Part shown: positions 1 through 64,000 of the stretch, piece after piece
Layout of the letters: each line of letters opens with the position of its first letter
Position numbering within the stretch: the first letter of the stretch is position 1
Assembly (NCBI RefSeq): GCF_004364935.1
Contig: NZ_SOBT01000013.1
Coordinates: forward strand, 1-64,000
From: Panacagrimonas perspica
GTDB taxonomy: Bacteria; Pseudomonadota; Gammaproteobacteria; Nevskiales; Nevskiaceae
Reading direction: 5' to 3'
Length of the DNA stretch: 64,000 nt
Position numbers and translations under genes: made by a program
The notes under the pieces: model-generated
Databases searched by the model: none
What the model was told of the DNA's origin: nothing
Seen by the model: the letters and a program-made list of their open reading frames with translations, nothing else

Positions 1-726
1 GCGTTCTGCGGACGCGGCGCCGCCGCCGGCACCATCGAGTGCGGCGACAACGCCACGGCAGGTCCGCAGGCCGTCAACAGCCTGGCGATCGGCACGAATG
101 CCCAGGCGCAGGCCGCGGGCGGCATCGCGGTGGGTCACAACGCAACGGCGGTGCAGTCCAACTCCGTGGCCATCGGCAGCGGTGCGGTCGCGCAGTCTTC
201 GGTGGCGGTGGGCACCGGTGCGCAGGCGCTGGGCACCAACACCACGGCGCTGGGAGACAACGCCAGCGCGACCGGCGAGTTCGGCGTGGCGGTGGGCAAC
301 AACGCGCAGGCGACGGCGGCCAACAGCGTGGCCCTGGGCAATGGATCAGTGGCGGACCAGGCCAACACCGTGTCGGTCGGCTCGGCCACCAACCAGCGTC
401 GCATCACCAACGTCGCGGCCGGCGTGGACGCAACCGACGCCGTCAACATGAGCCAGCTGAGAGACCTGGGCCATTCGGTCGACAAGTTCCGCAAGGATCT
501 GAGCGCGGGAATCGCGTCGGTCTCGGCGATGGCCGCCATCCCCGAGCCCGCACCGGGCACGCGCTTCTCGATCGGCGTGGGCACGGGCTCCTACGACGGA
601 GAGAACGGCTTCGCCATCGGCATGAAGGCGCACTTCAACAACAACTTCAGCCTGACCGGCGCCGTCGGTGGAGGCACCGGTCCAGGGGACACCAGCGCTT
701 CGCTCGGCGCGGGATTCAGCTGGTAG
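1..726 (+). CDS. Trimeric autotransporter adhesin (YadA family), C-terminal part
   Basis: The reading frame is open from the first base, so the N-terminus lies outside the window; about 241 residues are visible. They show a run of YadA/Hia head repeats (SVAIGSGA, SVAVGTGA, TTALGDNA, GVAVGNNA, SVALGNGS), then a neck-like segment (TNVAAGVDATDAVNMSQL) and a short coiled-coil stretch. The chain ends in a roughly 60-residue four-strand membrane anchor finishing GAGFSW, with an aromatic last residue as expected for an outer-membrane barrel. The family forms surface trimers that bind host or abiotic surfaces and self-associate. Next to an exopolysaccharide operon it fits a biofilm role, but that is inference. 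An intrinsic terminator follows. Confidence 0.9.
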   Translation, partial: AFCGRGAAAGTIECGDNATAGPQAVNSLAIGTNAQAQAAGGIAVGHNATAVQSNSVAIGSGAVAQSSVAVGTGAQALGTNTTALGDNASATGEFGVAVGNNAQATAANSVALGNGSVADQANTVSVGSATNQRRITNVAAGVDATDAVNMSQLRDLGHSVDKFRKDLSAGIASVSAMAAIPEPAPGTRFSIGVGTGSYDGENGFAIGMKAHFNNNFSLTGAVGGGTGPGDTSASLGAGFSW

Positions 727-847
727 GCCATCCGCGATCACGACCCCGCGGAGGATCACGCGGGATCTGGTCGCAGCGCCGCCCCGGTTTTCGATGACGA
801 ACCGGGGCGGCGATTCACGAAGCAACTGTTGGGAGTGTCAGGCGATT

Positions 848-878
848 CGACCCCGAGCTTCTCGGGGTCGCCTTTTTT
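848..878 (+). terminator. Intrinsic terminator of the adhesin gene
   Basis: A perfect 10-bp stem (CGACCCCGAG / CTCGGGGTCG) with a 3-nt loop is followed by CC and six T. It lies between the adhesin and the convergent response regulator gene. The T-tract is on the plus strand only, so it terminates plus-strand transcription. Confidence 0.85.
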
Positions 879-1558
879 CAGCTGCCTTGTACAGGCGCGC
901 CGGACAACAGCCTTTGCGCGAGTACCGCGGCCTGCGTGCGGCTCTGCAGATCCAGCTTGCGCAGCAAGGTGCTGATATGGGTCTTCACGGTGGACTCGCT
1001 GATGCCCAGATCGCCGGCGATCTGCTTGTTGAGCCGTCCATCCTTGATGTGCAGCAGGATGCGCAGCTCCTGGGGCGAAAGCTTTTCCAGTCGTTCCTCC
1101 ACGCTGCTGGCCTGGCCACGTTCGCGATCGGGCGAGGGCTGATGCGGCGGCCACCAGGTGCCGCCCGCGAGCAGGCTGCTGATGATGTCGTGGGTCTGCT
1201 CGAGCGGCGTCGACTTGGGCAGGAAGCCCACTGCACCGAGCGCCTGCGCCGAGCGTACCCAGCTTCGTTCCTGGTTCGCGGTGACGAGCGCCACCGGAAT
1301 CCGCGGATGCTCCTGACGGAGGAACTGCAATGCAGACAGGCCCTCAACGTCCGGCATCATCAGGTCCAGCAGGATCAGCGTCGCATCCGGGTGCACCTTG
1401 GCGGCTTCGCGCAGGGCCTTGAGTGAAGCCACTTCGATCACCTGCACGTCCGGCGCCACGCGCTGCACGCCCAGGCGCAGCGCCACGCTCAGCAGCGGGT
1501 GATCGTCGGCGACGATGACGGTGCGGGAAGAGGGCAAGGGCGAAGATTCCAGGGGCAC
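878..1558 (-). CDS. LuxR/NarL-type response regulator
   Basis: This 226-residue protein has an N-terminal receiver domain: VADDH acidic pocket, phospho-acceptor Asp65 in LILLDLMMPD, and PKS lysine. A C-terminal LuxR helix-turn-helix follows (LSPQELRILLHI, LNKQIAGDLGISESTVKTHI). It is a two-component DNA-binding regulator in the cytoplasm. It is the last gene of a minus-strand operon behind a hybrid histidine kinase (27-nt gap) and an HPt protein, so it is the likely terminal acceptor of that phosphorelay. Its targets are unknown. Position beside an adhesin gene and near alginate genes suggests a surface or biofilm output, which is inference. Confidence 0.9.
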   Translation of the reverse strand: MPLESSPLPSSRTVIVADDHPLLSVALRLGVQRVAPDVQVIEVASLKALREAAKVHPDATLILLDLMMPDVEGLSALQFLRQEHPRIPVALVTANQERSWVRSAQALGAVGFLPKSTPLEQTHDIISSLLAGGTWWPPHQPSPDRERGQASSVEERLEKLSPQELRILLHIKDGRLNKQIAGDLGISESTVKTHISTLLRKLDLQSRTQAAVLAQRLLSGAPVQGS

Positions 1559-1585
1559 GGACGAAAAAGGTTGAACGCGGCGATT

Positions 1586-4500
1586 CTACTGTCGCACGCG
1601 GGTGGCGCCTTGGGTCGCTTCGAGTTGCTCGACCTGTTCGCGATAGGCGGCTGTCGCGATTTGCACGGCTCGTGTCAGCTCGTCGGGCTGCCCCGCGATG
1701 CATGCGTCCGCCACCGCTTCACAGGCCGATGCAGTCGATGCGGCGCCAATCAATTCGCAGTGGGCCTTGAGCGCAAGCGCTTCGCCGCGCAAGCGGGGCA
1801 TGTCATGCGCATCGCAGGCCTGTTGCAGCGACGCCAGTGCCGGCTCGGCGCCGGAGACGATTTCGTCGACCACGTCGGCCGCTCCTTCGCTGCCGATCTG
1901 ATCGATCAGCCATGTCAGCGCAGACGCTTTTGCAGAACCTTGCTCGGCTCCGGCTTCGAGCAGAGGCTGCGACGCGGTCTCGACCTGCGCCAGCACTTCT
2001 TCCAGCTCGCGGCGACGGAAGGGCTTGGCGAGGTGGCGATCCATGCCGGCGTCCAGGCAGGCCTGCCGCTCGTTGTCGAGCACGCTGGCGCTCATCGCGT
2101 AGATGCGCGGTTGGCGCAGGCCGGGGAGCTGGCGGATGCGGCGCGTGGCTTCGAGTCCATCCATGACCGGCATCTGCACGTCCATCAGCAGCAGGTCGTA
2201 GGGCCGCTGTTGCACGGCCTGCAGCGCGGCCGCACCGTTCTCGGCCAGATCGGCGGAATAGCCGAGCGATTCGAGCATGCGCAGGCCCACCTGCTGGTTG
2301 AGCACGTTGTCCTCGACCAGCAGGATGCGCAGCGGCAGTACAGGCGAGGACGCCCGGACGGTCGGCGACAGATGGCCGGCGGCGCCTGCGGCGCCGGCCA
2401 GCATGTCCAGCAGCGCATCGAGCAGGCCGGCACGTCGCAACGGCTTGAGGCAGACGCGATCGAAGTCCGGCAGGTCCTGCGCGCGCTGACGCACGCTGCT
2501 CAACAGCATCAGCCGCGGCTGGCGCGAACTGTCGAGCTGGCGGATGCGCGCCGCCAGCTCGATGCCGTCGATGTCCGGCATCAGGTAATCCAGGATCGCG
2601 AGATCGAAGTGTTCGCCGCGCTGGAGCATCGCCAGGGCCTCCCGCGGCGACGCCGTATCCACCACCTGCATGCCCCACTCGGCGGCGCTGGAGCGCAGGA
2701 TGCGGCGATTGGTGTCGTTGTCGTCCACCACCAGCAGGCGCTTGCCCTGCAGCGCGCCGCTATCGGCCTGCGGCGGCGCCGTCCAGGCGGGATCGGTGCC
2801 GGCGACGAACGTGAACGAGAACACCGAGCCGCGCCCCGGATGGCTTTCCACCGCGACGTCGCCGCCCAGCAGTTGAGCCAGGCGCTTGCAGATCGCAAGG
2901 CCCAGGCCGGTGCCGCCGTAACGCCGCGTGGTGGACGCGTCGATCTGGCTGAACGTCTTGAACAGGCGGTCCATGCGGTCGGGCGCGATGCCGATGCCGG
3001 AGTCGCGCACGGCGATCCGCAGGCGATGCTGATGGGGACCGAGCGCGGTGGAGGAAACCTCGACCGACACATCGCCGCTGTCGGTGAACTTCACGGCGTT
3101 GGAGAGGTAGTTGACCAGGATTTGGCGTACCCGGGCGGGGTCGCTGTGCAACATCTCGGGCGTGCCGGGTGCGAAGTCGCAGGCCAGGTCCAGGCGCTTG
3201 CGCGCGGCATTGACCGCCACCCATTCGAGCGCTTCCTCGACGGTGCGACGCAGATCGAAAACCTGTTCGTCCAGTTCCAGCAGCCCGGCTTCGACCTTGC
3301 TGAAGTCGAGAATGTCGTTGATCACGCTGAGCAGGTGATCGCCGCTCTGCGTGATGGTGTCCAGGCCGCGCCGCTGGTCCGCATCCAGGCTCGTGTCGCC
3401 CAGCAATTCCGCGGTGCCGAGAATCGCGTTGAGCGGCGTGCGGATCTCGTGACTCATGTTGGCCAGGAAATCGCTCTTCGCCTGATTGGCGGATTCGATC
3501 GCGTTCTGTGCCTTTGCCAGCACGGCCGCCTGCTGACGCCAGCGCGCGCCCGCCTGGGCGATCACCAGCAGCAGCAAGCTGGCAAGCACGCCGCCCAGCG
3601 CTACGAGCCAGGGCGCCACCCGGTCGGCGATGCTCGCGAACTGCGGCGGCGCGACGGCGTGCAGCGTCCACTGACGGCCGGGCAGGCTGATCGTCGAGTA
3701 GCTTTCGAATGGGCCTCGTGCTGATTCGGGCAAAGGCTTCGGCTCGCCATCGGCGGCCTGGCCCGCGGTGGAATAGAGCAGGCGCTCCGGCGTCAGGTCG
3801 TGGCTGTCGTAGAGCGCAAATTTCAGCTCGCTCGGCGCCTGGTTCATCAGTCCGCGCATGAAGTATTCCGCGACGAACGTCGCGGTCAGCCAGCCCAGCA
3901 GCTTCTCCTCGCGACGCACCGCCAGAAAGCCGATGAAACCCACCTGGGTGCCAACAGCCTGCAACAAGCGCAGGCGCGGTGTCAGCACCGCGTCGTTGCT
4001 GGCGGCGGCCGCCTCCAGCATCGCCTTGCGTCCCGCGTCCTGCATCATGTCGATGCCGATGGCACGCGCATTCGATACCGTCAGCGGCTCGGTATAGAAC
4101 ACCGGCGCATGCAGTTGGGATTTGACCGGAACGATCGGCGGCGGCGGCGCACGCAAATGGAATTCGCGCAGCAGTGCCGGATCGGACAGGCCTGGCGGCA
4201 GGGGCTCGCTCCGCGCGCGTGCGATGAAATCCGCAAGCGCTTCGTCGCTCACCGCCGGAGCAAAGGTCAGCCCGCGAAAGCCCGGGTACAAGCGCTCCAG
4301 TTGCAGCGACTCGACGTAGCGGCGCCAGTCCCCGCGGGTGACTTCGTCGGAGGCGGCGAACAGGCCCAGCCCGCCGCGCAGCACCTGCACGTAGGCGGCC
4401 AGGCGCCGTTCGATGGCCGACTCGATGCGTCGCACTTCGGCGTCGAACCGCGCTTGCTGATGCTGCGCAATCAATGCGTGCGACTGCCACGCGCCGACGA

Positions 4501-4597
4501 GGCTGGCCGCCAGTACCGCGAACGCCAGCACCCAGGTCGACGCCGACACGCGCGTGGAAATCGATGCCCTCATCGGATCAGATGCGCCGGAGTTCAT
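1586..4597 (-). CDS. CHASE1-domain hybrid sensor histidine kinase with degenerate HPt
   Basis: This 1003-residue inner-membrane sensor starts with a TM segment, then a periplasmic CHASE1-like sensor ([16 protein letters not shown]), and a second TM near residues 330-350. HisKA carries His383 in [10 protein letters not shown] and is followed by HATPase_c ([12 protein letters not shown]). Two receiver domains follow, the first with LLVVDDND and [11 protein letters not shown], the second with [20 protein letters not shown] and AKPF. A C-terminal HPt-like helical domain has lost its phosphorylatable histidine: the usual AHxLKG reads ALALKA, with Leu941 at the His position. The start lies 20 nt inside the upstream HPt gene, implying translational coupling. 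That neighbour has an intact HPt and probably supplies the missing relay step. Confidence 0.92.
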
Positions 4598-5321
4598 CGT
4601 CCAGTCGTTCGATCAATGCGGAATACCGGGCCAGTGCCTGCGCGCCGAGTTCGGCGGCTTCCGTAGATCCTTCGAGGGCAGCGTGTTCGGCGCTCGCGAG
4701 GAGCCGCGCGAGATCTTCGGCGCCCAATTGAAGGCTGGCGCCGCGCAGGCTGTGCGCAATGCGCTTGAGGCCGGGGAAGTCATGCGACTGTATGGCCTGT
4801 GCCTGTCGCGCCCGCGTCGTCGGCAGGTCGTTTCGCAGCGCACCCAGCAGTTCCGCGACGCCTGTGGGTCCGAACAGCCTCAGCAGTTCGGACCAGGTCG
4901 CGCCCGAGAAATCGTCCGGCGGAGCATCACCGGGAAGGCGCCGGCGCTGAAGGGCAGCGGATAGCGGCTCGAGACTCAGCGGCGTGCCCAGCACGTCGTC
5001 GTATCGGTTCTTCGGAATGCCCTGCAGGTCAGAGGGCGCCGCACGGATCGTGATGATCCACGGCAGCGTCGTCGCCGACGCGTCGTCGCGCGGCAGCAGC
5101 CTGGAATCGACGAGCCACACATCGGCAGGGAATTCCGGCATCGCGGCGATCGCTGCGTCCCAGCCCTGCACCCGATGCGGTGCTGGATGGCCCAGTCTCT
5201 GGATCAGTCTTGCGGCGAGCACCGCCTGAACCGGGTCGGTGGTGGCCAGCAGTATTCGGAGCGGCGCTGCGTTCACGCGTTTGACGGATCCGCGAAAGGA
5301 CCCTGATTCTGCACGTCTCAC
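4578..5321 (-). CDS. Degenerate receiver plus HPt phosphotransfer protein
   Basis: This 247-residue cytoplasmic protein is first in the phosphorelay operon. The N-terminal half folds like a receiver ([30 protein letters not shown]). It lacks the DD pair of the acidic pocket (ATTD), and the conserved lysine reads GTP instead of KP, so phosphorylation is doubtful. The C-terminal half is a canonical HPt domain with His190 in [19 protein letters not shown]. The family shuttles phosphate between hybrid kinase receivers and a final response regulator. The start is the upstream GTG; an internal GTG at RVNAAP is an alternative. The gene overlaps the kinase gene by 20 nt. Confidence 0.8.
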
Positions 5322-5422
5322 CCGCGCAGCGGCACCCCCGGCGGATCCGTCCGCAGGGAAGTCCGGTTATTTTCCACCGCCGCGCGCCGATTGATCGCGA
5401 CGCACGCGCGACGAAGCGCTCG

Positions 5423-5782
5423 CTACTTCTTGCAGGGATAAGCGGCCATCAGGGACTGCAGCGCGATGCTCGACGCGGTCTTGGGCATCGTCTCGGGATG
5501 CGCCCGAAGGTAGGCGAGGATCACGTCGTTGAGCTTGCCGAGCGACGAATCGGGGGGCGAGCAGTAGGTCACGCCATCGAGCGCCGAGTCGGCCACGCCG
5601 GCGACGAAGCCGCGACCGAACTGCGCTTCCCGCTCGTCCTGCGGATTGGCGGCACCGGACTTGAGCCGGTCGGCCGCTTCGAGCGAGTCCTTGAGCATCT
5701 GGCCGGTGATGAAATAAGCCTGGACGGGCGCCATCAGAGCCAGACCTGCAACCACCAGCGCCGCCTTGATTCCCTTTTTCAT
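5423..5782 (-). CDS. Rap1a/Tai immunity-like secreted protein
   Basis: This is a 119-residue exported protein with a clear Sec signal peptide (MKKGIKAALVVAGLALMAPVQA). The mature part carries the pattern of the Rap1a/Tai family: FVAGVADSALDG, a YCSPP cysteine motif, a hydrophobic helix with LRAHPE, and a terminal AAYPCKK cysteine. Named members neutralise type VI secretion amidase effectors in the periplasm, but many relatives are stand-alone proteins of unknown role, and no T6SS gene is visible here. ATG at 5782 was chosen because AGGAG lies 8 nt upstream; a GTG 9 nt earlier would overlap that site. It lies 49 nt behind glrR on the same strand and may be co-transcribed. Confidence 0.7.
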   Translation of the reverse strand: MKKGIKAALVVAGLALMAPVQAYFITGQMLKDSLEAADRLKSGAANPQDEREAQFGRGFVAGVADSALDGVTYCSPPDSSLGKLNDVILAYLRAHPETMPKTASSIALQSLMAAYPCKK

Positions 5783-5831
5783 GTGTCGCACTCCTGAGCC
5801 GAACGATCCCGCCGCGATGCATCGGTGCGGG

Positions 5832-7181
5832 TCACGAATTCTGATCGCCTTGCGCCCCGATGCGGTAGCGCCGCATCAGCTTGTAGAAGTCGGTGCGGTT
5901 GCGGCCCGCGATGCGAGCCGCGCGACTGACATTCCCCTCAGCGAGCCGCAGCGTCTGCCGCAGGTAGTTCTGTACGAACTCGTCGCGCGCGTTGTCCAGC
6001 GAGGGCATAGAGGATTCGTGTTCACCCAGCGCCCGGCGCACCAGCAGGCTGCTGATCACCCGGCCCGGCGACAGCGCCACGGTCTGCTCGACGACGTTGA
6101 ACAACTGCCGCACGTTGCCGGGCCACGCGAACGTCAGAAGCTGCTCCATCGCCTCGGGCGAAAAAACGCGCCGCGGCACGCCGCATTCGGCCAGCTGCGT
6201 CAGGCGATGCGCGACCAGCAGCGGGATGTCCTCGCGTCGCTCCACCAGCGCCGGCAGGCGCAGCTGCACGACGTTGAGCCGGTAGAACAGATCCTCGCGG
6301 AAGCTGCCTTCGGCGATCATTGCCGGCAGGTCGCGATGCGTGGCGGACACCACGCGAACGTCGATCGGAACGGAGCGCAATTCGCCGACCGGGCGCACCT
6401 CGCGCTCCTGGAGCACGCGCAGCAGCTTGGACTGCAGGCGCTCGGGCATGTCGCCGATCTCGTCGAGGAACACCGTGCCGCCCTCGGCCGACCGGAACAG
6501 ACCCGGGTGATCGTAATTGGCGCCGGTGAACGCACCACGACGATGGCCGAAGAGTTCCGACTCCAGGAGTTCGGGCGGCACCGCTGCGCAGTTGATCGCC
6601 ACCAGCGGCCGGCCGCAGCGGCCGCTGGCCTTGTGCACGGCGCCGGCGAGCAGCTCCTTGCCGCTGCCGCTGGGGCCGCAGATCAGCACGGCCGAGTCGT
6701 GACGCGCGATGCGGCGCGCGTCGTGCAGCACGGCGCGCACCAGCGGACTGTGCGTGACGATGCCGTCCATGTCCTGGCCGTCGACCTCGTATTCGCGCGA
6801 CTGGCGGACGTGGGCTTCGACGCAGGTCAGGAGTTCCGCGCCGACGGGCTTGGTCAGGAAGTCGACGGCGCCGGCCTGCGTGGCGCGCACCGCGTCGGGG
6901 ATCTCGCCGTGGGCCGTCAGGATGGCGACGGGAATGCCGGGCGTTCGTTTCTGGATCGCCTCCAGCAGCTCGATGCCGCCGATACCCGGCATGCGCAGGT
7001 CGGTGATGACCATGTGGGGCTCGGCGTCCGGAAGCTTTTCGCAGGCCTCTTCTCCGCAGGATGCTGCCGTGACTTCGTAGCCAGCCGACTCCAGCCGCAG
7101 CGTCAGCACGCGGCGAAGGTTGTCGTCGTCGTCGACGACGAGGATGCGGCCCCGGGTGCTGGGCGCGATATCAGCGTCCAT
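5832..7181 (-). CDS. glrR: Sigma-54-dependent response regulator GlrR (QseF)
   Basis: This 449-residue NtrC-family activator has a receiver with Asp61 (VITDLRMPG), [16 protein letters not shown] and TKPV. The central AAA+ domain has Walker A GPSGSGKE, the sigma-54 contact loop GAFTGA, Walker [13 protein letters not shown], and WPGNVRQL. A Fis-type helix-turn-helix closes it ([22 protein letters not shown]). These blocks match E. coli GlrR closely. GlrR is phosphorylated by GlrK and opens sigma-54 promoters from TGTC-N10-GACA boxes; in enterics the target is the sRNA gene glmY. The start overlaps the lipoprotein gene by 11 nt. Exact boxes of this kind lie just beyond glrK, in front of algD. 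Confidence 0.93.
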
Positions 7182-7593
7182 TTCCCATCTCTCTTTCGAT
7201 CTGGATGATGCGGTTGAGTTGCGAACGAAGCTCGGTCGCCTCGGACTGACACGAGCGGTTCCGCTCCAGTTCCACGAGGCGGATCCGCACCAGGATCGCC
7301 TCGTCATCGCGCAATCCGCGGCGCTGCAGATTGCGCAATGCATCCTGCGACGCCTCGGGCGTTTCCGTTTCGGTGCTGCCGGGCAGGCTGCGCAGCATCG
7401 CGACCTTCCACGCCGACTTGCCCTGGCGCGCGCTGCGGAGCATCGACTCCCGAGCGGCGGGCGAGGCGTCGACCGCACGGCCCCACCAGACCAGCGCCCC
7501 ACTGGCGTCCGATGCCGAGGCTCCGCCCGATTCGCCGGGCACCCACTGCAGGTGAGAGCACCCGCTCGAAAGAAAGGCCGCGCTAATGAGCAT
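7171..7593 (-). CDS. QseG-like lipoprotein between glrK and glrR
   Basis: This is a 140-residue lipoprotein. The chosen ATG at 7593 starts MLISAAFLSSGC, a short signal with lipobox and acylated Cys12. It overlaps the glrK stop codon (ATGCTCATTAG) and follows GAG. The mature part is mostly helical, ending in a Glu/Arg-rich segment ([19 protein letters not shown]) that may form a coiled coil. Sequence similarity to enteric QseG cannot be judged by eye. The order kinase-lipoprotein-regulator is that of glrK-qseG-glrR, where QseG sits in the outer membrane and activates the kinase. The assignment therefore rests on synteny plus the lipobox. Confidence 0.75.
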   Translation of the reverse strand: MLISAAFLSSGCSHLQWVPGESGGASASDASGALVWWGRAVDASPAARESMLRSARQGKSAWKVAMLRSLPGSTETETPEASQDALRNLQRRGLRDDEAILVRIRLVELERNRSCQSEATELRSQLNRIIQIEREMGNGR

Positions 7594-9109
7594 CGGTCTC
7601 AGGGCACGGCCAGTCCAGGACGAAGCGCGCTCCAGGCTGGGCTTCCTGCACTTCAAGTTTTCCTCCATGTGCGATTACCGTTTCATTGACGATGGACAAC
7701 CCGATTCCGGTCCCCCGCATTCCTGCCTCTTCCGGCTCGGAACCACGAACAAACGGCTGAAGAATTCTTTCGCGCTCGCCGATGGGAACGCCCCGGCCCC
7801 GATCGCGCACCGACAACACGCAGCGACCGTGCCGACAATCGACCAGCACGTCGATGGTGCTTCCCCGGGGCGCGTGCTTGACTGCATTGCTCAGCAGATT
7901 TCCGAGCGATACCCGCAGGCTCCAGCGATGCCCGTACAGATGCGGCGCGTTCAGGTCCAGATGGGTGTCGAGGCTGCGCTTGGCCAGCGTGAGCCGCTGC
8001 GAGGCAAGAACTTCCTCCACCAGGATGCGCGAATCGATCCAGCCCATCTCGACGTCGCGCTGCCCGCGTCGCCACTCGGCATACGTCAACAGGTTGCGGA
8101 TCTGTGCATCGAGATCGATCGCCGACTCGGCCAGGATCTGCGCCACTTCGGATTGACGCGAGTTGAGCGTGCCGAACGAACGTTCCAGCAGCAGGTCCGT
8201 CCCTTCGCGCAGGCTGGCCAGCGGTGTCTTCAGCTCATGGGACACATGGCGAAGGAAGCGATCCTTGTCAGCCTCCAGATCACGCAGCCTTCGGCGCAGC
8301 CATTCGAGCTTTTCGCCGACGCGCGCCAGCTCGCGCGGATATTCGATGGATATCGGCGACTCGTAGTTCGCCGTGCCCAGCGCGGTGATCGCGGCGCGCA
8401 TGTTCTGCAGCGGTCTGGCGATGACGCGGGACAAACCCAGCGTCAGCGCGATCGTGAGCAGCGCCACGATGATCACCGAAAGTGCGAGGACATTGCGCAC
8501 CAGCACCGAGCGATCGTTGAGCTGGCGAACCTGCCCGTAAATGTCGACCCGGCCCTCGTCGATGACCCGCTCGGCCTTCTCGGCGAGCGCGCGGATTTCG
8601 CCCACGCGCTGCACGCCGTCCGCGGAGCCGAGTCCGCGTTCGATCTTGTCGAGCCCGGCGGTGACGGCACGCGAGTGGTCCTGCACTCCCTGCGGCAGAT
8701 CGTCGGCGGAGAATCGCGTCGTGGCCTCGCGCGTGCTTCGCAGACGCTGTCTGATGATATCGAGCAGGGCAGGGTCCTGGAGCGCGTAGTGCTGCAACGC
8801 GACGCGCTCGAGATCTTCGAGTTCGGTGCGCAGCGTAGCGCCGTACACCTCGATCTTCTGACCTTCTCCCACCAGTTGTTCGCCGCGCAGCAGCAGGCGA
8901 TCGAGCGCGAAGCCCATGACGACCAGCATCGCCACCAGCGGTGCCATCGCCAGCACCTTGCTGGTGGCGACGAGGCCGACCATCGTCTTCGGCAACAGAT
9001 GACGCACCACGAGCTGGCGCAGCGCGACGCGAAAGGCAGCGAATCTTCCTCGCGGTGCTTCGGTCACCTGCACCGCATCGGATGAAGCCGTCTCTGCCGT
9101 CATCGTCAT
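7583..9109 (-). CDS. glrK: Sensor histidine kinase GlrK (QseE)
   Basis: This 508-residue inner-membrane kinase has two TM segments (about residues 55-75 and 205-225) flanking a helical periplasmic domain. A HAMP region follows (SRVIARPLQNMRAAITALG), then HisKA with His291 in RHVSHELKTPLASLREG, and HATPase_c with N-box SLRVSLGNLLSNAVKHA, DRGRGVP and GTGIGLSIV. It phosphorylates GlrR in the family's known pathway. ATG at 9109 is preferred over far-upstream in-frame starts because the TM-containing core begins shortly after it and AGGA lies upstream. It opens the glrK-lipoprotein-glrR operon and is transcribed divergently from algD across a 543-bp control region. Confidence 0.92.
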   Translation of the reverse strand: MTMTAETASSDAVQVTEAPRGRFAAFRVALRQLVVRHLLPKTMVGLVATSKVLAMAPLVAMLVVMGFALDRLLLRGEQLVGEGQKIEVYGATLRTELEDLERVALQHYALQDPALLDIIRQRLRSTREATTRFSADDLPQGVQDHSRAVTAGLDKIERGLGSADGVQRVGEIRALAEKAERVIDEGRVDIYGQVRQLNDRSVLVRNVLALSVIIVALLTIALTLGLSRVIARPLQNMRAAITALGTANYESPISIEYPRELARVGEKLEWLRRRLRDLEADKDRFLRHVSHELKTPLASLREGTDLLLERSFGTLNSRQSEVAQILAESAIDLDAQIRNLLTYAEWRRGQRDVEMGWIDSRILVEEVLASQRLTLAKRSLDTHLDLNAPHLYGHRWSLRVSLGNLLSNAVKHAPRGSTIDVLVDCRHGRCVLSVRDRGRGVPIGERERILQPFVRGSEPEEAGMRGTGIGLSIVNETVIAHGGKLEVQEAQPGARFVLDWPCPETDAH

Positions 9110-9231
9110 CAGGATCCTGCGCTCCGATGTCGGGGTGATGGCGTTTTGCGTGGTCACGCGTGCGCAAAGCCGGAAAGCATTGCAAATGTCCCGCACGATC
9201 CGAAGCGGTTCTCGCAGCGATTCTCGACCGC

Positions 9232-9249
9232 TGTCGCCTGATAGAGACA
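9232..9249. promoter_or_regulatory. GlrR box 1 (distal), TGTC-N10-GACA
   Basis: The sequence TGTC GCCTGATAGA GACA is an exact copy of the GlrR consensus known from enteric glmY. It lies about 350 bp upstream of the predicted algD start site and 123 bp from the glrK start codon, so it could serve either direction. Confidence 0.7.
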
Positions 9250-9416
9250 AACCGGGCCGCGTCGAACGCGATCCACGCGAAAGTGCGGGACATGCCGATC
9301 GGCAATCCCGCTGCCCTTCCACGTCGCGTCGGCAGTCTCGACGCGCAATGCGCGATGGGCCCGCGCAAACCTCAGAGGTGTCTGACGCCGATTGGCGACA
9401 GGAACAGATTTCCTCG

Positions 9417-9429
9417 AATCAATCACTTG
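9417..9429. promoter_or_regulatory. IHF-consensus site
   Basis: AATCAA TCAC TTG fits WATCAA-N4-TTR without mismatch. It lies between the two GlrR boxes, about 160 bp upstream of the predicted start site. IHF bending usually brings enhancer-bound activators to sigma-54 polymerase. The motif is short, so chance is possible. Confidence 0.5.
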
Positions 9430-9449
9430 AACACGTCCCGACAAGGATC

Positions 9450-9467
9450 TGTCTCTGATCGCAGACA
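9450..9467. promoter_or_regulatory. GlrR box 2 (proximal), TGTC-N10-GACA
   Basis: TGTC TCTGATCGCA GACA is a second exact match to the GlrR consensus, about 115-130 bp upstream of the predicted algD transcription start. This is a typical enhancer distance for a sigma-54 activator. Confidence 0.75.
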
Positions 9468-9553
9468 GTTTTGCCGTCTGCACTCACTGCAATGTGGTCG
9501 CCGACGCCTGACCAGCAGATTAATTACGCGAAAACCAAGGGGTTTTTCGACAT

Positions 9554-9570
9554 TGGCACCGCCGTTGCCA
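9554..9570 (+). promoter_or_regulatory. Sigma-54 (-24/-12) promoter of algD
   Basis: TGGCAC-CGCCG-TTGCCA matches the sigma-54 consensus TGGCAC-N5-TTGC. The invariant GG and GC are 12 bp apart. Transcription should start near 9580, giving a leader of about 73 nt. Confidence 0.8.
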
Positions 9571-9652
9571 TGTGTGGTGGCGAAGGGAGGACGCAGGCCT
9601 GCACGAATACGGGCAGCCGGCGCACCCACGATCCACATCAGCGAGGGAACAC

Positions 9653-10963
9653 ATGCGCATCAGCATTTTTGGTCTGGGCTACGTCGGTGCGGTCTGCGCC
9701 GGCTGTCTGTCGGATGCAGGTCACGAGGTCATCGGCGTGGACGTATCCGCCATCAAGGTGGATCTGACCAATCGCGGCAAAGCGCCGGTCGTCGAGCCGG
9801 GTCTCGAGGCCATTCTCGAAAAGCAGGTCGCGCTGGGTCGTCTGCGCGCCACGTCGGACACCGAAGACGCCGTCCGCAGTTCGGATCTGACGATGATCTG
9901 CGTGGGCACACCGAGCCGCAAGAACGGCTCGCTCGATCTTCGCTACATCAAGAAAGTCTGCAAGGGCATCGGCGCGGCGCTGGCGAAGAAGGCGACGTAC
10001 CACACGGTCGTCGTGCGCAGCACGGTGCTGCCCGGCACCGTTCGCAAGCACGTGATTCCCCTGCTCGAGGAAGCATCGGGCAAGCGCGCGGGCGAAGACT
10101 TCGGTGTGGCGATCAATCCCGAGTTCCTGCGCGAGAGCACCGCCATCAAGGATTATCTCGAGCCGCCGATGACGGTCATCGGCGAGTTCGACGAGCGCTC
10201 CGGTGAAGCCCTGGCGTCGTTGTATGCACCGCTCGCCGCGCCGCTGATCCGTCGCTCGATCGAGATCGCGGAGATGGTGAAGTACTCGTGCAACGCGTGG
10301 CATGCCGTGAAGGTGACGTTCGCCAACGAGATCGGCGCCATCGCCAAGTCTGCGGGCGTCGACGGTCGCGCCGTCATGGAGATCGTCTGCGCCGACACCA
10401 AGCTCAACATCTCGCCCTACTACATGAAGCCGGGCTTCGCGTTCGGCGGCTCCTGCCTGCCCAAGGATCTGCGCGCACTGGTGTATCGCGCCAATCAGCT
10501 CGACGCCAACGCGCCGATGCTCAGCTCCGTCCTGCGCAGCAACAAGGAGCAGGTCGAGAAGGCCGTGGAACTGATCGCCGCGTTCGGCAAGCGCCGCATC
10601 GGCCTGCTGGGACTGAGCTTCAAGGCCGAGACCGATGACCTGCGCGAGAGCCCGCTGGTGGAACTGGCCGAGACGCTGATCGGCAAGGGCTACGAGCTGA
10701 GCATCTTCGATCGCAACGTCGACTACGCCCGCGTGCACGGCGCCAACCGCGATTACATCAACCAGAAGATCCCGCACGTCTCCTCGTTGCTGAACTCCGA
10801 TCTCGACGCCGTCATCGAGCATGCCGAAGTGATGATCGTGGGCAACCGCGACTCGCAGTTCGCCAAGGCGCTCGCCAACGTCAACGGCAGCCGTCCCACG
10901 CTCGATCTCGTCGGCTTCATGAGCGGGGTGTCGCACGGCCACACCCAGGGCATCTGCTGGTAA
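9653..10963 (+). CDS. algD: GDP-mannose 6-dehydrogenase AlgD
   Basis: This 436-residue cytoplasmic enzyme oxidises GDP-mannose to GDP-mannuronate with two NAD, the committed step of alginate synthesis. It has the same length as the Pseudomonas enzyme and nearly the same blocks: MRISIFGLGYVGAVCAGCLS (NAD-binding), VVRSTVLPGT, NPEFLRESTAIKDY, the catalytic GFAFGGSCLPKD with its Cys, GLSFKAETDDLRESPLVEL, and the terminal QGICW. ATG at 9653 gives the exact family N-terminus and follows GAGGGA. It is the first gene of the operon behind the sigma-54 promoter. UDP-glucose dehydrogenases share the fold, but the terminal sequence and neighbours exclude that. Confidence 0.97.
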   Translation: MRISIFGLGYVGAVCAGCLSDAGHEVIGVDVSAIKVDLTNRGKAPVVEPGLEAILEKQVALGRLRATSDTEDAVRSSDLTMICVGTPSRKNGSLDLRYIKKVCKGIGAALAKKATYHTVVVRSTVLPGTVRKHVIPLLEEASGKRAGEDFGVAINPEFLRESTAIKDYLEPPMTVIGEFDERSGEALASLYAPLAAPLIRRSIEIAEMVKYSCNAWHAVKVTFANEIGAIAKSAGVDGRAVMEIVCADTKLNISPYYMKPGFAFGGSCLPKDLRALVYRANQLDANAPMLSSVLRSNKEQVEKAVELIAAFGKRRIGLLGLSFKAETDDLRESPLVELAETLIGKGYELSIFDRNVDYARVHGANRDYINQKIPHVSSLLNSDLDAVIEHAEVMIVGNRDSQFAKALANVNGSRPTLDLVGFMSGVSHGHTQGICW

Positions 10964-10987
10964 GGCCGGACAAGGACTCCAGATCCC

Positions 10988-12472
10988 ATGGGCAAAGCGT
11001 TCAGTGCCGTCGCGACCTGGTCGGGCTGGCTGTTCTTCCTGGCCGCGCTGGCGACGCTGGCGGTGCTGCTGCCGGACAGTGCCTTCGACAAACGCAACGC
11101 CCACTACTGGGTCGCGCTGGGATCGATCGGGCTGTGGCGCTACACGCTCGGTGCGATTCATTTCGTGCGGGCGATGATCTTCCTGCATTACCGCTTCCCG
11201 AAGATCCGTCGTCAGACCGCGGAGCTGCAGGCCCGCGGTCTGCCGTCGGCGCCGGTGTATCTGATGGTCACGAGCTTTCGCATCGATACGACGACCTCCG
11301 CGGCGGTGTATCGCTCCGTGATCCAGGAAGCGATGGCCTGGACGGGCAAGGCGACCATCGTGGCCTCGATCGTCGAGATGGCCGACGAGCAGATGATCAA
11401 GATGCTGTGGGATCGCCACGCGCCGCCCGAGAACGTCCGTCTGCTGATCGTGCGCATTCCGGGAACGGGCAAGCGCGACGCCCTGGCCCAGGGCTTCCGC
11501 GCGATCTCGCGCGACATGCCCGAGGACGACGCGCTGGTGGCGGTCATCGACGGCGACACCGTGCTGGATCCGGGTGTGCTGTCCAAGACGGCGCCGTACT
11601 TCCGCACGCGTCCGAACATGGGTGCGCTGACCACCAACGAGTACTGCAACGTCCAGGGAAGCTACCTGATGCAGGAGTGGCACCGCCTGCGTTTCGCGCA
11701 GCGCAATCTCAACATGTGCTCGATGGCGCTGTCGCATCGTGTGCTGACGCTGACCGGTCGCATGTCGATGTTCCGCGCCAGCATCGTCACCAGCCCGGAG
11801 TTCATCCGCGATGTCGAGTTCGATCATCTCGACCACTGGCGCCTCGGCCGCTTCCGCTTCCTGACCGGCGACGACAAGTCGAGCTGGTACAGCCTGATGC
11901 GCCTGGGCTGGGATACCTGGTACGTGCCGGACGCGTCGATCACGACCGTTGAGCATCCGCCCGACAAGAACTTCGTCCGGGCCAGCCGCAAGCTGATGTT
12001 CCGCTGGTATGGAAATTCGCTGCGCCAGAACCAGCGCGCGACGCGACTGGGCTGGAAGCGTCTCGGTGGATTCACGTGGTACGTGCTGCTCGATCAGCGG
12101 ATCTCGATGTGGACGAGCCTGCTCGGCATCTCGGTGGCGCTCTGGGGTTCGCTGCTCTATGGCCCGGCCATGCTGATGGGCTACCTGCTGTGGATCGGCT
12201 GCTCGCGCTTCGTGCTCACGCTGCTGCTTGCGTTCTCCGGCCACCACATCGGTCCATCGTTCCCGACGCTTCTCTACTACAACCAGATCGTCGGCTCGCT
12301 GACGAAGATCAAGGTTTCGTTCCACCTCGACCAGCAGTCGTGGACGCGCCAGGACACCCGCCTGCGACGCGATCTCGAGCCCTGGCAGGCGCGCTTCAAC
12401 CGTTGGTCTTCTCCCGCACTGCTGGCGTCCAGCGCCTGCATCTTCGCGGCCGTTGTCGTGAGCGTGATCTGA
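10988..12472 (+). CDS. alg8: Alginate polymerase catalytic subunit Alg8
   Basis: This is a 494-residue inner-membrane family 2 glycosyltransferase of the same length as Pseudomonas Alg8. Two N-terminal TM helices (about 10-28 and 40-62) precede the cytoplasmic domain, which has DGD at 188-190, TGDDKS with Asp295-Asp296-Lys297, and LRQNQRATR in place of QxxRW. Further TM helices follow (about 365-420 and 470-494). It polymerises mannuronate from GDP-mannuronate while threading the chain through the membrane. Partner Alg44 is encoded next and supplies c-di-GMP control. Confidence 0.96.
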
Positions 12473-12497
12473 CCCGATTCGATCCGAGGAATTAGCA

Positions 12498-13688
12498 ATG
12501 AACAGTCGTACCGTCACCGCTGCGAACCTGGTCCATGAATCCGAAACGCAGCGGCAGCACGTCCGCGCCAAGGTCCCCGGCCTGCTCGAAGTCGCGCTGC
12601 CCGGAGGCGTCAGGAACTTCCGCCTCTGCGATCTATCGGGAGGAGGTCTGGCCTTCGAGCCCAAAGGACACCCGTTCCAGGTGGGCGACCATCACGCGGG
12701 CCGCATCCATCTCAAGCTGGAGACCATCAGCGTCACGGTCCCGGTGCGTTTCGACGTGCGCTCGGTGAATGCCGCCGATGGCCGCGTCGGCGTGCGGTTC
12801 GAGCAACTCGATCCCACGGCGATGTCCACGCTGCGCCGCGTGATCGCAGGCTTCCTCGGCGGCGAACTGATTGGCGCCGGCGAGTTGATGCACACGCTGT
12901 CGCGCAACAATTTCACGCAGCCGCGCAGCCCCAAGGAAGCCGTCCAGCACCGCGGCTTCGCCTCGAAGGCCCGGGCCTTCGCTCAGACCTCGCTGATCCT
13001 GGTGATCGGCGCAGGCGCTCTGCTTTACACCGGTCATCGCGTGACCGAGAAGCTGTTCGGCGCCAACTCCTCGGCGGCCCGCGTCAGCGGTCCGCGCTTC
13101 CAGGTGGAGATGCCGCGTGACGGCGTCTTCCGCAGCCTGGTCCCGGAAGACGGCATCGTGAAGAAAGGCAGTCCGATCGGCTCGTTCGAGACCTCGATGT
13201 TCGGCCTGGTGAACATGCAGGCGCTGGAAGCGCAGCTCACGCCCGAGGAAGTCGCCCAGCTGCTCGGACGCGAGATCAAGGGCACCGTGACCAGCCCCTG
13301 CGACTGCCGCGTCACCGCCACGTACGCGGCGGACGGACAGTTCGTCGGCAAGGGTCAGCAGATCGCCGACCTCGCGCCGCTCGAATTCGAACCCTACGTC
13401 GTCGCCCGCTTCGGCTTCCGCGAAGCCGAGCAGCTGTTGCCCGGCACGCCGGTCAAGTTGCGCATCAACGGCGATCCGCTGGCGCGCACCGGTCACGTGA
13501 CGCAGCTGCGCCACGACGGCGATCCCGATGCCCTGAGCCAGGACGTCGTCGTGATGATCAAGCCCGAAGAGCCGTTGTCGATGGACCTGATGAGCCGTCC
13601 GGCCGAAGTCAGCGCTGCCGGAAATTCCTGGCTGTCCGCGGAGGGCCTCACCCCTTTTTCTTCGGCCCGCGCTGAGGCCAAGCCTTGA
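12498..13688 (+). CDS. alg44: Alginate c-di-GMP receptor Alg44
   Basis: This 396-residue protein has an N-terminal cytoplasmic PilZ domain with the c-di-GMP ligands Arg19 and Arg23 (QRQHVR) and Asp45/Ser47 (DLSGGGLAF). One TM helix follows (about 160-178, SLILVIGAGALLYTG), then a periplasmic HlyD-like domain (GTVTSPCDCRVTATYAADGQ). It binds c-di-GMP and switches on Alg8, and the periplasmic part may link to AlgK/AlgX. CGAGGA lies 7 nt before the ATG. The stop overlaps the algK start (TTGA). Confidence 0.95.
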   Translation: MNSRTVTAANLVHESETQRQHVRAKVPGLLEVALPGGVRNFRLCDLSGGGLAFEPKGHPFQVGDHHAGRIHLKLETISVTVPVRFDVRSVNAADGRVGVRFEQLDPTAMSTLRRVIAGFLGGELIGAGELMHTLSRNNFTQPRSPKEAVQHRGFASKARAFAQTSLILVIGAGALLYTGHRVTEKLFGANSSAARVSGPRFQVEMPRDGVFRSLVPEDGIVKKGSPIGSFETSMFGLVNMQALEAQLTPEEVAQLLGREIKGTVTSPCDCRVTATYAADGQFVGKGQQIADLAPLEFEPYVVARFGFREAEQLLPGTPVKLRINGDPLARTGHVTQLRHDGDPDALSQDVVVMIKPEEPLSMDLMSRPAEVSAAGNSWLSAEGLTPFSSARAEAKP

Positions 13689-15079
13689 AATCGGCGCTGC
13701 CCGCGTTCGCCCTGGCGGGATGCGCTGCGCTGGCCGCGACGTCGGCGTGGGCGCTGCCGGATCTGGCGCGCGGTCGCGCGGCGGCGGACCGGGGTGACGT
13801 CACGGCGGCCGAGGCGGATCTGGTTCCGCTGGCCGAACGCGGGTACCTCGAAGCGCAGACGCGGCTTGCGCGACTGTACGGATCGCAGGACACGCCGGAG
13901 AGCATCTCCAAGTCCGTCGAGTGGGCGCGCCTTGCGTCCGAGCAGGATCCGGCGATGCGTACCGTGCTCGCGCGCGGCCTGATGCGCATGGGCCCGGCGG
14001 GCGATCCCGCCGAGATCGACCAGCTGCTGCAGGAACTGGTCTCCGACAACGACACTGCGGCGCGACCGCTGCAGCTGCGGCTTTATCGGGAACTGCCGCA
14101 GCTCGCCGACCGGCAGAAGGTCGCGGTGCTGGCGCAGACCGTCGCGGCGAGTCCGATCGTCGAGGAGCGCGCCGAGGCCATCGCCTGGTATCGCGCCAAC
14201 CGCGAAGCCGATCCGGGCTACGAGAACGCACTGGTCACGATGTGCGAGAAGGATCGCAAGCAGGTCGAGGAATGCTACGCGGATCTGTCGCGCTACTTCC
14301 GCAAGACCAATGACGCCGAAGGCCAGAAGCGCCTGCGCAAGGAACTGGTCGAGCGATTCGAGGGCGGGAAGGTCTCGGACGTCGCGATCGAGCGCGTGGC
14401 TCGAAACCTCTCCGCCGACGATCAGGGAGGCAAGGCAGACGTGCCCGCCGCGTACGCCCTGTTCATGAAGATCAAGAATCCGTCTCCGACCGTCACCGCA
14501 CGCAAGGCCCGACTGCTGATCCAGCAGCCCGCCCTCGATCCGGGTGCGAAGCCCGAGGAGATGCTGAGGGATGCGTACGCCAAGGGCTCGCTCGAGGCGG
14601 CGCTGCAGCTCGGTCGCATGTACATGGACGAGGTGAATCCTTCTGCCGACGCCACGGAAGCAGCGCGCCTGCTCAACGAGGCGCTTCCGGCATTCCCGTC
14701 GGCCCACGTCTGGATCGGACGCCTGTACGAGCGCGGCTATTACGGACTGCCCGAACCGAAGAAAGCGCTCGAGCATTACCTGGCGGCAGCACGAGTGGGC
14801 AATCCGAACGCGGATTACGCACTGGCACGCATGTACACCGTCAATCGCGGCGTCAAGGTCGACCCGGTGCTCGCGTACAGCTTCGCGAGCATCGCCGAAA
14901 GCGCCGGGCATGTCGGCGCAGCGGAAATCACGACGCAGCTGAGATCGACGATGACGCCGCAGCAGTTGGCGCGTGCCCAGCAGATCGCCCACGCAGAAAC
15001 AGCCGCGCGCCAGGCTGCGCTGGCACTGCCGCAAACCGACGCGGCGCGTGTGGCCGCTGTAGGGGAGAAGAATCCATGA
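13685..15079 (+). CDS. algK: Alginate export scaffold AlgK
   Basis: This 464-residue periplasmic protein is made of TPR/SEL1-like helical repeats, for example EGRLYERGYYGLPEPKKALE-type and YALARMYTVNRGVKVDP-type units. AlgK is an outer-membrane lipoprotein that helps assemble the AlgE pore and bridges to the synthase. The N-terminus MKSALPAFALAGC offers a lipobox with Cys13 but is short; a signal-peptidase I site after SAWA is an alternative. The start is TTG at 13685, inside the alg44 stop, with TGAGG about 7 nt upstream. Coupling on both sides (ATGA with algE) supports one operon. Confidence 0.9.
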   Translation: MKSALPAFALAGCAALAATSAWALPDLARGRAAADRGDVTAAEADLVPLAERGYLEAQTRLARLYGSQDTPESISKSVEWARLASEQDPAMRTVLARGLMRMGPAGDPAEIDQLLQELVSDNDTAARPLQLRLYRELPQLADRQKVAVLAQTVAASPIVEERAEAIAWYRANREADPGYENALVTMCEKDRKQVEECYADLSRYFRKTNDAEGQKRLRKELVERFEGGKVSDVAIERVARNLSADDQGGKADVPAAYALFMKIKNPSPTVTARKARLLIQQPALDPGAKPEEMLRDAYAKGSLEAALQLGRMYMDEVNPSADATEAARLLNEALPAFPSAHVWIGRLYERGYYGLPEPKKALEHYLAAARVGNPNADYALARMYTVNRGVKVDPVLAYSFASIAESAGHVGAAEITTQLRSTMTPQQLARAQQIAHAETAARQAALALPQTDAARVAAVGEKNP

Positions 15080-16641
15080 AGAACAACAAGAAGAAGCTCG
15101 CCGTATTCGCTGCCGCGATGTTCGCGGCGCCCGCTGCGGTTCCGGCCGATCCGGCGCTCGTGGCGCCGGGAGATCCCGTCGCGCCCGCCGAACCGGCGCC
15201 CATCGAATCGACCGGGGCCGAGCCTGCGCCCGTCGACGCGGTGGTGTCCGAATCCGTCGCCGATCCCGCGCCCGCCGATCCGCTGCCAGCCGGCACGGTG
15301 CCTGCCGGCTGGCAGACCGAGCTGCGCGTGGGAACCGGCCTGTTCGCGGAAGGCGAGCGCGATCTTGGACTGGGCCTCGCCGAAGAGACGACCGAAGGCT
15401 TCGCCGACGTGCAAGGCACGGTGTACTGGAATTCCGGTGAAAACTGGGCGGCGCTGACCCGCGCCCAGGTGTTCGCGCCCACCGGCGAACTGGTGGTCAC
15501 CGACGAAGATCAGCCGCGCGACAGCAAGTCGTTCGCGCGTCTTCGCGAGGCCTGGGTCGAGTATCGCGGCCTGACGAGCTATCCGGGTGAGTCGATGCGC
15601 GTGGGCCTGCAGCGGCTGCGCGACCCGGACGGACAGTGGTTCGACCAGAACATCGAAGCGGTCCGCTGGATGTTCGACACCACGCTGTTGCAAGCGGACG
15701 TCGGCGCGGCCGAGTCCTTCATCACCTGGCGTTCCGACGGTTCCGATCCGCGATCGAATGTTCGCGATCGCACCTATGTCTTCGGACGGCTGGGCACGCA
15801 GTGGACGCAGAGCCAGTTCGTCGGCGCCCGTGCGATCCACGCCTTCGATCACGCGGATCCCGAAGAGGAAGTGCTGTCGGAGGAACGTGATCCGAAGCTG
15901 GCCGACCGCAATCTCACGTGGATCGACGTCTACGCGCACAACGGCTACTACGATTCGAACGGCAAGCCCGGCATCTCGTACTGGGCGGATTTCAGCGCGC
16001 TCGTCGGTGATCGCAAGGACTACACGCCGTCCACCGATCCACTGACGCCGGCGTCCACCGAGAAGACCGACGTGCGCGCCTGGGCCACGGACCTGGGCCT
16101 GCGCTGGCGGCTGCCGACGACGTTCCCGCTGCAGATCGGCGGCAACTACGCGTTCGGCTCGGGCAGCGAGGACGGTGACACCGAGCACCGCTACGAGCAG
16201 ACCGGCCTGCACAGCAACCAGTCGCGCTTCACCGGCACGCGCAGCCAGGTCTATCGCTACAACGGTGCGCTGCAGGCCGAACTGACCAATCTGCACGTGG
16301 GCACCGTGTACCTGTCGATCCCGCACGATCGCTGGGATGCGAGCCTGATCTACAGCAAGTTCGCGCGTCAGCACGCCAATGATCCGATCGTCGCCGATGG
16401 CCTGAGCATTCAGCCCGAGCCCGGCCGCAAGGCGCTCGGCGACGGCGTCGATCTGGCGCTGGCGTACTACTTCGCCAATCCGGTGGGTCGCGGGCGCAGC
16501 ACCGTCACCGCCACGCAGGAAGACGACAACTTGCGCTCGAACATCCGCCTGCGCGCGTCCGCGTTCGATCCGGATGCGGCGTTCCCCGATGGCGCGGATC
16601 CGAAGTACCTGGTGCGGCTGGAGCTCACGCTGTGGTTCTGA
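15076..16641 (+). CDS. algE: Alginate outer-membrane porin AlgE
   Basis: This 521-residue protein has a Lys-rich signal peptide (MKNNKKKLAVFAAAMFAAP) and a C-terminal barrel with the terminal aromatic signature LVRLELTLWF. Internal blocks such as REAWVEYRGLTSYPGESMRVGLQRLRD and QWFDQNIEAVRW-type segments are typical of the family's 18-strand alginate exporter. Between signal and barrel, about residues 22-75 form a Pro/Ala/Glu-rich low-complexity linker (VAPGDPVAPAEPAPIE), which makes the protein longer than the Pseudomonas one. It secretes alginate with AlgK. The start overlaps algK by ATGA. Confidence 0.93.
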   Translation: MKNNKKKLAVFAAAMFAAPAAVPADPALVAPGDPVAPAEPAPIESTGAEPAPVDAVVSESVADPAPADPLPAGTVPAGWQTELRVGTGLFAEGERDLGLGLAEETTEGFADVQGTVYWNSGENWAALTRAQVFAPTGELVVTDEDQPRDSKSFARLREAWVEYRGLTSYPGESMRVGLQRLRDPDGQWFDQNIEAVRWMFDTTLLQADVGAAESFITWRSDGSDPRSNVRDRTYVFGRLGTQWTQSQFVGARAIHAFDHADPEEEVLSEERDPKLADRNLTWIDVYAHNGYYDSNGKPGISYWADFSALVGDRKDYTPSTDPLTPASTEKTDVRAWATDLGLRWRLPTTFPLQIGGNYAFGSGSEDGDTEHRYEQTGLHSNQSRFTGTRSQVYRYNGALQAELTNLHVGTVYLSIPHDRWDASLIYSKFARQHANDPIVADGLSIQPEPGRKALGDGVDLALAYYFANPVGRGRSTVTATQEDDNLRSNIRLRASAFDPDAAFPDGADPKYLVRLELTLWF

Positions 16642-18230
16642 GCCGAAGCCTGCCGCTCGCGCTGCGCCGCGTGCTGGTGCTCTTCCTGCTGCCGGCGAGC
16701 ATGGCCCTGGCAACCGCAGCCAAGCCCAAGCCCTCCGACGACGGCATCGACGATGAGGCGGGCCTCAAGGCGCCGCCGCAGGTGGGCAAGTACATCGTGC
16801 GCGAGGCGTCGCTCGAAGGGCTCGCCGTTCCGACACCGAAGCTCCCGGACCTGGCGCCGTTCACCGCCGAGGCGGTCAACGCCAAGATCAAGACCAAGCC
16901 TGCCGGGCACATCCGTTACGAGCGTCTGGTCGAGGCGGTGGAACTGACGGAGTTCACGGGCAGCGACGGACGCATCGTCGAGTGGGCAGCGCGCCAGCCC
17001 TCCAATCCTCGCGCGATCGTCATCGATGGCGGCTACATGACGCCGCACGATCTGGCCAAGGCGCTGCCCAAGGAGCACTTCGAGGAGACCTCGGAAGGCG
17101 TCTTCGTGCTGCGTATGCCGCTGATCGTCGCGCACGGTGCAACGCTGCACATCGACAGCAAGACGCGCGAGTTCCGGATGTCCGAGGAGCGCGGCGCGTT
17201 CCTCGTCAACGACGGCAAGCTCTTCATCACGCAGAGCGCGTTGCTGGCCTGGCGCGAAAAGGCCAACGGCCCGGCGACGTTCCGCGACGCGGCGCAGTTC
17301 CGGCCGTTCCTGCTTTCCTGGGGCGGCACCGAGACCTACATCGTCGGCAGCAAGGTCAATCATCTGGGTTATGCGAAGAGCAAGTCCTACGGCATCTCGA
17401 TTTCGCAATACAGCCCGTCGATTGCGGATCGCATGAAGCGCTCGCATCCGACTGGATGGCTCATCGACTCGGAGTTCCACGACAACTGGTACGGCTTCTA
17501 CTGCTACGAGGCCGATGATGTCGTCATCGCACGCAACGTCTACCGCGAGAACATCCTGTACGGCATCGATCCGCATGATCGGTCGCGACGCCTGATCATC
17601 GCGGAGAACGACGCGTACGGAACCAGGAAGAAGCACGGCATCATCGTGTCGCGCGAGGTCAACGACAGCTGGATCTTCCGCAACCGCAGCCACGCCAACG
17701 CGCTGTCCGGCATCGTGCTCGACCGCTCGAGCGTCAACAACATCGTGGCCGACAACACCACGTTCGGAAACGAGTCGGACGGCATCACGATCTACGAGAG
17801 CAGCGACAACCTGCTGCTGAACAACCACAGCGTCGGCAACAAACGCCACGGCATCCGTGTGCGCAACAGCATGCGCCTGCGCCTGTACAACAACCGCTGC
17901 ATCGGCAACGGATCCAACGGCGTCTACGGTCACATCAAGGATCTGACGGGAACCGATCGCGATCTTGCGCTCGACCCGTTCCAGCAGAACGTCTCGCTGG
18001 TCGTCGTCGGCGGACAGCTGACGCACAACCGCAGCGGTCCGGTGGCCATCGACAGCCCGCTGAGCCTGGAGCTCTACGACGTCAACCTGCTGGCGCCGAC
18101 CAAATCGGTCGGCTTGAAGATGGTCGGCATCCTGGGCGAGCTGCAGGCCGAAGTACTGGATCTGCTCGTGCGCAAGCGTGTGCCCGTCGTCATCGAACCG
18201 GCCACCGGCGCCGGTCGTGAAGGAACCTGA
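16632..18230 (+). CDS. algG: Mannuronan C5-epimerase AlgG
   Basis: This 532-residue periplasmic enzyme converts some D-mannuronate residues to L-guluronate in the polymer. GTG at 16632 overlaps the algE end by 10 nt and gives a signal peptide (LRRVLVLFLLPASMALATA). The C-terminal half is a right-handed parallel beta-helix (CASH/NosD repeats: GIDPHDRS, HGIIVSREVNDSW, SGIVLDRSSVNN, DGITIYESSDN). The catalytic DPHD motif is Asp313-Pro-His315-Asp316. The N-terminal half resembles the Pseudomonas AlgG lead domain. The protein also protects alginate from AlgL during transit. Confidence 0.95.
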   Translation: MVLSRSLPLALRRVLVLFLLPASMALATAAKPKPSDDGIDDEAGLKAPPQVGKYIVREASLEGLAVPTPKLPDLAPFTAEAVNAKIKTKPAGHIRYERLVEAVELTEFTGSDGRIVEWAARQPSNPRAIVIDGGYMTPHDLAKALPKEHFEETSEGVFVLRMPLIVAHGATLHIDSKTREFRMSEERGAFLVNDGKLFITQSALLAWREKANGPATFRDAAQFRPFLLSWGGTETYIVGSKVNHLGYAKSKSYGISISQYSPSIADRMKRSHPTGWLIDSEFHDNWYGFYCYEADDVVIARNVYRENILYGIDPHDRSRRLIIAENDAYGTRKKHGIIVSREVNDSWIFRNRSHANALSGIVLDRSSVNNIVADNTTFGNESDGITIYESSDNLLLNNHSVGNKRHGIRVRNSMRLRLYNNRCIGNGSNGVYGHIKDLTGTDRDLALDPFQQNVSLVVVGGQLTHNRSGPVAIDSPLSLELYDVNLLAPTKSVGLKMVGILGELQAEVLDLLVRKRVPVVIEPATGAGREGT

Positions 18231-18242
18231 GGGAATTCGAGC

Positions 18243-19700
18243 ATGGTCTTCTCGTCCAACATCTTCCTGTTCGCCTTCCTGCCGCTGTTCCTGGCGATCT
18301 ATTTCGCCTGCCCGAACCGCTACCGGAACTGGGTCGTGCTGCTGGGTTCCTACGCGTTCTACGCGTGGTGGCGCGTCGACTTCCTGTTCCTGTTCATCGC
18401 CGTCACGGCCTGGAACTACTGGATCGGCCTCGGCATCGCGCGCTGCGGTGCGAAGACCGAGGGCGCGAAGCGCTGGCTGATCCTGGGCGTGGTCGTGGAT
18501 CTGGCGGTGCTGGCCTACTTCAAGTACGCCAACTTCGGCGTCGACAGCTTCAACGCGATGATCGCGGGCACCGGCATGGAGCCGTTCGCGTGGACCGCGA
18601 TCATCCTGCCCATCGGCATCTCGTTCTACACGTTCGAGTCGATCAGCTACATCGTCGACGTGTATCGCGGCGACACCGAGCCCACGCGTCACCCGGTCGA
18701 CTTCGCCTGCTTCATCGCGCTGTTCCCGCACCTGATCGCCGGCCCCGTGTTCCGCTACAAGGATCTCGCGGACCAGTTCACGAATCGCACGCACAGCGTC
18801 GACAAGTTCTCCGAAGGCGCGATGCGCTTCATGCAGGGCTTCATCAAGAAGGTCTTCATCGCCGACTCGATCGCGCCGATGGTGTCGGCGGGCTTCGCGC
18901 TGCAGGACCCGAGCACCGCGGACGCCTGGCTGACGGCGCTGGCCTACACGGCGCAGCTCTACTTCGACTTCTCCGGCTACAGCGACATGGCGATCGGCCT
19001 GGGCCTGATGATGGGCTTCCGCTTCATGGAGAACTTCAACCAGCCCTACATCAGCCAGAGCATCACCGAGTTCTGGCGCCGCTGGCACATCAGCCTGTCG
19101 AGCTGGCTGCGCGACTATCTGTACGTGCCGCTGGGCGGCAATCGCGGCGGCACGTTCAAGACCTACCGCAACCTGTGGCTGACGATGGTGCTCGGTGGCC
19201 TCTGGCACGGCGCCAACTGGACCTTCGTGCTCTGGGGTGTCTGGCACGGCACGATCCTGGCCATCGAACGCGCGCTGGGCATCGGTACCGACCTGAAGAC
19301 GCCGTGGCGCGTCTGGCGCTGGGCGCCGACGTTCCTGTTCGTGATCCTCGGCTGGGTGATGTTCCGCGCCGAAAGCGTGCATGAGGCGGGACGCTTCTAC
19401 GCTGCGATGTTCTCGTTCGACGGACGCGGCGTCAGCGACGTCTACGCCGCGGGCATCGACTCGCTGCAGATGTACACGCTGCTGCTCGCCTACGTCGTGC
19501 TCGCCATCGCGGGCTGGATGAGCCGCCGGCCGTCGGCACCCGAGCATCGGCAGGGCGAACTGGTCGGCGGTGGATCCGCGCTCGGCGTGCTGACGACGCG
19601 CGACGTGGTGCTGACCGCGCTGGTGCTGCCGCTGTTCGCACTCGCGGTGCTCAAGCTCTCGGCTCAGAGCTACTCGCCCTTCCTCTACTTCCAGTTCTAG
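18243..19700 (+). CDS. algI: Alginate O-acetyltransferase AlgI (MBOAT)
   Basis: This 485-residue polytopic inner-membrane protein of the MBOAT family has the signature FPHLIAGPVFRYKDL and the catalytic histidine His322 in GGLWHGANWTFVLWG, the same number as in Pseudomonas. It passes acetyl groups across the membrane to AlgJ/AlgX for O-acetylation of mannuronate. It starts 12 nt after algG, with a GAGGGA-type site upstream. In Pseudomonas algI follows algX-algL; here it comes directly after algG, so the acetylation module has a different place in the operon. Confidence 0.96.
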   Translation: MVFSSNIFLFAFLPLFLAIYFACPNRYRNWVVLLGSYAFYAWWRVDFLFLFIAVTAWNYWIGLGIARCGAKTEGAKRWLILGVVVDLAVLAYFKYANFGVDSFNAMIAGTGMEPFAWTAIILPIGISFYTFESISYIVDVYRGDTEPTRHPVDFACFIALFPHLIAGPVFRYKDLADQFTNRTHSVDKFSEGAMRFMQGFIKKVFIADSIAPMVSAGFALQDPSTADAWLTALAYTAQLYFDFSGYSDMAIGLGLMMGFRFMENFNQPYISQSITEFWRRWHISLSSWLRDYLYVPLGGNRGGTFKTYRNLWLTMVLGGLWHGANWTFVLWGVWHGTILAIERALGIGTDLKTPWRVWRWAPTFLFVILGWVMFRAESVHEAGRFYAAMFSFDGRGVSDVYAAGIDSLQMYTLLLAYVVLAIAGWMSRRPSAPEHRQGELVGGGSALGVLTTRDVVLTALVLPLFALAVLKLSAQSYSPFLYFQF

Positions 19701-19710
19701 GAATCCGGCC

Positions 19711-20847
19711 GTGCGTACTTATCACCTGATCACATCCCTGCTGTTCGGCGCCATCATCCTGGCGATGGCCGGCGCCGCGGTGGTCCGCGCCCTTCCGTAC
19801 GACGTGCCGCCCGGCACCGATGTCGTCGAGGGCGGACTGACGCGCGGCTTCGAGTCGCACTACGACAAGGTCTTTCCGGTGAAGACCTTCGGAACCAACG
19901 TCTGGGGTGCGATCCAGTTCGTGCTCTTCGGCGAGGGCCGCTCCGGCGTCGTCGTCGGCCGCAACGGCTGGCTCTACACCAGTGAAGAATTCAGTGCGTA
20001 TCCGGATGGCGAAGCGCAGGTCGAGGCCAATCTCGAGCTGATCGCGCAGGTCCAGCAGAAGCTGCGCGCGCGTGGCACCGAGCTGACGGTGGCCGTGCTG
20101 CCGGCGAAGGCGCGCCTGTATCCCGAGTACGTGGCGCAGCACCATCCGGCCGAGGTGCATCGCGACCTGTACCAGCGCATCCATGCCGGCCTGCAGGCAC
20201 GCGGCGTGGCCGCACCCGACCTGCTGATCCCGCTCGAGCAGTGCAAGACGCAGTCGGCCGTGTTCCTGCGCACCGACACGCACTGGACGCCGGAGGGCGC
20301 CAGGTGCAGCGCGCAGGCGCTGGCCGCGGTGATGGCGCCACGCACCGGCGATGCAGCGGTCCGCTTCACGTCGGAAGTCGGTGCGCCGGTCGAGCATCAG
20401 GGCGACCTGATGCAGTTCCTGCCGCTGGCGCCGTACTTCTCCGCGCTGATGCCGCGACCCGACCTGCTGACGGCGCGCTCGACGGTGGCCGCGTCCACGG
20501 CGTCGACCGAAGCCGATCTGTTCGGCGACGCGCCGGCGCCCGCCATCGTGCTCGTCGGCACCAGCTACAGCGCGGACGGGCGCTGGAATTTCGACGGCGC
20601 GCTGCGCGAGAGCCTGGACCAGGACGTCTTGAACATGGCGCAGGCCGGGCACGGCCCGTTCGAGCCGATGCTCGCGTATCTCGACAAGCCGCAGGACGGC
20701 CCGGCGCCGGCGCATCTGATCTGGGAAATCCCGGAGCGTTATCTGCCGGCCGGAAAGAAGCCCGCCGGACGTAAACCCAAGAGCGACGAGGGTCATGCGC
20801 AGCTTGCGCTGGCCCCGACGTCGACGACGACTGTTGCACAACCCTGA
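19711..20847 (+). CDS. algJ: Alginate O-acetyltransferase AlgJ (SGNH-like)
   Basis: This 378-residue protein is anchored by an N-terminal TM/signal helix (ITSLLFGAIILAMAGAAVVRA). The catalytic triad elements are Asp189-x-His191 in TDTHWTPEG and Ser285 in VGTSYS. It is a periplasmic SGNH-type acetylesterase-like protein needed for alginate acetylation with AlgI and AlgF. The C-terminus carries a Lys/Pro/Gly tail (AGKKPAGRKPKSDEG). The start is GTG with TAGGAAT 6 nt upstream. AlgX, encoded two genes later, is the related acetyltransferase; AlgJ lacks its C-terminal carbohydrate-binding module. Confidence 0.93.
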   Translation: MRTYHLITSLLFGAIILAMAGAAVVRALPYDVPPGTDVVEGGLTRGFESHYDKVFPVKTFGTNVWGAIQFVLFGEGRSGVVVGRNGWLYTSEEFSAYPDGEAQVEANLELIAQVQQKLRARGTELTVAVLPAKARLYPEYVAQHHPAEVHRDLYQRIHAGLQARGVAAPDLLIPLEQCKTQSAVFLRTDTHWTPEGARCSAQALAAVMAPRTGDAAVRFTSEVGAPVEHQGDLMQFLPLAPYFSALMPRPDLLTARSTVAASTASTEADLFGDAPAPAIVLVGTSYSADGRWNFDGALRESLDQDVLNMAQAGHGPFEPMLAYLDKPQDGPAPAHLIWEIPERYLPAGKKPAGRKPKSDEGHAQLALAPTSTTTVAQP

Positions 20848-20862
20848 AGCAGGAGAGCGCAG

Positions 20863-21561
20863 ATGAACCCCATGGAACGCAGTGAGCAGGACATCGGCAT
20901 CGTGCCGACGCGGAACGCCGGACCGGATCGACGCAGCGTGTTGTCGATGATCGCCGCGCTGGTCGCGATGATGTTCATGACCAGCATGGTCGCCCAGGCC
21001 GGAGACGGCGGACTGTACGGACCGGTGGCGCCTCCGGGCTCCGCGTTCATCCGCGTGTTCAACGCCAGCGACACCGACGAACTCACGGCCAAGGTCGGCA
21101 ACGAATCCATCGCCGACATCCGCGCATGGAACGCGAGCGACTTCATCTTCCTGCCAGCGGGAACGCATCAGCTCAGCGCCGGCAGCACCAACGATTCGGT
21201 CACGCTTGCCGCTGGGCGCTACTACACCGCCGTCGCGGGCTCGGGTCCGGTGAAGCTTCTCGACAACGACAACAGCGGCAACCGCCTCAAGGCGCTGCTG
21301 ATCCTCTACAACCTCACCGGCAAGAGCGCGCTGAGCCTGCGTACGCAGGATGGCGGCACGGTCGTCATCCCTGATGTCGCATCGAAGACGTCGGGCAAGC
21401 GGGAGGTCAATCCGTCCAAGGTCCAGCTCGCGGTGTACGACGGCGACAAGAAGATTGCCGATGCGCCACCGGTGAGTCTCGCGCGCGGCCAGGCCTTCAG
21501 CCTGTTCGTGGTCGGCGACGCCAGCGCCGCCACGCCGCGCATGGCCTGGGCCATCAACTGA
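20863..21561 (+). CDS. algF: Alginate O-acetylation adaptor AlgF
   Basis: This 232-residue periplasmic protein has a beta-rich core starting GDGGLYGPVAPPGSAFIRVFN, characteristic of AlgF, which is required for acetylation with AlgI/AlgJ/AlgX. AGGAG 7 nt before the ATG supports the start used. It leaves about 24 polar residues before the hydrophobic segment and a twin-arginine pair (PDRRSVLSMIAALVAMMF), so export may be Tat-like rather than a standard Sec signal. A later in-frame ATG (SMIAALV) would remove this feature but has no comparable ribosome site. Confidence 0.9.
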   Translation: MNPMERSEQDIGIVPTRNAGPDRRSVLSMIAALVAMMFMTSMVAQAGDGGLYGPVAPPGSAFIRVFNASDTDELTAKVGNESIADIRAWNASDFIFLPAGTHQLSAGSTNDSVTLAAGRYYTAVAGSGPVKLLDNDNSGNRLKALLILYNLTGKSALSLRTQDGGTVVIPDVASKTSGKREVNPSKVQLAVYDGDKKIADAPPVSLARGQAFSLFVVGDASAATPRMAWAIN

Positions 21562-21578
21562 CGCTCCGGAGCCGAACC

Positions 21579-23117
21579 GTGCCGAAGAAGATTCCGAGCG
21601 CCTTCCGCAGCCTGATACTGGGCGCGGCTATGTGGTCTGCCGCGCAGTCTTCTCCGGCTGCGGACGTGGCGTTCCCCGTCTTTGAAGCAGCTCCCTGCTG
21701 CCAGCTGTGCCCGCACGCGGCAGATCCTGCCGCGTACAACACCAAGTTCCTCGACGCGTTCCGCACGTTGGTGCAGGGCAGCGACGGATGGCTGTTCCGC
21801 GCCGAGTCCGATCTTTCGGCACAGTTCGGCACGACGCCAGAAGGCCTCGATCGGCTGGTGGAGTTTCAGCGCGCGCTGCGTGAGCGCGGCACCGAACTGG
21901 TCGTCATGGTGCAGCCGCCCCGCGGCGTGATGCACGCGGACAAGCTCAAGGGAAGCGGGTACTCGTATGACGTGGAAGGCGCGCGCGCCAGTTACCGGCG
22001 CGTGATATCCGATCTGCGTTCGCGAGGGGTGGCCGTGCCTGACATGGAAACCCTGCTGACGACGCAGGACTCGAGCGAATATTTTTCGAGAAACGACCAT
22101 CACTGGACGCCCGAAGGCACACGTCGCACCGCGAAGCTCGTCGCAGATCGTGTGTTGCAGATGCCCCAGTTCAAGTCGGTCAAACGCCAGACGTTCGTGA
22201 CCCACAAAGAGGGCTTGGTCACCAAGAACGGCACACTGGCGAAAGCTGCATCGGAACTCTGTGGCTTCGGATCGCCCAAACAGTACTTTGCGCGCTACGT
22301 CACCGAGCCCGCCGATGCAGGCGGAGATCTGCTCGGCGACGAGGCAGTTCCGCAGATCGCGCTCGTCGGCACCAGCAACAGCGGCCCGTCGTACAACTTC
22401 AGCGGGTTCATTTCGGAATATCTCCAGGCGGACGTCCTGAATATTTCCGTCATCGGCGGTGGTATGGACGGCGCGATGCTGTCTTACCTGCCGAGCGAAG
22501 AATTTCGCAGCAATCCGCCCAAGATCCTGATCTGGGAAGTGCAGCACTTCCACAATCTCGGCGACCTGTCGTTCTTTCGCCAGGCAATGCCCTTGCTCAA
22601 TGGCGGATGCAACGGCAAGGACGCGATCCTGGAACGCGAGGTGGTGGTCCGGCCCACTGGCTCGACCGAGGTCCTGTTCAATGGTGGCGGCGCAGTACGG
22701 CCGTTGAAAGGGCGCGACTACGTGCTGGACGTGCAGTTCAGCGATCCGACGATGCTCGAGATGCGCGGCGTCGTCTGGTACACGAGCGGCAACAAGGAAA
22801 ATCTCCGCGTCGAGCAGTCCCAGCACGCTCCCTCCCAGAAGGGCCGGTTCGTCACGTCGCTGCGGCCGGACGGCAACTGGGGAGATCAGATCTTCCTGGG
22901 ATTCGACGTGGAGGCGATCGTCCCCGAGGCGCCTGTCACCGCGACGGCTGTCTCTGCAACGGGTGCGAATACGCCGGCCGCCAAGCCGGCCGCCGGAGCG
23001 CCGCTCAAGGTTCGCGCCCGGCTCTGCTCGGCCCATGACACCGGAATGCGAGCGCGTGGCGCTGATGAGAGTCGTGTCGTCGCCGGCGTCGCCGGCGTCG
23101 CCGGAGCCGCACGATGA
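21579..23117 (+). CDS. algX: Alginate acetyltransferase AlgX
   Basis: This 512-residue periplasmic protein has a signal peptide, then an SGNH-like domain with GSDGWLFRAESDL, Asp173-x-His175 in RNDHHWTPEG and Ser266 in VGTSNS. A C-terminal carbohydrate-binding beta domain follows (about 350-455). AlgX transfers acetyl groups to mannuronate and binds the polymer. The last about 55 residues form an Ala-rich tail ending in a 9-bp tandem repeat (Val-Ala-Gly three times, 23079-23105) just before the algL start. GTG start with CCGGAG 7 nt upstream. It overlaps algL by ATGA. Confidence 0.94.
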   Translation: MPKKIPSAFRSLILGAAMWSAAQSSPAADVAFPVFEAAPCCQLCPHAADPAAYNTKFLDAFRTLVQGSDGWLFRAESDLSAQFGTTPEGLDRLVEFQRALRERGTELVVMVQPPRGVMHADKLKGSGYSYDVEGARASYRRVISDLRSRGVAVPDMETLLTTQDSSEYFSRNDHHWTPEGTRRTAKLVADRVLQMPQFKSVKRQTFVTHKEGLVTKNGTLAKAASELCGFGSPKQYFARYVTEPADAGGDLLGDEAVPQIALVGTSNSGPSYNFSGFISEYLQADVLNISVIGGGMDGAMLSYLPSEEFRSNPPKILIWEVQHFHNLGDLSFFRQAMPLLNGGCNGKDAILEREVVVRPTGSTEVLFNGGGAVRPLKGRDYVLDVQFSDPTMLEMRGVVWYTSGNKENLRVEQSQHAPSQKGRFVTSLRPDGNWGDQIFLGFDVEAIVPEAPVTATAVSATGANTPAAKPAAGAPLKVRARLCSAHDTGMRARGADESRVVAGVAGVAGAAR

Positions 23118-24244
23118 TGCGATCCCTCATGCCGCTGATGGCGCTGGTGACGAGCGTCGTCACCCTGGGCTGCAATGCCGCCGGACCGACACCGACCGCT
23201 GCGGGCGCGCATCTCGTCCCGCCGCCGGGGTTCACGCTCGCGGTGGTCCAGTCCGACAAGGAAGTCAAAGCCTGCCCCTCGAACGCCAGCCCGTTCACGG
23301 CAGCGCTCGACTTTCCGAGCCGCTACGAAGGTTCGGACAAGGCCCGTGACGATGTGAATCCGCAGGCCGAGCGCAAGTATCGCGAACTGATTGCGCCGAT
23401 CAGTTCGCTCGAACGCGGGTTGAGTCAGCAGGTCGACGACTACATGCGTGCGGGCAACGACGAATCGCTGGAGTGTGCGAAGAAGCTGCTTCGGGCGTGG
23501 TCGTCGGCGAACGCGTTGATGGGCCAAGCGGTGACGCACACCGGCAAATCGATGCGGAAGTGGGCACTCGCCAGCATTTCGGCGGCTTATGTGAGGCTGA
23601 AGTTCTCGGCGTCCAATCCACTGGCGAGCGATCCGCAGCTCGTTGCGGCGGTCGACAAGTGGCTGGAGACCGTGGCCCGGCGCGTCGTCGAAGAGTGGCG
23701 CGATCAGCCGCTGGAGAAGATGAACAACCACGAGTACTGGGCCGCGTGGGGCGTCATGGCAGCCTCGGTCGCCACCGATAAGCGCGACCTTTTCGAATGG
23801 TCGATCCAGCAGTTCCAGATTGCCGGCACCCAAGTGGATGCCGAAGGATTTCTGCCCAACGAACTGGCTCGTGACACGCGTGCGTTGCAGTACCACAACT
23901 ACGCGCTGACGCCACTGACGATGATTGCGGCCTTCGCCAAAGCCAATGGACGCGAGCCCGAGAAGGCCCAGCGCGAAGCCATGGACCGATTGAGCGGACG
24001 CGTGCTGGCCGGAATGGATCAGCCGGACATGTTCAAGCGCAAGACGGGCGACAAGCAGATCACCGCGGATCTTTCGGAAAAATCAAAACTCGCCTGGCTC
24101 GAGCCGTACTGCTGGACCTTCGGTTGCGACGCTGCGATGAATCAGCGCCTCGAATCGAGTCGCCCGCTGAAGAGCTATCGCCTCGGCGGCAACCTCACCG
24201 ACATCTTCCATCCCAAGGTTGATCGGCTGAAGCGCACGTCATGA
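23114..24244 (+). CDS. algL: Alginate lyase AlgL (PL5)
   Basis: This 376-residue periplasmic polysaccharide lyase of family 5 clears stray alginate from the periplasm. Signature blocks are the catalytic Asn204-Asn205-His206 in KMNNHEYWAAW, ELARDTRALQYHNYAL with the catalytic Arg and Tyr, and a disulfide-type pair in EPYCWTFGCDA. The N-terminus is a signal sequence ending VTLGCNAAG; the Cys context is only a weak lipobox, so periplasmic release or lipidation are both possible. ATGA overlap with algX couples translation. Confidence 0.94.
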   Translation: MMRSLMPLMALVTSVVTLGCNAAGPTPTAAGAHLVPPPGFTLAVVQSDKEVKACPSNASPFTAALDFPSRYEGSDKARDDVNPQAERKYRELIAPISSLERGLSQQVDDYMRAGNDESLECAKKLLRAWSSANALMGQAVTHTGKSMRKWALASISAAYVRLKFSASNPLASDPQLVAAVDKWLETVARRVVEEWRDQPLEKMNNHEYWAAWGVMAASVATDKRDLFEWSIQQFQIAGTQVDAEGFLPNELARDTRALQYHNYALTPLTMIAAFAKANGREPEKAQREAMDRLSGRVLAGMDQPDMFKRKTGDKQITADLSEKSKLAWLEPYCWTFGCDAAMNQRLESSRPLKSYRLGGNLTDIFHPKVDRLKRTS

Positions 24245-24269
24245 ACGACTCGGCAAAAGGCGAAATCCG

Positions 24270-24815
24270 GTGAGCTATTCCAAGTTGATCGTCGCGGTCC
24301 TTTGTCTCGCGTCGGCGCACTCTGCTGCGGCCGCAATCTCCCGCGACAACATTGAGAACAACACTGTTGCGCCACTTGGGGAGGACAGCGCCAGCGCTCC
24401 CAGAGTGGTCGTATACAGCGTCGGTCCGCTCAATATCGCGGCAGGTGCAGTCGTCGACATTCGATTCCAAAGTGAAGTGACGACGCAGTGTTCGGGAAAT
24501 ATTGGAGTCGGGCGTTACGTCGTTCGCGCAAGCAGTGCGACCGCGACAACCGGGACAAACGTGGTGCCGCCCGCCGTGGAGAACGTCACCGAGGATGTTC
24601 ATCACCAGATCCTCGTCCATACAGGATTGGAGCAACCGTCCTCCGCACTGACGGGCGTCTATTACAACGCCGTCGTTTACGCACTCTCGGCATCGTCTCA
24701 GGGCTGCTACACCGAGAGTATCAGCGTCCCGCCGGAGGACACGGACTCCGACAAATTGCTGATCGAAGGAGCCGGCACCAACAGTTTCGGCGAGCTCATC
24801 GTGGAAGTCCGATAG
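24270..24815 (+). CDS. Unrecognised secreted protein inside the alginate operon
   Basis: This 181-residue protein starts at GTG with AAAAGGCG upstream. It has a clean signal peptide (LIVAVLCLASAHSAAAA), and the mature part looks beta-rich, with two cysteines (TTQCSGN and SSQGCYTE) that could pair. I see no family motif. It lies 25 nt after algL and 93 nt before algA in a stretch where other alginate operons have nothing comparable. Codon choice looks less GC-extreme than that of neighbouring alg genes, which may mean later acquisition. A role in polymer handling or matrix is a guess from position only. Confidence 0.75.
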   Translation: MSYSKLIVAVLCLASAHSAAAAISRDNIENNTVAPLGEDSASAPRVVVYSVGPLNIAAGAVVDIRFQSEVTTQCSGNIGVGRYVVRASSATATTGTNVVPPAVENVTEDVHHQILVHTGLEQPSSALTGVYYNAVVYALSASSQGCYTESISVPPEDTDSDKLLIEGAGTNSFGELIVEVR

Positions 24816-24908
24816 GACGGCGCTGAAGGCGCCGCGGATACGAAGGTCCCCGCTTCAGTCACTTGGACGGACGTCCTGCTGAACACACTTATTCTCTTGG
24901 AGCACACC

Positions 24909-26411
24909 ATGGATTACCCAACCCGTCTCGAAACGACCACGAGCCATGCCGTGGTTCCGGTACTGATGGCCGGGGGCAGCGGCAGCCGCCTGTGGCCGTT
25001 GTCACGCGAAAGCTATCCCAAACAGTTCCTCGCCCTGCAGGGCGCGCACAGCCTGCTGCAGAACACGGCCTTGCGTGCGCGCAAGATCGCCAATGCGATG
25101 CCGCCGGTCGTGATCGGCGCCGAGCAGCATCGTTTCCTGATCGCCGAACAGTTGCGCGAGGCCGGCATTGTCGGCTCGACGTTGCTGCTCGAGCCGGAAG
25201 GCCGTGATACGGCGCCGGCTGCTGCGGTCGCCGCGCATTACGTGGCGGCCGAGATCGATCCGAAAGCGATCGTGTTCCTGATGGCGGCGGACCACGTGAT
25301 CTCGGATCTGTCCGCGTTCGTGCAGGCCGCGGATGTCGGCGCTGCGCTGGCGGCGCAGGGCCATATCGTCACCTTCGGTATCACGCCGACCGGGCCCGAG
25401 ACCGGCTTCGGCTACCTGCGTGGCGGCTCGGCGCTGCCCGAGGATGCGCGCGCCGTGCGCGTCGAGGCCTTCGTCGAGAAGCCGGACGTCGAACGTGCGC
25501 AGGGTTTCCTCGACGCGGGCAACCACTGGTGGAACAGCGGCATGTTCATGTTCCGCGCCGATCGCTTCCTCGAGATCCTGCAGCAGCTCGAGCCTTCGCT
25601 GAGTCACAGCGCGCATGCGGCAGTGACGCTGGCCGCGATCACGCCGGACGGACTGAACCTGAACGTCGAGGCCTTCGCCTCCTGCCGCAAGGTGTCGCTC
25701 GACTACGCGGTGATGGAGAAGCTCGACGACATCGCACTGGTGCCGCTGGACGCGGGCTGGGACGACGTCGGCTCGTGGAATTTCCTCGCCGGACAGCCGG
25801 CCACCGACGAGCACGCCAACCGAACGCACGGCGACGTCCTGATGCACGACTCGCGCGGAAATCTCGTGCATGCGCAGAGCCGGCTCGTCACGTTGATCGG
25901 TGTCGAGGACCACGTCGTCGTCGAGACCGAGGACGCGATCCTGGTGGCGCCGCGATCGCGCGTGCAGGAGGTCAAGGGCGTCGTGCAGAAACTGCGCGAT
26001 GCGGATCGCTCGGAAGTCTCGGCGAACCGTCGCGTGTACCGTCCCTGGGGTTACTACGAATCCATCGCTGGCGGCGAGCGATTCCAGGTCAAGCGCATCA
26101 TGGTCAAGCCCGGACAGAAGCTGAGCCTGCAGATGCATCACCATCGCGCCGAGCACTGGGTGGTGGTCAAGGGCACCGCGCGCGTGACCTGCGCCGACAA
26201 GGAATTCCTGCTCTGCGAAGACCAGTCCACGTACATCCCGCTGGGCACCGTGCACCGGCTCGAGAATCCGGGGCTGGTGCCGCTGGAGCTGATCGAAGTG
26301 CAGTCCGGCGCTTATCTCGGTGAGGACGACATCGTGCGCTTCGAGGACATCTACGGACGCAGCGAGCCGCAGACCACGTCGGTCACCGTGACGGCAACGG
26401 CGGTGACCTGA
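24909..26411 (+). CDS. algA: Mannose-1-P guanylyltransferase / mannose-6-P isomerase AlgA
   Basis: This 500-residue bifunctional cytoplasmic enzyme makes mannose-6-P from fructose-6-P and GDP-mannose from mannose-1-P. The N-terminal nucleotidyltransferase has PVLMAGGSGSRLWPLSRE and FVEKPD. The C-terminal type II isomerase cupin has QMHHHRAEHWVVVKGTA with metal-binding histidines. ATG at 24909 follows TTGGAG by 6 nt. A 93-bp gap precedes it, with a small CGGCGC/GCGCCG hairpin but no T-tract, so it remains likely part of the operon. E. coli ManC lacks some of this context; the alg neighbours decide the name. Confidence 0.95.
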   Translation: MDYPTRLETTTSHAVVPVLMAGGSGSRLWPLSRESYPKQFLALQGAHSLLQNTALRARKIANAMPPVVIGAEQHRFLIAEQLREAGIVGSTLLLEPEGRDTAPAAAVAAHYVAAEIDPKAIVFLMAADHVISDLSAFVQAADVGAALAAQGHIVTFGITPTGPETGFGYLRGGSALPEDARAVRVEAFVEKPDVERAQGFLDAGNHWWNSGMFMFRADRFLEILQQLEPSLSHSAHAAVTLAAITPDGLNLNVEAFASCRKVSLDYAVMEKLDDIALVPLDAGWDDVGSWNFLAGQPATDEHANRTHGDVLMHDSRGNLVHAQSRLVTLIGVEDHVVVETEDAILVAPRSRVQEVKGVVQKLRDADRSEVSANRRVYRPWGYYESIAGGERFQVKRIMVKPGQKLSLQMHHHRAEHWVVVKGTARVTCADKEFLLCEDQSTYIPLGTVHRLENPGLVPLELIEVQSGAYLGEDDIVRFEDIYGRSEPQTTSVTVTATAVT

Positions 26412-26533
26412 CCCGTGAAACAGGACACCGAGAAAGGCCAGGGCAGTGTCCGGCGACGCGTGATCCGGGTGGGCGTGATGCGCTCACGTCGATCACTTGC
26501 GCCACGTGATGAGCAACCGATGAGGATCGCAAT

Positions 26534-27919
26534 GTGACGTCGCCAGCACCGAAGTTGAACTGCTTCAAGGCCTACGACATCCGCGGCCGTGTGCCCGACG
26601 AGCTGAATCCGGAAATCGCGTACCGGCTGGGCCTCGCGTTCGCCGAGCATTTTTCTCCGCGCTGCGTGGCCCTGGGCCACGACGTGCGCCACAGCTCGCG
26701 GCCGTTGCTCGAAGCCATCGCGGTGGGCTTGAACGAGCGCGGTGTCGAGGTGCTGGATCTGGGACTGTGCGGTACCGAGGAGGTCTACTGGGCTGCGCAA
26801 CAGCCGGGTGTGTACGGCGCGATCGAAGTCACCGCCAGCCATAACCCCATCGACTACAACGGCATGAAGCTGGTGCTCGCGGACGCCGTTCCGGTGTCCG
26901 GCGATTCCGGCCTGCGCGAGATCGAGGCGATCGTCTCGGCCAGTACCGCGCCGCTGCCGGCCACCCCTGCGCGCATGGTGCCGACGAGCTATCGCGCCTC
27001 CTACGTCGAGCATCTGCTGACCTACCTGGATACCGCCGCACTGCGTCCGATGAGCGTCGTGATCAACGCGGGCAATGGCGCCGCCGGTCCGTTGCTGGAC
27101 GCGCTGGAGCCGCGCCTGCCGTTCCGCCTGATCAAGCTGCATCACGCGCCTGATGGAAGTTTTCCCAACGGCATTCCGAATCCGCTGATTCCGCAGATGC
27201 GGCTGTCGACGAGCGCTGCCGTGCGCGCGTCCGGCGCAGATTTCGGGGTGGCCTGGGACGGGGACTTCGACCGCTGCTTCCTGTTCGACGAGCGCGGCGA
27301 ATTCATCGAGGGCTATTACGTGGTGGGTCTGCTGGCCGAGGCCTTGCTGGCGGCGCACGTGCGCCGGCCGGGTGAAGGGCGGCCGCGCGTGATCCACGAT
27401 CCGCGACTGATCTGGAACACGATCGACGTCGTGCTCAAGGCCGGTGGACAGCCGGTGCAGTCCAAGACCGGACACGCGTTCATCAAGGAACGCATGCGCA
27501 GCGAGAACGCCGTCTACGGCGGCGAGATGAGCGCGCATCACTACTTCCGCGGCTTCGCGTACTGCGACAACGGCATGCTGCCGTGGCTGCTGGTCGCCGC
27601 GATGATCTCGCGCGGCGGCAAGCCGCTGTCGCAACTCGTGCGCGATCGCGTCGCGCAGTATCCGGTCAGCGGCGAGATCAACCGCGGGGTGCCGAACGTG
27701 TCGAGCACGCTCAAGCGCATCGAGGAGCGCTATGCGGCGAAGGCGATCTCGAGCGACGACACCGACGGCCTGAGCCTGGATTTCGGCGAATGGCGCTTCA
27801 ATCTGCGCGGATCGAACACCGAACCCTTGCTGCGACTCAACGTGGAAGCGCGCGGCGATCACCGCCTGATGAATCTGAAGACCGCGGAACTGCTCGCCGC
27901 CGTCGACGCCGAGTCGTAA
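26534..27919 (+). CDS. manB: Phosphomannomutase (CpsG/ManB type, AlgC function)
   Basis: This 461-residue alpha-D-phosphohexomutase converts mannose-6-P to mannose-1-P, the step between the two AlgA reactions. The phosphoserine loop is VTASHNPIDYNGMK, the metal loop DGDFDRC, the sugar loop GEMSAHHYFR, and the phosphate loop RGSNTEP. The block KTGHAFIKERMRSENAVYGG matches the CpsG/ManB branch rather than Pseudomonas AlgC. In Pseudomonas algC lies elsewhere on the chromosome; here the gene closes the operon. The start is GTG with TGAGGA 7 nt upstream. The 122-bp gap before it contains a GGACAC/GTGTCC inverted repeat. Confidence 0.93.
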   Translation: MTSPAPKLNCFKAYDIRGRVPDELNPEIAYRLGLAFAEHFSPRCVALGHDVRHSSRPLLEAIAVGLNERGVEVLDLGLCGTEEVYWAAQQPGVYGAIEVTASHNPIDYNGMKLVLADAVPVSGDSGLREIEAIVSASTAPLPATPARMVPTSYRASYVEHLLTYLDTAALRPMSVVINAGNGAAGPLLDALEPRLPFRLIKLHHAPDGSFPNGIPNPLIPQMRLSTSAAVRASGADFGVAWDGDFDRCFLFDERGEFIEGYYVVGLLAEALLAAHVRRPGEGRPRVIHDPRLIWNTIDVVLKAGGQPVQSKTGHAFIKERMRSENAVYGGEMSAHHYFRGFAYCDNGMLPWLLVAAMISRGGKPLSQLVRDRVAQYPVSGEINRGVPNVSSTLKRIEERYAAKAISSDDTDGLSLDFGEWRFNLRGSNTEPLLRLNVEARGDHRLMNLKTAELLAAVDAES

Positions 27920-27958
27920 GCCTGGCCCGGGCGGAGACTTCGCGATTCGGCGCCGGGG

Positions 27959-29155
27959 TCACAGCGTCGGCGGAATCGACAGGCCTTCCTTGCGCAGCCG
28001 CTTCGCCGCGTGACGCCCCTTTCGCGAAATCAGCGCCGCCGGGATCAGCATCGACAGGCCCAGCCACGGCAGGTAGCGCGGATCCATCAGCGACCACGCG
28101 GCGCCGCCGAGCAGGGTGCCGCTCGACTGGCCCAGATAGAAAGCCGATGAATTGAGCGCGATCGATGCGCTCGCCAGTGCCGGCGCGAGCGCGGCGAGCC
28201 GCGCCTGCTGGAGACCGCTGAAGCCGGCGGCGCCGATCGCCCAGAACATCTGCATGACGAACAGCGCCAGCACCGAGTGCGACAGCAGCGGCCACACCGT
28301 GAAGACGGCGATCGGCAGCAGCACCCAGATGCGCACCATCTTCTCGAGGCCGAGCCGGTCGATCAGCACGATCACCAGGACGTTGCTGAGCACGGCGGCA
28401 AGGCCGTGCGCGAGCAGCAGTCGTGACAGCAACGTGGGATCGCCGGGCTGAAGCGTCGTGATCAGCGGGGCGATGTAACTGAAGACGGCGTGGCTGCCCG
28501 CCGCGAAGATCGCGCTGGTGGCGATCAGCAGGGACAGTGCCGGCGTGCGCAGCACCGTCAGCCAGCTGTGCAGGTTGATCGGCGGCAAGGTCATCGGCGG
28601 CAGCAGCCGCCACAGGCAGAACGCGACGATCAGGCTCGCGCCGCCCAGCGAACCCATCGCCACACGCCAGCCGGCGGCGTGGCCGATCCAGACACCCAGC
28701 GGGACGCCGAGGACCGAGGCCAGCGCCCAGCCGACCATCACCGCCGACGTGGCCTGCGTGCGCTGCGCCGGCGTCACCAGCAGGCCGAGCACCGCCGCCG
28801 CCTGCGGCGTGAACACCGCGGAGGCGATGGCCGCCAGAACGCGCGTCGCCAGCAGCTGCTCGTAGGTCTGCGCGAAGTAGGCCAGGCCATTGGCCAGCGC
28901 GCAGATCAGCAGCATCGCCGTCAGCAGGCGTCGGCGATCGATCTTCGCGCTGAGCGTGGCGAACAGCGGCGAGGCGATCACGCTGGTGATCGCGAAGGCC
29001 GCGATCAGCAGGCCGGCTTTGGCGATCGAGACCTTGAACGCGAGCGCCAGGTCGCTGAGCAGGCCGCCGACGATGTACATGCTGGTGCCGACCATGAAGT
29101 TGCCCGCGCACAACGCCCCGATGCGGGGGTCCTTGAAGATCGAGGGCAGGGACAT
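27959..29155 (-). CDS. MFS transporter
   Basis: This 398-residue protein has 12 predicted TM helices, of the DHA1/AraJ-like drug or sugar efflux type (GNFMVGTSMYIVGGLLSDLA, DRRRLLTAMLLIC after the second helix, PAQRTQATSAVMVGWALASVLGVPLG). The substrate is not evident. The start at 29155 gives the standard short N-terminus; no strong ribosome site is seen. It lies 86 nt downstream of the Old Yellow Enzyme gene on the same strand and is probably co-transcribed with it. It is convergent with manB across 39 bp. Confidence 0.88.
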   Translation of the reverse strand: MSLPSIFKDPRIGALCAGNFMVGTSMYIVGGLLSDLALAFKVSIAKAGLLIAAFAITSVIASPLFATLSAKIDRRRLLTAMLLICALANGLAYFAQTYEQLLATRVLAAIASAVFTPQAAAVLGLLVTPAQRTQATSAVMVGWALASVLGVPLGVWIGHAAGWRVAMGSLGGASLIVAFCLWRLLPPMTLPPINLHSWLTVLRTPALSLLIATSAIFAAGSHAVFSYIAPLITTLQPGDPTLLSRLLLAHGLAAVLSNVLVIVLIDRLGLEKMVRIWVLLPIAVFTVWPLLSHSVLALFVMQMFWAIGAAGFSGLQQARLAALAPALASASIALNSSAFYLGQSSGTLLGGAAWSLMDPRYLPWLGLSMLIPAALISRKGRHAAKRLRKEGLSIPPTL

Positions 29156-29241
29156 GCGCGATTGTCGCCGCTCGCGAGGCGGCGCGGCCACTTCGCCGGC
29201 CCTGTCGTGGAGCGGTCGTATTCCGGACCGGGAAAGGCTTG

Positions 29242-30480
29242 CTACGGCTCCTGCGCAGGCTGGCGGTTGAGCTCTGGCCGATCGATGCCGGTCAGCACGC
29301 AGCGGGTGCCACCCGGGGTGTACATCATGCCGACGCAGCGGTTGCACGCGGTGCAGCCGGAGTGTTCGACGCCGGCCCGCAGCGCCTGCACGAACTGTGG
29401 CTGGTGGATCAACGCGCGCGCCATCGCCACCGCGTCGAAGCCTTCCGCCATCACGGTGGCGACGCCGGCCGCCGATGTGACGCCGCCCAGGTAGGCCAGC
29501 GGCGAGGCGACCGCGGCACGGATCCGGCGCGAGGTTTCCAGCAGGTACAGCTCGCGGAACTGCAGGTTCGGCTCCTGCAGGCGCAGCAGCGGATTGGCGG
29601 CGCGCATCGCCAGGCTCGGCGCGTGCTCGCCGGCCGCGGCGGCGACTTTTGAGCCGAAGATGGTCCAGGGCGATTCGACGTTCATGCCGGCGCTGAGCAC
29701 CAGCAGGTGAGCCCCCGCCGCCGACAGCTCGCGTGCCACGATCGTGCTGTCCTCGATGCCGGCGCCGCCGCGGAAGCCCTCGACGGTGCTGAGCTTGCAC
29801 AGCACCGCCAGGCGCGCGCCCACCGCATCGAGAACGCGTGACAGCACTTCGGCGGGATAGCGGGCACGTGCCGCGGCATCGCCGCCCCAGCCGTCGCGGC
29901 GGCGGTTGTACTTCGGCGACAGGAACTGGCTGAGCAGATAGCCATGGCCCATGTGCAGTTCCACCGCGTCGAAGCCCGCGCGCTCCGCGAGGCGGGCCGC
30001 GGCGACGAATTCCGCGGCCACGGACTGCAGGTCGGCGGGCTGCATCTGCGCCTTGAACAGGCGACCGCTGATCACGCCGGCCGCATTGAAGCCGCCGGAA
30101 GCGCTGAGCGGACGCGGCACCGACAGCCGCCGGAGAAAGTTGAAGGCACCGCCGTGCGTGATCTGCGCGCAGGCGGCGCCGCCTTCGCCGTGGACGGCAT
30201 CGGTGATCGCGCGCAGCGCCGGCAGCGCGTCCTCGTCGAGTCGCACCTGGTCTTCGAAGGTGCGGCCGTCCGCGCTCACGGCGCAGTAGGCCAGCGTGGT
30301 CATGCCCACGCCGCCGGCCGACAGCGCGCGGTGATGCTCCAGCAGTGCCCGGCTCGGGACGCCGCCGCGCGCCATGCCCTCGTTGGTCGCCGCCTTGATG
30401 AAGCGGTTGCGCAGGCGCAGCGGGCCGAGCGTCCAGGATTCGAAGGCCCGGTCCAGCGCGGAGGTGGGGGATCTCGTCAT
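29242..30480 (-). CDS. NADH:flavin oxidoreductase (Old Yellow Enzyme family)
   Basis: This 412-residue protein is a single TIM-barrel FMN domain: LRNRFIKAATNEGMA, substrate His in AQITHGGAF, ELHMGHGYLLSQFLSPKYNRR, SPLAYLGGV. Its end holds a cysteine cluster (CTACNRC, then Cys 12 residues later) like the 4Fe-4S site of 2,4-dienoyl-CoA reductases. The second spacing is one residue shorter, and the C-terminal FAD/NADPH domains of that subfamily are missing. It reduces activated C=C bonds; the substrate is unknown. It is divergent from the TetR gene, with an inverted repeat between them. Confidence 0.88.
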   Translation of the reverse strand: MTRSPTSALDRAFESWTLGPLRLRNRFIKAATNEGMARGGVPSRALLEHHRALSAGGVGMTTLAYCAVSADGRTFEDQVRLDEDALPALRAITDAVHGEGGAACAQITHGGAFNFLRRLSVPRPLSASGGFNAAGVISGRLFKAQMQPADLQSVAAEFVAAARLAERAGFDAVELHMGHGYLLSQFLSPKYNRRRDGWGGDAAARARYPAEVLSRVLDAVGARLAVLCKLSTVEGFRGGAGIEDSTIVARELSAAGAHLLVLSAGMNVESPWTIFGSKVAAAAGEHAPSLAMRAANPLLRLQEPNLQFRELYLLETSRRIRAAVASPLAYLGGVTSAAGVATVMAEGFDAVAMARALIHQPQFVQALRAGVEHSGCTACNRCVGMMYTPGGTRCVLTGIDRPELNRQPAQEP

Positions 30481-30487
30481 GGTTAAA

Positions 30488-30506
30488 ACGGTACGACGGG
30501 AACCGT
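30488..30506. promoter_or_regulatory. Inverted repeat, possible TetR operator
   Basis: ACGGT-N9-ACCGT lies 8 bp upstream of the oxidoreductase ATG and 34 bp before the TetR gene start. TetR regulators commonly bind such palindromes in divergent promoters. The half-site recurs before the DUF1329 gene. The arms are short, so this is tentative. Confidence 0.4.
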
Positions 30507-30540
30507 AAAAAGGCCAGCCGTTCAGCGATGCGTAGGCGCG

Positions 30541-31209
30541 GTGGCGGCGACGCGGCACAATCGAGGTCTGCCTCGATCGAATCTCATCGTGCCTACCAGG
30601 AAGAAGAGTTCCGCTCCGACCCGCCATCCGCTGGTGCCGTTGCGCGGACGTCCGCGCAGCCTGGTGTCGGAGCAGGCCATCCTCGACGCGACGTTGCGAA
30701 TCCTGTCGACCGAGGGATACGCGGCGCTGACGGTCGATCGTGTGGCGAGCCTGGCCCGTGCGAGCAAGGCGACGCTGTACCGGCGCTGGAAGACCAAGGA
30801 GCATCTCGTGCTCGCGGTGTTCAGTCGCATGCCGGTGGTGGTGCCTGAGGAAGGCCGCAACGTCGAGGATGAACTGCTCGGCATGTTCTCGCAGTTTTCC
30901 CGGCAGATGCGGGATTCTCCGCTCAAGGGTGTGCTGCCGATGCTGGCGGCCGAATGCGTCGGAAATCCGACGCTGTCGACCACGCTGATGCTCATCAACG
31001 ACCAGCGTCGCGGCCCCGTGCGCCTCGTCCTGCGGCGCGGTATCCAGCGCGGCGAGCTGCCGCCGGACACCGACATCGAACTGGCCATCGACCTGATCCA
31101 GGGCGCGGTGGCCATCCGCATCTACTTTCTGCTCGAAAACCCCGACGAGCTGTGGATGCGCCGCTTGCTACGCGTGGTCCTGGCGGGTCTGCGCGCAAAA
31201 CCGCGCTGA
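30541..31209 (+). CDS. TetR/AcrR family regulator
   Basis: This protein is up to 222 residues. The helix-turn-helix lies at residues about 45-92 (AILDATLRILSTEGYAALTV, LARASKATLYRRWKTKEHLV), with a TetR_C_11-like ligand domain after it. The long basic N-terminus is uncertain: GTG at 30541 and GTG at 30589 are both possible. It lies between a divergent flavin oxidoreductase/MFS pair and the DUF1329-DUF1302-SDR genes. It is the natural candidate regulator for one or both groups, probably responding to a hydrophobic substrate. Confidence 0.88.
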   Translation: MAATRHNRGLPRSNLIVPTRKKSSAPTRHPLVPLRGRPRSLVSEQAILDATLRILSTEGYAALTVDRVASLARASKATLYRRWKTKEHLVLAVFSRMPVVVPEEGRNVEDELLGMFSQFSRQMRDSPLKGVLPMLAAECVGNPTLSTTLMLINDQRRGPVRLVLRRGIQRGELPPDTDIELAIDLIQGAVAIRIYFLLENPDELWMRRLLRVVLAGLRAKPR

Positions 31210-31259
31210 GGGCCGGACGCCGATCTCGTCCGAACGAACGGGGACGCCGCGGGAAATGC

Positions 31260-31279
31260 TCGGTTCAATACGAAACCGA
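31260..31279. promoter_or_regulatory. Inverted repeat before DUF1329 gene
   Basis: TCGGTT-N8-AACCGA is a perfect 6-bp-arm palindrome about 45 bp upstream of the DUF1329 start. It shares the CGGTTC...ACCG arrangement with the repeat at 30488-30506. A second small palindrome (GAAAC-N5-GTTTC) overlaps it. It is a candidate operator for the TetR protein. Confidence 0.4.
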
Positions 31280-31323
31280 TAGTTTCCATAGAGGGCCGAT
31301 CAGGCCCCGTTGCGGAGGAACCC

Positions 31324-32688
31324 ATGAACCGCTTGCTGCTGAACTCCAGCTTCGTGCTGAGCCTGCTGCTGCCGCTTGCGGCGGCGGCCAAGGTCGGCGC
31401 CGACAAGGCCGCCATGCTCGATTCGGCCACGCACACCTGCGTGGGCGCCGAACGGGCCGGCACGGCTTCCGGCGTGGCCGCGTACACCGGCAAATACCTC
31501 GATAGCTGGCCCGGCATGAAGGACAAGTCCGGCTACGACCCCGGTCCCTACGCCGACGAAAAGCCGCTGTTCACGATCACCGCCGACAACATGGCGACGT
31601 ACGCGGACAGGCTCACCGAGGGGCAGAAGGCGCTGCTCAAGAAGCATCCCAAGACCTTTCGCATGGCGGTGTATCCGAGCCATCGGGACTTCCGCATGCC
31701 GGACTGGGTGTGCAAGGTGGTCAAACAGAACGCCACCACGGCCGAGCTGGTCGACAACGGCCTGGGCACCACCGGTACCGACGGCGGCATTCCGTTTCCG
31801 TTCCCGCAGTCGGGACTGGAGGCGATCTGGAACATGATCTCGCCGTACCGCGCCTACAGCGAGGCCGCGGTCAACGACATCATCGACGTCTACGGCAACG
31901 GCAAGCTGGCATACGGCAAGCAGCGCTACCGCAGCCTCAACGTCACGACCAATCCGAACCGGCGCGGCTCCTACACCGACAAGATCGCCGCGCATTTCTT
32001 CGTCGAATCGCTGCTGCCCGCGCGCGACCGTGGTTCGATTGCCGTCGGCATCCAGCCGAACAATTTTTCGAAGGACAGCACGATGGCCTGGCAATACAAC
32101 CCGGGCATCCGCCGCGTGCGCCAGGCGCCGGAGATCTGCTGCGACTTCCCGGTGCCGCCGGCCGGCCTGCGCACCATCGACGATGACTACGTCTTCAACG
32201 GTTCGCCCGAGCGCTACACCTGGAAGCTGGTCGGCAAGAAGGAAATGGTCGTGCCCTGGCACAACTTCCGTGTCAACGACCCGGCGATCAAGTACGCGCA
32301 GCTCGCCACGCCGGGGTCGATCAATGCGGACTACGTGCGCTACGAGTTGCAGCGCGTGTGGGTCATCGAAGCCGAGCTGAAGTCCGGCATGCGCCACATC
32401 TACAAGCGCCGCACGATCTACGCGCAGGAGGACACCTGGTTCGGCGTCTGGGGTGACAACTACGACAACCGCGACCAGCTCTGGCGTGCGGCGCTGATCA
32501 ACTACCGCTACGCGCCCGATGCGCAGACCTATCAGCGTGGCGTCTCGGTCTACCACGACCTGACCGCCGACGCCTACGAGGCGACCTACCTGGTCAACGA
32601 GGCGGGCGAGGGTTGGTGGCGCATGAACGATCCGAAGATCGACGAAAGCATGTTCGGGCCCAAGGCTGCGACCTTGGGCGGCAAGTAG
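31324..32688 (+). CDS. DUF1329 outer-membrane lipid-handling protein
   Basis: This 454-residue exported protein has a signal peptide (LLLNSSFVLSLLLPLAAAA) and matches the DUF1329 (PF07044) pattern: GGIPFPFPQSGLEAIWN, YNPGIRRVRQAPEICCDFP, YDNRDQLWRA, and a beta-rich C-terminus. Family members have a LolA-like fold and are nearly always encoded beside DUF1302 proteins in bacteria that use hydrophobic substrates such as sterols, alkanes or bile salts. The biochemical role is unproven. GGAGGA lies 4 nt before the ATG. A DUF1302 gene follows after 32 nt. Confidence 0.88.
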   Translation: MNRLLLNSSFVLSLLLPLAAAAKVGADKAAMLDSATHTCVGAERAGTASGVAAYTGKYLDSWPGMKDKSGYDPGPYADEKPLFTITADNMATYADRLTEGQKALLKKHPKTFRMAVYPSHRDFRMPDWVCKVVKQNATTAELVDNGLGTTGTDGGIPFPFPQSGLEAIWNMISPYRAYSEAAVNDIIDVYGNGKLAYGKQRYRSLNVTTNPNRRGSYTDKIAAHFFVESLLPARDRGSIAVGIQPNNFSKDSTMAWQYNPGIRRVRQAPEICCDFPVPPAGLRTIDDDYVFNGSPERYTWKLVGKKEMVVPWHNFRVNDPAIKYAQLATPGSINADYVRYELQRVWVIEAELKSGMRHIYKRRTIYAQEDTWFGVWGDNYDNRDQLWRAALINYRYAPDAQTYQRGVSVYHDLTADAYEATYLVNEAGEGWWRMNDPKIDESMFGPKAATLGGK

Positions 32689-32720
32689 ATCTGCGGCGCG
32701 TGCGCAAGGGAGAAGCGTAG

Positions 32721-34577
32721 ATGCGGACCATTCGGCGGGACATGGGGCTGGCTTGCGCGCTGCTGGGCGGCGCCACGGCGGCCAACGCGGCGGGCGAGCT
32801 CGGGAAGCTGGGCGACATCCCGGTCGAATGGCAGTTCACAGGTCTGTACTCGGCTGCCGTGCGCACCGAAAAACCCAGCGATGCGATCCTCGACGCGCCG
32901 CCGGACCCGCGCATTCCGATCGCCGATTTCCTGCAGTACCCGGGCGGCATCAACTCCGACGACAGTGACCGCAATTTCAAGCGCGGTGCTCTGATCAACA
33001 ACCGGCTCTCGGTGCTCGGCGAACTGCTGTTCCGCGGTGAGGACTACGGTGCGCTGTTCCGCGGCGATGCGTTCTACGACGACGTGTACCGCAGCCGCAA
33101 CGACAACCGCCGGCTCGACACCGTCAACAAGCGCAGCAACGACGCCGACGAATTCTCCTCGGACGCCGCGCGCCTGAGCGGCCGTCGCGCGCGCCTGCTC
33201 GATGCCTTCGTCTACACCGACTTCGATATCGGTGAGGACATCCAGGCCAGCCTGCGCGTCGGTCAGCAGGTGGTGGCCTGGGGTGAGAGCCTGTTCTTCG
33301 GCGGCCTGGCGCTGGCGCAGGGTCCGGCGGACGGTACGCGCGCGAACATTCCGGGCGCCGACGTCAAGAGCATCCTGCTGCCGGTCAACCAGATCTCGCT
33401 CAAGGCGGCCATCGGCGACGACTGGCTGCTGCTGGGTCTGTACAAGCTCGACTTCAAGCCCACCGAGGCCAATCCGGTGGGCGAGTACTTCGCGGTGACC
33501 GACGCGGTCGGCGCGGGAGCGGAGTTCGCATACGGCATCCGCAATCCGCTGTATCTGGACAGCCTGGCCGAAGCCGACCTGCTGTCGAACGACCTGGGCC
33601 AGGCGCTGCAGACCATCGGCATCCTGCTCGGCACGCCGGGGCTGCCGCTGATCACGACACCCGAGCTGCTGCCAGCGCTGAGCCTGCCGGTGACCGGCAT
33701 CGCGCCGCTCAACGCGCAGCCCTCGATCAACGTGAAGTACCTGGGCGAGGACCATCCCGATTCCGACGGCCAGTACGGCATCGGCCTCAAGTACCAGCTC
33801 ACCGAGAACACCGACGTCGGCATCTATCACCTGCGCTACCACGACCCGTTGCCCGGGCCGGTGTTCACGTATGGATACGCGGAACTGGCGCCGCCCAACG
33901 GCGCGATCCCGGCGATCACCACCGAGGTCATCGACCTGGTCGTGCCCGTGACCTACCAGGTCAAGCACTTCGACGGCATCCACCTGACCGCGGCAGGGTT
34001 CTCGACCACGCTGTTCGGCGCCAACATCGGCGGCGAGTTCATCTGGCGCGAGAACGCCATCGTGCTGGCCGACGTGCAGACCGCGTTCGGGCCGATCCCG
34101 ACGCCGACGCGCGCGCGCACCGCGCAGGCCGATCTCAACGCGCTGTACATCGTCGGCCCGGCGATGTTCTGGGATTCGATCACGCTGATCGGCAACGTCG
34201 GCTATCAGCACGTGCACGACAACGACCCGGTGTTCGCGCCCGACGGCACGCGCAGCGACGCCCTGACCTACACGCGCGATTCGGCGGCGTACTCGTTCCT
34301 GAGCTTCATCGACCGGCGCAACGTGATCGACGGCTGGGACCTGCAGGTGCCGGTGTCGTTCGCCGGCATGGCCTACGGCCACTCCTCGCTGCTGGCCGGT
34401 TTCGGCTCGCTGCTGGGCAAGCGCGATCGCAGGGCGAGCGTCGGCCTGAACATGACGCGACTGCAGCAGCTCACCATCGGGCTCAGCTACAACCTGTTCC
34501 TCGGCTCCGCCGATTACAACGAGCGTCCACTCGCCGACCGCGACTATGCAGCCCTCACTGTCCGCTATTCCTTCTGA
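32721..34577 (+). CDS. DUF1302 outer-membrane beta-barrel protein
   Basis: This 618-residue exported protein belongs to DUF1302 (PF06980), with a signal peptide ending ANAAG. Its body is rich in alternating beta segments (LRVGQQVVAWGESLFFGG, INVKYLGEDHPDSDGQYGIG) and ends ALTVRYSF, an outer-membrane barrel terminus. It is thought to be a channel or carrier for hydrophobic compounds working with DUF1329. AAGGGAG lies 8 nt before the ATG. The following SDR gene starts 32 nt before this stop codon. Confidence 0.88.
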   Translation: MRTIRRDMGLACALLGGATAANAAGELGKLGDIPVEWQFTGLYSAAVRTEKPSDAILDAPPDPRIPIADFLQYPGGINSDDSDRNFKRGALINNRLSVLGELLFRGEDYGALFRGDAFYDDVYRSRNDNRRLDTVNKRSNDADEFSSDAARLSGRRARLLDAFVYTDFDIGEDIQASLRVGQQVVAWGESLFFGGLALAQGPADGTRANIPGADVKSILLPVNQISLKAAIGDDWLLLGLYKLDFKPTEANPVGEYFAVTDAVGAGAEFAYGIRNPLYLDSLAEADLLSNDLGQALQTIGILLGTPGLPLITTPELLPALSLPVTGIAPLNAQPSINVKYLGEDHPDSDGQYGIGLKYQLTENTDVGIYHLRYHDPLPGPVFTYGYAELAPPNGAIPAITTEVIDLVVPVTYQVKHFDGIHLTAAGFSTTLFGANIGGEFIWRENAIVLADVQTAFGPIPTPTRARTAQADLNALYIVGPAMFWDSITLIGNVGYQHVHDNDPVFAPDGTRSDALTYTRDSAAYSFLSFIDRRNVIDGWDLQVPVSFAGMAYGHSSLLAGFGSLLGKRDRRASVGLNMTRLQQLTIGLSYNLFLGSADYNERPLADRDYAALTVRYSF

Positions 34578-35535
34578 GCCACAACTGCAGCACGCGAACT
34601 CCCCGTCGGCGATCGCCCCGCGCGATCTGGCCGGCCGGTACGCGCTGATCACCGGCGGGGCGAGCGGGCTTGGACTGGGTTGCGCGCTGGAGCTGGCCGC
34701 GCGCGGCGCCCAGGTGTGCATCGCCGACCTGGATTCGAATGCCGCGCTGGCGGCGGAGCGGGTGATCCGCTCTGCGCACCCGGCGGTGAGCGTGCACTGC
34801 GAGCCGCTGGATCTGGCCGATGCGGACTCGGTACGCGGGCTGGCCGATCGCCTGCTCGCGCAGGGTCGTCCGATCGATCTGCTGATCAATAACGCCGGCA
34901 TCTATCCCCCCTCGCAGCGCGCGCTCGCCGCGCAGGGCGTCGAGCTGGGATTCGCCATCGCCGTGCTCGGGCACTACGCGCTGACGGCGCGGCTGTGGCC
35001 GTTGCTGGAAGCGGCGCCGGCAGCGCGCGTGGTCTGCGTCAGCAGTCTGGTGCAGCGACGCGCGCGCATCGATGTCGATGACCTGGGACTGGATCGCGGA
35101 TATCACCCGTATCGGGCCTACCAGCAGGCCAAGCTCGGCTCGCTGCTGTTCGCGCGCGAACTGGCGCGACGGCTGGCGCTGGCCGGCTCGCCGGTTCGCG
35201 CGCAGGCCGCACACCCCGGCGTGTGCCGCACCAACATCGGCGCCAACCGTCGCCGCCATGCGCAGGACACGCCGCTGCAGCGATTCTCTAGCTGGCTGCT
35301 CGCCTTCGGCATGCGTTTCCATGGACAGACGCCCGCGCAGGGCGCACTCGCCGTGATCGAAGCGGCCACGTCGCCCCATATCCAGCCCGGCGATTTCATC
35401 GGGCCGAAGGGATTCCTGGAAGCGGCCGGTCCGATCGGCGTGGTGGAACCGGGTCCCGCGGCCCGCGATTCCCGGCTCGCCGCGGCGCTGTGGCAAAGGC
35501 TCGAGGTCCTGAGCGGGCTGCGCTTCCCGTTCTAG
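34546..35535 (+). CDS. Short-chain dehydrogenase/reductase
   Basis: This 329-residue protein has a classical SDR fold: nucleotide loop TGGASGLGLG, NNAG motif in LLINNAGIYPP, and active site Ser in VVCVSSLVQ with YxxxK as YQQAKLGS. It resembles retinol dehydrogenase-like SDRs (AHPGVCRTNIGAN). It would oxidise or reduce an alcohol/ketone on a hydrophobic substrate handled by the upstream pair; the substrate is unknown. The start overlaps the DUF1302 gene by 32 nt, and no later in-frame Met precedes the nucleotide loop. Confidence 0.88.
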   Translation: MQPSLSAIPSEPQLQHANSPSAIAPRDLAGRYALITGGASGLGLGCALELAARGAQVCIADLDSNAALAAERVIRSAHPAVSVHCEPLDLADADSVRGLADRLLAQGRPIDLLINNAGIYPPSQRALAAQGVELGFAIAVLGHYALTARLWPLLEAAPAARVVCVSSLVQRRARIDVDDLGLDRGYHPYRAYQQAKLGSLLFARELARRLALAGSPVRAQAAHPGVCRTNIGANRRRHAQDTPLQRFSSWLLAFGMRFHGQTPAQGALAVIEAATSPHIQPGDFIGPKGFLEAAGPIGVVEPGPAARDSRLAAALWQRLEVLSGLRFPF

Positions 35536-35761
35536 GGCTGCAACCCGGAGACGCCGGCGCGGCTCGGTGGACGTTGCGAACGCCGTCGGGCGAAAACATC
35601 TTCGGCGCCATGGTGGAGGGCCCGCGAGGACGAGCGAGGGCCCGTCGATGGCTTCGTGTCCTTTGCGCTGACGGCATCTCGAGCCGGGCCAGTCCCGACA
35701 CTTGCAGGGTGGGGTGGCGTACGAGGGACAATCGCATTTCCGCTTCCCCTGATCGGCGTGC
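35536..35761. other. Intergenic stretch without recognisable content
   Basis: These 226 bp follow the SDR gene. A short frame runs through them but shows no family feature and lacks a supported start. No clear terminator with a T-tract or promoter was seen. Confidence 0.4.
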
Positions 35762-36241
35762 ATGACGGACCCGCTGTCGCCCGAATCCGTTGTTCCTGTC
35801 CGCATGCTGGACGCGCAAGCCCTGCCCGGGTTGTTCGCTGCGCGGGGCCTTGAGATCGTGCGCGTGGCCGACGATGCCGACATCCCCGGTTCCTACTGGG
35901 GCGCGCCGGAAGCGGGCCTGATCGAAAACCGGTTGTACCTGCGCGCCGACACGCCGGTGCACTCGGCGCTGCACGAAGGCTCGCACTTCCTGTGCATGGA
36001 CGCCGACCGTCGCGCGCGGCTGCACACCGACGCCGGCGGCACCGACGTCGAGGAGCACGCGGTCTGCTACCTGCAGTGCTGCCTTGCCGATCAGCTCGCT
36101 GGTTATTCGCGCGCGCGGTGCTTCGCCGACATGGACGCCTGGGGCTACACGTTCATCCTGGGCTCTGCGCACGCGTGGTTCGAGCGTGACAGCGAGGATG
36201 CGCAAGCCTGGCTGCGCGAGCGGGGAATGCGCCTGGCTTGA
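35762..36241 (+). CDS. Small HEXXH-motif (putative zinc peptidase-like) protein
   Basis: This 159-residue cytoplasmic protein has His71-Glu-Gly-Ser-His75 in HSALHEGSHFLC, the HEXXH signature of zinc metallopeptidases. It is followed by a candidate third ligand in GGTDVEEHAVCYLQCC. The predicted fold is mostly helical, with a conserved-looking YTFILGSAHAWFERD segment. No signal peptide is present. I cannot place it in a named family. Small ImmA/IrrE-like or SprT-like proteins share this layout but not the flanking sequence. It stands alone between the SDR gene and the zinc receptor locus. Confidence 0.7.
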   Translation: MTDPLSPESVVPVRMLDAQALPGLFAARGLEIVRVADDADIPGSYWGAPEAGLIENRLYLRADTPVHSALHEGSHFLCMDADRRARLHTDAGGTDVEEHAVCYLQCCLADQLAGYSRARCFADMDAWGYTFILGSAHAWFERDSEDAQAWLRERGMRLA

Positions 36242-36316
36242 AGCGGCGAAGCTGGGGGTGAGAGGCATGCCGCCAGCAGGACAGCGTCGAGCCCGACCCG
36301 TGCGGCCCTCAGCCCG

Positions 36317-36348
36317 GCCCTCTCCGTGAACGGCACACGGGGAGAGGC
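36317..36348. other. Hairpin without T-tract
   Basis: GCCTCTCC-type arms around CCGTGAACGGCACACGG form an imperfect stem (CTCTCC/GGAGAG with inner GTG/CAC). It lies downstream of the HEXXH gene. No T-run follows, so it may be a dispersed hairpin or a processing/attenuation site. Confidence 0.35.
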
Positions 36349-36444
36349 AGACCCGACAGCGCGTGCCTCCGTTCGGGAAGAGAGAGGTCATTCAGAAGGT
36401 GTCGCCGACTCGGCGATCGGGAGATCCATCGTGGCGTCATGTTC

Positions 36445-36462
36445 CCTTTGCGCCTTTGCGTT
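36445..36462. repeat. CGCAAAGG-family repeat, single arm
   Basis: CCTTTGCGCCTTTGCGTT is the same 16-18-bp core found as paired arms at 52031-52123 and 63803-63912. Here only one arm is seen. Confidence 0.65.
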
Positions 36463-36507
36463 GAAGGGATTTTCCAAAGACGGGACGCTCGCCGCTACAC
36501 TTCCGTG

Positions 36508-36792
36508 ATGTCGCGCCGCGTCCTGACTCCGTGGGTTCTGATCGCCAGCCTGTTGTTCGGGCTGTGGATGGCCGCGTCGCACGATCCGAACCACGCCGGC
36601 ACGGTCAAGCATCCCGATGCCTGCGCGATCTGCGCCTTCGCCGGCAGCGCTGGCGGTGGCCTGGTCAGCGTCGTCGCTGCGCTGGTGCTGGCGGCGATCG
36701 TCTGCTTCTTCGCACCGCTCGCGGTGCCGCCTGCGCGCGTCGCGCGCCGCTCCCCGATCCGCGTTCGCGGACCTCCCGCCGTCCTCGCCTGA
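36508..36792 (+). CDS. Small membrane protein upstream of znuD
   Basis: This is a 94-residue protein starting at ATG 36508. Two hydrophobic helices (about 8-20 and 38-62) flank a short segment with histidines and cysteines (ASHDPNHAG, KHPDACAICAF). A basic C-terminus follows. The His/Cys segment between helices resembles DUF2946-type small proteins often found next to TonB-dependent metal receptors. It lies 108 nt before the ZnuD-like gene. The metal-related role is inference from that layout. Confidence 0.6.
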   Translation: MSRRVLTPWVLIASLLFGLWMAASHDPNHAGTVKHPDACAICAFAGSAGGGLVSVVAALVLAAIVCFFAPLAVPPARVARRSPIRVRGPPAVLA

Positions 36793-36900
36793 GCGCGCTG
36801 TCCCGGCTTCGTTCCGGGACGCCGAGCGCTCGTAGCTGCTGTGAACCCGTTGCGTGCCTGTCGAAAGGCACGCCGTTCCTGCTTGCGAGGATTCTCGAAA

Positions 36901-38991
36901 ATGCCTGCTTTCCATCGGCGCACCGCCTTCGCGGTCGCGCTCCTGTCGCCGTTGTTTCTTGCGTTCCCCTTTCCCGTCGAGGCCGCCGACGCGGCCTCCG
37001 TTCCCGTTGCACCGCCGCCGGTCGATCCGGCCGAAGTCGAGACGATCGTCATCACCGCGGATCCGTTCGCGCGCACGGTCGATCAGCTCGTCCAGCCCAC
37101 CGAGATCCTGTCTGGAGAGGAACTCGACCGGCGCCGCGGCGCCACGCTGGGCGAGACGCTGGAGCATGAACTGGGTGTGTCCACGACCGACTTCGGGCGC
37201 GGTGCCGGGCGTCCGGTGATCCGCGGCCAAGCCGGGCCGCGCGTGCTGATGCTGGAGAACGGCATCTCGTCGATGGATGCCTCGGACGTCAGCGCCGATC
37301 ACGACGTGAGCATCGATCCCGCGCATGCCGAGCAGATCGAGATCCTCAAGGGACCGGCGACCTTGCTGTACGGCAGCAGCGCGTCGGCCGGCGTGGTCAA
37401 CGTCGTCGACGGGCGACTGCCGTCGGAAGTGGACGACGGATTCCATTCGAGCCTGCGCGGAAGCTTGGGCAGCAACGGCGACGAGCGCGCCGTCGCCGGG
37501 CGCGCGGCCTATGGCTTCGACGGCATCCAGCTCGGCGTCGACGGATCCTGGCTCGACGCCGACGACTACGACATCCACGGCAACAGCGCGACTGACGGCA
37601 GCGGTCATCGCAACACCTTGCTCAACAGCGCCGTCGAGAAGAAGTCCGGCTCGCTGTCGGCGGCCAAGGTCTGGGACCGTGGATCGCTGGCGGCGAACGT
37701 GTCGCGCTTCGAGACGCAGTACGGCCTGCCGGTGGAGGAGACCGCGTTCATCGACATGGAGCAGGACCGCATCGACATCGAGGGCCGCTGGCTCAAGCCG
37801 TTCCCGGGCCTGGATTCGATTCGCGTGCGCGCCGCGCGCGGCGATTACGAGCACACCGAGTTCGAAGCGCCGGGCGAACCGGGCACGGTCTTCCACAACG
37901 ACCAGACCGAGGGCCGAATCGAGGCCGTGCATGCGCCGTTCGCGGGCCTGAGCGGCGTGCTCGGCGTGCAGCGGCGCGATCGCGAATTCGAAGCCATCGG
38001 CGAGGAGGCCTTCGTGCCGTCCACCGAGACGCGCTCGCTCGGCATCTTCCTGATCGAGCGCGCGAAGACGCCGTTCGGCAGCGTGGAATTCGGCGCGCGC
38101 ACGGATCACGACACCAATCGGCCTGACGATTCGGCGATCGGCGGACGCGAGTTCAATCCGTTCTCGTTCTCCGGCGGCGCCTTGTTCGATATGAACGCGC
38201 ACTACCACCTGAAGTTCTACGCGACGCGTTCGGAACGCTCGCCGGTGACCGAGGAGCTGTACTCGTTCGGCCCGCACCTGGCGACGGGCAGCTTCGAGCG
38301 CGGCAACGACCGCTTCGATCTCGAGCGCGCGCACAACTACGAGGTGAGCCTGGACCGGCATGGCGACGCGCTGAGCTGGCGGATCAACGTCTACCTGCAG
38401 CGCATCGGACGCTACAAGTACCAGCAGGAAGTCGATGCCGGATTGAACGCTGACGGCAGCGGCACCGCAGACTCCGACGGGCAGGCCGATCGCGTCGATG
38501 AAGAGGGCAATTTCGATCCCGATGGTGATCTGCTGCTGCTCGACTACGTGGGGGCCGACGCGCGTTTCTGGGGAACCGAGGGCGAGATCGGCTACGCGTG
38601 GAAAGCCGTCGGCACCGAATGGCGCGCACGCGTATTCGGGGATCTGGCGCGCGGCCGGGTCGATGGCGGCGGCGATCTGCCGCGCATGACGCCGGCGCGC
38701 TTCGGCGCGGGCCTGCACGGACATCGCGGACCGTGGAGCGCGAGCGTCGACTTCACCCGCGTGCAGAAGCAGGATCGCATCGCGTCGCTGGAGACCGAGA
38801 CCGACGGCTACTCGCTGCTGGCCATGGACGCGGACTACACGATCCCGACGCCGGGCGGCGCGCTGATGCTGTTCCTGCGCGGGCGCAACCTGCTGGACGA
38901 GGAAGCGCGCCGGCACACGTCGTTCATCAAGGATTTCGCCCCGCTGCCGGGTGCGAGCGTCGTCGCCGGCATCGAGTGGAGGATCGAGTAG
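36901..38991 (+). CDS. znuD: TonB-dependent zinc receptor (ZnuD-like)
   Basis: This 696-residue outer-membrane receptor has a signal peptide, a TonB box-like segment (VETIVITADPF), a plug domain (TLGETLEHELGVSTTDFGRG, PVIRGQAGPRVLMLENGISS, EILKGPATLLYGSSASAGVV) and a barrel. The plug text and the end HTSFIKDFAPLPGASVVAGI match the ZnuD family of zinc importers. The Asp/Gly-rich loop near 515-545 (NADGSGTADSDGQAD, NFDPDGDLL) could bind cations. ATG at 36901 gives the normal signal peptide. No zinc-regulator operator was recognised. Heme or other metal receptors are less likely. Confidence 0.85.
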   Translation: MPAFHRRTAFAVALLSPLFLAFPFPVEAADAASVPVAPPPVDPAEVETIVITADPFARTVDQLVQPTEILSGEELDRRRGATLGETLEHELGVSTTDFGRGAGRPVIRGQAGPRVLMLENGISSMDASDVSADHDVSIDPAHAEQIEILKGPATLLYGSSASAGVVNVVDGRLPSEVDDGFHSSLRGSLGSNGDERAVAGRAAYGFDGIQLGVDGSWLDADDYDIHGNSATDGSGHRNTLLNSAVEKKSGSLSAAKVWDRGSLAANVSRFETQYGLPVEETAFIDMEQDRIDIEGRWLKPFPGLDSIRVRAARGDYEHTEFEAPGEPGTVFHNDQTEGRIEAVHAPFAGLSGVLGVQRRDREFEAIGEEAFVPSTETRSLGIFLIERAKTPFGSVEFGARTDHDTNRPDDSAIGGREFNPFSFSGGALFDMNAHYHLKFYATRSERSPVTEELYSFGPHLATGSFERGNDRFDLERAHNYEVSLDRHGDALSWRINVYLQRIGRYKYQQEVDAGLNADGSGTADSDGQADRVDEEGNFDPDGDLLLLDYVGADARFWGTEGEIGYAWKAVGTEWRARVFGDLARGRVDGGGDLPRMTPARFGAGLHGHRGPWSASVDFTRVQKQDRIASLETETDGYSLLAMDADYTIPTPGGALMLFLRGRNLLDEEARRHTSFIKDFAPLPGASVVAGIEWRIE

Positions 38992-38994
38992 ACC

Positions 38995-39080
38995 GTAGCC
39001 CGGACGGAGTCCGGGGTCTTGCTTCGTTCACGCAACTGCAATGCGGAAGCGGAACAGGACCCTGGATTCCGTCCGGGCGG
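38995..39080. repeat. REP-type hairpin (GTAGCCCGG family)
   Basis: GTAGCCCGGACGGAGTCCGGGG 3 bp after the znuD stop is followed, at 39058-39080, by a diverged opposite arm (CCTGGATTCCGTCCGGGCGG). It is the most degraded of four copies in the window. Confidence 0.65.
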
Positions 39081-39185
39081 TGGCGATTCAGCCGGTCTTC
39101 ATTCGCGCCACGTGTGATGCTCGGGCGGGGAGGTTTGTTCGCGCCCCACCACGCTTGATCACGAAAGAACGAAAGGAGACACGAC

Positions 39186-39443
39186 ATGACGATCACCGGA
39201 ATCATCGGCACGCTGATCATTGGATTCTTCGCGGGCCTGATCGCCCGGTTCCTGAAGCCGGGCGACGACGGCATGGGAATCATCATGACGTCGATCCTGG
39301 GCATCGCTGGCGCCTTCGCGGCGACCTTCATCGGGCAGGCGCTGGGTTTGTACGACAAGGGCCAGGCAGCGGGCTTCATCGGCGCGGTCATCGGCGCGAT
39401 CCTGGTGCTGGTCGTCGTCGGCCTGGTCACGAAGAAGAAATAA
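39186..39443 (+). CDS. GlsB/YeaQ/YmgE family membrane protein
   Basis: This 85-residue protein has three TM helices and the family's glycine-rich pattern (GFFAGLIARFLKPGDDGMGI, ILGIAGAFAATFIGQ, GFIGAVIGAILVL), ending in a Lys tail. The family, also called transglycosylase-associated, is linked to general stress response; biochemical function is unknown. AAAGGAG 7 nt before the ATG is a strong ribosome site. A bidirectional terminator follows directly. Confidence 0.9.
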   Translation: MTITGIIGTLIIGFFAGLIARFLKPGDDGMGIIMTSILGIAGAFAATFIGQALGLYDKGQAAGFIGAVIGAILVLVVVGLVTKKK

Positions 39444-39460
39444 CGCGGCTGCCAGAAACG

Positions 39461-39491
39461 AAAAAAGCGGGCCGATCGGCCCGCTTTTTTT
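39461..39491. terminator. Bidirectional intrinsic terminator
   Basis: AGCGGGCC GATC GGCCCGCT forms a perfect GC-rich stem preceded by an A-run and followed by seven T. It separates the convergent glsB-like and gpmA genes and can end transcripts from both strands. Confidence 0.9.
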
Positions 39492-39513
39492 GTGCGACGA
39501 GGTCTCGCGGACC

Positions 39514-40266
39514 TCAGTGCTTTCCGGCCTTGGCCTGGTTGGCCACGGCTTCGGCAGCGCGCTTGGCGGCGTCCGGATCCCCGAGGTAGCGGAAGCTCTT
39601 CACCTTCAGCGCGTCGTCGAGATCGAACAGCAGCGGGATGCCGGTCGGGATGTTGATCTCCAGGATCTGGGCTTCCGTGACGTCGGTGAGGTACTTGTAC
39701 AGCGCGCGCAGCGAGTTGCCGTGCGCCGTGACGAGCACCGTCTGCTGCGCCTTGAGCTGCGGCGCGATGGCGTCGTGCCAGTAGGGCAGCACGCGATCGA
39801 GCGTCGTGGCCAGCGACTCGGTGCCGGGCAGCGCCTTCACGTCGAGCTTGGCGTAGCGCAGGTCGTTTGCCGGATGGCCCGGATCCTTCAGATCCATCGC
39901 CGGAGGCGGGACGTCGTAGCTGCGGCGCCAGATCTTCACCTGCGCCTCGCCGTGCTTGGCCGTGGTCTCCGCCTTGTCCAGGCCCTGCAGCGCACCGTAG
40001 TGACGCTCGTTGAGCCGCCAGGTCTTCTCGACCGGTACCCACAGCTGGTCCATCACTTCGAGCGCGGTGTTGAGCGTGCGGATGGCGCGCTTCAGCACCG
40101 AGGTGTGCGCGAAGTCGAAGCGCAGACCTTCGGCCTTCATCAGCTCACCGGCCTTCAGCGCTTCCTGGCGACCGGCCTCGGTGATGTCCACGTCCACCCA
40201 GCCGGTGAAACGGTTGTCGAGATTCCACTGGCTCTGGCCGTGGCGCAGCAGGACGAGGGTCGGCAT
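39514..40266 (-). CDS. gpmA: 2,3-bisphosphoglycerate-dependent phosphoglycerate mutase
   Basis: This 250-residue glycolytic enzyme interconverts 3- and 2-phosphoglycerate. It starts [20 protein letters not shown] with phospho-histidine His9. It also has [17 protein letters not shown] with the catalytic Glu, and TAHGNSLR with the second His. The length fits the family (about 248). The gene is downstream of a gamma-carbonic anhydrase gene on the same strand (37-nt gap). Confidence 0.95.
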
Positions 40267-40303
40267 CGGGATTCCGGAAAAGAAGAGGGAGGAAGCCGCC
40301 GCC

Positions 40304-40834
40304 TCAGGCGCCGGCGAGATAGCGGTTCTTGATCCGCACGTAATGCTCGGCGGAGTACTTCAGGTTCTCGATTTCGCGGGGCCGCAGTTCGCGCATCGGC
40401 CGCGCGGGCTGGCCGCCGTACAGCCAGCCGCTCTTGAACAGCTTGCCCGGCGTGACCAGGCTGCCGGCGGCGATGAAGACATCGTCCTCGATCACCGCCT
40501 GATCCAGCACCTTGGTGCCCATGCCGACCAGCACGCGGTTGCCGATCGTGCAGGCATGCAGGATCACGCCATGCCCGACGGTCACGTCGTCGCCGATGAT
40601 CAGCGGCACGCCGCCCGGCGAGTACGGACCGTCGTGCGTCACGTGCAGCACCGAGTTGTCCTGCACGTTGGTGCGCGCGCCGATGTGGATGTGGTTAACG
40701 TCGCCGCGCACGACGGCGAACGGCCACACCGAGGCATCCTCGCCCAGCACGACGTCGCCGATGACGCAGGCCTGCTCGTCGACGTAGGCGCCGCGGCCCA
40801 GCGTCGGCAGGATCTTTTCGAACGGACGGATCAC
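40304..40834 (-). CDS. Gamma-class carbonic anhydrase-like protein
   Basis: This 176-residue left-handed beta-helix of hexapeptide repeats belongs to the YrdA/PaaY type ([61 protein letters not shown]). The zinc ligands of the family are the histidines in LHVTH and VGHGVILH. Members hydrate CO2 or are structural relatives. GTG at 40834 gives the usual start ([16 protein letters not shown]). It follows the esterase gene by 20 nt and precedes gpmA. Confidence 0.88.
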
Positions 40835-40854
40835 GTCGGGTCGATCGCGGTTGG

Positions 40855-41766
40855 CTACTCGAGCGGCATCGGGATGCCCTGCACCCCGTCCTGCGATGGC
40901 GGGCGGTCGGCGGTGCGCGGCGCGGCGGCCCAGCGATTCACGAACTCCGACACATGGTTGAGCACGTCGGTCTGTCCGCGCAGCGGCTTGGACAGCGAGG
41001 CGATGATCAGGCGGTGGCTCATCTTGGGGTAGATCACCGTCTCGATCGCGCCACCGGCCTTCTTGATCGCGGCGGCGAAGTTGCGCGTGTTCTTCACCCA
41101 GACGATCTCGTCGTCCTCGCCGTGCATCAGCAGGATCGGCGGGTTGTCGCCCTCGGCGTACAGGATCGGCTGCGACTGCTCGAACTTCTCCGGCGGCGCG
41201 AAGACGTCGCGCAGCGTCGGATCGGTGATGGGCATGAAGTCGTACGGACCGGCCAGGCCGATCATGCCGCGCAGCCAGGCGCGCGAGCCACCGGCGCGAA
41301 CCATGAATTCGTCCTTGATCGCCAGCATCGCGGCGATGTGGGCGCCCGACGAGTGACCCATGACGAAGACCTTGTCCGGGCTGCCGCCGTAGGTCGAGAT
41401 GTTGTTGTGCGTCCAGGCCACGGCGCGGGCGCCGTCGTCGACGAATTCGGGGAAGCGGACCTGGGGATAAAGGCGGTAATCCGCCACCACACCGATGAAT
41501 CCGCGCGAGGCCAGCGCCTCGCCGACGAACTTGTAGTCTTCCTTGCGCCCTTCGCTCCAGCGACCGCCGAAGAAGAACACGACGACCGGGGCGTTCTGGA
41601 CCTGCCGGGGGGAATAGATGTCCAGACGCAGGTTCTTGCCCTGGTCGTAGAGCACGTTGGCGGCAACGTCGTAGCCGCTGGTCGGGGTCAGGGCATTGAG
41701 CGTTCCCGAGCCGGTACAACCGGCAAGAAGCATCAGGGCCGTCAGGCCGGTGAGAAGAAGCCGCAC
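40855..41766 (-). CDS. Lipoprotein alpha/beta hydrolase (esterase)
   Basis: This 303-residue protein has an N-terminal lipobox (LTALMLLAGC) and an alpha/beta-hydrolase fold of the BD-FAE/carboxylesterase type. The oxyanion region is VVFFFGGRWSEG, the nucleophile elbow GHSSGAHIAA, the acid GEDDEIV, and the histidine KMSHRLI. It would act on small esters or carbohydrate esters at the envelope. GTG at 41766 was chosen because AGAGGA lies 9 nt upstream; a GTG 24 nt earlier lacks a ribosome site. It is divergent from lemA. Confidence 0.85.
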   Translation of the reverse strand: MRLLLTGLTALMLLAGCTGSGTLNALTPTSGYDVAANVLYDQGKNLRLDIYSPRQVQNAPVVVFFFGGRWSEGRKEDYKFVGEALASRGFIGVVADYRLYPQVRFPEFVDDGARAVAWTHNNISTYGGSPDKVFVMGHSSGAHIAAMLAIKDEFMVRAGGSRAWLRGMIGLAGPYDFMPITDPTLRDVFAPPEKFEQSQPILYAEGDNPPILLMHGEDDEIVWVKNTRNFAAAIKKAGGAIETVIYPKMSHRLIIASLSKPLRGQTDVLNHVSEFVNRWAAAPRTADRPPSQDGVQGIPMPLE

Positions 41767-41988
41767 GGGTGGAAATCCTCTGGTGGACACGGGGCAGCGC
41801 TTGGACCGCACTGCAACACGAATGTTACCGCAGGGTGGGGGCGTTCCCGCAGCCGGCTGGCCCGGCCCCAGGCGAAGTCCGGCCGCGCGGTCCGCGCCTT
41901 CTGCGGCCGTACGGTGACGCAGCCGGGACAACGGCAGCTGAACCGCCTGCGGGAGGCGGGCTAGACTCGCGGCGCCACCGGAGCCCGC

Positions 41989-42588
41989 ATGACTTCCTAC
42001 GTTTTCCTCGCCCTCGCCACCGTGCTGCTGACCTACGCGGTCATCATCTACAACGGCCTGGTCGTCCTGAAGCACGGCGTCTCGAAGGCCTGGAGCAACA
42101 TCGACGTGCTGCTCAAGCAGCGCCACGACGAGCTGCCCAAGCTGGTGGAGGTCTGCAAGCAGCACATGCAGTTCGAGTCCGGAACGCTGGAGCGCGTCAT
42201 CGCCGCCCGTGCCGGCGCCAAGGCTGCGCTGGACAAGGGCGACGTCAAGGGCGTGGGCGCGGCCGAAGGCATGCTGCGCGCCGGCCTGGGCGGGATCATG
42301 GCGACCGTGGAGGCCTATCCCGAGCTGCGCGCCAACCAGTCGCTGCAGGGGCTGCTGGGCCGTATCACCGCCCTCGAGAACGCCATTGCCGACCGGCGCG
42401 AGTTCTACAACGAGTGCGTGAACGTCAACAACGTGCGCATCGAACAGCTGCCGGACGTCATCGTCGCGCGCATGGCCGGGTTCAAGGCGGCGGAGCTGCT
42501 GGAATTCGACGAGGGCGAGATCCGCGATGTCGACGTGCGCAGCCTGTTCAACGACTTTTCGGCACAACGACTGGAGCGGCTCCCATGA
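41989..42588 (+). CDS. lemA: LemA family protein
   Basis: This 199-residue protein has one N-terminal TM helix (FLALATVLLTYAVIIYNGLV) and a long helical bundle (SKAWSNIDVLLKQRHDELPK, ITALENAIADRREFYNECV, AAELLEFDE). These are LemA hallmarks. The cellular role is not established; LemA proteins are often encoded with GIDE-domain or TPM-domain membrane proteins, and one of the former follows here. ATGA overlap with the next gene indicates coupled translation. Confidence 0.93.
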   Translation: MTSYVFLALATVLLTYAVIIYNGLVVLKHGVSKAWSNIDVLLKQRHDELPKLVEVCKQHMQFESGTLERVIAARAGAKAALDKGDVKGVGAAEGMLRAGLGGIMATVEAYPELRANQSLQGLLGRITALENAIADRREFYNECVNVNNVRIEQLPDVIVARMAGFKAAELLEFDEGEIRDVDVRSLFNDFSAQRLERLP

Positions 42589-42941
42589 TCACGCGGGAAT
42601 TCGCGGACGACTTCGCAAGGGAATGGATCGCGGCCTGGAACAGCCACGATCTCGACCGGATCCTGTCGCACTACGGCGAGGACTTCGAGATGTCCTCGCC
42701 GTACATCGCGCAGATCGCGGGGGAGCCCAGTGGCACGCTCAAGGGCAAGGCCGCCGTCGGGGCGTACTGGAAGCTGGCGCTCGCGCGCATGCCGGATCTG
42801 CGCTTCCAGCTCGTGTCGACGCTGGTCGGCGCGCAGAGCCTGACGCTGTATTACCGCGGCGCGCGCGGCATGGCCGCCGAGGTGTTCTTCTTCGGGGCCG
42901 ACGGCCACCACGTGGTGAAGGCGGCGGCGCATTACGCCTGA
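42585..42941 (+). CDS. NTF2-like (SnoaL-type) protein
   Basis: This 118-residue protein has the cone-shaped NTF2/SnoaL pattern: FAREWIAAWNSHDLDRILSHYGED at the start, then GKAAVGAYWKLALARMPDLRF and a beta-rich end. The family includes small isomerases, hydrolases and non-catalytic binding proteins, so function is open. It is inserted between lemA (ATGA overlap) and a small membrane protein in the same operon. Confidence 0.85.
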   Translation: MITREFADDFAREWIAAWNSHDLDRILSHYGEDFEMSSPYIAQIAGEPSGTLKGKAAVGAYWKLALARMPDLRFQLVSTLVGAQSLTLYYRGARGMAAEVFFFGADGHHVVKAAAHYA

Positions 42942-42972
42942 GGGGTCGGGCCAGGACACAGGGAGAGCAGGC

Positions 42973-43317
42973 ATGGTCACGATGGGATTGCACGTGGCGC
43001 TCACGGCGCTGCTGTCGGCGCTGCTGACCTGGGGAATCGCCTACGCCTTCTACCGGCGCCGGCTGGGAAGCGAGATGCAGAAGATGCTCGGCGAGATCCA
43101 GGCCGAGTTCGAGGCGCGCGTGAAGTCGGGCGTGCTCGCGGCCGGCACCGAATTGCTGCCGGCGCTGCGCGAGCAGGTGAAGCTCGGCTTCCAGGACGCG
43201 CTGCGCGAGACGCAGACCGGCACGATGGTGGAGCAGTACGCGGGCGCGGTGAACCGCAGCACCGATGCGCTGGCCAACCGCCTGGGCGGCCTGTTCGGCC
43301 TCAAGCCGCGCAAGTAG
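42973..43317 (+). CDS. Small membrane protein in the lemA operon
   Basis: This 114-residue protein has one N-terminal TM helix (LHVALTALLSALLTWGIAYAF) followed by a basic stop-transfer sequence (YRRRLGSEMQ) and an amphipathic helical tail (EIQAEFEARVKSGVLAAG, REQVKLGFQDALRE). I do not recognise a family. A ribosome site (GGGAGAG) precedes the ATG. It ends 10 nt before the GIDE-domain gene. Confidence 0.75.
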   Translation: MVTMGLHVALTALLSALLTWGIAYAFYRRRLGSEMQKMLGEIQAEFEARVKSGVLAAGTELLPALREQVKLGFQDALRETQTGTMVEQYAGAVNRSTDALANRLGGLFGLKPRK

Positions 43318-43327
43318 GGAGGCGCGC

Positions 43328-44266
43328 TTGGGGTTACCGACCGGGTTCCTGACGGCGCTCGCGCAGGCCGAGACCGGCGAATTCTGGACGACGGTCACGT
43401 TGTCGAGCCTGCTGGGCATCGTCGCCCTCGGGTTCGGCTTCGTGCAGTTGCGTCGCGCGCGCCTGCTCGAGGACCTGCCGACCTCGCGCATCCGTTCGGC
43501 GGCGCAGGGCTACGTCGAATTCCACGGACATGCGCGGCTGTTGCCGGGCCCCGAGATCCGCTCCCCGCTGTCCAACGAGCTGTGCTGCTGGTGGGAGTAC
43601 GTCGTCCAGCAGCGTCGGGACGAGCAGCGCGGCGGCCATTCGAGCAAAGAGTGGGTGACGATCGAGCGGGCGACCTCGGACGAGCTGTTCGTCATCGACG
43701 ACGGCACCGGGCAGTGCGTCGTCGATCCGGTCGGGGCCACCGTGATCCCCAGCGTCAAGCGCAGCTGGCGCGGCGTCTCCGCGCGACCGATGGCGTACCG
43801 CAAGGACAGCTCGTGGTTCGGCTTCGGGGATTTCCGCTACACCGAGCGCCTGGTCCGCTTCGGCGACTGGCTGTACACGCTGGGCCTGTTCCAGACCCAG
43901 ACGGCGTCGCGCGACGACGACGAGGTGCGCGATGTCGGTCAGCGCCTGGCCGAATGGAAGCGCGATCCGGTGCGCCTGCTGCATCGATTCGACTCCAATC
44001 GCGACGGCAAGATCGACCTCGCGGAATGGGAGATCGCGCGCCGTGCGGCGATCGACGAGGTCCGCTCCGAACACATCGAGCGCAGCATCCAGCCCGACCT
44101 GCACGTGCTGCGCGAGCCGCGCGACGGCCGCCCCTACATCCTGTCCACCAAGACCGAGCATCAGCTGACGCGGGGCATGCGCTGGAGCGGTACTGCCGGC
44201 GTGGTGGTTGCTACGCTGATCGGCGCCGCGGTGGCGTTCCTGCTGGTGGCGCGCGGTCTTCCTTGA
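43328..44266 (+). CDS. GIDE-domain membrane protein with EF-hand
   Basis: This 312-residue protein starts at TTG with GGGAGG 6 nt upstream. An N-terminal TM helix (about 20-38, LSSLLGIVALGFGFV) precedes a GIDE-type beta domain: AAQGYVEFHGHARLLPG, SPLSNELCCWWEYVVQ, DDGTGQCVVDP. Next comes a canonical calcium-binding EF-hand loop at residues 222-233 (DSNRDGKIDLAE), then a C-terminal TM helix (GTAGVVVATLIGAAVAFLL). Bacterial GIDE proteins lack the RING domain of their eukaryotic relatives and are found with LemA. The EF-hand suggests calcium control, which is inference. It closes the lemA operon. Confidence 0.85.
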   Translation: MGLPTGFLTALAQAETGEFWTTVTLSSLLGIVALGFGFVQLRRARLLEDLPTSRIRSAAQGYVEFHGHARLLPGPEIRSPLSNELCCWWEYVVQQRRDEQRGGHSSKEWVTIERATSDELFVIDDGTGQCVVDPVGATVIPSVKRSWRGVSARPMAYRKDSSWFGFGDFRYTERLVRFGDWLYTLGLFQTQTASRDDDEVRDVGQRLAEWKRDPVRLLHRFDSNRDGKIDLAEWEIARRAAIDEVRSEHIERSIQPDLHVLREPRDGRPYILSTKTEHQLTRGMRWSGTAGVVVATLIGAAVAFLLVARGLP

Positions 44267-44323
44267 ACCGCCGCCGCGACCCACCATATTCAAGCCGTCC
44301 TTTCGAGAATCTGTCCCCTTCCC

Positions 44324-46390
44324 ATGACCAATCCGCTGCTGGCCGCCCGGCCGCTGAACGCGCTCCCGACCTTCGCCGACATCAAGCCGGAACAGGCGGG
44401 GCCCGCGGTCGACCAGGTGATCGTGGACAACCGCGCCCAGCTCGATGCGCTGCTCAAGGACCTGCGTGACCCGACGTGGTCGTCGCTGATCGAGCCGCTG
44501 GAGGACATCGGCGAGCGCATCTCGCGTGCCTGGGGCCCGGTGTCGCACCTGTTCAGCGTCACCTCCACGCCGGAGTGGCGCGCCGCGTTCAACGAAGGCC
44601 TGCCGAAGGTCACCGAATACAGCCTGGAGCTGTCGCAGTCCGAGGCGCTGTACCAGGCCTACAAGGCGCTGTCCGAGTCCGCGGGCTTCGCGAAGCTCAA
44701 CCCGATCCAGCAGAAGGTGGTTCGCGACGCGCTGCGCGATTTCCGGCTGTCGGGCATCGGCCTGCCGCCGGAACAGAAGGAGCGCTTCAAGCAGATCTCG
44801 ATGCGCCTGTCCGAACTGCAGACCAAGTTCGAAGAAAACGTGATGGATGCGATCCAGGCCTGGTCGCAGCACGTCACCGATGCGTCGCGCCTCGAAGGCA
44901 TGTCGCCGGCCGCGCTCGAGCAGGCCGCCGCCAAGGCGAAGGCCAAGAATCTCGAAGGTTGGCTGCTGACCTTGGATTACCCGAGCTACGACGCCGTCAT
45001 CTCGTACGCCAACGATCGCGACCTGCGGCGCGAGCTGTACACCGCCTACGCCACGCGCGCATCCGACCAGGGACCGCAGGCTGGCCAGTTCGACAACTCG
45101 CCGTTGATGGACGAGATCCTCGAGCTGCGTCACGAGGAAGCGCAGTTGCTGGGCTACAAGAACTTCGCGGAGCTGTCGCTGGCCACCAAGATGGCGGATT
45201 CGCCGGACGCGGTGGAAACCTTCCTGCTCGATCTGGCGAAGCGCTCCAAGGCGCGCGCGGCGACCGAGGTCGAGGAGCTGCGCGCCTTCGCGCGCACGCT
45301 CGGCGGGCCGGACCAGCTCGAGCCCTGGGACCTGGCGTACTACGCCGAAAAGCTCAAGGAGCAGGCGCTCGATCTGAACGACGAGGTGCTGCGGCCGTAC
45401 TTCCCGTTGCCGGCGGTGCTCGACGGCCTGTTCGGGCTGATCCACCGGCTTTACGGCGCCAAGGTCGTCGCCGAGCCGGGCGTGTCGGTGTGGCATCCGC
45501 AGGTCACGGCCTACGCGCTGCAGGACGCCCAGGGCAAGACCTTCGGCCGCTTCTATCTCGACCCGTATGCGCGCGAGCAGAAGCGTGGCGGGGCCTGGAT
45601 GGACGAGTGCGTGAGTCGCCGCCGTTCTTCGGAAGGCCTGCAGTTGCCGGTGGCCTACCTGATCTGCAATTTCAGGCCGCCGCTGGGCGACCAGCCCGGC
45701 CTGTTGACGCACGACGAACTGGTCACGCTGTACCACGAGTTCGGCCACGGCCTGCACCTGCTGATGACGCAGGTCGAGGAGAGTGCGCTCGCCGGCATCC
45801 ACGGCGTCGAATGGGACGCGGTGGAGCTGCCGAGCCAGTTCATGGAGAACTGGTGCTACGAGCCGGCGCTGCTCAAGGCGTACGCGCGCCACTGGCAGAC
45901 CGGCGAGCCGCTGCCGGATGCGCAGATCGACAAGCTGCGCGAGTCGCGCGTGTTCCAGACCGGGCTGGCCACCGTGCGGCAGGTCGAGTTCGCGCTGTTC
46001 GACCTGCGCCTGCACCGCGACTTCGTGCCGGGCCAGGGCGCCCGTGTGCTGGAGACCATCAGCAAGGTGCGCGACGAGGTCTCGGTGCTGCGCCCCCCGG
46101 CATTCAACCGCATGCCCTGGAGCTTCAGCCACATCTTCGCCGGCGGTTACGCAGCGGGTTACTACAGCTACAAGTGGGCCGAAGTCCTGTCGGCCGACGC
46201 CTTCGCCGCGTTCGAGGAAGCGGGCCTGACGCCGGAGAAGCTGGGCGAGACCGGGCGCAGATTCCTCGACGGCATCCTGTCGCGCGGCGGCTCGCGCGAG
46301 GCGGCCGACCTGTTCCGCGAGTTCCGCGGCCGCGAGCCGAGCATCGAGCCGCTGCTGCGGCACAATGGGCTGGTCGCCGAACCGGCATGA
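44324..46390 (+). CDS. prlC: Oligopeptidase A (M3 metallopeptidase)
   Basis: This 688-residue cytoplasmic zinc peptidase degrades oligopeptides, including cleaved signal peptides. Motif His471-Glu-Phe-Gly-His475 lies in LYHEFGHGLHLLMTQVEE, and further family blocks are GRFYLDPYAREQKRGGAWMD, GVEWDAVELPSQFMENW and FSHIFAGGYAAGYYSYKWAE. Length fits OpdA (about 680). The glpD-like gene follows after 22 nt. Confidence 0.95.
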   Translation: MTNPLLAARPLNALPTFADIKPEQAGPAVDQVIVDNRAQLDALLKDLRDPTWSSLIEPLEDIGERISRAWGPVSHLFSVTSTPEWRAAFNEGLPKVTEYSLELSQSEALYQAYKALSESAGFAKLNPIQQKVVRDALRDFRLSGIGLPPEQKERFKQISMRLSELQTKFEENVMDAIQAWSQHVTDASRLEGMSPAALEQAAAKAKAKNLEGWLLTLDYPSYDAVISYANDRDLRRELYTAYATRASDQGPQAGQFDNSPLMDEILELRHEEAQLLGYKNFAELSLATKMADSPDAVETFLLDLAKRSKARAATEVEELRAFARTLGGPDQLEPWDLAYYAEKLKEQALDLNDEVLRPYFPLPAVLDGLFGLIHRLYGAKVVAEPGVSVWHPQVTAYALQDAQGKTFGRFYLDPYAREQKRGGAWMDECVSRRRSSEGLQLPVAYLICNFRPPLGDQPGLLTHDELVTLYHEFGHGLHLLMTQVEESALAGIHGVEWDAVELPSQFMENWCYEPALLKAYARHWQTGEPLPDAQIDKLRESRVFQTGLATVRQVEFALFDLRLHRDFVPGQGARVLETISKVRDEVSVLRPPAFNRMPWSFSHIFAGGYAAGYYSYKWAEVLSADAFAAFEEAGLTPEKLGETGRRFLDGILSRGGSREAADLFREFRGREPSIEPLLRHNGLVAEPA

Positions 46391-46412
46391 CCTACCTGTC
46401 GCACCTCGCCGC

Positions 46413-47936
46413 ATGACCAAGGCGTTTCCTCTCAAGCGGAACATCGCGGGGCTGTCGGCGGAGTTCGACCTGCTCGTCATCGGTGGCGGTATCTACGGCG
46501 CCTGGAGCGCGTATGACGCGGCGCAGCGCGGCCTGAAGGTGGCGCTGATCGAGAAGAACGACTGGGCCAGCGGGACGTCGTCGGCGTCGAGCAAGCTGAT
46601 CCACGGTGGCCTGCGCTACCTGGAGCACTACGAGTTCGCGCTGGTCCGCCATGCGCTGCGCGAGCGCAAGGTGCTGTCGAAGATCGCGGCGCATCTCGTG
46701 CGGCCGCTCGATTTCATCCTGCCGGTCTGGAAAGGGCCGCGTGCGAGTCCGCTGAAGCTGTCGGCCGGCTTGACCCTGTACGACACGCTCGCCTTCGGCA
46801 GCGGGCCGGTGAAGCCGCACAAGCATTTCCGGCCGCGCAGCCTGCTCAAGCACTATCCGTACGTCGACCCGGACAACCTGCTGGGCGGCTTCCGCTACGG
46901 CGACTGCCAGGAAGACGACGCGCGGATGACGATGACCGTCGTCGCTGCGGCCCAGTCCGCCGGCGCGGTCTGCGCCAACCGCGTACAGGCCGAGAAGATC
47001 CTGCGCGACAAGAACGGTGTCACCGGTGCGAAGCTCAAGGATGTCGAGAGCGGTACGACGTTCGACGTGCGCGCGCGCTGCATCGTGAATTCCGCGGGAC
47101 CCTGGGCGCGCACGCTGCTCGGTCCGCAGGCGCCGAAGGTCAAGCTGATCAAGGGCACGCACCTGCTGCTGCCGGCGATCCCGGGGTGCACCGAGGCCTT
47201 CCTGCTCACCGCGAAGGACGGCCGCGTGTTCTTCGTGATTCCCTGGTACGGCAAGACCATCGTCGGCACGACGGAGGCGACGGTCGACAGTCCCGACCAG
47301 CAGCCCACCGACGAGGAAACCAGCTACCTGATTGACGGCGTGCGCCGCGGACTGCCGGGCCTGGGCTGGACCGAGGCCGACGTCATCGCGCGTTACTCCG
47401 GCGTGCGCACCTTGCAGGCCGACAACGCGGCGAGCCTGTCCGCCGTGACGCGCGAATTCGAGATCGCCGAGCCCGAGCCGCGCCTGGTGCTGCCGATCGG
47501 CGGCAAGTACACGACCTCGCGCTGCGACGCGGTGGAGATCGTGGACCGCGTGCAGAAGGCGCTGGGCCAGAAAAAGGTCCGCTCGCAGACGCATCTCAAA
47601 TTCCTGCCGGGTGCACCGAAGGACGATTTCGACACCTGGCTCGCGGCATCGGTGAAGAAGCTGACCGCTGCCGGCTTCGACGGCCTTGCCGCCAGTTACG
47701 CCGCGCATCGCCACGGCACGACGATCGACGAACTGCTGAAGATGGTGAAGAAGGATCCGACCTTGGCGCAGCGCGTGCATCCGGACGCGCCGTTCGTGCG
47801 CGCCGAAGTGGCGCTCGCGTTCCGTGACGAGATGGCGCTGTCGGCCGACGATGCCCTGCGACGCCGCATGCCGCTCGCGCTGCTGGTGCCGGACCTGGCC
47901 GCCGCCCGCAAGGACGCGGAGACCCTGCGCGCATGA
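46413..47936 (+). CDS. glpD: FAD-dependent glycerol-3-phosphate dehydrogenase
   Basis: This 507-residue flavoprotein oxidises glycerol-3-phosphate to dihydroxyacetone phosphate at the membrane, feeding electrons to quinone. It has the N-terminal FAD motif DLLVIGGGIYGAWSAYDAAQ, the signature GTSSASSKLIHGGLRYLEHY, the middle block INSAGPW (here IVNSAGPWA), and DGRVFFVIPWYGKTIVGTTE. The glycerol facilitator and kinase genes are not adjacent. ATGA overlap with holA is an unusual partnership and suggests co-translation. Confidence 0.92.
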   Translation: MTKAFPLKRNIAGLSAEFDLLVIGGGIYGAWSAYDAAQRGLKVALIEKNDWASGTSSASSKLIHGGLRYLEHYEFALVRHALRERKVLSKIAAHLVRPLDFILPVWKGPRASPLKLSAGLTLYDTLAFGSGPVKPHKHFRPRSLLKHYPYVDPDNLLGGFRYGDCQEDDARMTMTVVAAAQSAGAVCANRVQAEKILRDKNGVTGAKLKDVESGTTFDVRARCIVNSAGPWARTLLGPQAPKVKLIKGTHLLLPAIPGCTEAFLLTAKDGRVFFVIPWYGKTIVGTTEATVDSPDQQPTDEETSYLIDGVRRGLPGLGWTEADVIARYSGVRTLQADNAASLSAVTREFEIAEPEPRLVLPIGGKYTTSRCDAVEIVDRVQKALGQKKVRSQTHLKFLPGAPKDDFDTWLAASVKKLTAAGFDGLAASYAAHRHGTTIDELLKMVKKDPTLAQRVHPDAPFVRAEVALAFRDEMALSADDALRRRMPLALLVPDLAAARKDAETLRA

Positions 47937-49036
47937 AGCTGCGTCCGGAGCAATTGTCCGCACACCTCGCCAAGCCGCTGCTGCCGGTCTATGTCGTCGC
48001 CGGTGAAGAGCCGCTGCTGATCGAGGAGTCGCTCGACGCCATCCGCGCGGCCGCGCGCCGCGAGGGTTACAGCGAGCGCGAGATCTTCGACGTGGAGCGC
48101 GGCTTCGACTGGGGCCGGGTCATCGAGTCCTGCAACAGCCTGTCGCTGTTCGCCACGCGCAAGATCGTCGAGTTGCGCATGCCCAAGGGGCCCAAGCCCG
48201 GCGCGTCGAAGTCGGCCGATGACGACGACGACGCGGGCGAAGAGAGCGAAGGCAAGAGTTCGGCCTCGATCGACGGCGCCAAGCTGCTGGTCGAACTCGC
48301 CGGCCGCCCGCCGCAGGACACGCTGCTGCTCGTCACTGGCGGAAAGCTCGATTACAAGCAGCAGCAGGCGGCGTGGTACGTGGCGCTCGAAAACGCCGGC
48401 GCCTCGGTCTACTCACCCGAGATCGCCGCCGAGCAGTGGCCGGGCTGGATCGACCAGCGCATGCGCGCCAAGGGCCTGAAGCCGGACAAGGACGCGGTCA
48501 TGGAACTGGCCGGGCGCACCGAAGGCAACGCGCTGGCCGCCAAGCAGGACATCGACAAGCTCGCGCTGCTGCACCCGGACGGCGTGCTGACGGCTGACGC
48601 GGTTCGCGCCTCGGTTGCGGACAGCTCGCGCTTCGACGCCTTCGACCTGGGCGACCGGATTCTCGGCGGCGATGCGGCCGGCGCCTCGCACACGCTGTCG
48701 CGCCTGCGCGAAGAGGGCGTCGACGTCCTCGCCATCCTCGGGCCGCTGGCCTGGATGCTGCGCCAGTGGTCGCAGGCCCAGGCCGCCTACGCGCGCTCGG
48801 GCGACGCGGCGTCGGCCTGCGCCGAGGCGCGCGTCTTCCCGCGCACGCGCATTCCGCTGTTCGGCAAGGCGCTGTCGCGTACGCGATCGACGCAGCTCTT
48901 CGGATGGCTGCGCCAGGCCGCGGTGATCGACCAGCTCGCCAAATCGACGGGCGGGAAGGATCAGGCCTGGGAGGAGTTGTTAACATTGGTGCTAGCGGCC
49001 GCCGGGCGCCGCGTGGTGAGGCCCCTCGGGCTATGA
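47933..49036 (+). CDS. holA: DNA polymerase III delta subunit
   Basis: This 367-residue clamp-loader subunit opens the beta clamp. Family blocks: [85 protein letters not shown]. An acidic Asp/Glu/Ser insert ([17 protein letters not shown], about residues 96-112) replaces the short loop of E. coli HolA. Usually lptE precedes holA; here a glycerol-3-phosphate dehydrogenase gene does. Confidence 0.92.
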
Positions 49037-49043
49037 AGTGGTC

Positions 49044-50336
49044 ATGAACGCGCAAGCAGCGACAGCCCGCACGGGCACCAAGGACGACATCGCGGTCTAC
49101 ATGCGCGAGAAGGGCGAACGCGCCCGCGCCGCCAGCCGCGAGATGGCGCGCGCCGACTCCGGGCTCAAGAACGCCTGCCTGTTCGCGCTCGCACAGCTCC
49201 TGCTCGACGAAACGTCCAGCATCCTGTCGGCCAACGAAAAGGACATGCGGGCCGGCAAGGCGGCCAAGCTGGATCCCGCGCTGCTGGATCGCCTCGAACT
49301 CAACGAAGACCGCGTCGCCGCGATGGCCGAAGGCGTGCGCGAAGTCGCCAACCTGCCGGATCCGATCGGCGAGCTGACCGACATGCGCCTGCGTCCCTCG
49401 GGCATCCAGGTCGGCCGCATGCGCGTGCCGCTGGGCGTCGTTGGCATCATCTACGAATCGCGCCCGAACGTGACCGCGGACGCCGCGAGCCTGTGCCTGA
49501 AGTCGGGCAACGCCTGCATCCTGCGCGGCGGTTCGGAAGCGATGAATTCCAACCAGGCGATCGCGCGCTGCATCCAGCGTGCGCTGCGCCAGGCCGGCCT
49601 GCCGGAAGATTCGGTGCAGGTGCTCGACATCACGGACCGGCGCACCGTCGGCGAGATGGTGTCGATGCCCGAGTACATCGACGTCGTGATTCCGCGCGGC
49701 GGCAAGGGGCTGGTCGCTGCGGTGTCCAGCAACGCGCGCGTGCCGGTCATCAAGCATCTGGACGGCAACTGCCACGTCTTCATCGATCGCGACGCGGACT
49801 TCGACAAGGCCGTGGCGGTGTCGGTCAATGCCAAGACCCAGCGCTACGGCACCTGCAACACGATGGAGACCCTGCTGGTCGACGCGCCGATCGCGCAGAA
49901 GGTGCTGCCGGAGCTCGGCCGCATCTACAACGAGGCCGGCGTCGAGCTGCGCGCCTGCGAGCGCACCCGCGCGATCCTGCCGCTCGCGCGGCCGGCGTCC
50001 GAGTCGGACTGGGCCGAGGAGTATCTGGCGCCGATCCTCGCGATCAAGATCGTCGAGGGCATCGACGAGGCCATCGACCACATCACGCGCTACGGCTCGG
50101 CCCACACCGATGCCATCGTCACCGAGAACTACACGCGCGCGCGCCGTTTCCTGCGCGAGGTCGATTCGTCGTCGGTGATGGTCAACGCCTCCACGCGCTT
50201 CGCCGACGGCTACGAGTACGGACTGGGCGCCGAGATCGGCATCAGCACCGACAAGTTCCACGCGCGCGGCCCGGTGGGTCTCGAGGGCCTGACGTCGCAG
50301 AAGTGGATCGTGCTCGGAGACGGGAATGTCCGGTAG
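49044..50336 (+). CDS. proA: Gamma-glutamyl phosphate reductase
   Basis: This 430-residue enzyme performs the second step of proline synthesis, making glutamate semialdehyde from gamma-glutamyl phosphate. Signatures: [32 protein letters not shown], nucleophile Cys in [28 protein letters not shown]-type end (here [17 protein letters not shown]). ATG at 49044 was chosen over GTG at 49038; both are possible. proB is not nearby. It lies 7 nt after holA and 9 nt before nadD. Confidence 0.95.
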
Positions 50337-50345
50337 CGTTCCTGC

Positions 50346-51008
50346 ATGACGGCGATCGGCCTCTTTGGCGGCACGTTCGCACCGATACACCACGGACACC
50401 TGCGGCTGGCACTGGAAGTGCGCGAACGTCTCGCGCTCGACCGCGTGCACCTGATCCCGGCCGGCACACCGCCGCATCGGCAGGCCCCGGGCATCTCGGC
50501 GCAGCGCCGGCTCGATTGGGTGCGGCTGGCCTGCGGCAACGAGCGCGGCCTGGTCGTCGACGATCGCGAAGTGCGGCGTGAAGGCCGCAGCTACACCTTC
50601 GACACGCTGAGCGGCCTGCGCGCCGAGATGCCGGATGCCTCGCTGGTGCTGATGCTGGGCGACGACGCGGCCAACCAGTTCCATACCTGGCATCGCTGGC
50701 AGGAGATTCCGGAGCTCGCGCACCTGCTGTTCGTCGAGCGGCCGTTCGAACACGCGGCACCCGCGCAGCAGCTCGTCGCGCTGATGCGCGGCAAGCGCGT
50801 CACCGACCCCGCCGCGCTGCGTGCACGCCCGGCCGGTCTGTTCATGACGGCGACCTTGCCGCCGCTCGCCATTTCATCCACTCGTGTTCGCGGCCTGTTG
50901 AAGGCGCGACGCTCGGTCCGCGGTCTCGTTCCGCAGGCCGTCATCGATTCATTCACCGACGAGGACATCGACTTCCTGACCCATGACGAAGAACCCGCCC
51001 AAGACTGA
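50346..51008 (+). CDS. nadD: Nicotinate-nucleotide adenylyltransferase
   Basis: This 220-residue NAD biosynthesis enzyme has the adenylyltransferase motif [16 protein letters not shown] and the ISSTRVR signature. [16 protein letters not shown] and [17 protein letters not shown] are also typical. It overlaps rsfS by 26 nt, the usual gammaproteobacterial nadD-rsfS-rlmH arrangement. Confidence 0.95.
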
Positions 51009-51531
51009 CAAGCCGTCCAAGACCGCCACCCGGACCAAGGCTTCTGCCGCCGCATCCGGAGCCGCGAAACCCAAGGCTGCTGCCAAGCCCAAGGCCGCCG
51101 CGAAACCGAAAGCTGCTGCAAAGCCGAAGGCTGCCGCCAAGCCCAAGGCGCCTGCGAAGGCTGCTGCCAAGCCAGCCGAGTTGCCGCACCCGATCATCGC
51201 GCTGTCGCTGGCTGCACTCGACGACCTGAAGGCCAAGGACATCACGGTTCTCAACGTCCAGGGCCTGACGACGATCACCGACACGATGATCATCTGCACC
51301 GGCACGTCGAACCGGCACGTGAAATCCATCGCGCAGGCCGTGGCCGAGAAGTGCAAGGAAGCCGGTTTCCGGCCGCTCGGCATGGAAGGCATGGACGAGT
51401 CCGAATGGGTGCTCGTCGACCTGGGCTACGCGGTCGTGCACGTCATGCAGGTGCAGGCGCGCGCGTTCTACCAGCTCGAGAAGCTCTGGGACATGCGCGA
51501 GGTCGACACGCAGACGGCTGCGGTCGGGTGA
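50983..51531 (+). CDS. rsfS: Ribosomal silencing factor RsfS with histone H1-like tail
   Basis: This is a 182-residue protein. Residues about 70-175 form the RsfS/Iojap domain ([52 protein letters not shown]), which binds L14 and blocks subunit joining during starvation. The first about 65 residues are a basic Lys/Ala/Pro tail with five AAKPKA units, absent from typical RsfS (105-130 residues). The start lies inside nadD, and the stop overlaps rlmH (GTGA). A later start that skips the tail would have to be non-ATG. Confidence 0.93.
51061..51150 (+). repeat. Five 18-bp tandem repeats within rsfS
   Basis: Five in-frame 18-bp units each encode AAKPKA. Synonymous differences (gccgcgaaa, gctgccaag, gctgcaaag) show the units are not freshly copied. 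The unit is a histone H1/AlgP-like basic repeat. Confidence 0.9.
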
Positions 51532-51995
51532 AATTGCGGCTGATCGCGGTCGGCACTCGCATGCCGGCCTGGGTCACGGCGGGCTTCGAGGATTACGCCG
51601 AGCGCCTGCCGCGCGAGCTGAAGCTGGAACTGGTCGAGTTGCCGCTGGCCGTACGCGGCAAGAACGCGGATCTCGAACGCGCGAAGAACGCGGAAGGCGA
51701 GAAGTTGCTGGAGCGCTCGCGCGACACTCATCGCGTGATGCTCGACGAACGCGGCGCGGCGTGGACAAGCCCCGATCTCGCCACCCGCCTGAAGGCCTGG
51801 ATGCAGAACGGCCGCGACGTGTCGCTGCTGGTGGGTGGCCCGGACGGCCATTCCGCCGAGGTGCAGAAATCCGCGGACGAGCGCTGGTCGCTGTCGAAGC
51901 TGACGTTGCCGCACGCGCTGGTGCGGGTGCTGATCGCCGAGCAGCTTTACCGTGCGTGGAGCCTCACGGCGAATCATCCGTATCACCGGGCGTGA
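51528..51995 (+). CDS. rlmH: 23S rRNA pseudouridine-1915 N3-methyltransferase
   Basis: This 155-residue SPOUT methyltransferase modifies pseudouridine 1915 of 23S rRNA on assembled 70S ribosomes. Blocks: [71 protein letters not shown] and the terminal NHPYHRA. GTG at 51528 overlaps the rsfS stop and gives the exact family N-terminus. Confidence 0.96.
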
Positions 51996-52030
51996 GTGGA
52001 CCGCGCCGCGTGCGCCTAGCGAGTCATCAA

Positions 52031-52123
52031 CCGCAAAGGCGCAAAGGAAAAAGAAAGGTCGCAGAGGAAAAACAGGAATAAGAAGACCTTTGCGTTCTCT
52101 CTTTTTCCTTTGCGCCTTTGCGG
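52031..52123. repeat. CGCAAAGG-family inverted repeat
   Basis: A perfect 24-bp inverted repeat (52031-52054 against 52100-52123) has arms starting CCGCAAAGGCGCAAAGG. The arms continue imperfectly inward with another CGCAxAGG unit. It lies between the rlmH stop and the convergent LuxR gene. Related arms are at 36445 and 63803. Confidence 0.85.
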
Positions 52124-52186
52124 TGAAAACCCCGACTCACGCGGCGCAATCGGCAGCGCGGCATTCGTCCGCGCGCGGCGAGCGAA

Positions 52187-53155
52187 TCAAGCCCCCGGAT
52201 GCACCATCGTCGCCAGCTCCGTGCGACTGCTCACGCCGAGCTTGCGATACACGCGATACAGGTGATTCGCCACCGTGGACGGTGCCACCCCGATCTTGCG
52301 CGCCGCCTGCTTGAACGACAGCCCCTGCGACACCGCCATGACGATCTCGCGCTCGCGGGCGGTGAGGCGGTCCAGCGGACCGGCTTTCCAGATCTGCACC
52401 ATGAACAGGTCGCCGAGCGCCTCGCAGCGCACGACGAGCTTTCCGCGTGCGGCAGTCTCTCCGGCGGCCGGCAACGGAAACGGCAGGGCCGATTCGCGCG
52501 GGCGCTCGGGGAACGATTCCTCGAGCAGATCGAAGAATCGAGGCTGCGCCTCGTGGAAGAGTCCGTGCGCGTCGATGACCGCCGCGCCCCGACCCACGAC
52601 ACGGTCGGTGTGGCGCAGCAGGTGCAGGAAGAAACTGTGCGAGGCCGCGTTGAAGAGATGAAACGTGATGTGCTGCTGCCGCTTCTTCTCGATGGCGGTG
52701 AAGCGTGCCTTGGCGTCGCGGCGGTACAGCGTCACCAGCGAATAAAGCCCGCTGCGTTCGTCACGATGACCGGTCGCCAGGATGCGCTCGATGCCGTAGG
52801 GCTCGAACGCCCTGCGATAGATCTCGGAGGCGTGGAATTCGCGATCGGGCATCACGTCCTCCATGTCCACCGGACGGCCGAGCTGCGCCAGGATGCGCGC
52901 GGGCAGCGGATTCACCGGAACCGTCGCCTGCAGGCGCTGCGGGAAATCGGACGGCAGTCCACTGACGGTGACCGTGTGGAAGCGCATCTCGGCGGCCACG
53001 CCGCTGCCCCACAGGGCGCCATCGCAGGGAATGAGCTGGGCGACCTGTTCGAGTGCCCAGGCGCGGAAGCTTTCCGGCGGAATCGCGAGCGCATTGCGAT
53101 ACAGACGCGCGATCAGCGCATCCGTGGGGTCCGGACTGGCTTCGTTCTGCTCCAT
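52187..53155 (-). CDS. LuxR-family transcriptional regulator
   Basis: This 322-residue protein has a C-terminal LuxR helix-turn-helix (LTAREREIVMAVSQGLSFKQ, IGVAPSTVANHLYRVYRKLG) behind a long N-terminal GAF/PAS-like sensor region with no receiver motif. It probably responds to a ligand rather than phosphorylation. It stands alone, convergent with rlmH and upstream of nothing obvious on its strand, so the target is unknown. Confidence 0.85.
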   Translation of the reverse strand: MEQNEASPDPTDALIARLYRNALAIPPESFRAWALEQVAQLIPCDGALWGSGVAAEMRFHTVTVSGLPSDFPQRLQATVPVNPLPARILAQLGRPVDMEDVMPDREFHASEIYRRAFEPYGIERILATGHRDERSGLYSLVTLYRRDAKARFTAIEKKRQQHITFHLFNAASHSFFLHLLRHTDRVVGRGAAVIDAHGLFHEAQPRFFDLLEESFPERPRESALPFPLPAAGETAARGKLVVRCEALGDLFMVQIWKAGPLDRLTAREREIVMAVSQGLSFKQAARKIGVAPSTVANHLYRVYRKLGVSSRTELATMVHPGA

Positions 53156-53191
53156 CTCCAGTCGAATGTAACAGCCGCGATCAGGCCTGTC

Positions 53192-53617
53192 TCAATGCAG
53201 CGTCGCGCCCGTGGGCGCCGGCTCGCGCAGACAGGCGCGCAGCTGCGCCACCGCACCGGCACCTTCGGTGAACACGAACAACCAGAGCGCCTGCGGCGCG
53301 TTCTCGACGAGCGCGTACCAGGCGATCAGCATCGCCACGGCGCTGCGCCCGATGGCGTCGATGAAGGCGAGCAGGCCGATGGGATGCACCAGCCGCGCGA
53401 TCGCCCAGACCGCCACCAGCATCCCGGCCAGGTTCACGAAGAACATCTGGATCGCGCCGAATGCGGGGACTTCGGCGTCGAAGCCGAGCAGGCCGTTAAG
53501 GCCGTAGATCAGCGCCAGGAAGGCCTTGGCCGTGATCGGCAGGGCCAGCACGATGACGCTGGTGTCGATCCACGCCCAGAACCTCACGGTTCGTGGTGAC
53601 ACGTGAGCGAAGCGCAT
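53192..53617 (-). CDS. Unrecognised membrane protein
   Basis: This 141-residue protein has four predicted TM helices (TSVIVLALPITAKAFLALIY, AIQMFFVNLAGMLVAVWAIA, GLLAFIDAIGRSAVAMLIAW, ALWLFVFTEGAGAVAQL). ATG at 53617 follows GGGAG by 8 nt. No family is recognised; the layout resembles small uncharacterised proteins of the DoxX/DUF4345 kind but without clear motifs. It is divergent from tgt. Confidence 0.75.
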   Translation of the reverse strand: MRFAHVSPRTVRFWAWIDTSVIVLALPITAKAFLALIYGLNGLLGFDAEVPAFGAIQMFFVNLAGMLVAVWAIARLVHPIGLLAFIDAIGRSAVAMLIAWYALVENAPQALWLFVFTEGAGAVAQLRACLREPAPTGATLH

Positions 53618-53642
53618 CGAGACGTCTCCCAGGCTGGATTGA

Positions 53643-54920
<1,278 letters not shown>

Positions 54921-54949
54921 ACTCGCAGGGCCATCACCAGGAGAGGGAT

Positions 54950-55837
54950 ATGCGCTGGAAAGTCGGACGTCGCAGCGACAACGTCGTGGATGTTCGAGGC
55001 AGCGGTGGCGGCGGGCGCCGGGGTGGTGGACTCGGCGGTGGCGGACTCGGACTGGGCGGTATCGCGATCGTCGTCGTGATCAGCCTGATCCTGGGCAAGA
55101 ACCCGCTCGAGATGCTGGGTCTCGTCGATCAGATGCAGGGCGGAGGCGGCGGAGCGGTCCAGCAACAGGAAGGCCACGCACCGCCGGCCGGTGACGAGAC
55201 GGCGGAGTTCGTCGGCGTGATCCTCGGCGAGACCGAAGATGCCTGGGGACCGATCTTCCAGGCCTCCGGGCGCAACTATCAGCAACCCAAGCTCGTGCTG
55301 TTCTCCGGCGGTGTCGACACCGCCTGCGGCGGCGCGAGTTCGGCTTCCGGCCCGTTCTATTGCCCGGGCGATCAGCAGGTCTACATCGATCTGAGCTTCT
55401 TCGAGGAGATGAAGGCGCGCCTCGGCGGCGGCGGCGATTTCGCCTACGCCTATGTGATCGCGCACGAGGTCGGACATCACGTGCAGACGCTGCTCGGCGT
55501 CTCCGCCAAGGTCAACGAAGCGCGGCAGCGCGGCCAGGATGTGCAGGGCGACGGCGGTCTGCTGGTCCGCCAGGAACTGCAGGCGGATTGCTATGCGGGT
55601 GTCTGGGCCAACGTGGCCCAGGCCAAGCACCAGTGGCTCGAAGATGGCGATGTCGAGGAGGCGATGAACACCGCCAGCGCGATCGGCGACGACCGCCTGC
55701 AGAAGCAGTCGCAGGGACGTGTCGTGCCGGACGCGTTCTCGCATGGCACGTCGGTGCAGCGCGTGCGCTGGTTCCGCGCGGGCTTCGAGAGCGGCGATCC
55801 GAATCGCTGCGATACGTTCGCCGCCAAGTCGCTTTAA
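54950..55837 (+). CDS. ypfJ: YpfJ-type neutral zinc metallopeptidase
   Basis: This 295-residue protein starts with a basic segment (MRWKVGRRSDNVVDVRG) and a Gly-rich linker, then one TM helix (about 34-48). The C-terminal zinc domain has His172-Glu-Val-Gly-His176 in IAHEVGHHVQTLLG and the downstream ELQADCYAGVW acidic motif. The family (PF04228) is predicted to be a membrane-anchored peptidase; substrates are unknown. GAGAGGG 6 nt before the ATG supports the start. REP elements flank it on both sides. Confidence 0.92.
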   Translation: MRWKVGRRSDNVVDVRGSGGGGRRGGGLGGGGLGLGGIAIVVVISLILGKNPLEMLGLVDQMQGGGGGAVQQQEGHAPPAGDETAEFVGVILGETEDAWGPIFQASGRNYQQPKLVLFSGGVDTACGGASSASGPFYCPGDQQVYIDLSFFEEMKARLGGGGDFAYAYVIAHEVGHHVQTLLGVSAKVNEARQRGQDVQGDGGLLVRQELQADCYAGVWANVAQAKHQWLEDGDVEEAMNTASAIGDDRLQKQSQGRVVPDAFSHGTSVQRVRWFRAGFESGDPNRCDTFAAKSL

Positions 55838-55845
55838 AAATCCGC

Positions 55846-55912
55846 GTAGCCCGGACGAAGTCCGGGGTTGCGCTCCGTATTCGAGGGGAATCCCGGACTT
55901 CGTCCGGGCTAC
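55846..55912. repeat. REP-type hairpin (GTAGCCCGG family)
   Basis: GTAGCCCGGACGAAGTCCGGGG faces TCCCGGACTTCGTCCGGGCTAC. The right arm contains the stop codon of the minus-strand pdeM gene, so the hairpin sits in the 3' ends of both convergent transcripts. Confidence 0.88.
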
Positions 55913-56577
55913 GGACTGCCTTTCCGCGTCCGGGTTTCCGGAATCTCCATCACGCCGTCCGGCGTGACGGCGTACACGCGCTCATCAGGCCCGGGCGTGA
56001 TCCCGTATCCACCCGTGAAGCCCCCAAAGCTGGGCAGCACCGCATGACGTTCGCGCAACCAGAACACCGGCATGCGCAGCCGATCCGTCGACGAGCGCAG
56101 CGTCAGCACCGGGTGCAGGTGTCCGGCCATGCCGTAGCCACGATCGTCGTCGCGCGGCTCGTGGGCGAACACGAACGGGGGCTCATGCCGCGCGCCTTCA
56201 TGCCAGTCGATACGCCAACCTGGCGGCACGCGATGCAGCACGCGGTCGTGGTTGCCGCGCAGCACTTCCAAGGCAAGCGAGACGTGGCGTGCGCGAAAGC
56301 GGTCGACGTCCGCGAACCAGCTCTCGGATTCCAGCAGCGGTGCGTGGAACAGGTCGCCCAGTACCAGCAGGCGCTCGGGCGAAAACGCGGCGATCAGCGC
56401 ATCGAGCCGCGCAAGATCGCGGCGCGTGTCGCCGCTCGGAATGGCCAGGCCCGCGCGGCGGAACGCAGCGCCCTTGCCCAGGTGCACGTCGGCGACGATC
56501 AACGTGCGCCGTCGTGGCCAGTGCAGCGCGCGATCGGCGTGCAGTTCCAGCGTCTCGCCGCAGAGTTCGATGCGCAT
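55909..56577 (-). CDS. pdeM: Ligase-associated DNA damage response endonuclease PdeM
   Basis: This 222-residue calcineurin-like phosphoesterase has ligand blocks DVHLGKGAAFRRAG, LLVLGDLFHA, LRGNHDR, FAHEP and GHLHP. In ligase-associated clusters it is predicted to process DNA ends before ligation. It lies 12 nt downstream of the Lhr-like helicase gene on the same strand, the family's standard pairing. The stop codon is inside a REP element. Confidence 0.93.
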   Translation of the reverse strand: MRIELCGETLELHADRALHWPRRRTLIVADVHLGKGAAFRRAGLAIPSGDTRRDLARLDALIAAFSPERLLVLGDLFHAPLLESESWFADVDRFRARHVSLALEVLRGNHDRVLHRVPPGWRIDWHEGARHEPPFVFAHEPRDDDRGYGMAGHLHPVLTLRSSTDRLRMPVFWLRERHAVLPSFGGFTGGYGITPGPDERVYAVTPDGVMEIPETRTRKGSP

Positions 56578-56589
56578 CGTGCCGGGAGT

Positions 56590-59202
56590 CTACGAAAGCG
56601 GACGCAGGAAGCTGGACATGCGTGGACGCCGCGGCCGACGCGCGCGCTTCTTCTTCGTGTCCGTCGTGGCCGGCTTCGGGCCCGCCGCGTCGCTGGCGAG
56701 CGGGAACACGTCGAGCGGCGGACCGCGCGTGCCGCCGGCCGCGCGTTCCAGCACGTCGAGCATGCGTTCGACGCGCGTGCGCCAGTCTTCCGATGACAAC
56801 TGGTTCGACGACACGCGCGTGGCCCACAGCGGAAAGGCCATCGGCGTGAAGCGCTCGGTGATATTCAGCGTGACCTGCGCGGCGTGCAGCCGCTGTGCGG
56901 TCTCGCGCAATCGCGACGCATCGAGCAGGTGATCGAGCGCCTCGCGCAGCGCCTGTTTGGTGAGCAGATTCCCGGGGTCGTAGCGCTCCAGCGTGTCGAA
57001 GATCAGGCCGGCCGAGGCCTGGACCTGGCGCATCGTCTTGCGCGCGCCCGGATGGCCTTCGAAGACCAGGCCCGAGATGCGCGCGATCTCACGAAAGCGG
57101 CGGCGCGCCATCTCGGAGGCGTTGATGCTGGCGACCAGATCGGCATCGAGGTCCACCGGCGAGAACAGCGCGCGGATCTCGTCCTCGTCCAGCTCGGGCA
57201 GTTCGCGCGCCATCAGTTCGAAGCCGTAGTCGTTCACCGAGAACACGAAGCTCGCCTGCTGTTTGCGCGACAGGCGATAGGCGATCAACGCAGAGAGCCC
57301 TTCGTGCACGGAGCGGCCGGCGAACGGGAACATGAACAGGTGATCGCCTTCGCGCGAGCGGGTGCGCTCGACCAGCAGCGCGCCCGGTAGCGGCAGCGAG
57401 GACCAGCGCGACTGGATCGACAGCAGCGGCGCCAGCGCGTTGCGCTCGCCGGCCGAGTCCTGCTCGGTTAGCGGCGACAACGCGCGCAGCGCGCCGGAAC
57501 CGGCCTCGAAGCCGGAGAACAGCCGCAGCAGGTCCTCGGCGAGTTCGGACGACATCGGCATCTTGCCGCCGTCCCAGCGGGTGATCAGCGTGCCCTTGCC
57601 GCCGGCCTTGACCTGCGCGGTCATGTCCTTGATGCGCACCAGCGTCAGCCGGCGGCCAGCGAACACGAAGCTGTCGCCGGGCTTCAGACGTGACGCGAAG
57701 CTCTCCTCCAGGCTGCCAAGGCTGGCGCCATGCACGAACGCGATACGCACGAGCGGGTTGGCCGTGATCGTGCCGATGCTCATGCGATGGCGGCGCGCGA
57801 TCGTCGCGTCCGGCACGTGCAGCAGGCCGTCCTGGTCCTCGACGACCTTGTGGTACTGCGGGTAGGCGGCCAGCGCGCTGCCGCCGTGCATGACGAAGTC
57901 GAGCACCCAGTTCCAGTCCGTGTCGGCCAGATCCGCGTACGCATGCGTCGAGGCGATTTCGCGACGCACGTCGTCAGCGCCGACCGAACGCGTCAGCGCG
58001 AGCGTCACCAGATGTTGCGCGAGCACGTCGAGCGAGTGCGTCAGCGGCCGGCGCGATTCCGTGTTCCCGCGCGCCGCGGCCTCGCGTGCGGCGGCGAACT
58101 CCGCGATCTCCATGGCCTGCGTCGGCACGCAGACCACGCGGCTCAACTGTCCCGGCCGATGCCCGCTGCGCCCGGCGCGCTGCATGAGTCGTGCGATGCC
58201 CTTGGGCCCGCCGATCTGGATCACCTGGTCCACCGGCGTGAAGTCGACGCCCAGGTCCAGGCTGCTCGTCGCAACGACGGCGTCGAGCGTGCCCTGCTTG
58301 AGACCGTCTTCGGCGGTCGCGCGCAGCGCCGCGTCGAGCGAGCCGTGATGCAGCGCGAGCTTCAACGGCGGATCGGCCTTCGCGAGTTCCTCGTACCAGC
58401 GCTCGGCCTGGTTGCGCGTGTTGGTGAAGATCAGCGACGTGCTCGCGGCACGAATCGCCTCGATGACGCGCGGCGCCTGGCTCAAGCCCATGTGGCCGCC
58501 CCAGGGAAAGCGTTCGGCGACGTCCGGCAACAGCGTGTCGATGCGGATGTCCTTCGCCAGGTCCGCCGAGATGCAGCGGCCCGTTTTCTTCGGACCGAGC
58601 AGGGCTCGCATCGCCTCGTCGAGATTGCCGAGCGTGGCCGATACGCCCCAGGTGCGCAGGCCCGGCGACAGCGCGCGCAGCCGTGACAGCACGAGTTCGG
58701 TCTGCACGCCGCGCTTGGTCCCGAGCAGTTCGTGCCACTCGTCGACGACGATGGCCTGCAGGTTCGAGAACGCGGGGACCAGGTCCGCGTAGCTGAGCAG
58801 CAGCGAGGCGGATTCGGGCGTGGTGACCAGCGCGTTCGGCAGATTCCGGCGCTGGCGTGTGCGCACGTGCGACGAGGTGTCGCCGGTGCGCAGCTCCACG
58901 TTCCAGTCCAGGCCGAGATCCGTGCAGCTCGCCTGCAGGCCGGCCTGCGTGTCGGCGGCCAGTGCACGCATCGGGGTGATCCACAGCACCGACAGTCCTT
59001 CGTCGCGGCGTGCCGGATCGATCAGCAGGCCGAGCCACGCGGCCAGCGTCTTGCCGGTGCCGGTGGGTGCGTGGATCAACCCGGATTCGCCGCGGGCCTG
59101 CGCCTGCCAGACCTTGCGCTGGTAGTCGAACACCCGCCAGCCGCGCGCTGCGAACAGGCGCTCGATGTCAGCCAGATCGGGGGTTGCCGAGGCACCGTGC
59201 AT
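56590..59202 (-). CDS. Ligase-associated DEXH-box helicase (Lhr-like)
   Basis: This 870-residue superfamily 2 helicase has Walker A APTGTGKTLAAWLGLL, box II VVDEWHELLG, SATLGNLDEA, and GRSGHRPGQLSRV in the second RecA domain. A C-terminal Lhr-type winged-helix/beta region follows, then a basic tail (TDTKKKRARRPRRPR). Lhr-core enzymes are 3'-5' DNA/RNA helicases; this branch travels with an ATP-dependent DNA ligase, PdeM and a beta-CASP exonuclease. Here the ligase gene is about 3 kb further on, separated by three genes on the opposite strand. Confidence 0.93.
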   Translation of the reverse strand: MHGASATPDLADIERLFAARGWRVFDYQRKVWQAQARGESGLIHAPTGTGKTLAAWLGLLIDPARRDEGLSVLWITPMRALAADTQAGLQASCTDLGLDWNVELRTGDTSSHVRTRQRRNLPNALVTTPESASLLLSYADLVPAFSNLQAIVVDEWHELLGTKRGVQTELVLSRLRALSPGLRTWGVSATLGNLDEAMRALLGPKKTGRCISADLAKDIRIDTLLPDVAERFPWGGHMGLSQAPRVIEAIRAASTSLIFTNTRNQAERWYEELAKADPPLKLALHHGSLDAALRATAEDGLKQGTLDAVVATSSLDLGVDFTPVDQVIQIGGPKGIARLMQRAGRSGHRPGQLSRVVCVPTQAMEIAEFAAAREAAARGNTESRRPLTHSLDVLAQHLVTLALTRSVGADDVRREIASTHAYADLADTDWNWVLDFVMHGGSALAAYPQYHKVVEDQDGLLHVPDATIARRHRMSIGTITANPLVRIAFVHGASLGSLEESFASRLKPGDSFVFAGRRLTLVRIKDMTAQVKAGGKGTLITRWDGGKMPMSSELAEDLLRLFSGFEAGSGALRALSPLTEQDSAGERNALAPLLSIQSRWSSLPLPGALLVERTRSREGDHLFMFPFAGRSVHEGLSALIAYRLSRKQQASFVFSVNDYGFELMARELPELDEDEIRALFSPVDLDADLVASINASEMARRRFREIARISGLVFEGHPGARKTMRQVQASAGLIFDTLERYDPGNLLTKQALREALDHLLDASRLRETAQRLHAAQVTLNITERFTPMAFPLWATRVSSNQLSSEDWRTRVERMLDVLERAAGGTRGPPLDVFPLASDAAGPKPATTDTKKKRARRPRRPRMSSFLRPLS

Positions 59203-59318
59203 GACGCAGTGGGGATGCGGTCAGATCGAAGATGTGGGTCCGCCGCGGTGCTTTCCAAGCCCGCGGACGCGGCGCAGACTGCGCGGCCTTTCGCGTATTT
59301 GCCGTCCTCTTCGCAACG

Positions 59319-60245
59319 ATGTCCACGCCACCGCCCGCGCCCCTGCCGAACGCGCCTGCCGACGAATTCCGTCGCGGGTTCGTCGCGACGGTGGCCACGT
59401 TCGTGGTCTGGGGGCTGTTTCCGCTGTACTGGCGCCAGCTTCACGAGGTGCCGTCGCTGCAGATCACGGCGCACCGCATCGCGTGGTGCACGCTGTTCGT
59501 CGTCGGCTTCCTGCTCTGGCGCAATGGCGCGGGCTGGCTGCGTGCGACGCTGTCGCGGCCGCGCGCCGTGCCGATGCTCTGCGCCAGCAGCGTGCTGATC
59601 AGCGTGAACTGGGTGCTCTACATCTGGGCGGTCAACCATGGCTACGTCGTGGAGTCCTCGCTCGGCTACTTCATCAACCCGCTGGTGAACGTGCTGCTCG
59701 GCGTGGCCGTGCTGCAGGAACGTCTCAACACGCGCCAGTGGTGTTCGGTGGCACTGGCCGCGTGCGGCGTCGCGTGGCTGACGTGGAGCGTCGGACGGCC
59801 GCCCTGGATCGCGCTGACCCTGGCCAGCTCGTTCGGGCTGTACGGGCTGATCCGCAAGCAGGCGTCGGTGGAATCGATTCCGGGCCTGGGCGTGGAGAGC
59901 CTGATCATGTTCCTGCCGGCGCTGGGATACCTGATCTGGTCCGAGTGGGCCGGTGTCGGTGCGTTCGGGCACGTGGGCCTGCGCGAGGATGTGCTGATGG
60001 TGCTCGCGGGTCTGGCCACGGCGATGCCGCTGATCTGGTTCGCCTACGGTGCGCGGCGCATCCCGCTGTCGCTGGTCGGCGTGATCCAGTACATCGGCCC
60101 GACGTTGCAGCTGCTGATCGGTGTGTTCCTGTTCGGCGAGGCGTTCTCGCACGACCAGCTCATCGGCTTCGGCTGCATCTGGGCGGCGCTGGCGCTGTAC
60201 GCCGTCGACGGTCTCTGGCGGCTGCGGATGCGCGGTTACGGCTAG
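59319..60245 (+). CDS. rarD: EamA transporter RarD
   Basis: This 308-residue protein has ten TM helices and RarD hallmarks (VVWGLFPLYWRQLHEVPSLQ, AHRIAWC, NWVLYIWAVNHGYVVESSLG, YFINPLVNVLLGVAVLQERL). It belongs to the drug/metabolite transporter superfamily; the substrate is not established. ATG at 59319 gives the usual short cytoplasmic N-terminus. It interrupts the ligase-associated repair genes on the opposite strand. Confidence 0.92.
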   Translation: MSTPPPAPLPNAPADEFRRGFVATVATFVVWGLFPLYWRQLHEVPSLQITAHRIAWCTLFVVGFLLWRNGAGWLRATLSRPRAVPMLCASSVLISVNWVLYIWAVNHGYVVESSLGYFINPLVNVLLGVAVLQERLNTRQWCSVALAACGVAWLTWSVGRPPWIALTLASSFGLYGLIRKQASVESIPGLGVESLIMFLPALGYLIWSEWAGVGAFGHVGLREDVLMVLAGLATAMPLIWFAYGARRIPLSLVGVIQYIGPTLQLLIGVFLFGEAFSHDQLIGFGCIWAALALYAVDGLWRLRMRGYG

Positions 60246-60284
60246 CGTCCTGGCGCCGGCTTTACGCGCGGCGCGCGCGGACGA

Positions 60285-61463
60285 ATGATGCGCAACGCCT
60301 TCATCCGCGCCGGAGTCCAGCGCATGATCGGACATCGCCTCTGGGCCTTGCTGCTGCTCTCGACGACCGTGACGCTCTCGACCGCTGCTCCTCCGTCTGC
60401 CGGCAGCGCCTCCACGCTGCCGCGCATGTCCGACCCCGCCCTGTCGCCGGACGGGCGCTATGTCGCGTTCTTCGCGCAGCAAGGCGGACGGCGCGTGCTC
60501 GAACTGCTGGACCTGGAGCGCGACGACGACGTCAGCCCGGTGCTGGATCACGGCAAGGACGAGGGCTACAGCGTCGACTGGTGCGGCTGGGTCAACAGTG
60601 AGCGGCTGCTGTGCGGCTACCACGCATCGGCGCGCAAGGACGGTGCGATTCAGGACCTGACGCGCCTGGTCGCGGTGAACCCGGATGGCAGCGACTCCAA
60701 GGTCGTCCTGCAGGGCGCGCGTGCGGGCGGCGACGAGCGCACGCGACCGCGGGTGCTCGACTGGATGCCGCGCGATCTCAAGGCCGTGAAGCTGCTACTG
60801 GTCGAGGACGGCGAGGAATATCCCTCGGTGTTCAAGTTCGATCTCTACAGCGGCAAGCTCGAACGCGAAGTGAAGGCGCAGGCGCCGATCCGCCATTTCG
60901 CGACCGAGATCGCCGACTACGACCTGCGATTCGGCTGGGGCATCGTCGACGGTGAATTGCAGGGTTTCGTCCTCGAAGGTCGCCGGCAGAAGAAGCGGTG
61001 GCGTCGCCTGCAGCGGTTGCGGCCCGCGAGCGGTCCCGAGGCGCTCGCACCGTTGCCGAATCGCCTCCTCGGCAATCACCTTCACGCGATCGGCAAGTAC
61101 GAGGGCAGCGACGCGATGTGGCTCGTCGATCTCGACGACGCCGAGGATCCGCGCGTGATCGCGGCGCGCGAACACGCCGATGGCGCCAGCCCGCTGCTCA
61201 CCGCCGACGGCACGCTGCTCGGCATCACGTACCGCAGCGATCCGTCGGCGGCCATCTACATCGACGCGAGCGCGCAGCACGTGGCCGAGCGGGTCGTCGA
61301 GCAGCTGGCGGCGCGCGAAGCCCGCGTCGTCGACTGCGTGCTCAATCCCCACCGGTTCATCGTGTTCGCCCGAGGCAAGGACGCCGACACCGGGCGCTAC
61401 TACCTCTACGACGTGCGCGCGGACGACACCGAGCTGCGCGAACTCGGCATCGCGTCGCCATGA
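60285..61463 (+). CDS. Exported beta-propeller protein lacking a peptidase domain
   Basis: This 392-residue protein has a signal sequence (LWALLLLSTTVTLSTAAPP) and WD40/TolB-like propeller blades resembling the N-terminal domain of S9 prolyl oligopeptidases (SDPALSPDGRYVAFFAQQGG, CGWVNSERLLCGYHAS, LLTADGTLLGITYRSDPSA). The alpha/beta-hydrolase domain with GxSxGG that normally follows is absent, and the next gene does not supply it. It may be a scaffold or a decayed peptidase. The first ATG was used; ATG at 60324 is an alternative. Overlaps the next gene (ATGA). Confidence 0.75.
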   Translation: MMRNAFIRAGVQRMIGHRLWALLLLSTTVTLSTAAPPSAGSASTLPRMSDPALSPDGRYVAFFAQQGGRRVLELLDLERDDDVSPVLDHGKDEGYSVDWCGWVNSERLLCGYHASARKDGAIQDLTRLVAVNPDGSDSKVVLQGARAGGDERTRPRVLDWMPRDLKAVKLLLVEDGEEYPSVFKFDLYSGKLEREVKAQAPIRHFATEIADYDLRFGWGIVDGELQGFVLEGRRQKKRWRRLQRLRPASGPEALAPLPNRLLGNHLHAIGKYEGSDAMWLVDLDDAEDPRVIAAREHADGASPLLTADGTLLGITYRSDPSAAIYIDASAQHVAERVVEQLAAREARVVDCVLNPHRFIVFARGKDADTGRYYLYDVRADDTELRELGIASP

Positions 61464-62122
61464 CGATGAACACGCGAAGCTGGTGGTTGCGGCTGCTGCA
61501 GGTGTTCCCGTTCGTCGCCGGCGCTGCCGGCGCGGCACGCGCCGACACCTTGGATCTGCTGATCACCGTGGTGGACGAGGCCAAGATGCCCGTCGTCGGC
61601 CTGCCGATGCGCGTAGTGTTCAGCGACGACGAGCAGCCGCGCGCGCCCGGGTCCGGCCAGCGGTTCGTCACCGACGACAAGGGGCGCGTGCGCCAGACGC
61701 GCGAGCTGAGCCTGAAGCAGCGTCGTGTCGAGCTCGACATTCCGTTCGTGCGGCACAAGACGGAGATGTTCGATATCGGCGTGGAGCCCGCGCTGGGCGG
61801 CACGCCGCTGCTGTACACGCTCGAACTCGACACGTTCAAGGTCAACACGCTGATCTCGGCGCAGCAGGTCTACCGACGCGGAACCGATGGCCGCTTCTCC
61901 GATCCGGTGAACCTGGACTGGGAAGTGACGAACCCGCCGAACGAATATCGCGTGCCGCCGCTGGACGCGAAGTTCAATCCGATCGCCGATGTTCCGCCTG
62001 CACGCCTGGGGCGACGCGCGCTGACCCTGATCCCGCATCCGCGAGTGGATGGCTCGCGGCGATGGACGCTGGATCTGCGCTTGGCCGTCGTTCCGTATCG
62101 GCCGGAAGGGATGAGGCAGTAG
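61460..62122 (+). CDS. Unrecognised exported protein
   Basis: This 220-residue protein has a signal peptide (WLRLLQVFPFVAGAAGAARA) and a mature domain that begins like an Ig/carboxypeptidase-regulatory beta sandwich (LDLLITVVDEAKMPVVGLPM, RFVTDDKGRVRQTRELSL). It has no catalytic motif that I can see. ATGA overlap ties it to the propeller protein, so they probably act together in the periplasm. The TAG stop lies in a REP element. Confidence 0.75.
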   Translation: MTMNTRSWWLRLLQVFPFVAGAAGAARADTLDLLITVVDEAKMPVVGLPMRVVFSDDEQPRAPGSGQRFVTDDKGRVRQTRELSLKQRRVELDIPFVRHKTEMFDIGVEPALGGTPLLYTLELDTFKVNTLISAQQVYRRGTDGRFSDPVNLDWEVTNPPNEYRVPPLDAKFNPIADVPPARLGRRALTLIPHPRVDGSRRWTLDLRLAVVPYRPEGMRQ

Positions 62123-62186
62123 CCCGGTTGAAACCCGGGATCGTCTCCCGGCTCCGAGAAAAAGCCCCGGGTTTCACCCGGGCTAC
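62119..62186. repeat. REP-type hairpin (GTAGCCCGG family)
   Basis: GTAGCCCGGTTGAAACCCGGG faces CCCCGGGTTTCACCCGGGCTAC. It contains the stop codons of both convergent genes, and the inner sequence differs from the other three copies (GGTTGAAACC in place of GGACGAAGTCC). Confidence 0.85.
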
Positions 62187-63781
62187 GGGGACGGAAGCAG
62201 CTTCTTCAGATCATCCAGCGTGTCGATATCCGCCACCGCCTTGTCCCGCCGCCATCTCGCGATGCGCGGAAAGCGCAATGCGACGCCGGCCTTGTGTCGG
62301 GAACTGGCCTGTATGCCTTCGAACGCGATCTCGAAGACCTGCAGCGCCTCGACGCTGCGCACGGGCCCGAACTTCTCGAGCGTGTGCGCACGGATCCAGC
62401 GGTCCATCTGGTTGAGTTCTTCGTCGGTCAGGCCGGAATACGCCTTGGCGACCGGCACCAGCGCCTCGCCGTCGCGCACCGCGAGCGTGTAGTCGGTGTA
62501 CAGGTTCGAGCGGCGCCCATGACCGGACTGCGCGTAGAGCAGCACCGTGTCGACCGTGAGCGCGCCCACTTTCCACTTCCACCAGCTCCCGCGCTTGCGT
62601 CCGGCCAGATAGGCCGTGTCCAGCCGCTTGAGCATCAGTCCCTCGACACCGCGCTCGCGTGCGGTCTCGCGCAGCAGCGCCAGGTCGCTCCAGTCCGCTG
62701 CGCGCACCACGTCGGAAAGTTGCAAAGCCGCAGCCGGGTCGGCGCCGGCCAGCAGGCGCTCGAGTTGGTCACGCCGTTCGGACAAGGGCCGCGTGCGCCA
62801 GTCCTCACCCTGCCACTCGATCAGGTCGTAGGCGCGAAACACCACCGGTGCATCGGCCAGCACTTTCTTGCCCAGCGTCTTGCGGCCGATGCGCTTCTGC
62901 AGCACGGCGAACGGCATCACGCCCTGCGCGTTCCACGCCAGCACCTCGCCGTCGAGCACGGTGCCGTCGGGAAGCGATGCGGCTGCTGCTTCGATTTCCG
63001 GGAAGCGGCCATCGAGCAGTTCCTCGCCGCGCGACCACAGGAAGGTCTGGCCTTCGCGGCGGATGAGCTGGCCGCGGATGCCGTCCCATTTCCACTCGAC
63101 GAGGAAATCCGCCGGGTCGCCGAGGCTGGCGGGCGCATCCTCCAGCGGAGAGGCGAGGCAGAACGGATAGGGCTGCGAAACCGGCCGGCTGCTGGCGTCG
63201 CGTGCGAGCAGGGTCGCGAAGTTCTCGACACCGGGCTTCCAGTCACCCATCAGGCGCGCCTGCATCAGCGGCGTGTCGATGCCGGCGTGCTCGGCCAGCG
63301 CGCGCGCCGCGAGTCCCGCAGATACACCGACGCGCAGCGAGCCGGTGAGCAGCTTGTTGAACAGCAGGCACTCGAGGAACGGCAGCTCCCGCCATTGCTG
63401 CGTCACGAATTCGCGCTGCGCTGTCTCGTCGCTGTTCTGGAGCGCCTGCAGGCGCTCGACGCAGACATGCAGCGGCAGGTCCTCGGCGGGTTCGTGTCGA
63501 TCGTCGCGATCGAACAGCAGCGCGATGGTCTCGCCCAGGTCGCCGACGTGCGCGTAGCTCTCCTCGATCACGCGATCCGGAAGCGCCGTGGCTTCACCGA
63601 GCCAGGTGCGCAGGCGGCTCGACGGGATGACGCGCTTCAGGCGATTGCCGAGCAGGAAGAACAGCCCCCAGGCCGCGTCCTCGGGCGGCGTCGTCGCGAA
63701 GTAGCGATGCATCGCCGCGAGCTTGACCAGCGTGGCGCGCGTGTCGTCGAGCGCGGCATAGAGCTGGGCGAAGCGGCGCAT
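62183..63781 (-). CDS. ATP-dependent DNA ligase
   Basis: This 532-residue ligase of the bacterial repair type seals nicks using ATP. The adenylated lysine is Lys231 in VEWKWDGIRGQLI. Further motifs: SRGEELLDGRFPEI, VLDGEVLAWN, FRAYDLIEWQG, EGLMLKRLDTAYLAGRKRGSWWKWK. An N-terminal helical DNA-binding domain (LYAALDDTRATLVKLAAMHR) and a C-terminal OB fold flank the core. Length and order match the ligase of the ligase-associated DNA damage response set. No LigD polymerase or nuclease domain is fused. Confidence 0.93.
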   Translation of the reverse strand: MRRFAQLYAALDDTRATLVKLAAMHRYFATTPPEDAAWGLFFLLGNRLKRVIPSSRLRTWLGEATALPDRVIEESYAHVGDLGETIALLFDRDDRHEPAEDLPLHVCVERLQALQNSDETAQREFVTQQWRELPFLECLLFNKLLTGSLRVGVSAGLAARALAEHAGIDTPLMQARLMGDWKPGVENFATLLARDASSRPVSQPYPFCLASPLEDAPASLGDPADFLVEWKWDGIRGQLIRREGQTFLWSRGEELLDGRFPEIEAAAASLPDGTVLDGEVLAWNAQGVMPFAVLQKRIGRKTLGKKVLADAPVVFRAYDLIEWQGEDWRTRPLSERRDQLERLLAGADPAAALQLSDVVRAADWSDLALLRETARERGVEGLMLKRLDTAYLAGRKRGSWWKWKVGALTVDTVLLYAQSGHGRRSNLYTDYTLAVRDGEALVPVAKAYSGLTDEELNQMDRWIRAHTLEKFGPVRSVEALQVFEIAFEGIQASSRHKAGVALRFPRIARWRRDKAVADIDTLDDLKKLLPSP

Positions 63782-63802
63782 GGCTGCCGGAAACTAGAGG
63801 CC

Positions 63803-63912
63803 AACGCAAAGGCGCAAAGGCAAAAGAAAGGACGCAAAGGAATGGTTGGCCCTGCGCGAAACCACCAAGTTTTTCTTTGTGCCCTTGCCGTTCTTCCTTT
63901 GCGCCTTTGCGT
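63803..63912. repeat. CGCAAAGG-family inverted repeat
   Basis: Left arm AACGCAAAGGCGCAAAGG (63803-63820) faces CCTTTGCGCCTTTGCGT (63896-63912). More CGCAAAGG units lie inside the left half and a diverged CTTTGTGCCCTTGCCG inside the right. It sits directly upstream of the ligase gene. Confidence 0.8.
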
Positions 63913-63939
63913 CAGCCGTTTGCTTTTCAGCCCAAGCGT

Positions 63940-64000
63940 TCACGCCGACGCCTCCTCGGCCGCATCCAGCGGGCGATTCGCGCCGTGCTCGCCCTCGAAC
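63940..64000 (-). CDS. C-terminal end of a gene cut by the window edge, possibly the ligase-associated exonuclease
   Basis: The minus strand is open from the window edge to a TGA at 63940-63942, giving 19 codons that end FEGEHGANRPLDAAEEASA. The canonical neighbour upstream of this ligase is a beta-CASP exonuclease, and an acidic tail fits, but so few residues cannot prove it. A chance open frame in GC-rich DNA is possible. Confidence 0.4.
   Translation of the reverse strand, partial: FEGEHGANRPLDAAEEASA

Follow-up and report, generated by a model that had tools for sequence, protein, structure and literature searches.

A predicted GlrR-dependent sigma-54 promoter of glmY-like build in front of the alginate operon of Panacagrimonas perspica

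The alginate operon of Panacagrimonas perspica is very probably driven by a GlrR-dependent sigma-54 promoter built like the enteric glmY promoter, a reading drawn from sequence comparison, in which the two-component system GlrK/GlrR would itself switch on production of a polymer. This was the central proposal of an earlier note on the same stretch of DNA, and it gains support from a conserved promoter module, found in relatives together with GlrR, in the 64,000-nucleotide (64-kb) stretch analysed here (the window) and beyond it. Parts of the wiring are known already: in Pseudomonas aeruginosa, algD is under NtrC-family/RpoN control through AlgB (available portions of PMC4064291), and GlrR acts together with IHF at the sigma-54 promoter of glmY. 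GlrK/GlrR is known from enterics, with the small RNA GlmY and rpoE as its targets there (PMC6075780, in the text available). No link between GlrR and alginate turned up in the open-access literature (most subscription journals lie outside that search), and the publications that name both GlrR and alginate do so, in their accessible parts, in unrelated places. Alginate is thus apparently a target of GlrR so far undescribed, in line with the earlier note, whose author knew of no account of such wiring.

The genes glrK (minus strand) and algD (plus strand) diverge and lie 543 bp apart, and their coordinates agree with the note's placing of the promoter elements, all read here on the plus strand, between the two. 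A distal GlrR-type box at 9232-9249 (TGTCGCCTGATAGAGACA) and a proximal one at 9450-9467 (TGTCTCTGATCGCAGACA), the latter 104 bp upstream of the -24 element, match TGTC-N10-GACA exactly; these two had been counted and correctly positioned before, and a third, the middle box at 9383-9400 (TGACGCCGATTGGCGACA; one mismatch, 171 bp upstream of the -24 element), had been overlooked. Between the middle and proximal boxes lies the exact IHF-type site that had been claimed at 9417-9429 (AATCAATCACTTG, matching WATCAANNNNTTR), and the sigma-54 -24/-12 element (TGGCACCGCCGTTGC) is a perfect TGGCAC-N5-TTGC that begins at 9554 as described and ends at 9568, the end given earlier, 9570, having taken in two flanking bases. 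Judged by the usual sigma-54 start distance, transcription would begin within the region 9569-9652, which would give algD a leader of about 73 nt. The IHF-type site at 9417 (0.22 expected) and the -24/-12 element at 9554 (0.13 expected) are the only exact matches of their kind in the window, and the boxes at 9232 and 9450 are its only two exact TGTC-N10-GACA sequences; two such sequences per 64 kb are unremarkable, with 27 of 100 shuffled versions of the full window containing at least two, and the genome (5.40 Mb) contains 80 against 44 for a reversed control pattern. At the genome's own box density 543 bp would be expected to hold 0.008, and the probability of at least two is about 3e-5, which bears out the remark in the earlier note that chance would rarely put two exact boxes in this gap.

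This is the arrangement of a glmY-type promoter, with boxes at a set distance from a -24/-12 element. In Escherichia coli, QseF/GlrR with IHF activates glmY through three such sites (PMC6075780, as far as its available text goes), and in Proteus three putative QseF sites and two putative IHF sites are given in the accessible part of PMC8745638. The E. coli K-12 glmY sequence has exact boxes at -230, -197 and -134 from the glmY start and a -24/-12 element with one mismatch at -27, and so, like the window, it sets three TGTC-N10-GACA-type boxes before a -24/-12 promoter; the -24 element is preceded by the middle and proximal boxes at 171 and 104 bp in the window and at 170 and 107 bp in E. coli, an exact IHF-type site stands between the corresponding two boxes in both, and in both the glrK-lipoprotein-glrR locus adjoins the promoter. 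The two differ in target, which is a large polysaccharide operon in the window and a small RNA in E. coli, in orientation, the operon being divergent from glrK unlike E. coli glmY, and in the distance from distal to middle box (151 bp versus 33 bp).

The regulator gene that we call glrR (also qseF; 5832-7181, minus strand) encodes a response regulator with receiver, sigma-54 AAA+ and Fis-type helix-turn-helix (HTH) regions, the first two of which match Response_reg and Sigma54_activat over the Pfam cut-offs; the Pfam search gave no HTH family match, and the HTH is visible in the alignment to E. coli GlrR. Its best NCBIfam match is GlrR (NF011695) at 544 bits, 146 bits above the runner-up NtrC (398), and it falls short of the curated NF011695 cut-off of 763 bits, which was seemingly built on enterics, so the assignment to the GlrR type is made on grounds of identity, locus and binding sites and not on the cut-off. 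Identity to E. coli K-12 GlrR is 54.6% over 436 amino acids, the C-terminal HTH included, compared with 37-46% for other proteins in the genome that span receiver and AAA+ and up to 51% for matches to the AAA+ region only; one GlrR was found in the genome, whose closest named relative, judged by GlrR, is a Panacagrimonas sp. bin (L035; Nevskiales, Nevskiaceae), with 88% identity over residues 1-315. The membrane sensor histidine kinase gene glrK (qseE; 7583-9109, minus strand) has HisKA and HATPase_c domains over the cut-off and a HAMP domain just under it, and its product is 29% identical to E. coli GlrK (E 3e-44). Between them, in the order glrK-lipoprotein-glrR known from E. coli, lies a small gene (7171-7668, minus strand) with a lipobox-like start, whose product had no Pfam or NCBIfam match and no BLASTP match to E. 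coli QseG at E 0.01 and which occupies the place of qseG, being QseG by position only. Just downstream of glrR, at 1586-5321, lie two genes, one for a large hybrid histidine kinase and one for a smaller protein that looks Hpt-like by eye, a pair that is a possible further signal input. RpoN and IHF-alpha score over their cut-offs in all 17 genomes tested. The genome of the window has three rpoN genes over the family cut-off (C1:177620, C1:515162 and C2:327552).

On the other side of the gap algD (9653-10963, plus strand), assigned to GDP-mannose 6-dehydrogenase from its UDPG_MGDP_dh domains, a nucleotide-sugar dehydrogenase match (NDP-sugDHase, TIGR03026) and its position, leads an alginate operon whose remaining genes run from alg8 to an algC-like gene over 10988-27919 on the same strand, in the order alg8, alg44, algK, algE, algG, algI, algJ-like, algF, algX, algL, an open reading frame (ORF) at 24270-24815 that has no Pfam match, algA and algC-like. 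AlgG (NF038177) and AlgA (TIGR01479) match over their NCBIfam cut-offs, Pfam adds Alginate_exp, MBOAT, ALGX (twice), AlgF and Alginate_lyase, and alg8, alg44, algK and algC were named by resemblance and position without a library match. The genes for AlgG, AlgE, AlgX/AlgF, AlgL and AlgA are thus clustered with algD, and the whole would presumably be read as one transcript.

Conservation in relatives that keep glrK next to the alginate genes had been proposed as a check, and there the boxes and the -24/-12 element are indeed kept in front of the operon. A search for Alg8 in 85 genomes of the order gave 21 with a match, 19 of them with a strong one (E 2.5e-176 or better); G032 and G020 were left out for contig ends that leave no readable DNA upstream of algD, which gives 17 genomes, and G008, a second place in G010 (Alg8 39-41% in both, no AlgD in the stretch) and G017 (E 4e-7) were excluded from the count of alginate operons. 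Eleven of the 17 have GlrR (E<=1e-120) and six have none among the candidates scored (for example 73 of 106), an absence that is uncertain in G015 (88) and G025 (89) because these genomes are less than 90% complete. We defined a strict module as two boxes and a -24/-12 promoter at set spacing, in place of a looser one-box pattern, and a module stands upstream of the first alginate gene in 11/11 genomes with GlrR (10 strict and one, L104, relaxed, with a two-mismatch box and 113-bp spacing) and is absent over the whole stretch read in 6/6 genomes without it (Fisher p 8e-5, or 6e-4 for the strict form alone, both with related genomes treated as independent and uncorrected for kinship). The proximal box lies 102-104 bp from the -24 element in all 10 strict alginate promoters, the middle and proximal boxes are 66-69 bp apart in nine of them (81 in L107), and all 11 aligned promoters have a -24/-12 element with at most one mismatch; the DNA around the module aligns poorly from genome to genome, the box spacing being nearly fixed. 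The distal box has a counterpart in the same place in L101 (exact) and L103 (one mismatch), and its spacing to the middle box differs among genomes.

The module also follows the head of the operon and outlasts its neighbourhood with glrKR. Where algA comes first (G010, G041, G042 and G046 with a strict module, G023 with the relaxed one), the module lies before algA and the operon is again divergent from glrK (L104-L108), the second gene being algC in four of the five and algD directly in L107. In four further genomes (L103, L109-L111) glrR is on another contig, no glrKR was found in the 3.0-14.4 kb read upstream of algD, and in three of these the DNA around glrK (L192, L193, L198) is without any of the alginate genes sought, and still the module stands before algD, which means that it is not merely a by-product of synteny. 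More distant GlrR loci (L036-L039) showed no alginate genes in the 11-17 kb examined. The IHF-type site is plausible and the weakest part of the reading: with zero or one mismatch it is present at one or other of two positions in 6 of the 11 alginate promoters, namely between the boxes in the window and in same-genus L101 (exact in both) and 32 bp upstream of the -24 element in L103, L109, L110 and L111, and L104-L108 have no such site, so that the exact match reported in the earlier note stands for the window and its position is kept only in the one same-genus relative with readable DNA.

A scan of all 4-mer dyads with spacers of 4-16 in the 11 alginate promoters of GlrR-containing genomes leads to the same motif. 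TGTC-N10-GACA ranks first, present in 11/11, and the second-ranked dyad, GGCA-N7-TGCC (10/11), is the sigma-54 element. Over 100 shuffles the top dyad, whatever its sequence, was shared by 4.07 promoters on average and by 7 at most, and TGTC-N10-GACA averaged 0.07. The motif is absent from a control set of five alginate promoters of genomes without GlrR, and the sixth such genome has no exact box in 5 kb upstream of algD. In five genomes the scan regions were placed with knowledge of the -24 element (L105, L107) or the algA start (L104, L106, L108), so the scan is unbiased for the motif and not for the region.

The strict module is also rare. It occurs once in the genome of the window and once each in 13 of the order's 85 genomes, with 0/85 for a reversed-pattern control, and the 13 comprise the 10 alginate promoters and three places beside glrKR (G058, G059, G083). 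The looser one-box pattern matched 36 of the 85, and since its reversed control matched many too it served only to find candidates. In a class-wide sample the strict module was found in 7 of 377 genomes and the reversed control in none; two matches are alginate promoters (G000, G060), one lies by a glrR (G165, L229), and the other four (L230 in G443, L231 in G149, L232 in G422 and L233 in G175) show neither GlrR nor GlrK in the 3.2 kb read, so the strict pattern is not perfectly specific. L231, which lies inside ORFs, may be a chance match, and for G422 no GlrR was found elsewhere in the genome.

Outside the order, 14 genomes with alginate genes had readable upstream DNA (G598, with 86 bp only, was dropped); 13 of them lack both GlrR (E<=1e-100) and the module, and G240 is the one discordant case, with a GlrR (52%), a distant alginate cluster (Alg8 48%) and no module. 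Twelve alginate-bearing genomes from a single other order, which we take to be Pseudomonadales, have no exact box in 1.2 kb upstream of algD (364 bp in G611), no strict module in the stretches read and no GlrR at E<=1e-100. Single one-mismatch boxes lie upstream of algD in L113 and L211. Four of the alginate-bearing genomes without GlrR (L113, L115-L117) carry a weak TGGCGC-N5-NTGC at a constant place about 150 bp before algD, perhaps another sigma-54 promoter.

The conservation of the module, its spacing, its co-occurrence with GlrR and the rank of its dyad together make direct activation of the alginate genes by GlrK/GlrR through sigma-54 the most likely explanation. GlrK, on some inducing signal, would phosphorylate GlrR, probably under tuning by the lipoprotein encoded between glrK and glrR; GlrR would then bind the middle and proximal boxes (9383 and 9450), the distal one (9232) serving as an auxiliary site, and IHF would bend the DNA so that GlrR reaches RNA polymerase with sigma-54 at 9554-9568. 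ATP hydrolysis by GlrR would open the promoter, and algD and the alginate genes downstream of it would be transcribed. The genome encodes other sigma-54 activators, one of which could use this promoter.

The strongest competing account, which we consider quite improbable, is that the boxes serve autoregulation of glrK and that algD is driven mainly by an AlgB-like sigma-54 activator or by AlgU. The gene glrK does share the region, the distal box lying about 120 bp from its start, and P. aeruginosa offers a precedent, AlgB/RpoN, IHF and AlgU all acting at its algD (PMC4064291, in the portions available), where KinB/AlgB likewise brings an NtrC-family regulator, RpoN and IHF together. Yet the box spacing is nearly fixed to a -24 element that points at the alginate operon, and the module remains before algD in the four genomes with glrR on another contig; and the regulator beside the operon in the window scores as GlrR where P. 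aeruginosa uses AlgB, there being no AlgB model among the 25 NCBIfam matches listed. As for AlgU, the window has no promoter of its type with fewer than three mismatches to the consensus GAACTT-N16/17-TCTGA up to 600 bp from algD, the best matches there having three; the five alginate promoters scanned from genomes without GlrR each have one match with two mismatches, which may be no more than chance. GlrR may regulate itself in addition to controlling the alginate genes.

Still less probable is an indirect route in which the module drives a GlmY-like small RNA lying between promoter and algD. The window shares its layout with the E. coli glmY promoter, and glmY adjoins glrK in E. coli, but the 84 bp between the -12 element and the algD start codon leave little room for such an RNA, and in the algA-led operons the module lies right before algA. 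A GlmY-like RNA was also sought in the gap itself, and no Rfam family matched within 8500-11000 at E values up to 1. That the matches are chance and without function is hardly credible, common as the pattern by itself is in shuffles of the window and in the genome, given the conservation, the spacing, the joint absence with glrR and the counts from reversed-pattern controls and shuffles.

If the direct GlrK/GlrR reading is right, a regulator and a rigid promoter layout have been kept while the target became a whole polymer operon, and since layout and regulator are jointly absent where alginate is kept without GlrR, the system is a clean natural case of regulatory rewiring that offers a testable route to alginate control outside pseudomonads. 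It also hints at an older role of GlrR in envelope glycans. GlmS (via GlmY) and AlgA would both draw on fructose-6-phosphate. In E. coli a further GlrR/sigma-54 target is rpoE, with a part in envelope homeostasis (PMC6075780, available text); there GlrR works via an envelope sigma factor, and in the window its target would be the polymer operon directly. Sigma-54 has been tied to exopolysaccharide genes generally in a study of its genome contexts, which lists QseF-like activators and AlgB apart (PMC3162934, in the part available), and in floc-forming bacteria PrsK/PrsR with RpoN provides NtrC-type control of exopolysaccharide and PEP-CTERM genes (PMC9850573, accessible portions), a case that differs from the window in regulator family and in polymer.

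More broadly, GlrK/GlrR might be a general envelope-glycan switch in this order and some other gammaproteobacteria, one promoter module having moved between targets by lineage (alginate, TackOD1-GGDEF/glycosyltransferase/HlyD, MdoG, BON/EF-hand) with glmY as a derived case, a proposal on which our own judgement is evenly divided. Nineteen glrR regions were examined, nine of them picked for a match to the looser pattern, and the remaining 10 showed no convincing module beside glrKR, so the wider claim about envelope targets is a reading and not a count. Next to glrKR, a strict module lies before a BON-domain protein in G058 and before an EF-hand protein in G059, and one-box matches of the looser pattern are followed by a BON protein in G064 and by an EF-hand protein in G081; for the strict module of G083 by glrKR, and likewise for the one-box match of G002, no target gene could be named. 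Of the other one-box matches, that in G049 stands before a TackOD1-GGDEF protein, after which come a family 2 glycosyltransferase and an HlyD-type protein; the first gene is similar in G050, and in G036 the match precedes a cluster with a TackOD1 protein and a nucleotide-sugar dehydrogenase about 4 kb from glrK.

Several side observations concern the same regions. Near glrKR, GlrR-type promoters are followed by BON-domain and EF-hand proteins in L182 (8149-8757), L183 (6346-7029), L179 (5555-5893) and L185 (4888-5172), and a GlrR-type box with a -24/-12 element is followed by TackOD1 proteins in L181 (5602-11980), L180 and L187 (4899-6470), the TackOD1/glycosyltransferase/HlyD group of L181 forming an uncharacterised polysaccharide-like cluster. 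In G165 (L229) a strict module at 1501-1694, downstream of a glrR-like gene with 51% identity, lies directly before mdoG (597 bits, ORF from 1707), a gene of periplasmic glucan synthesis.
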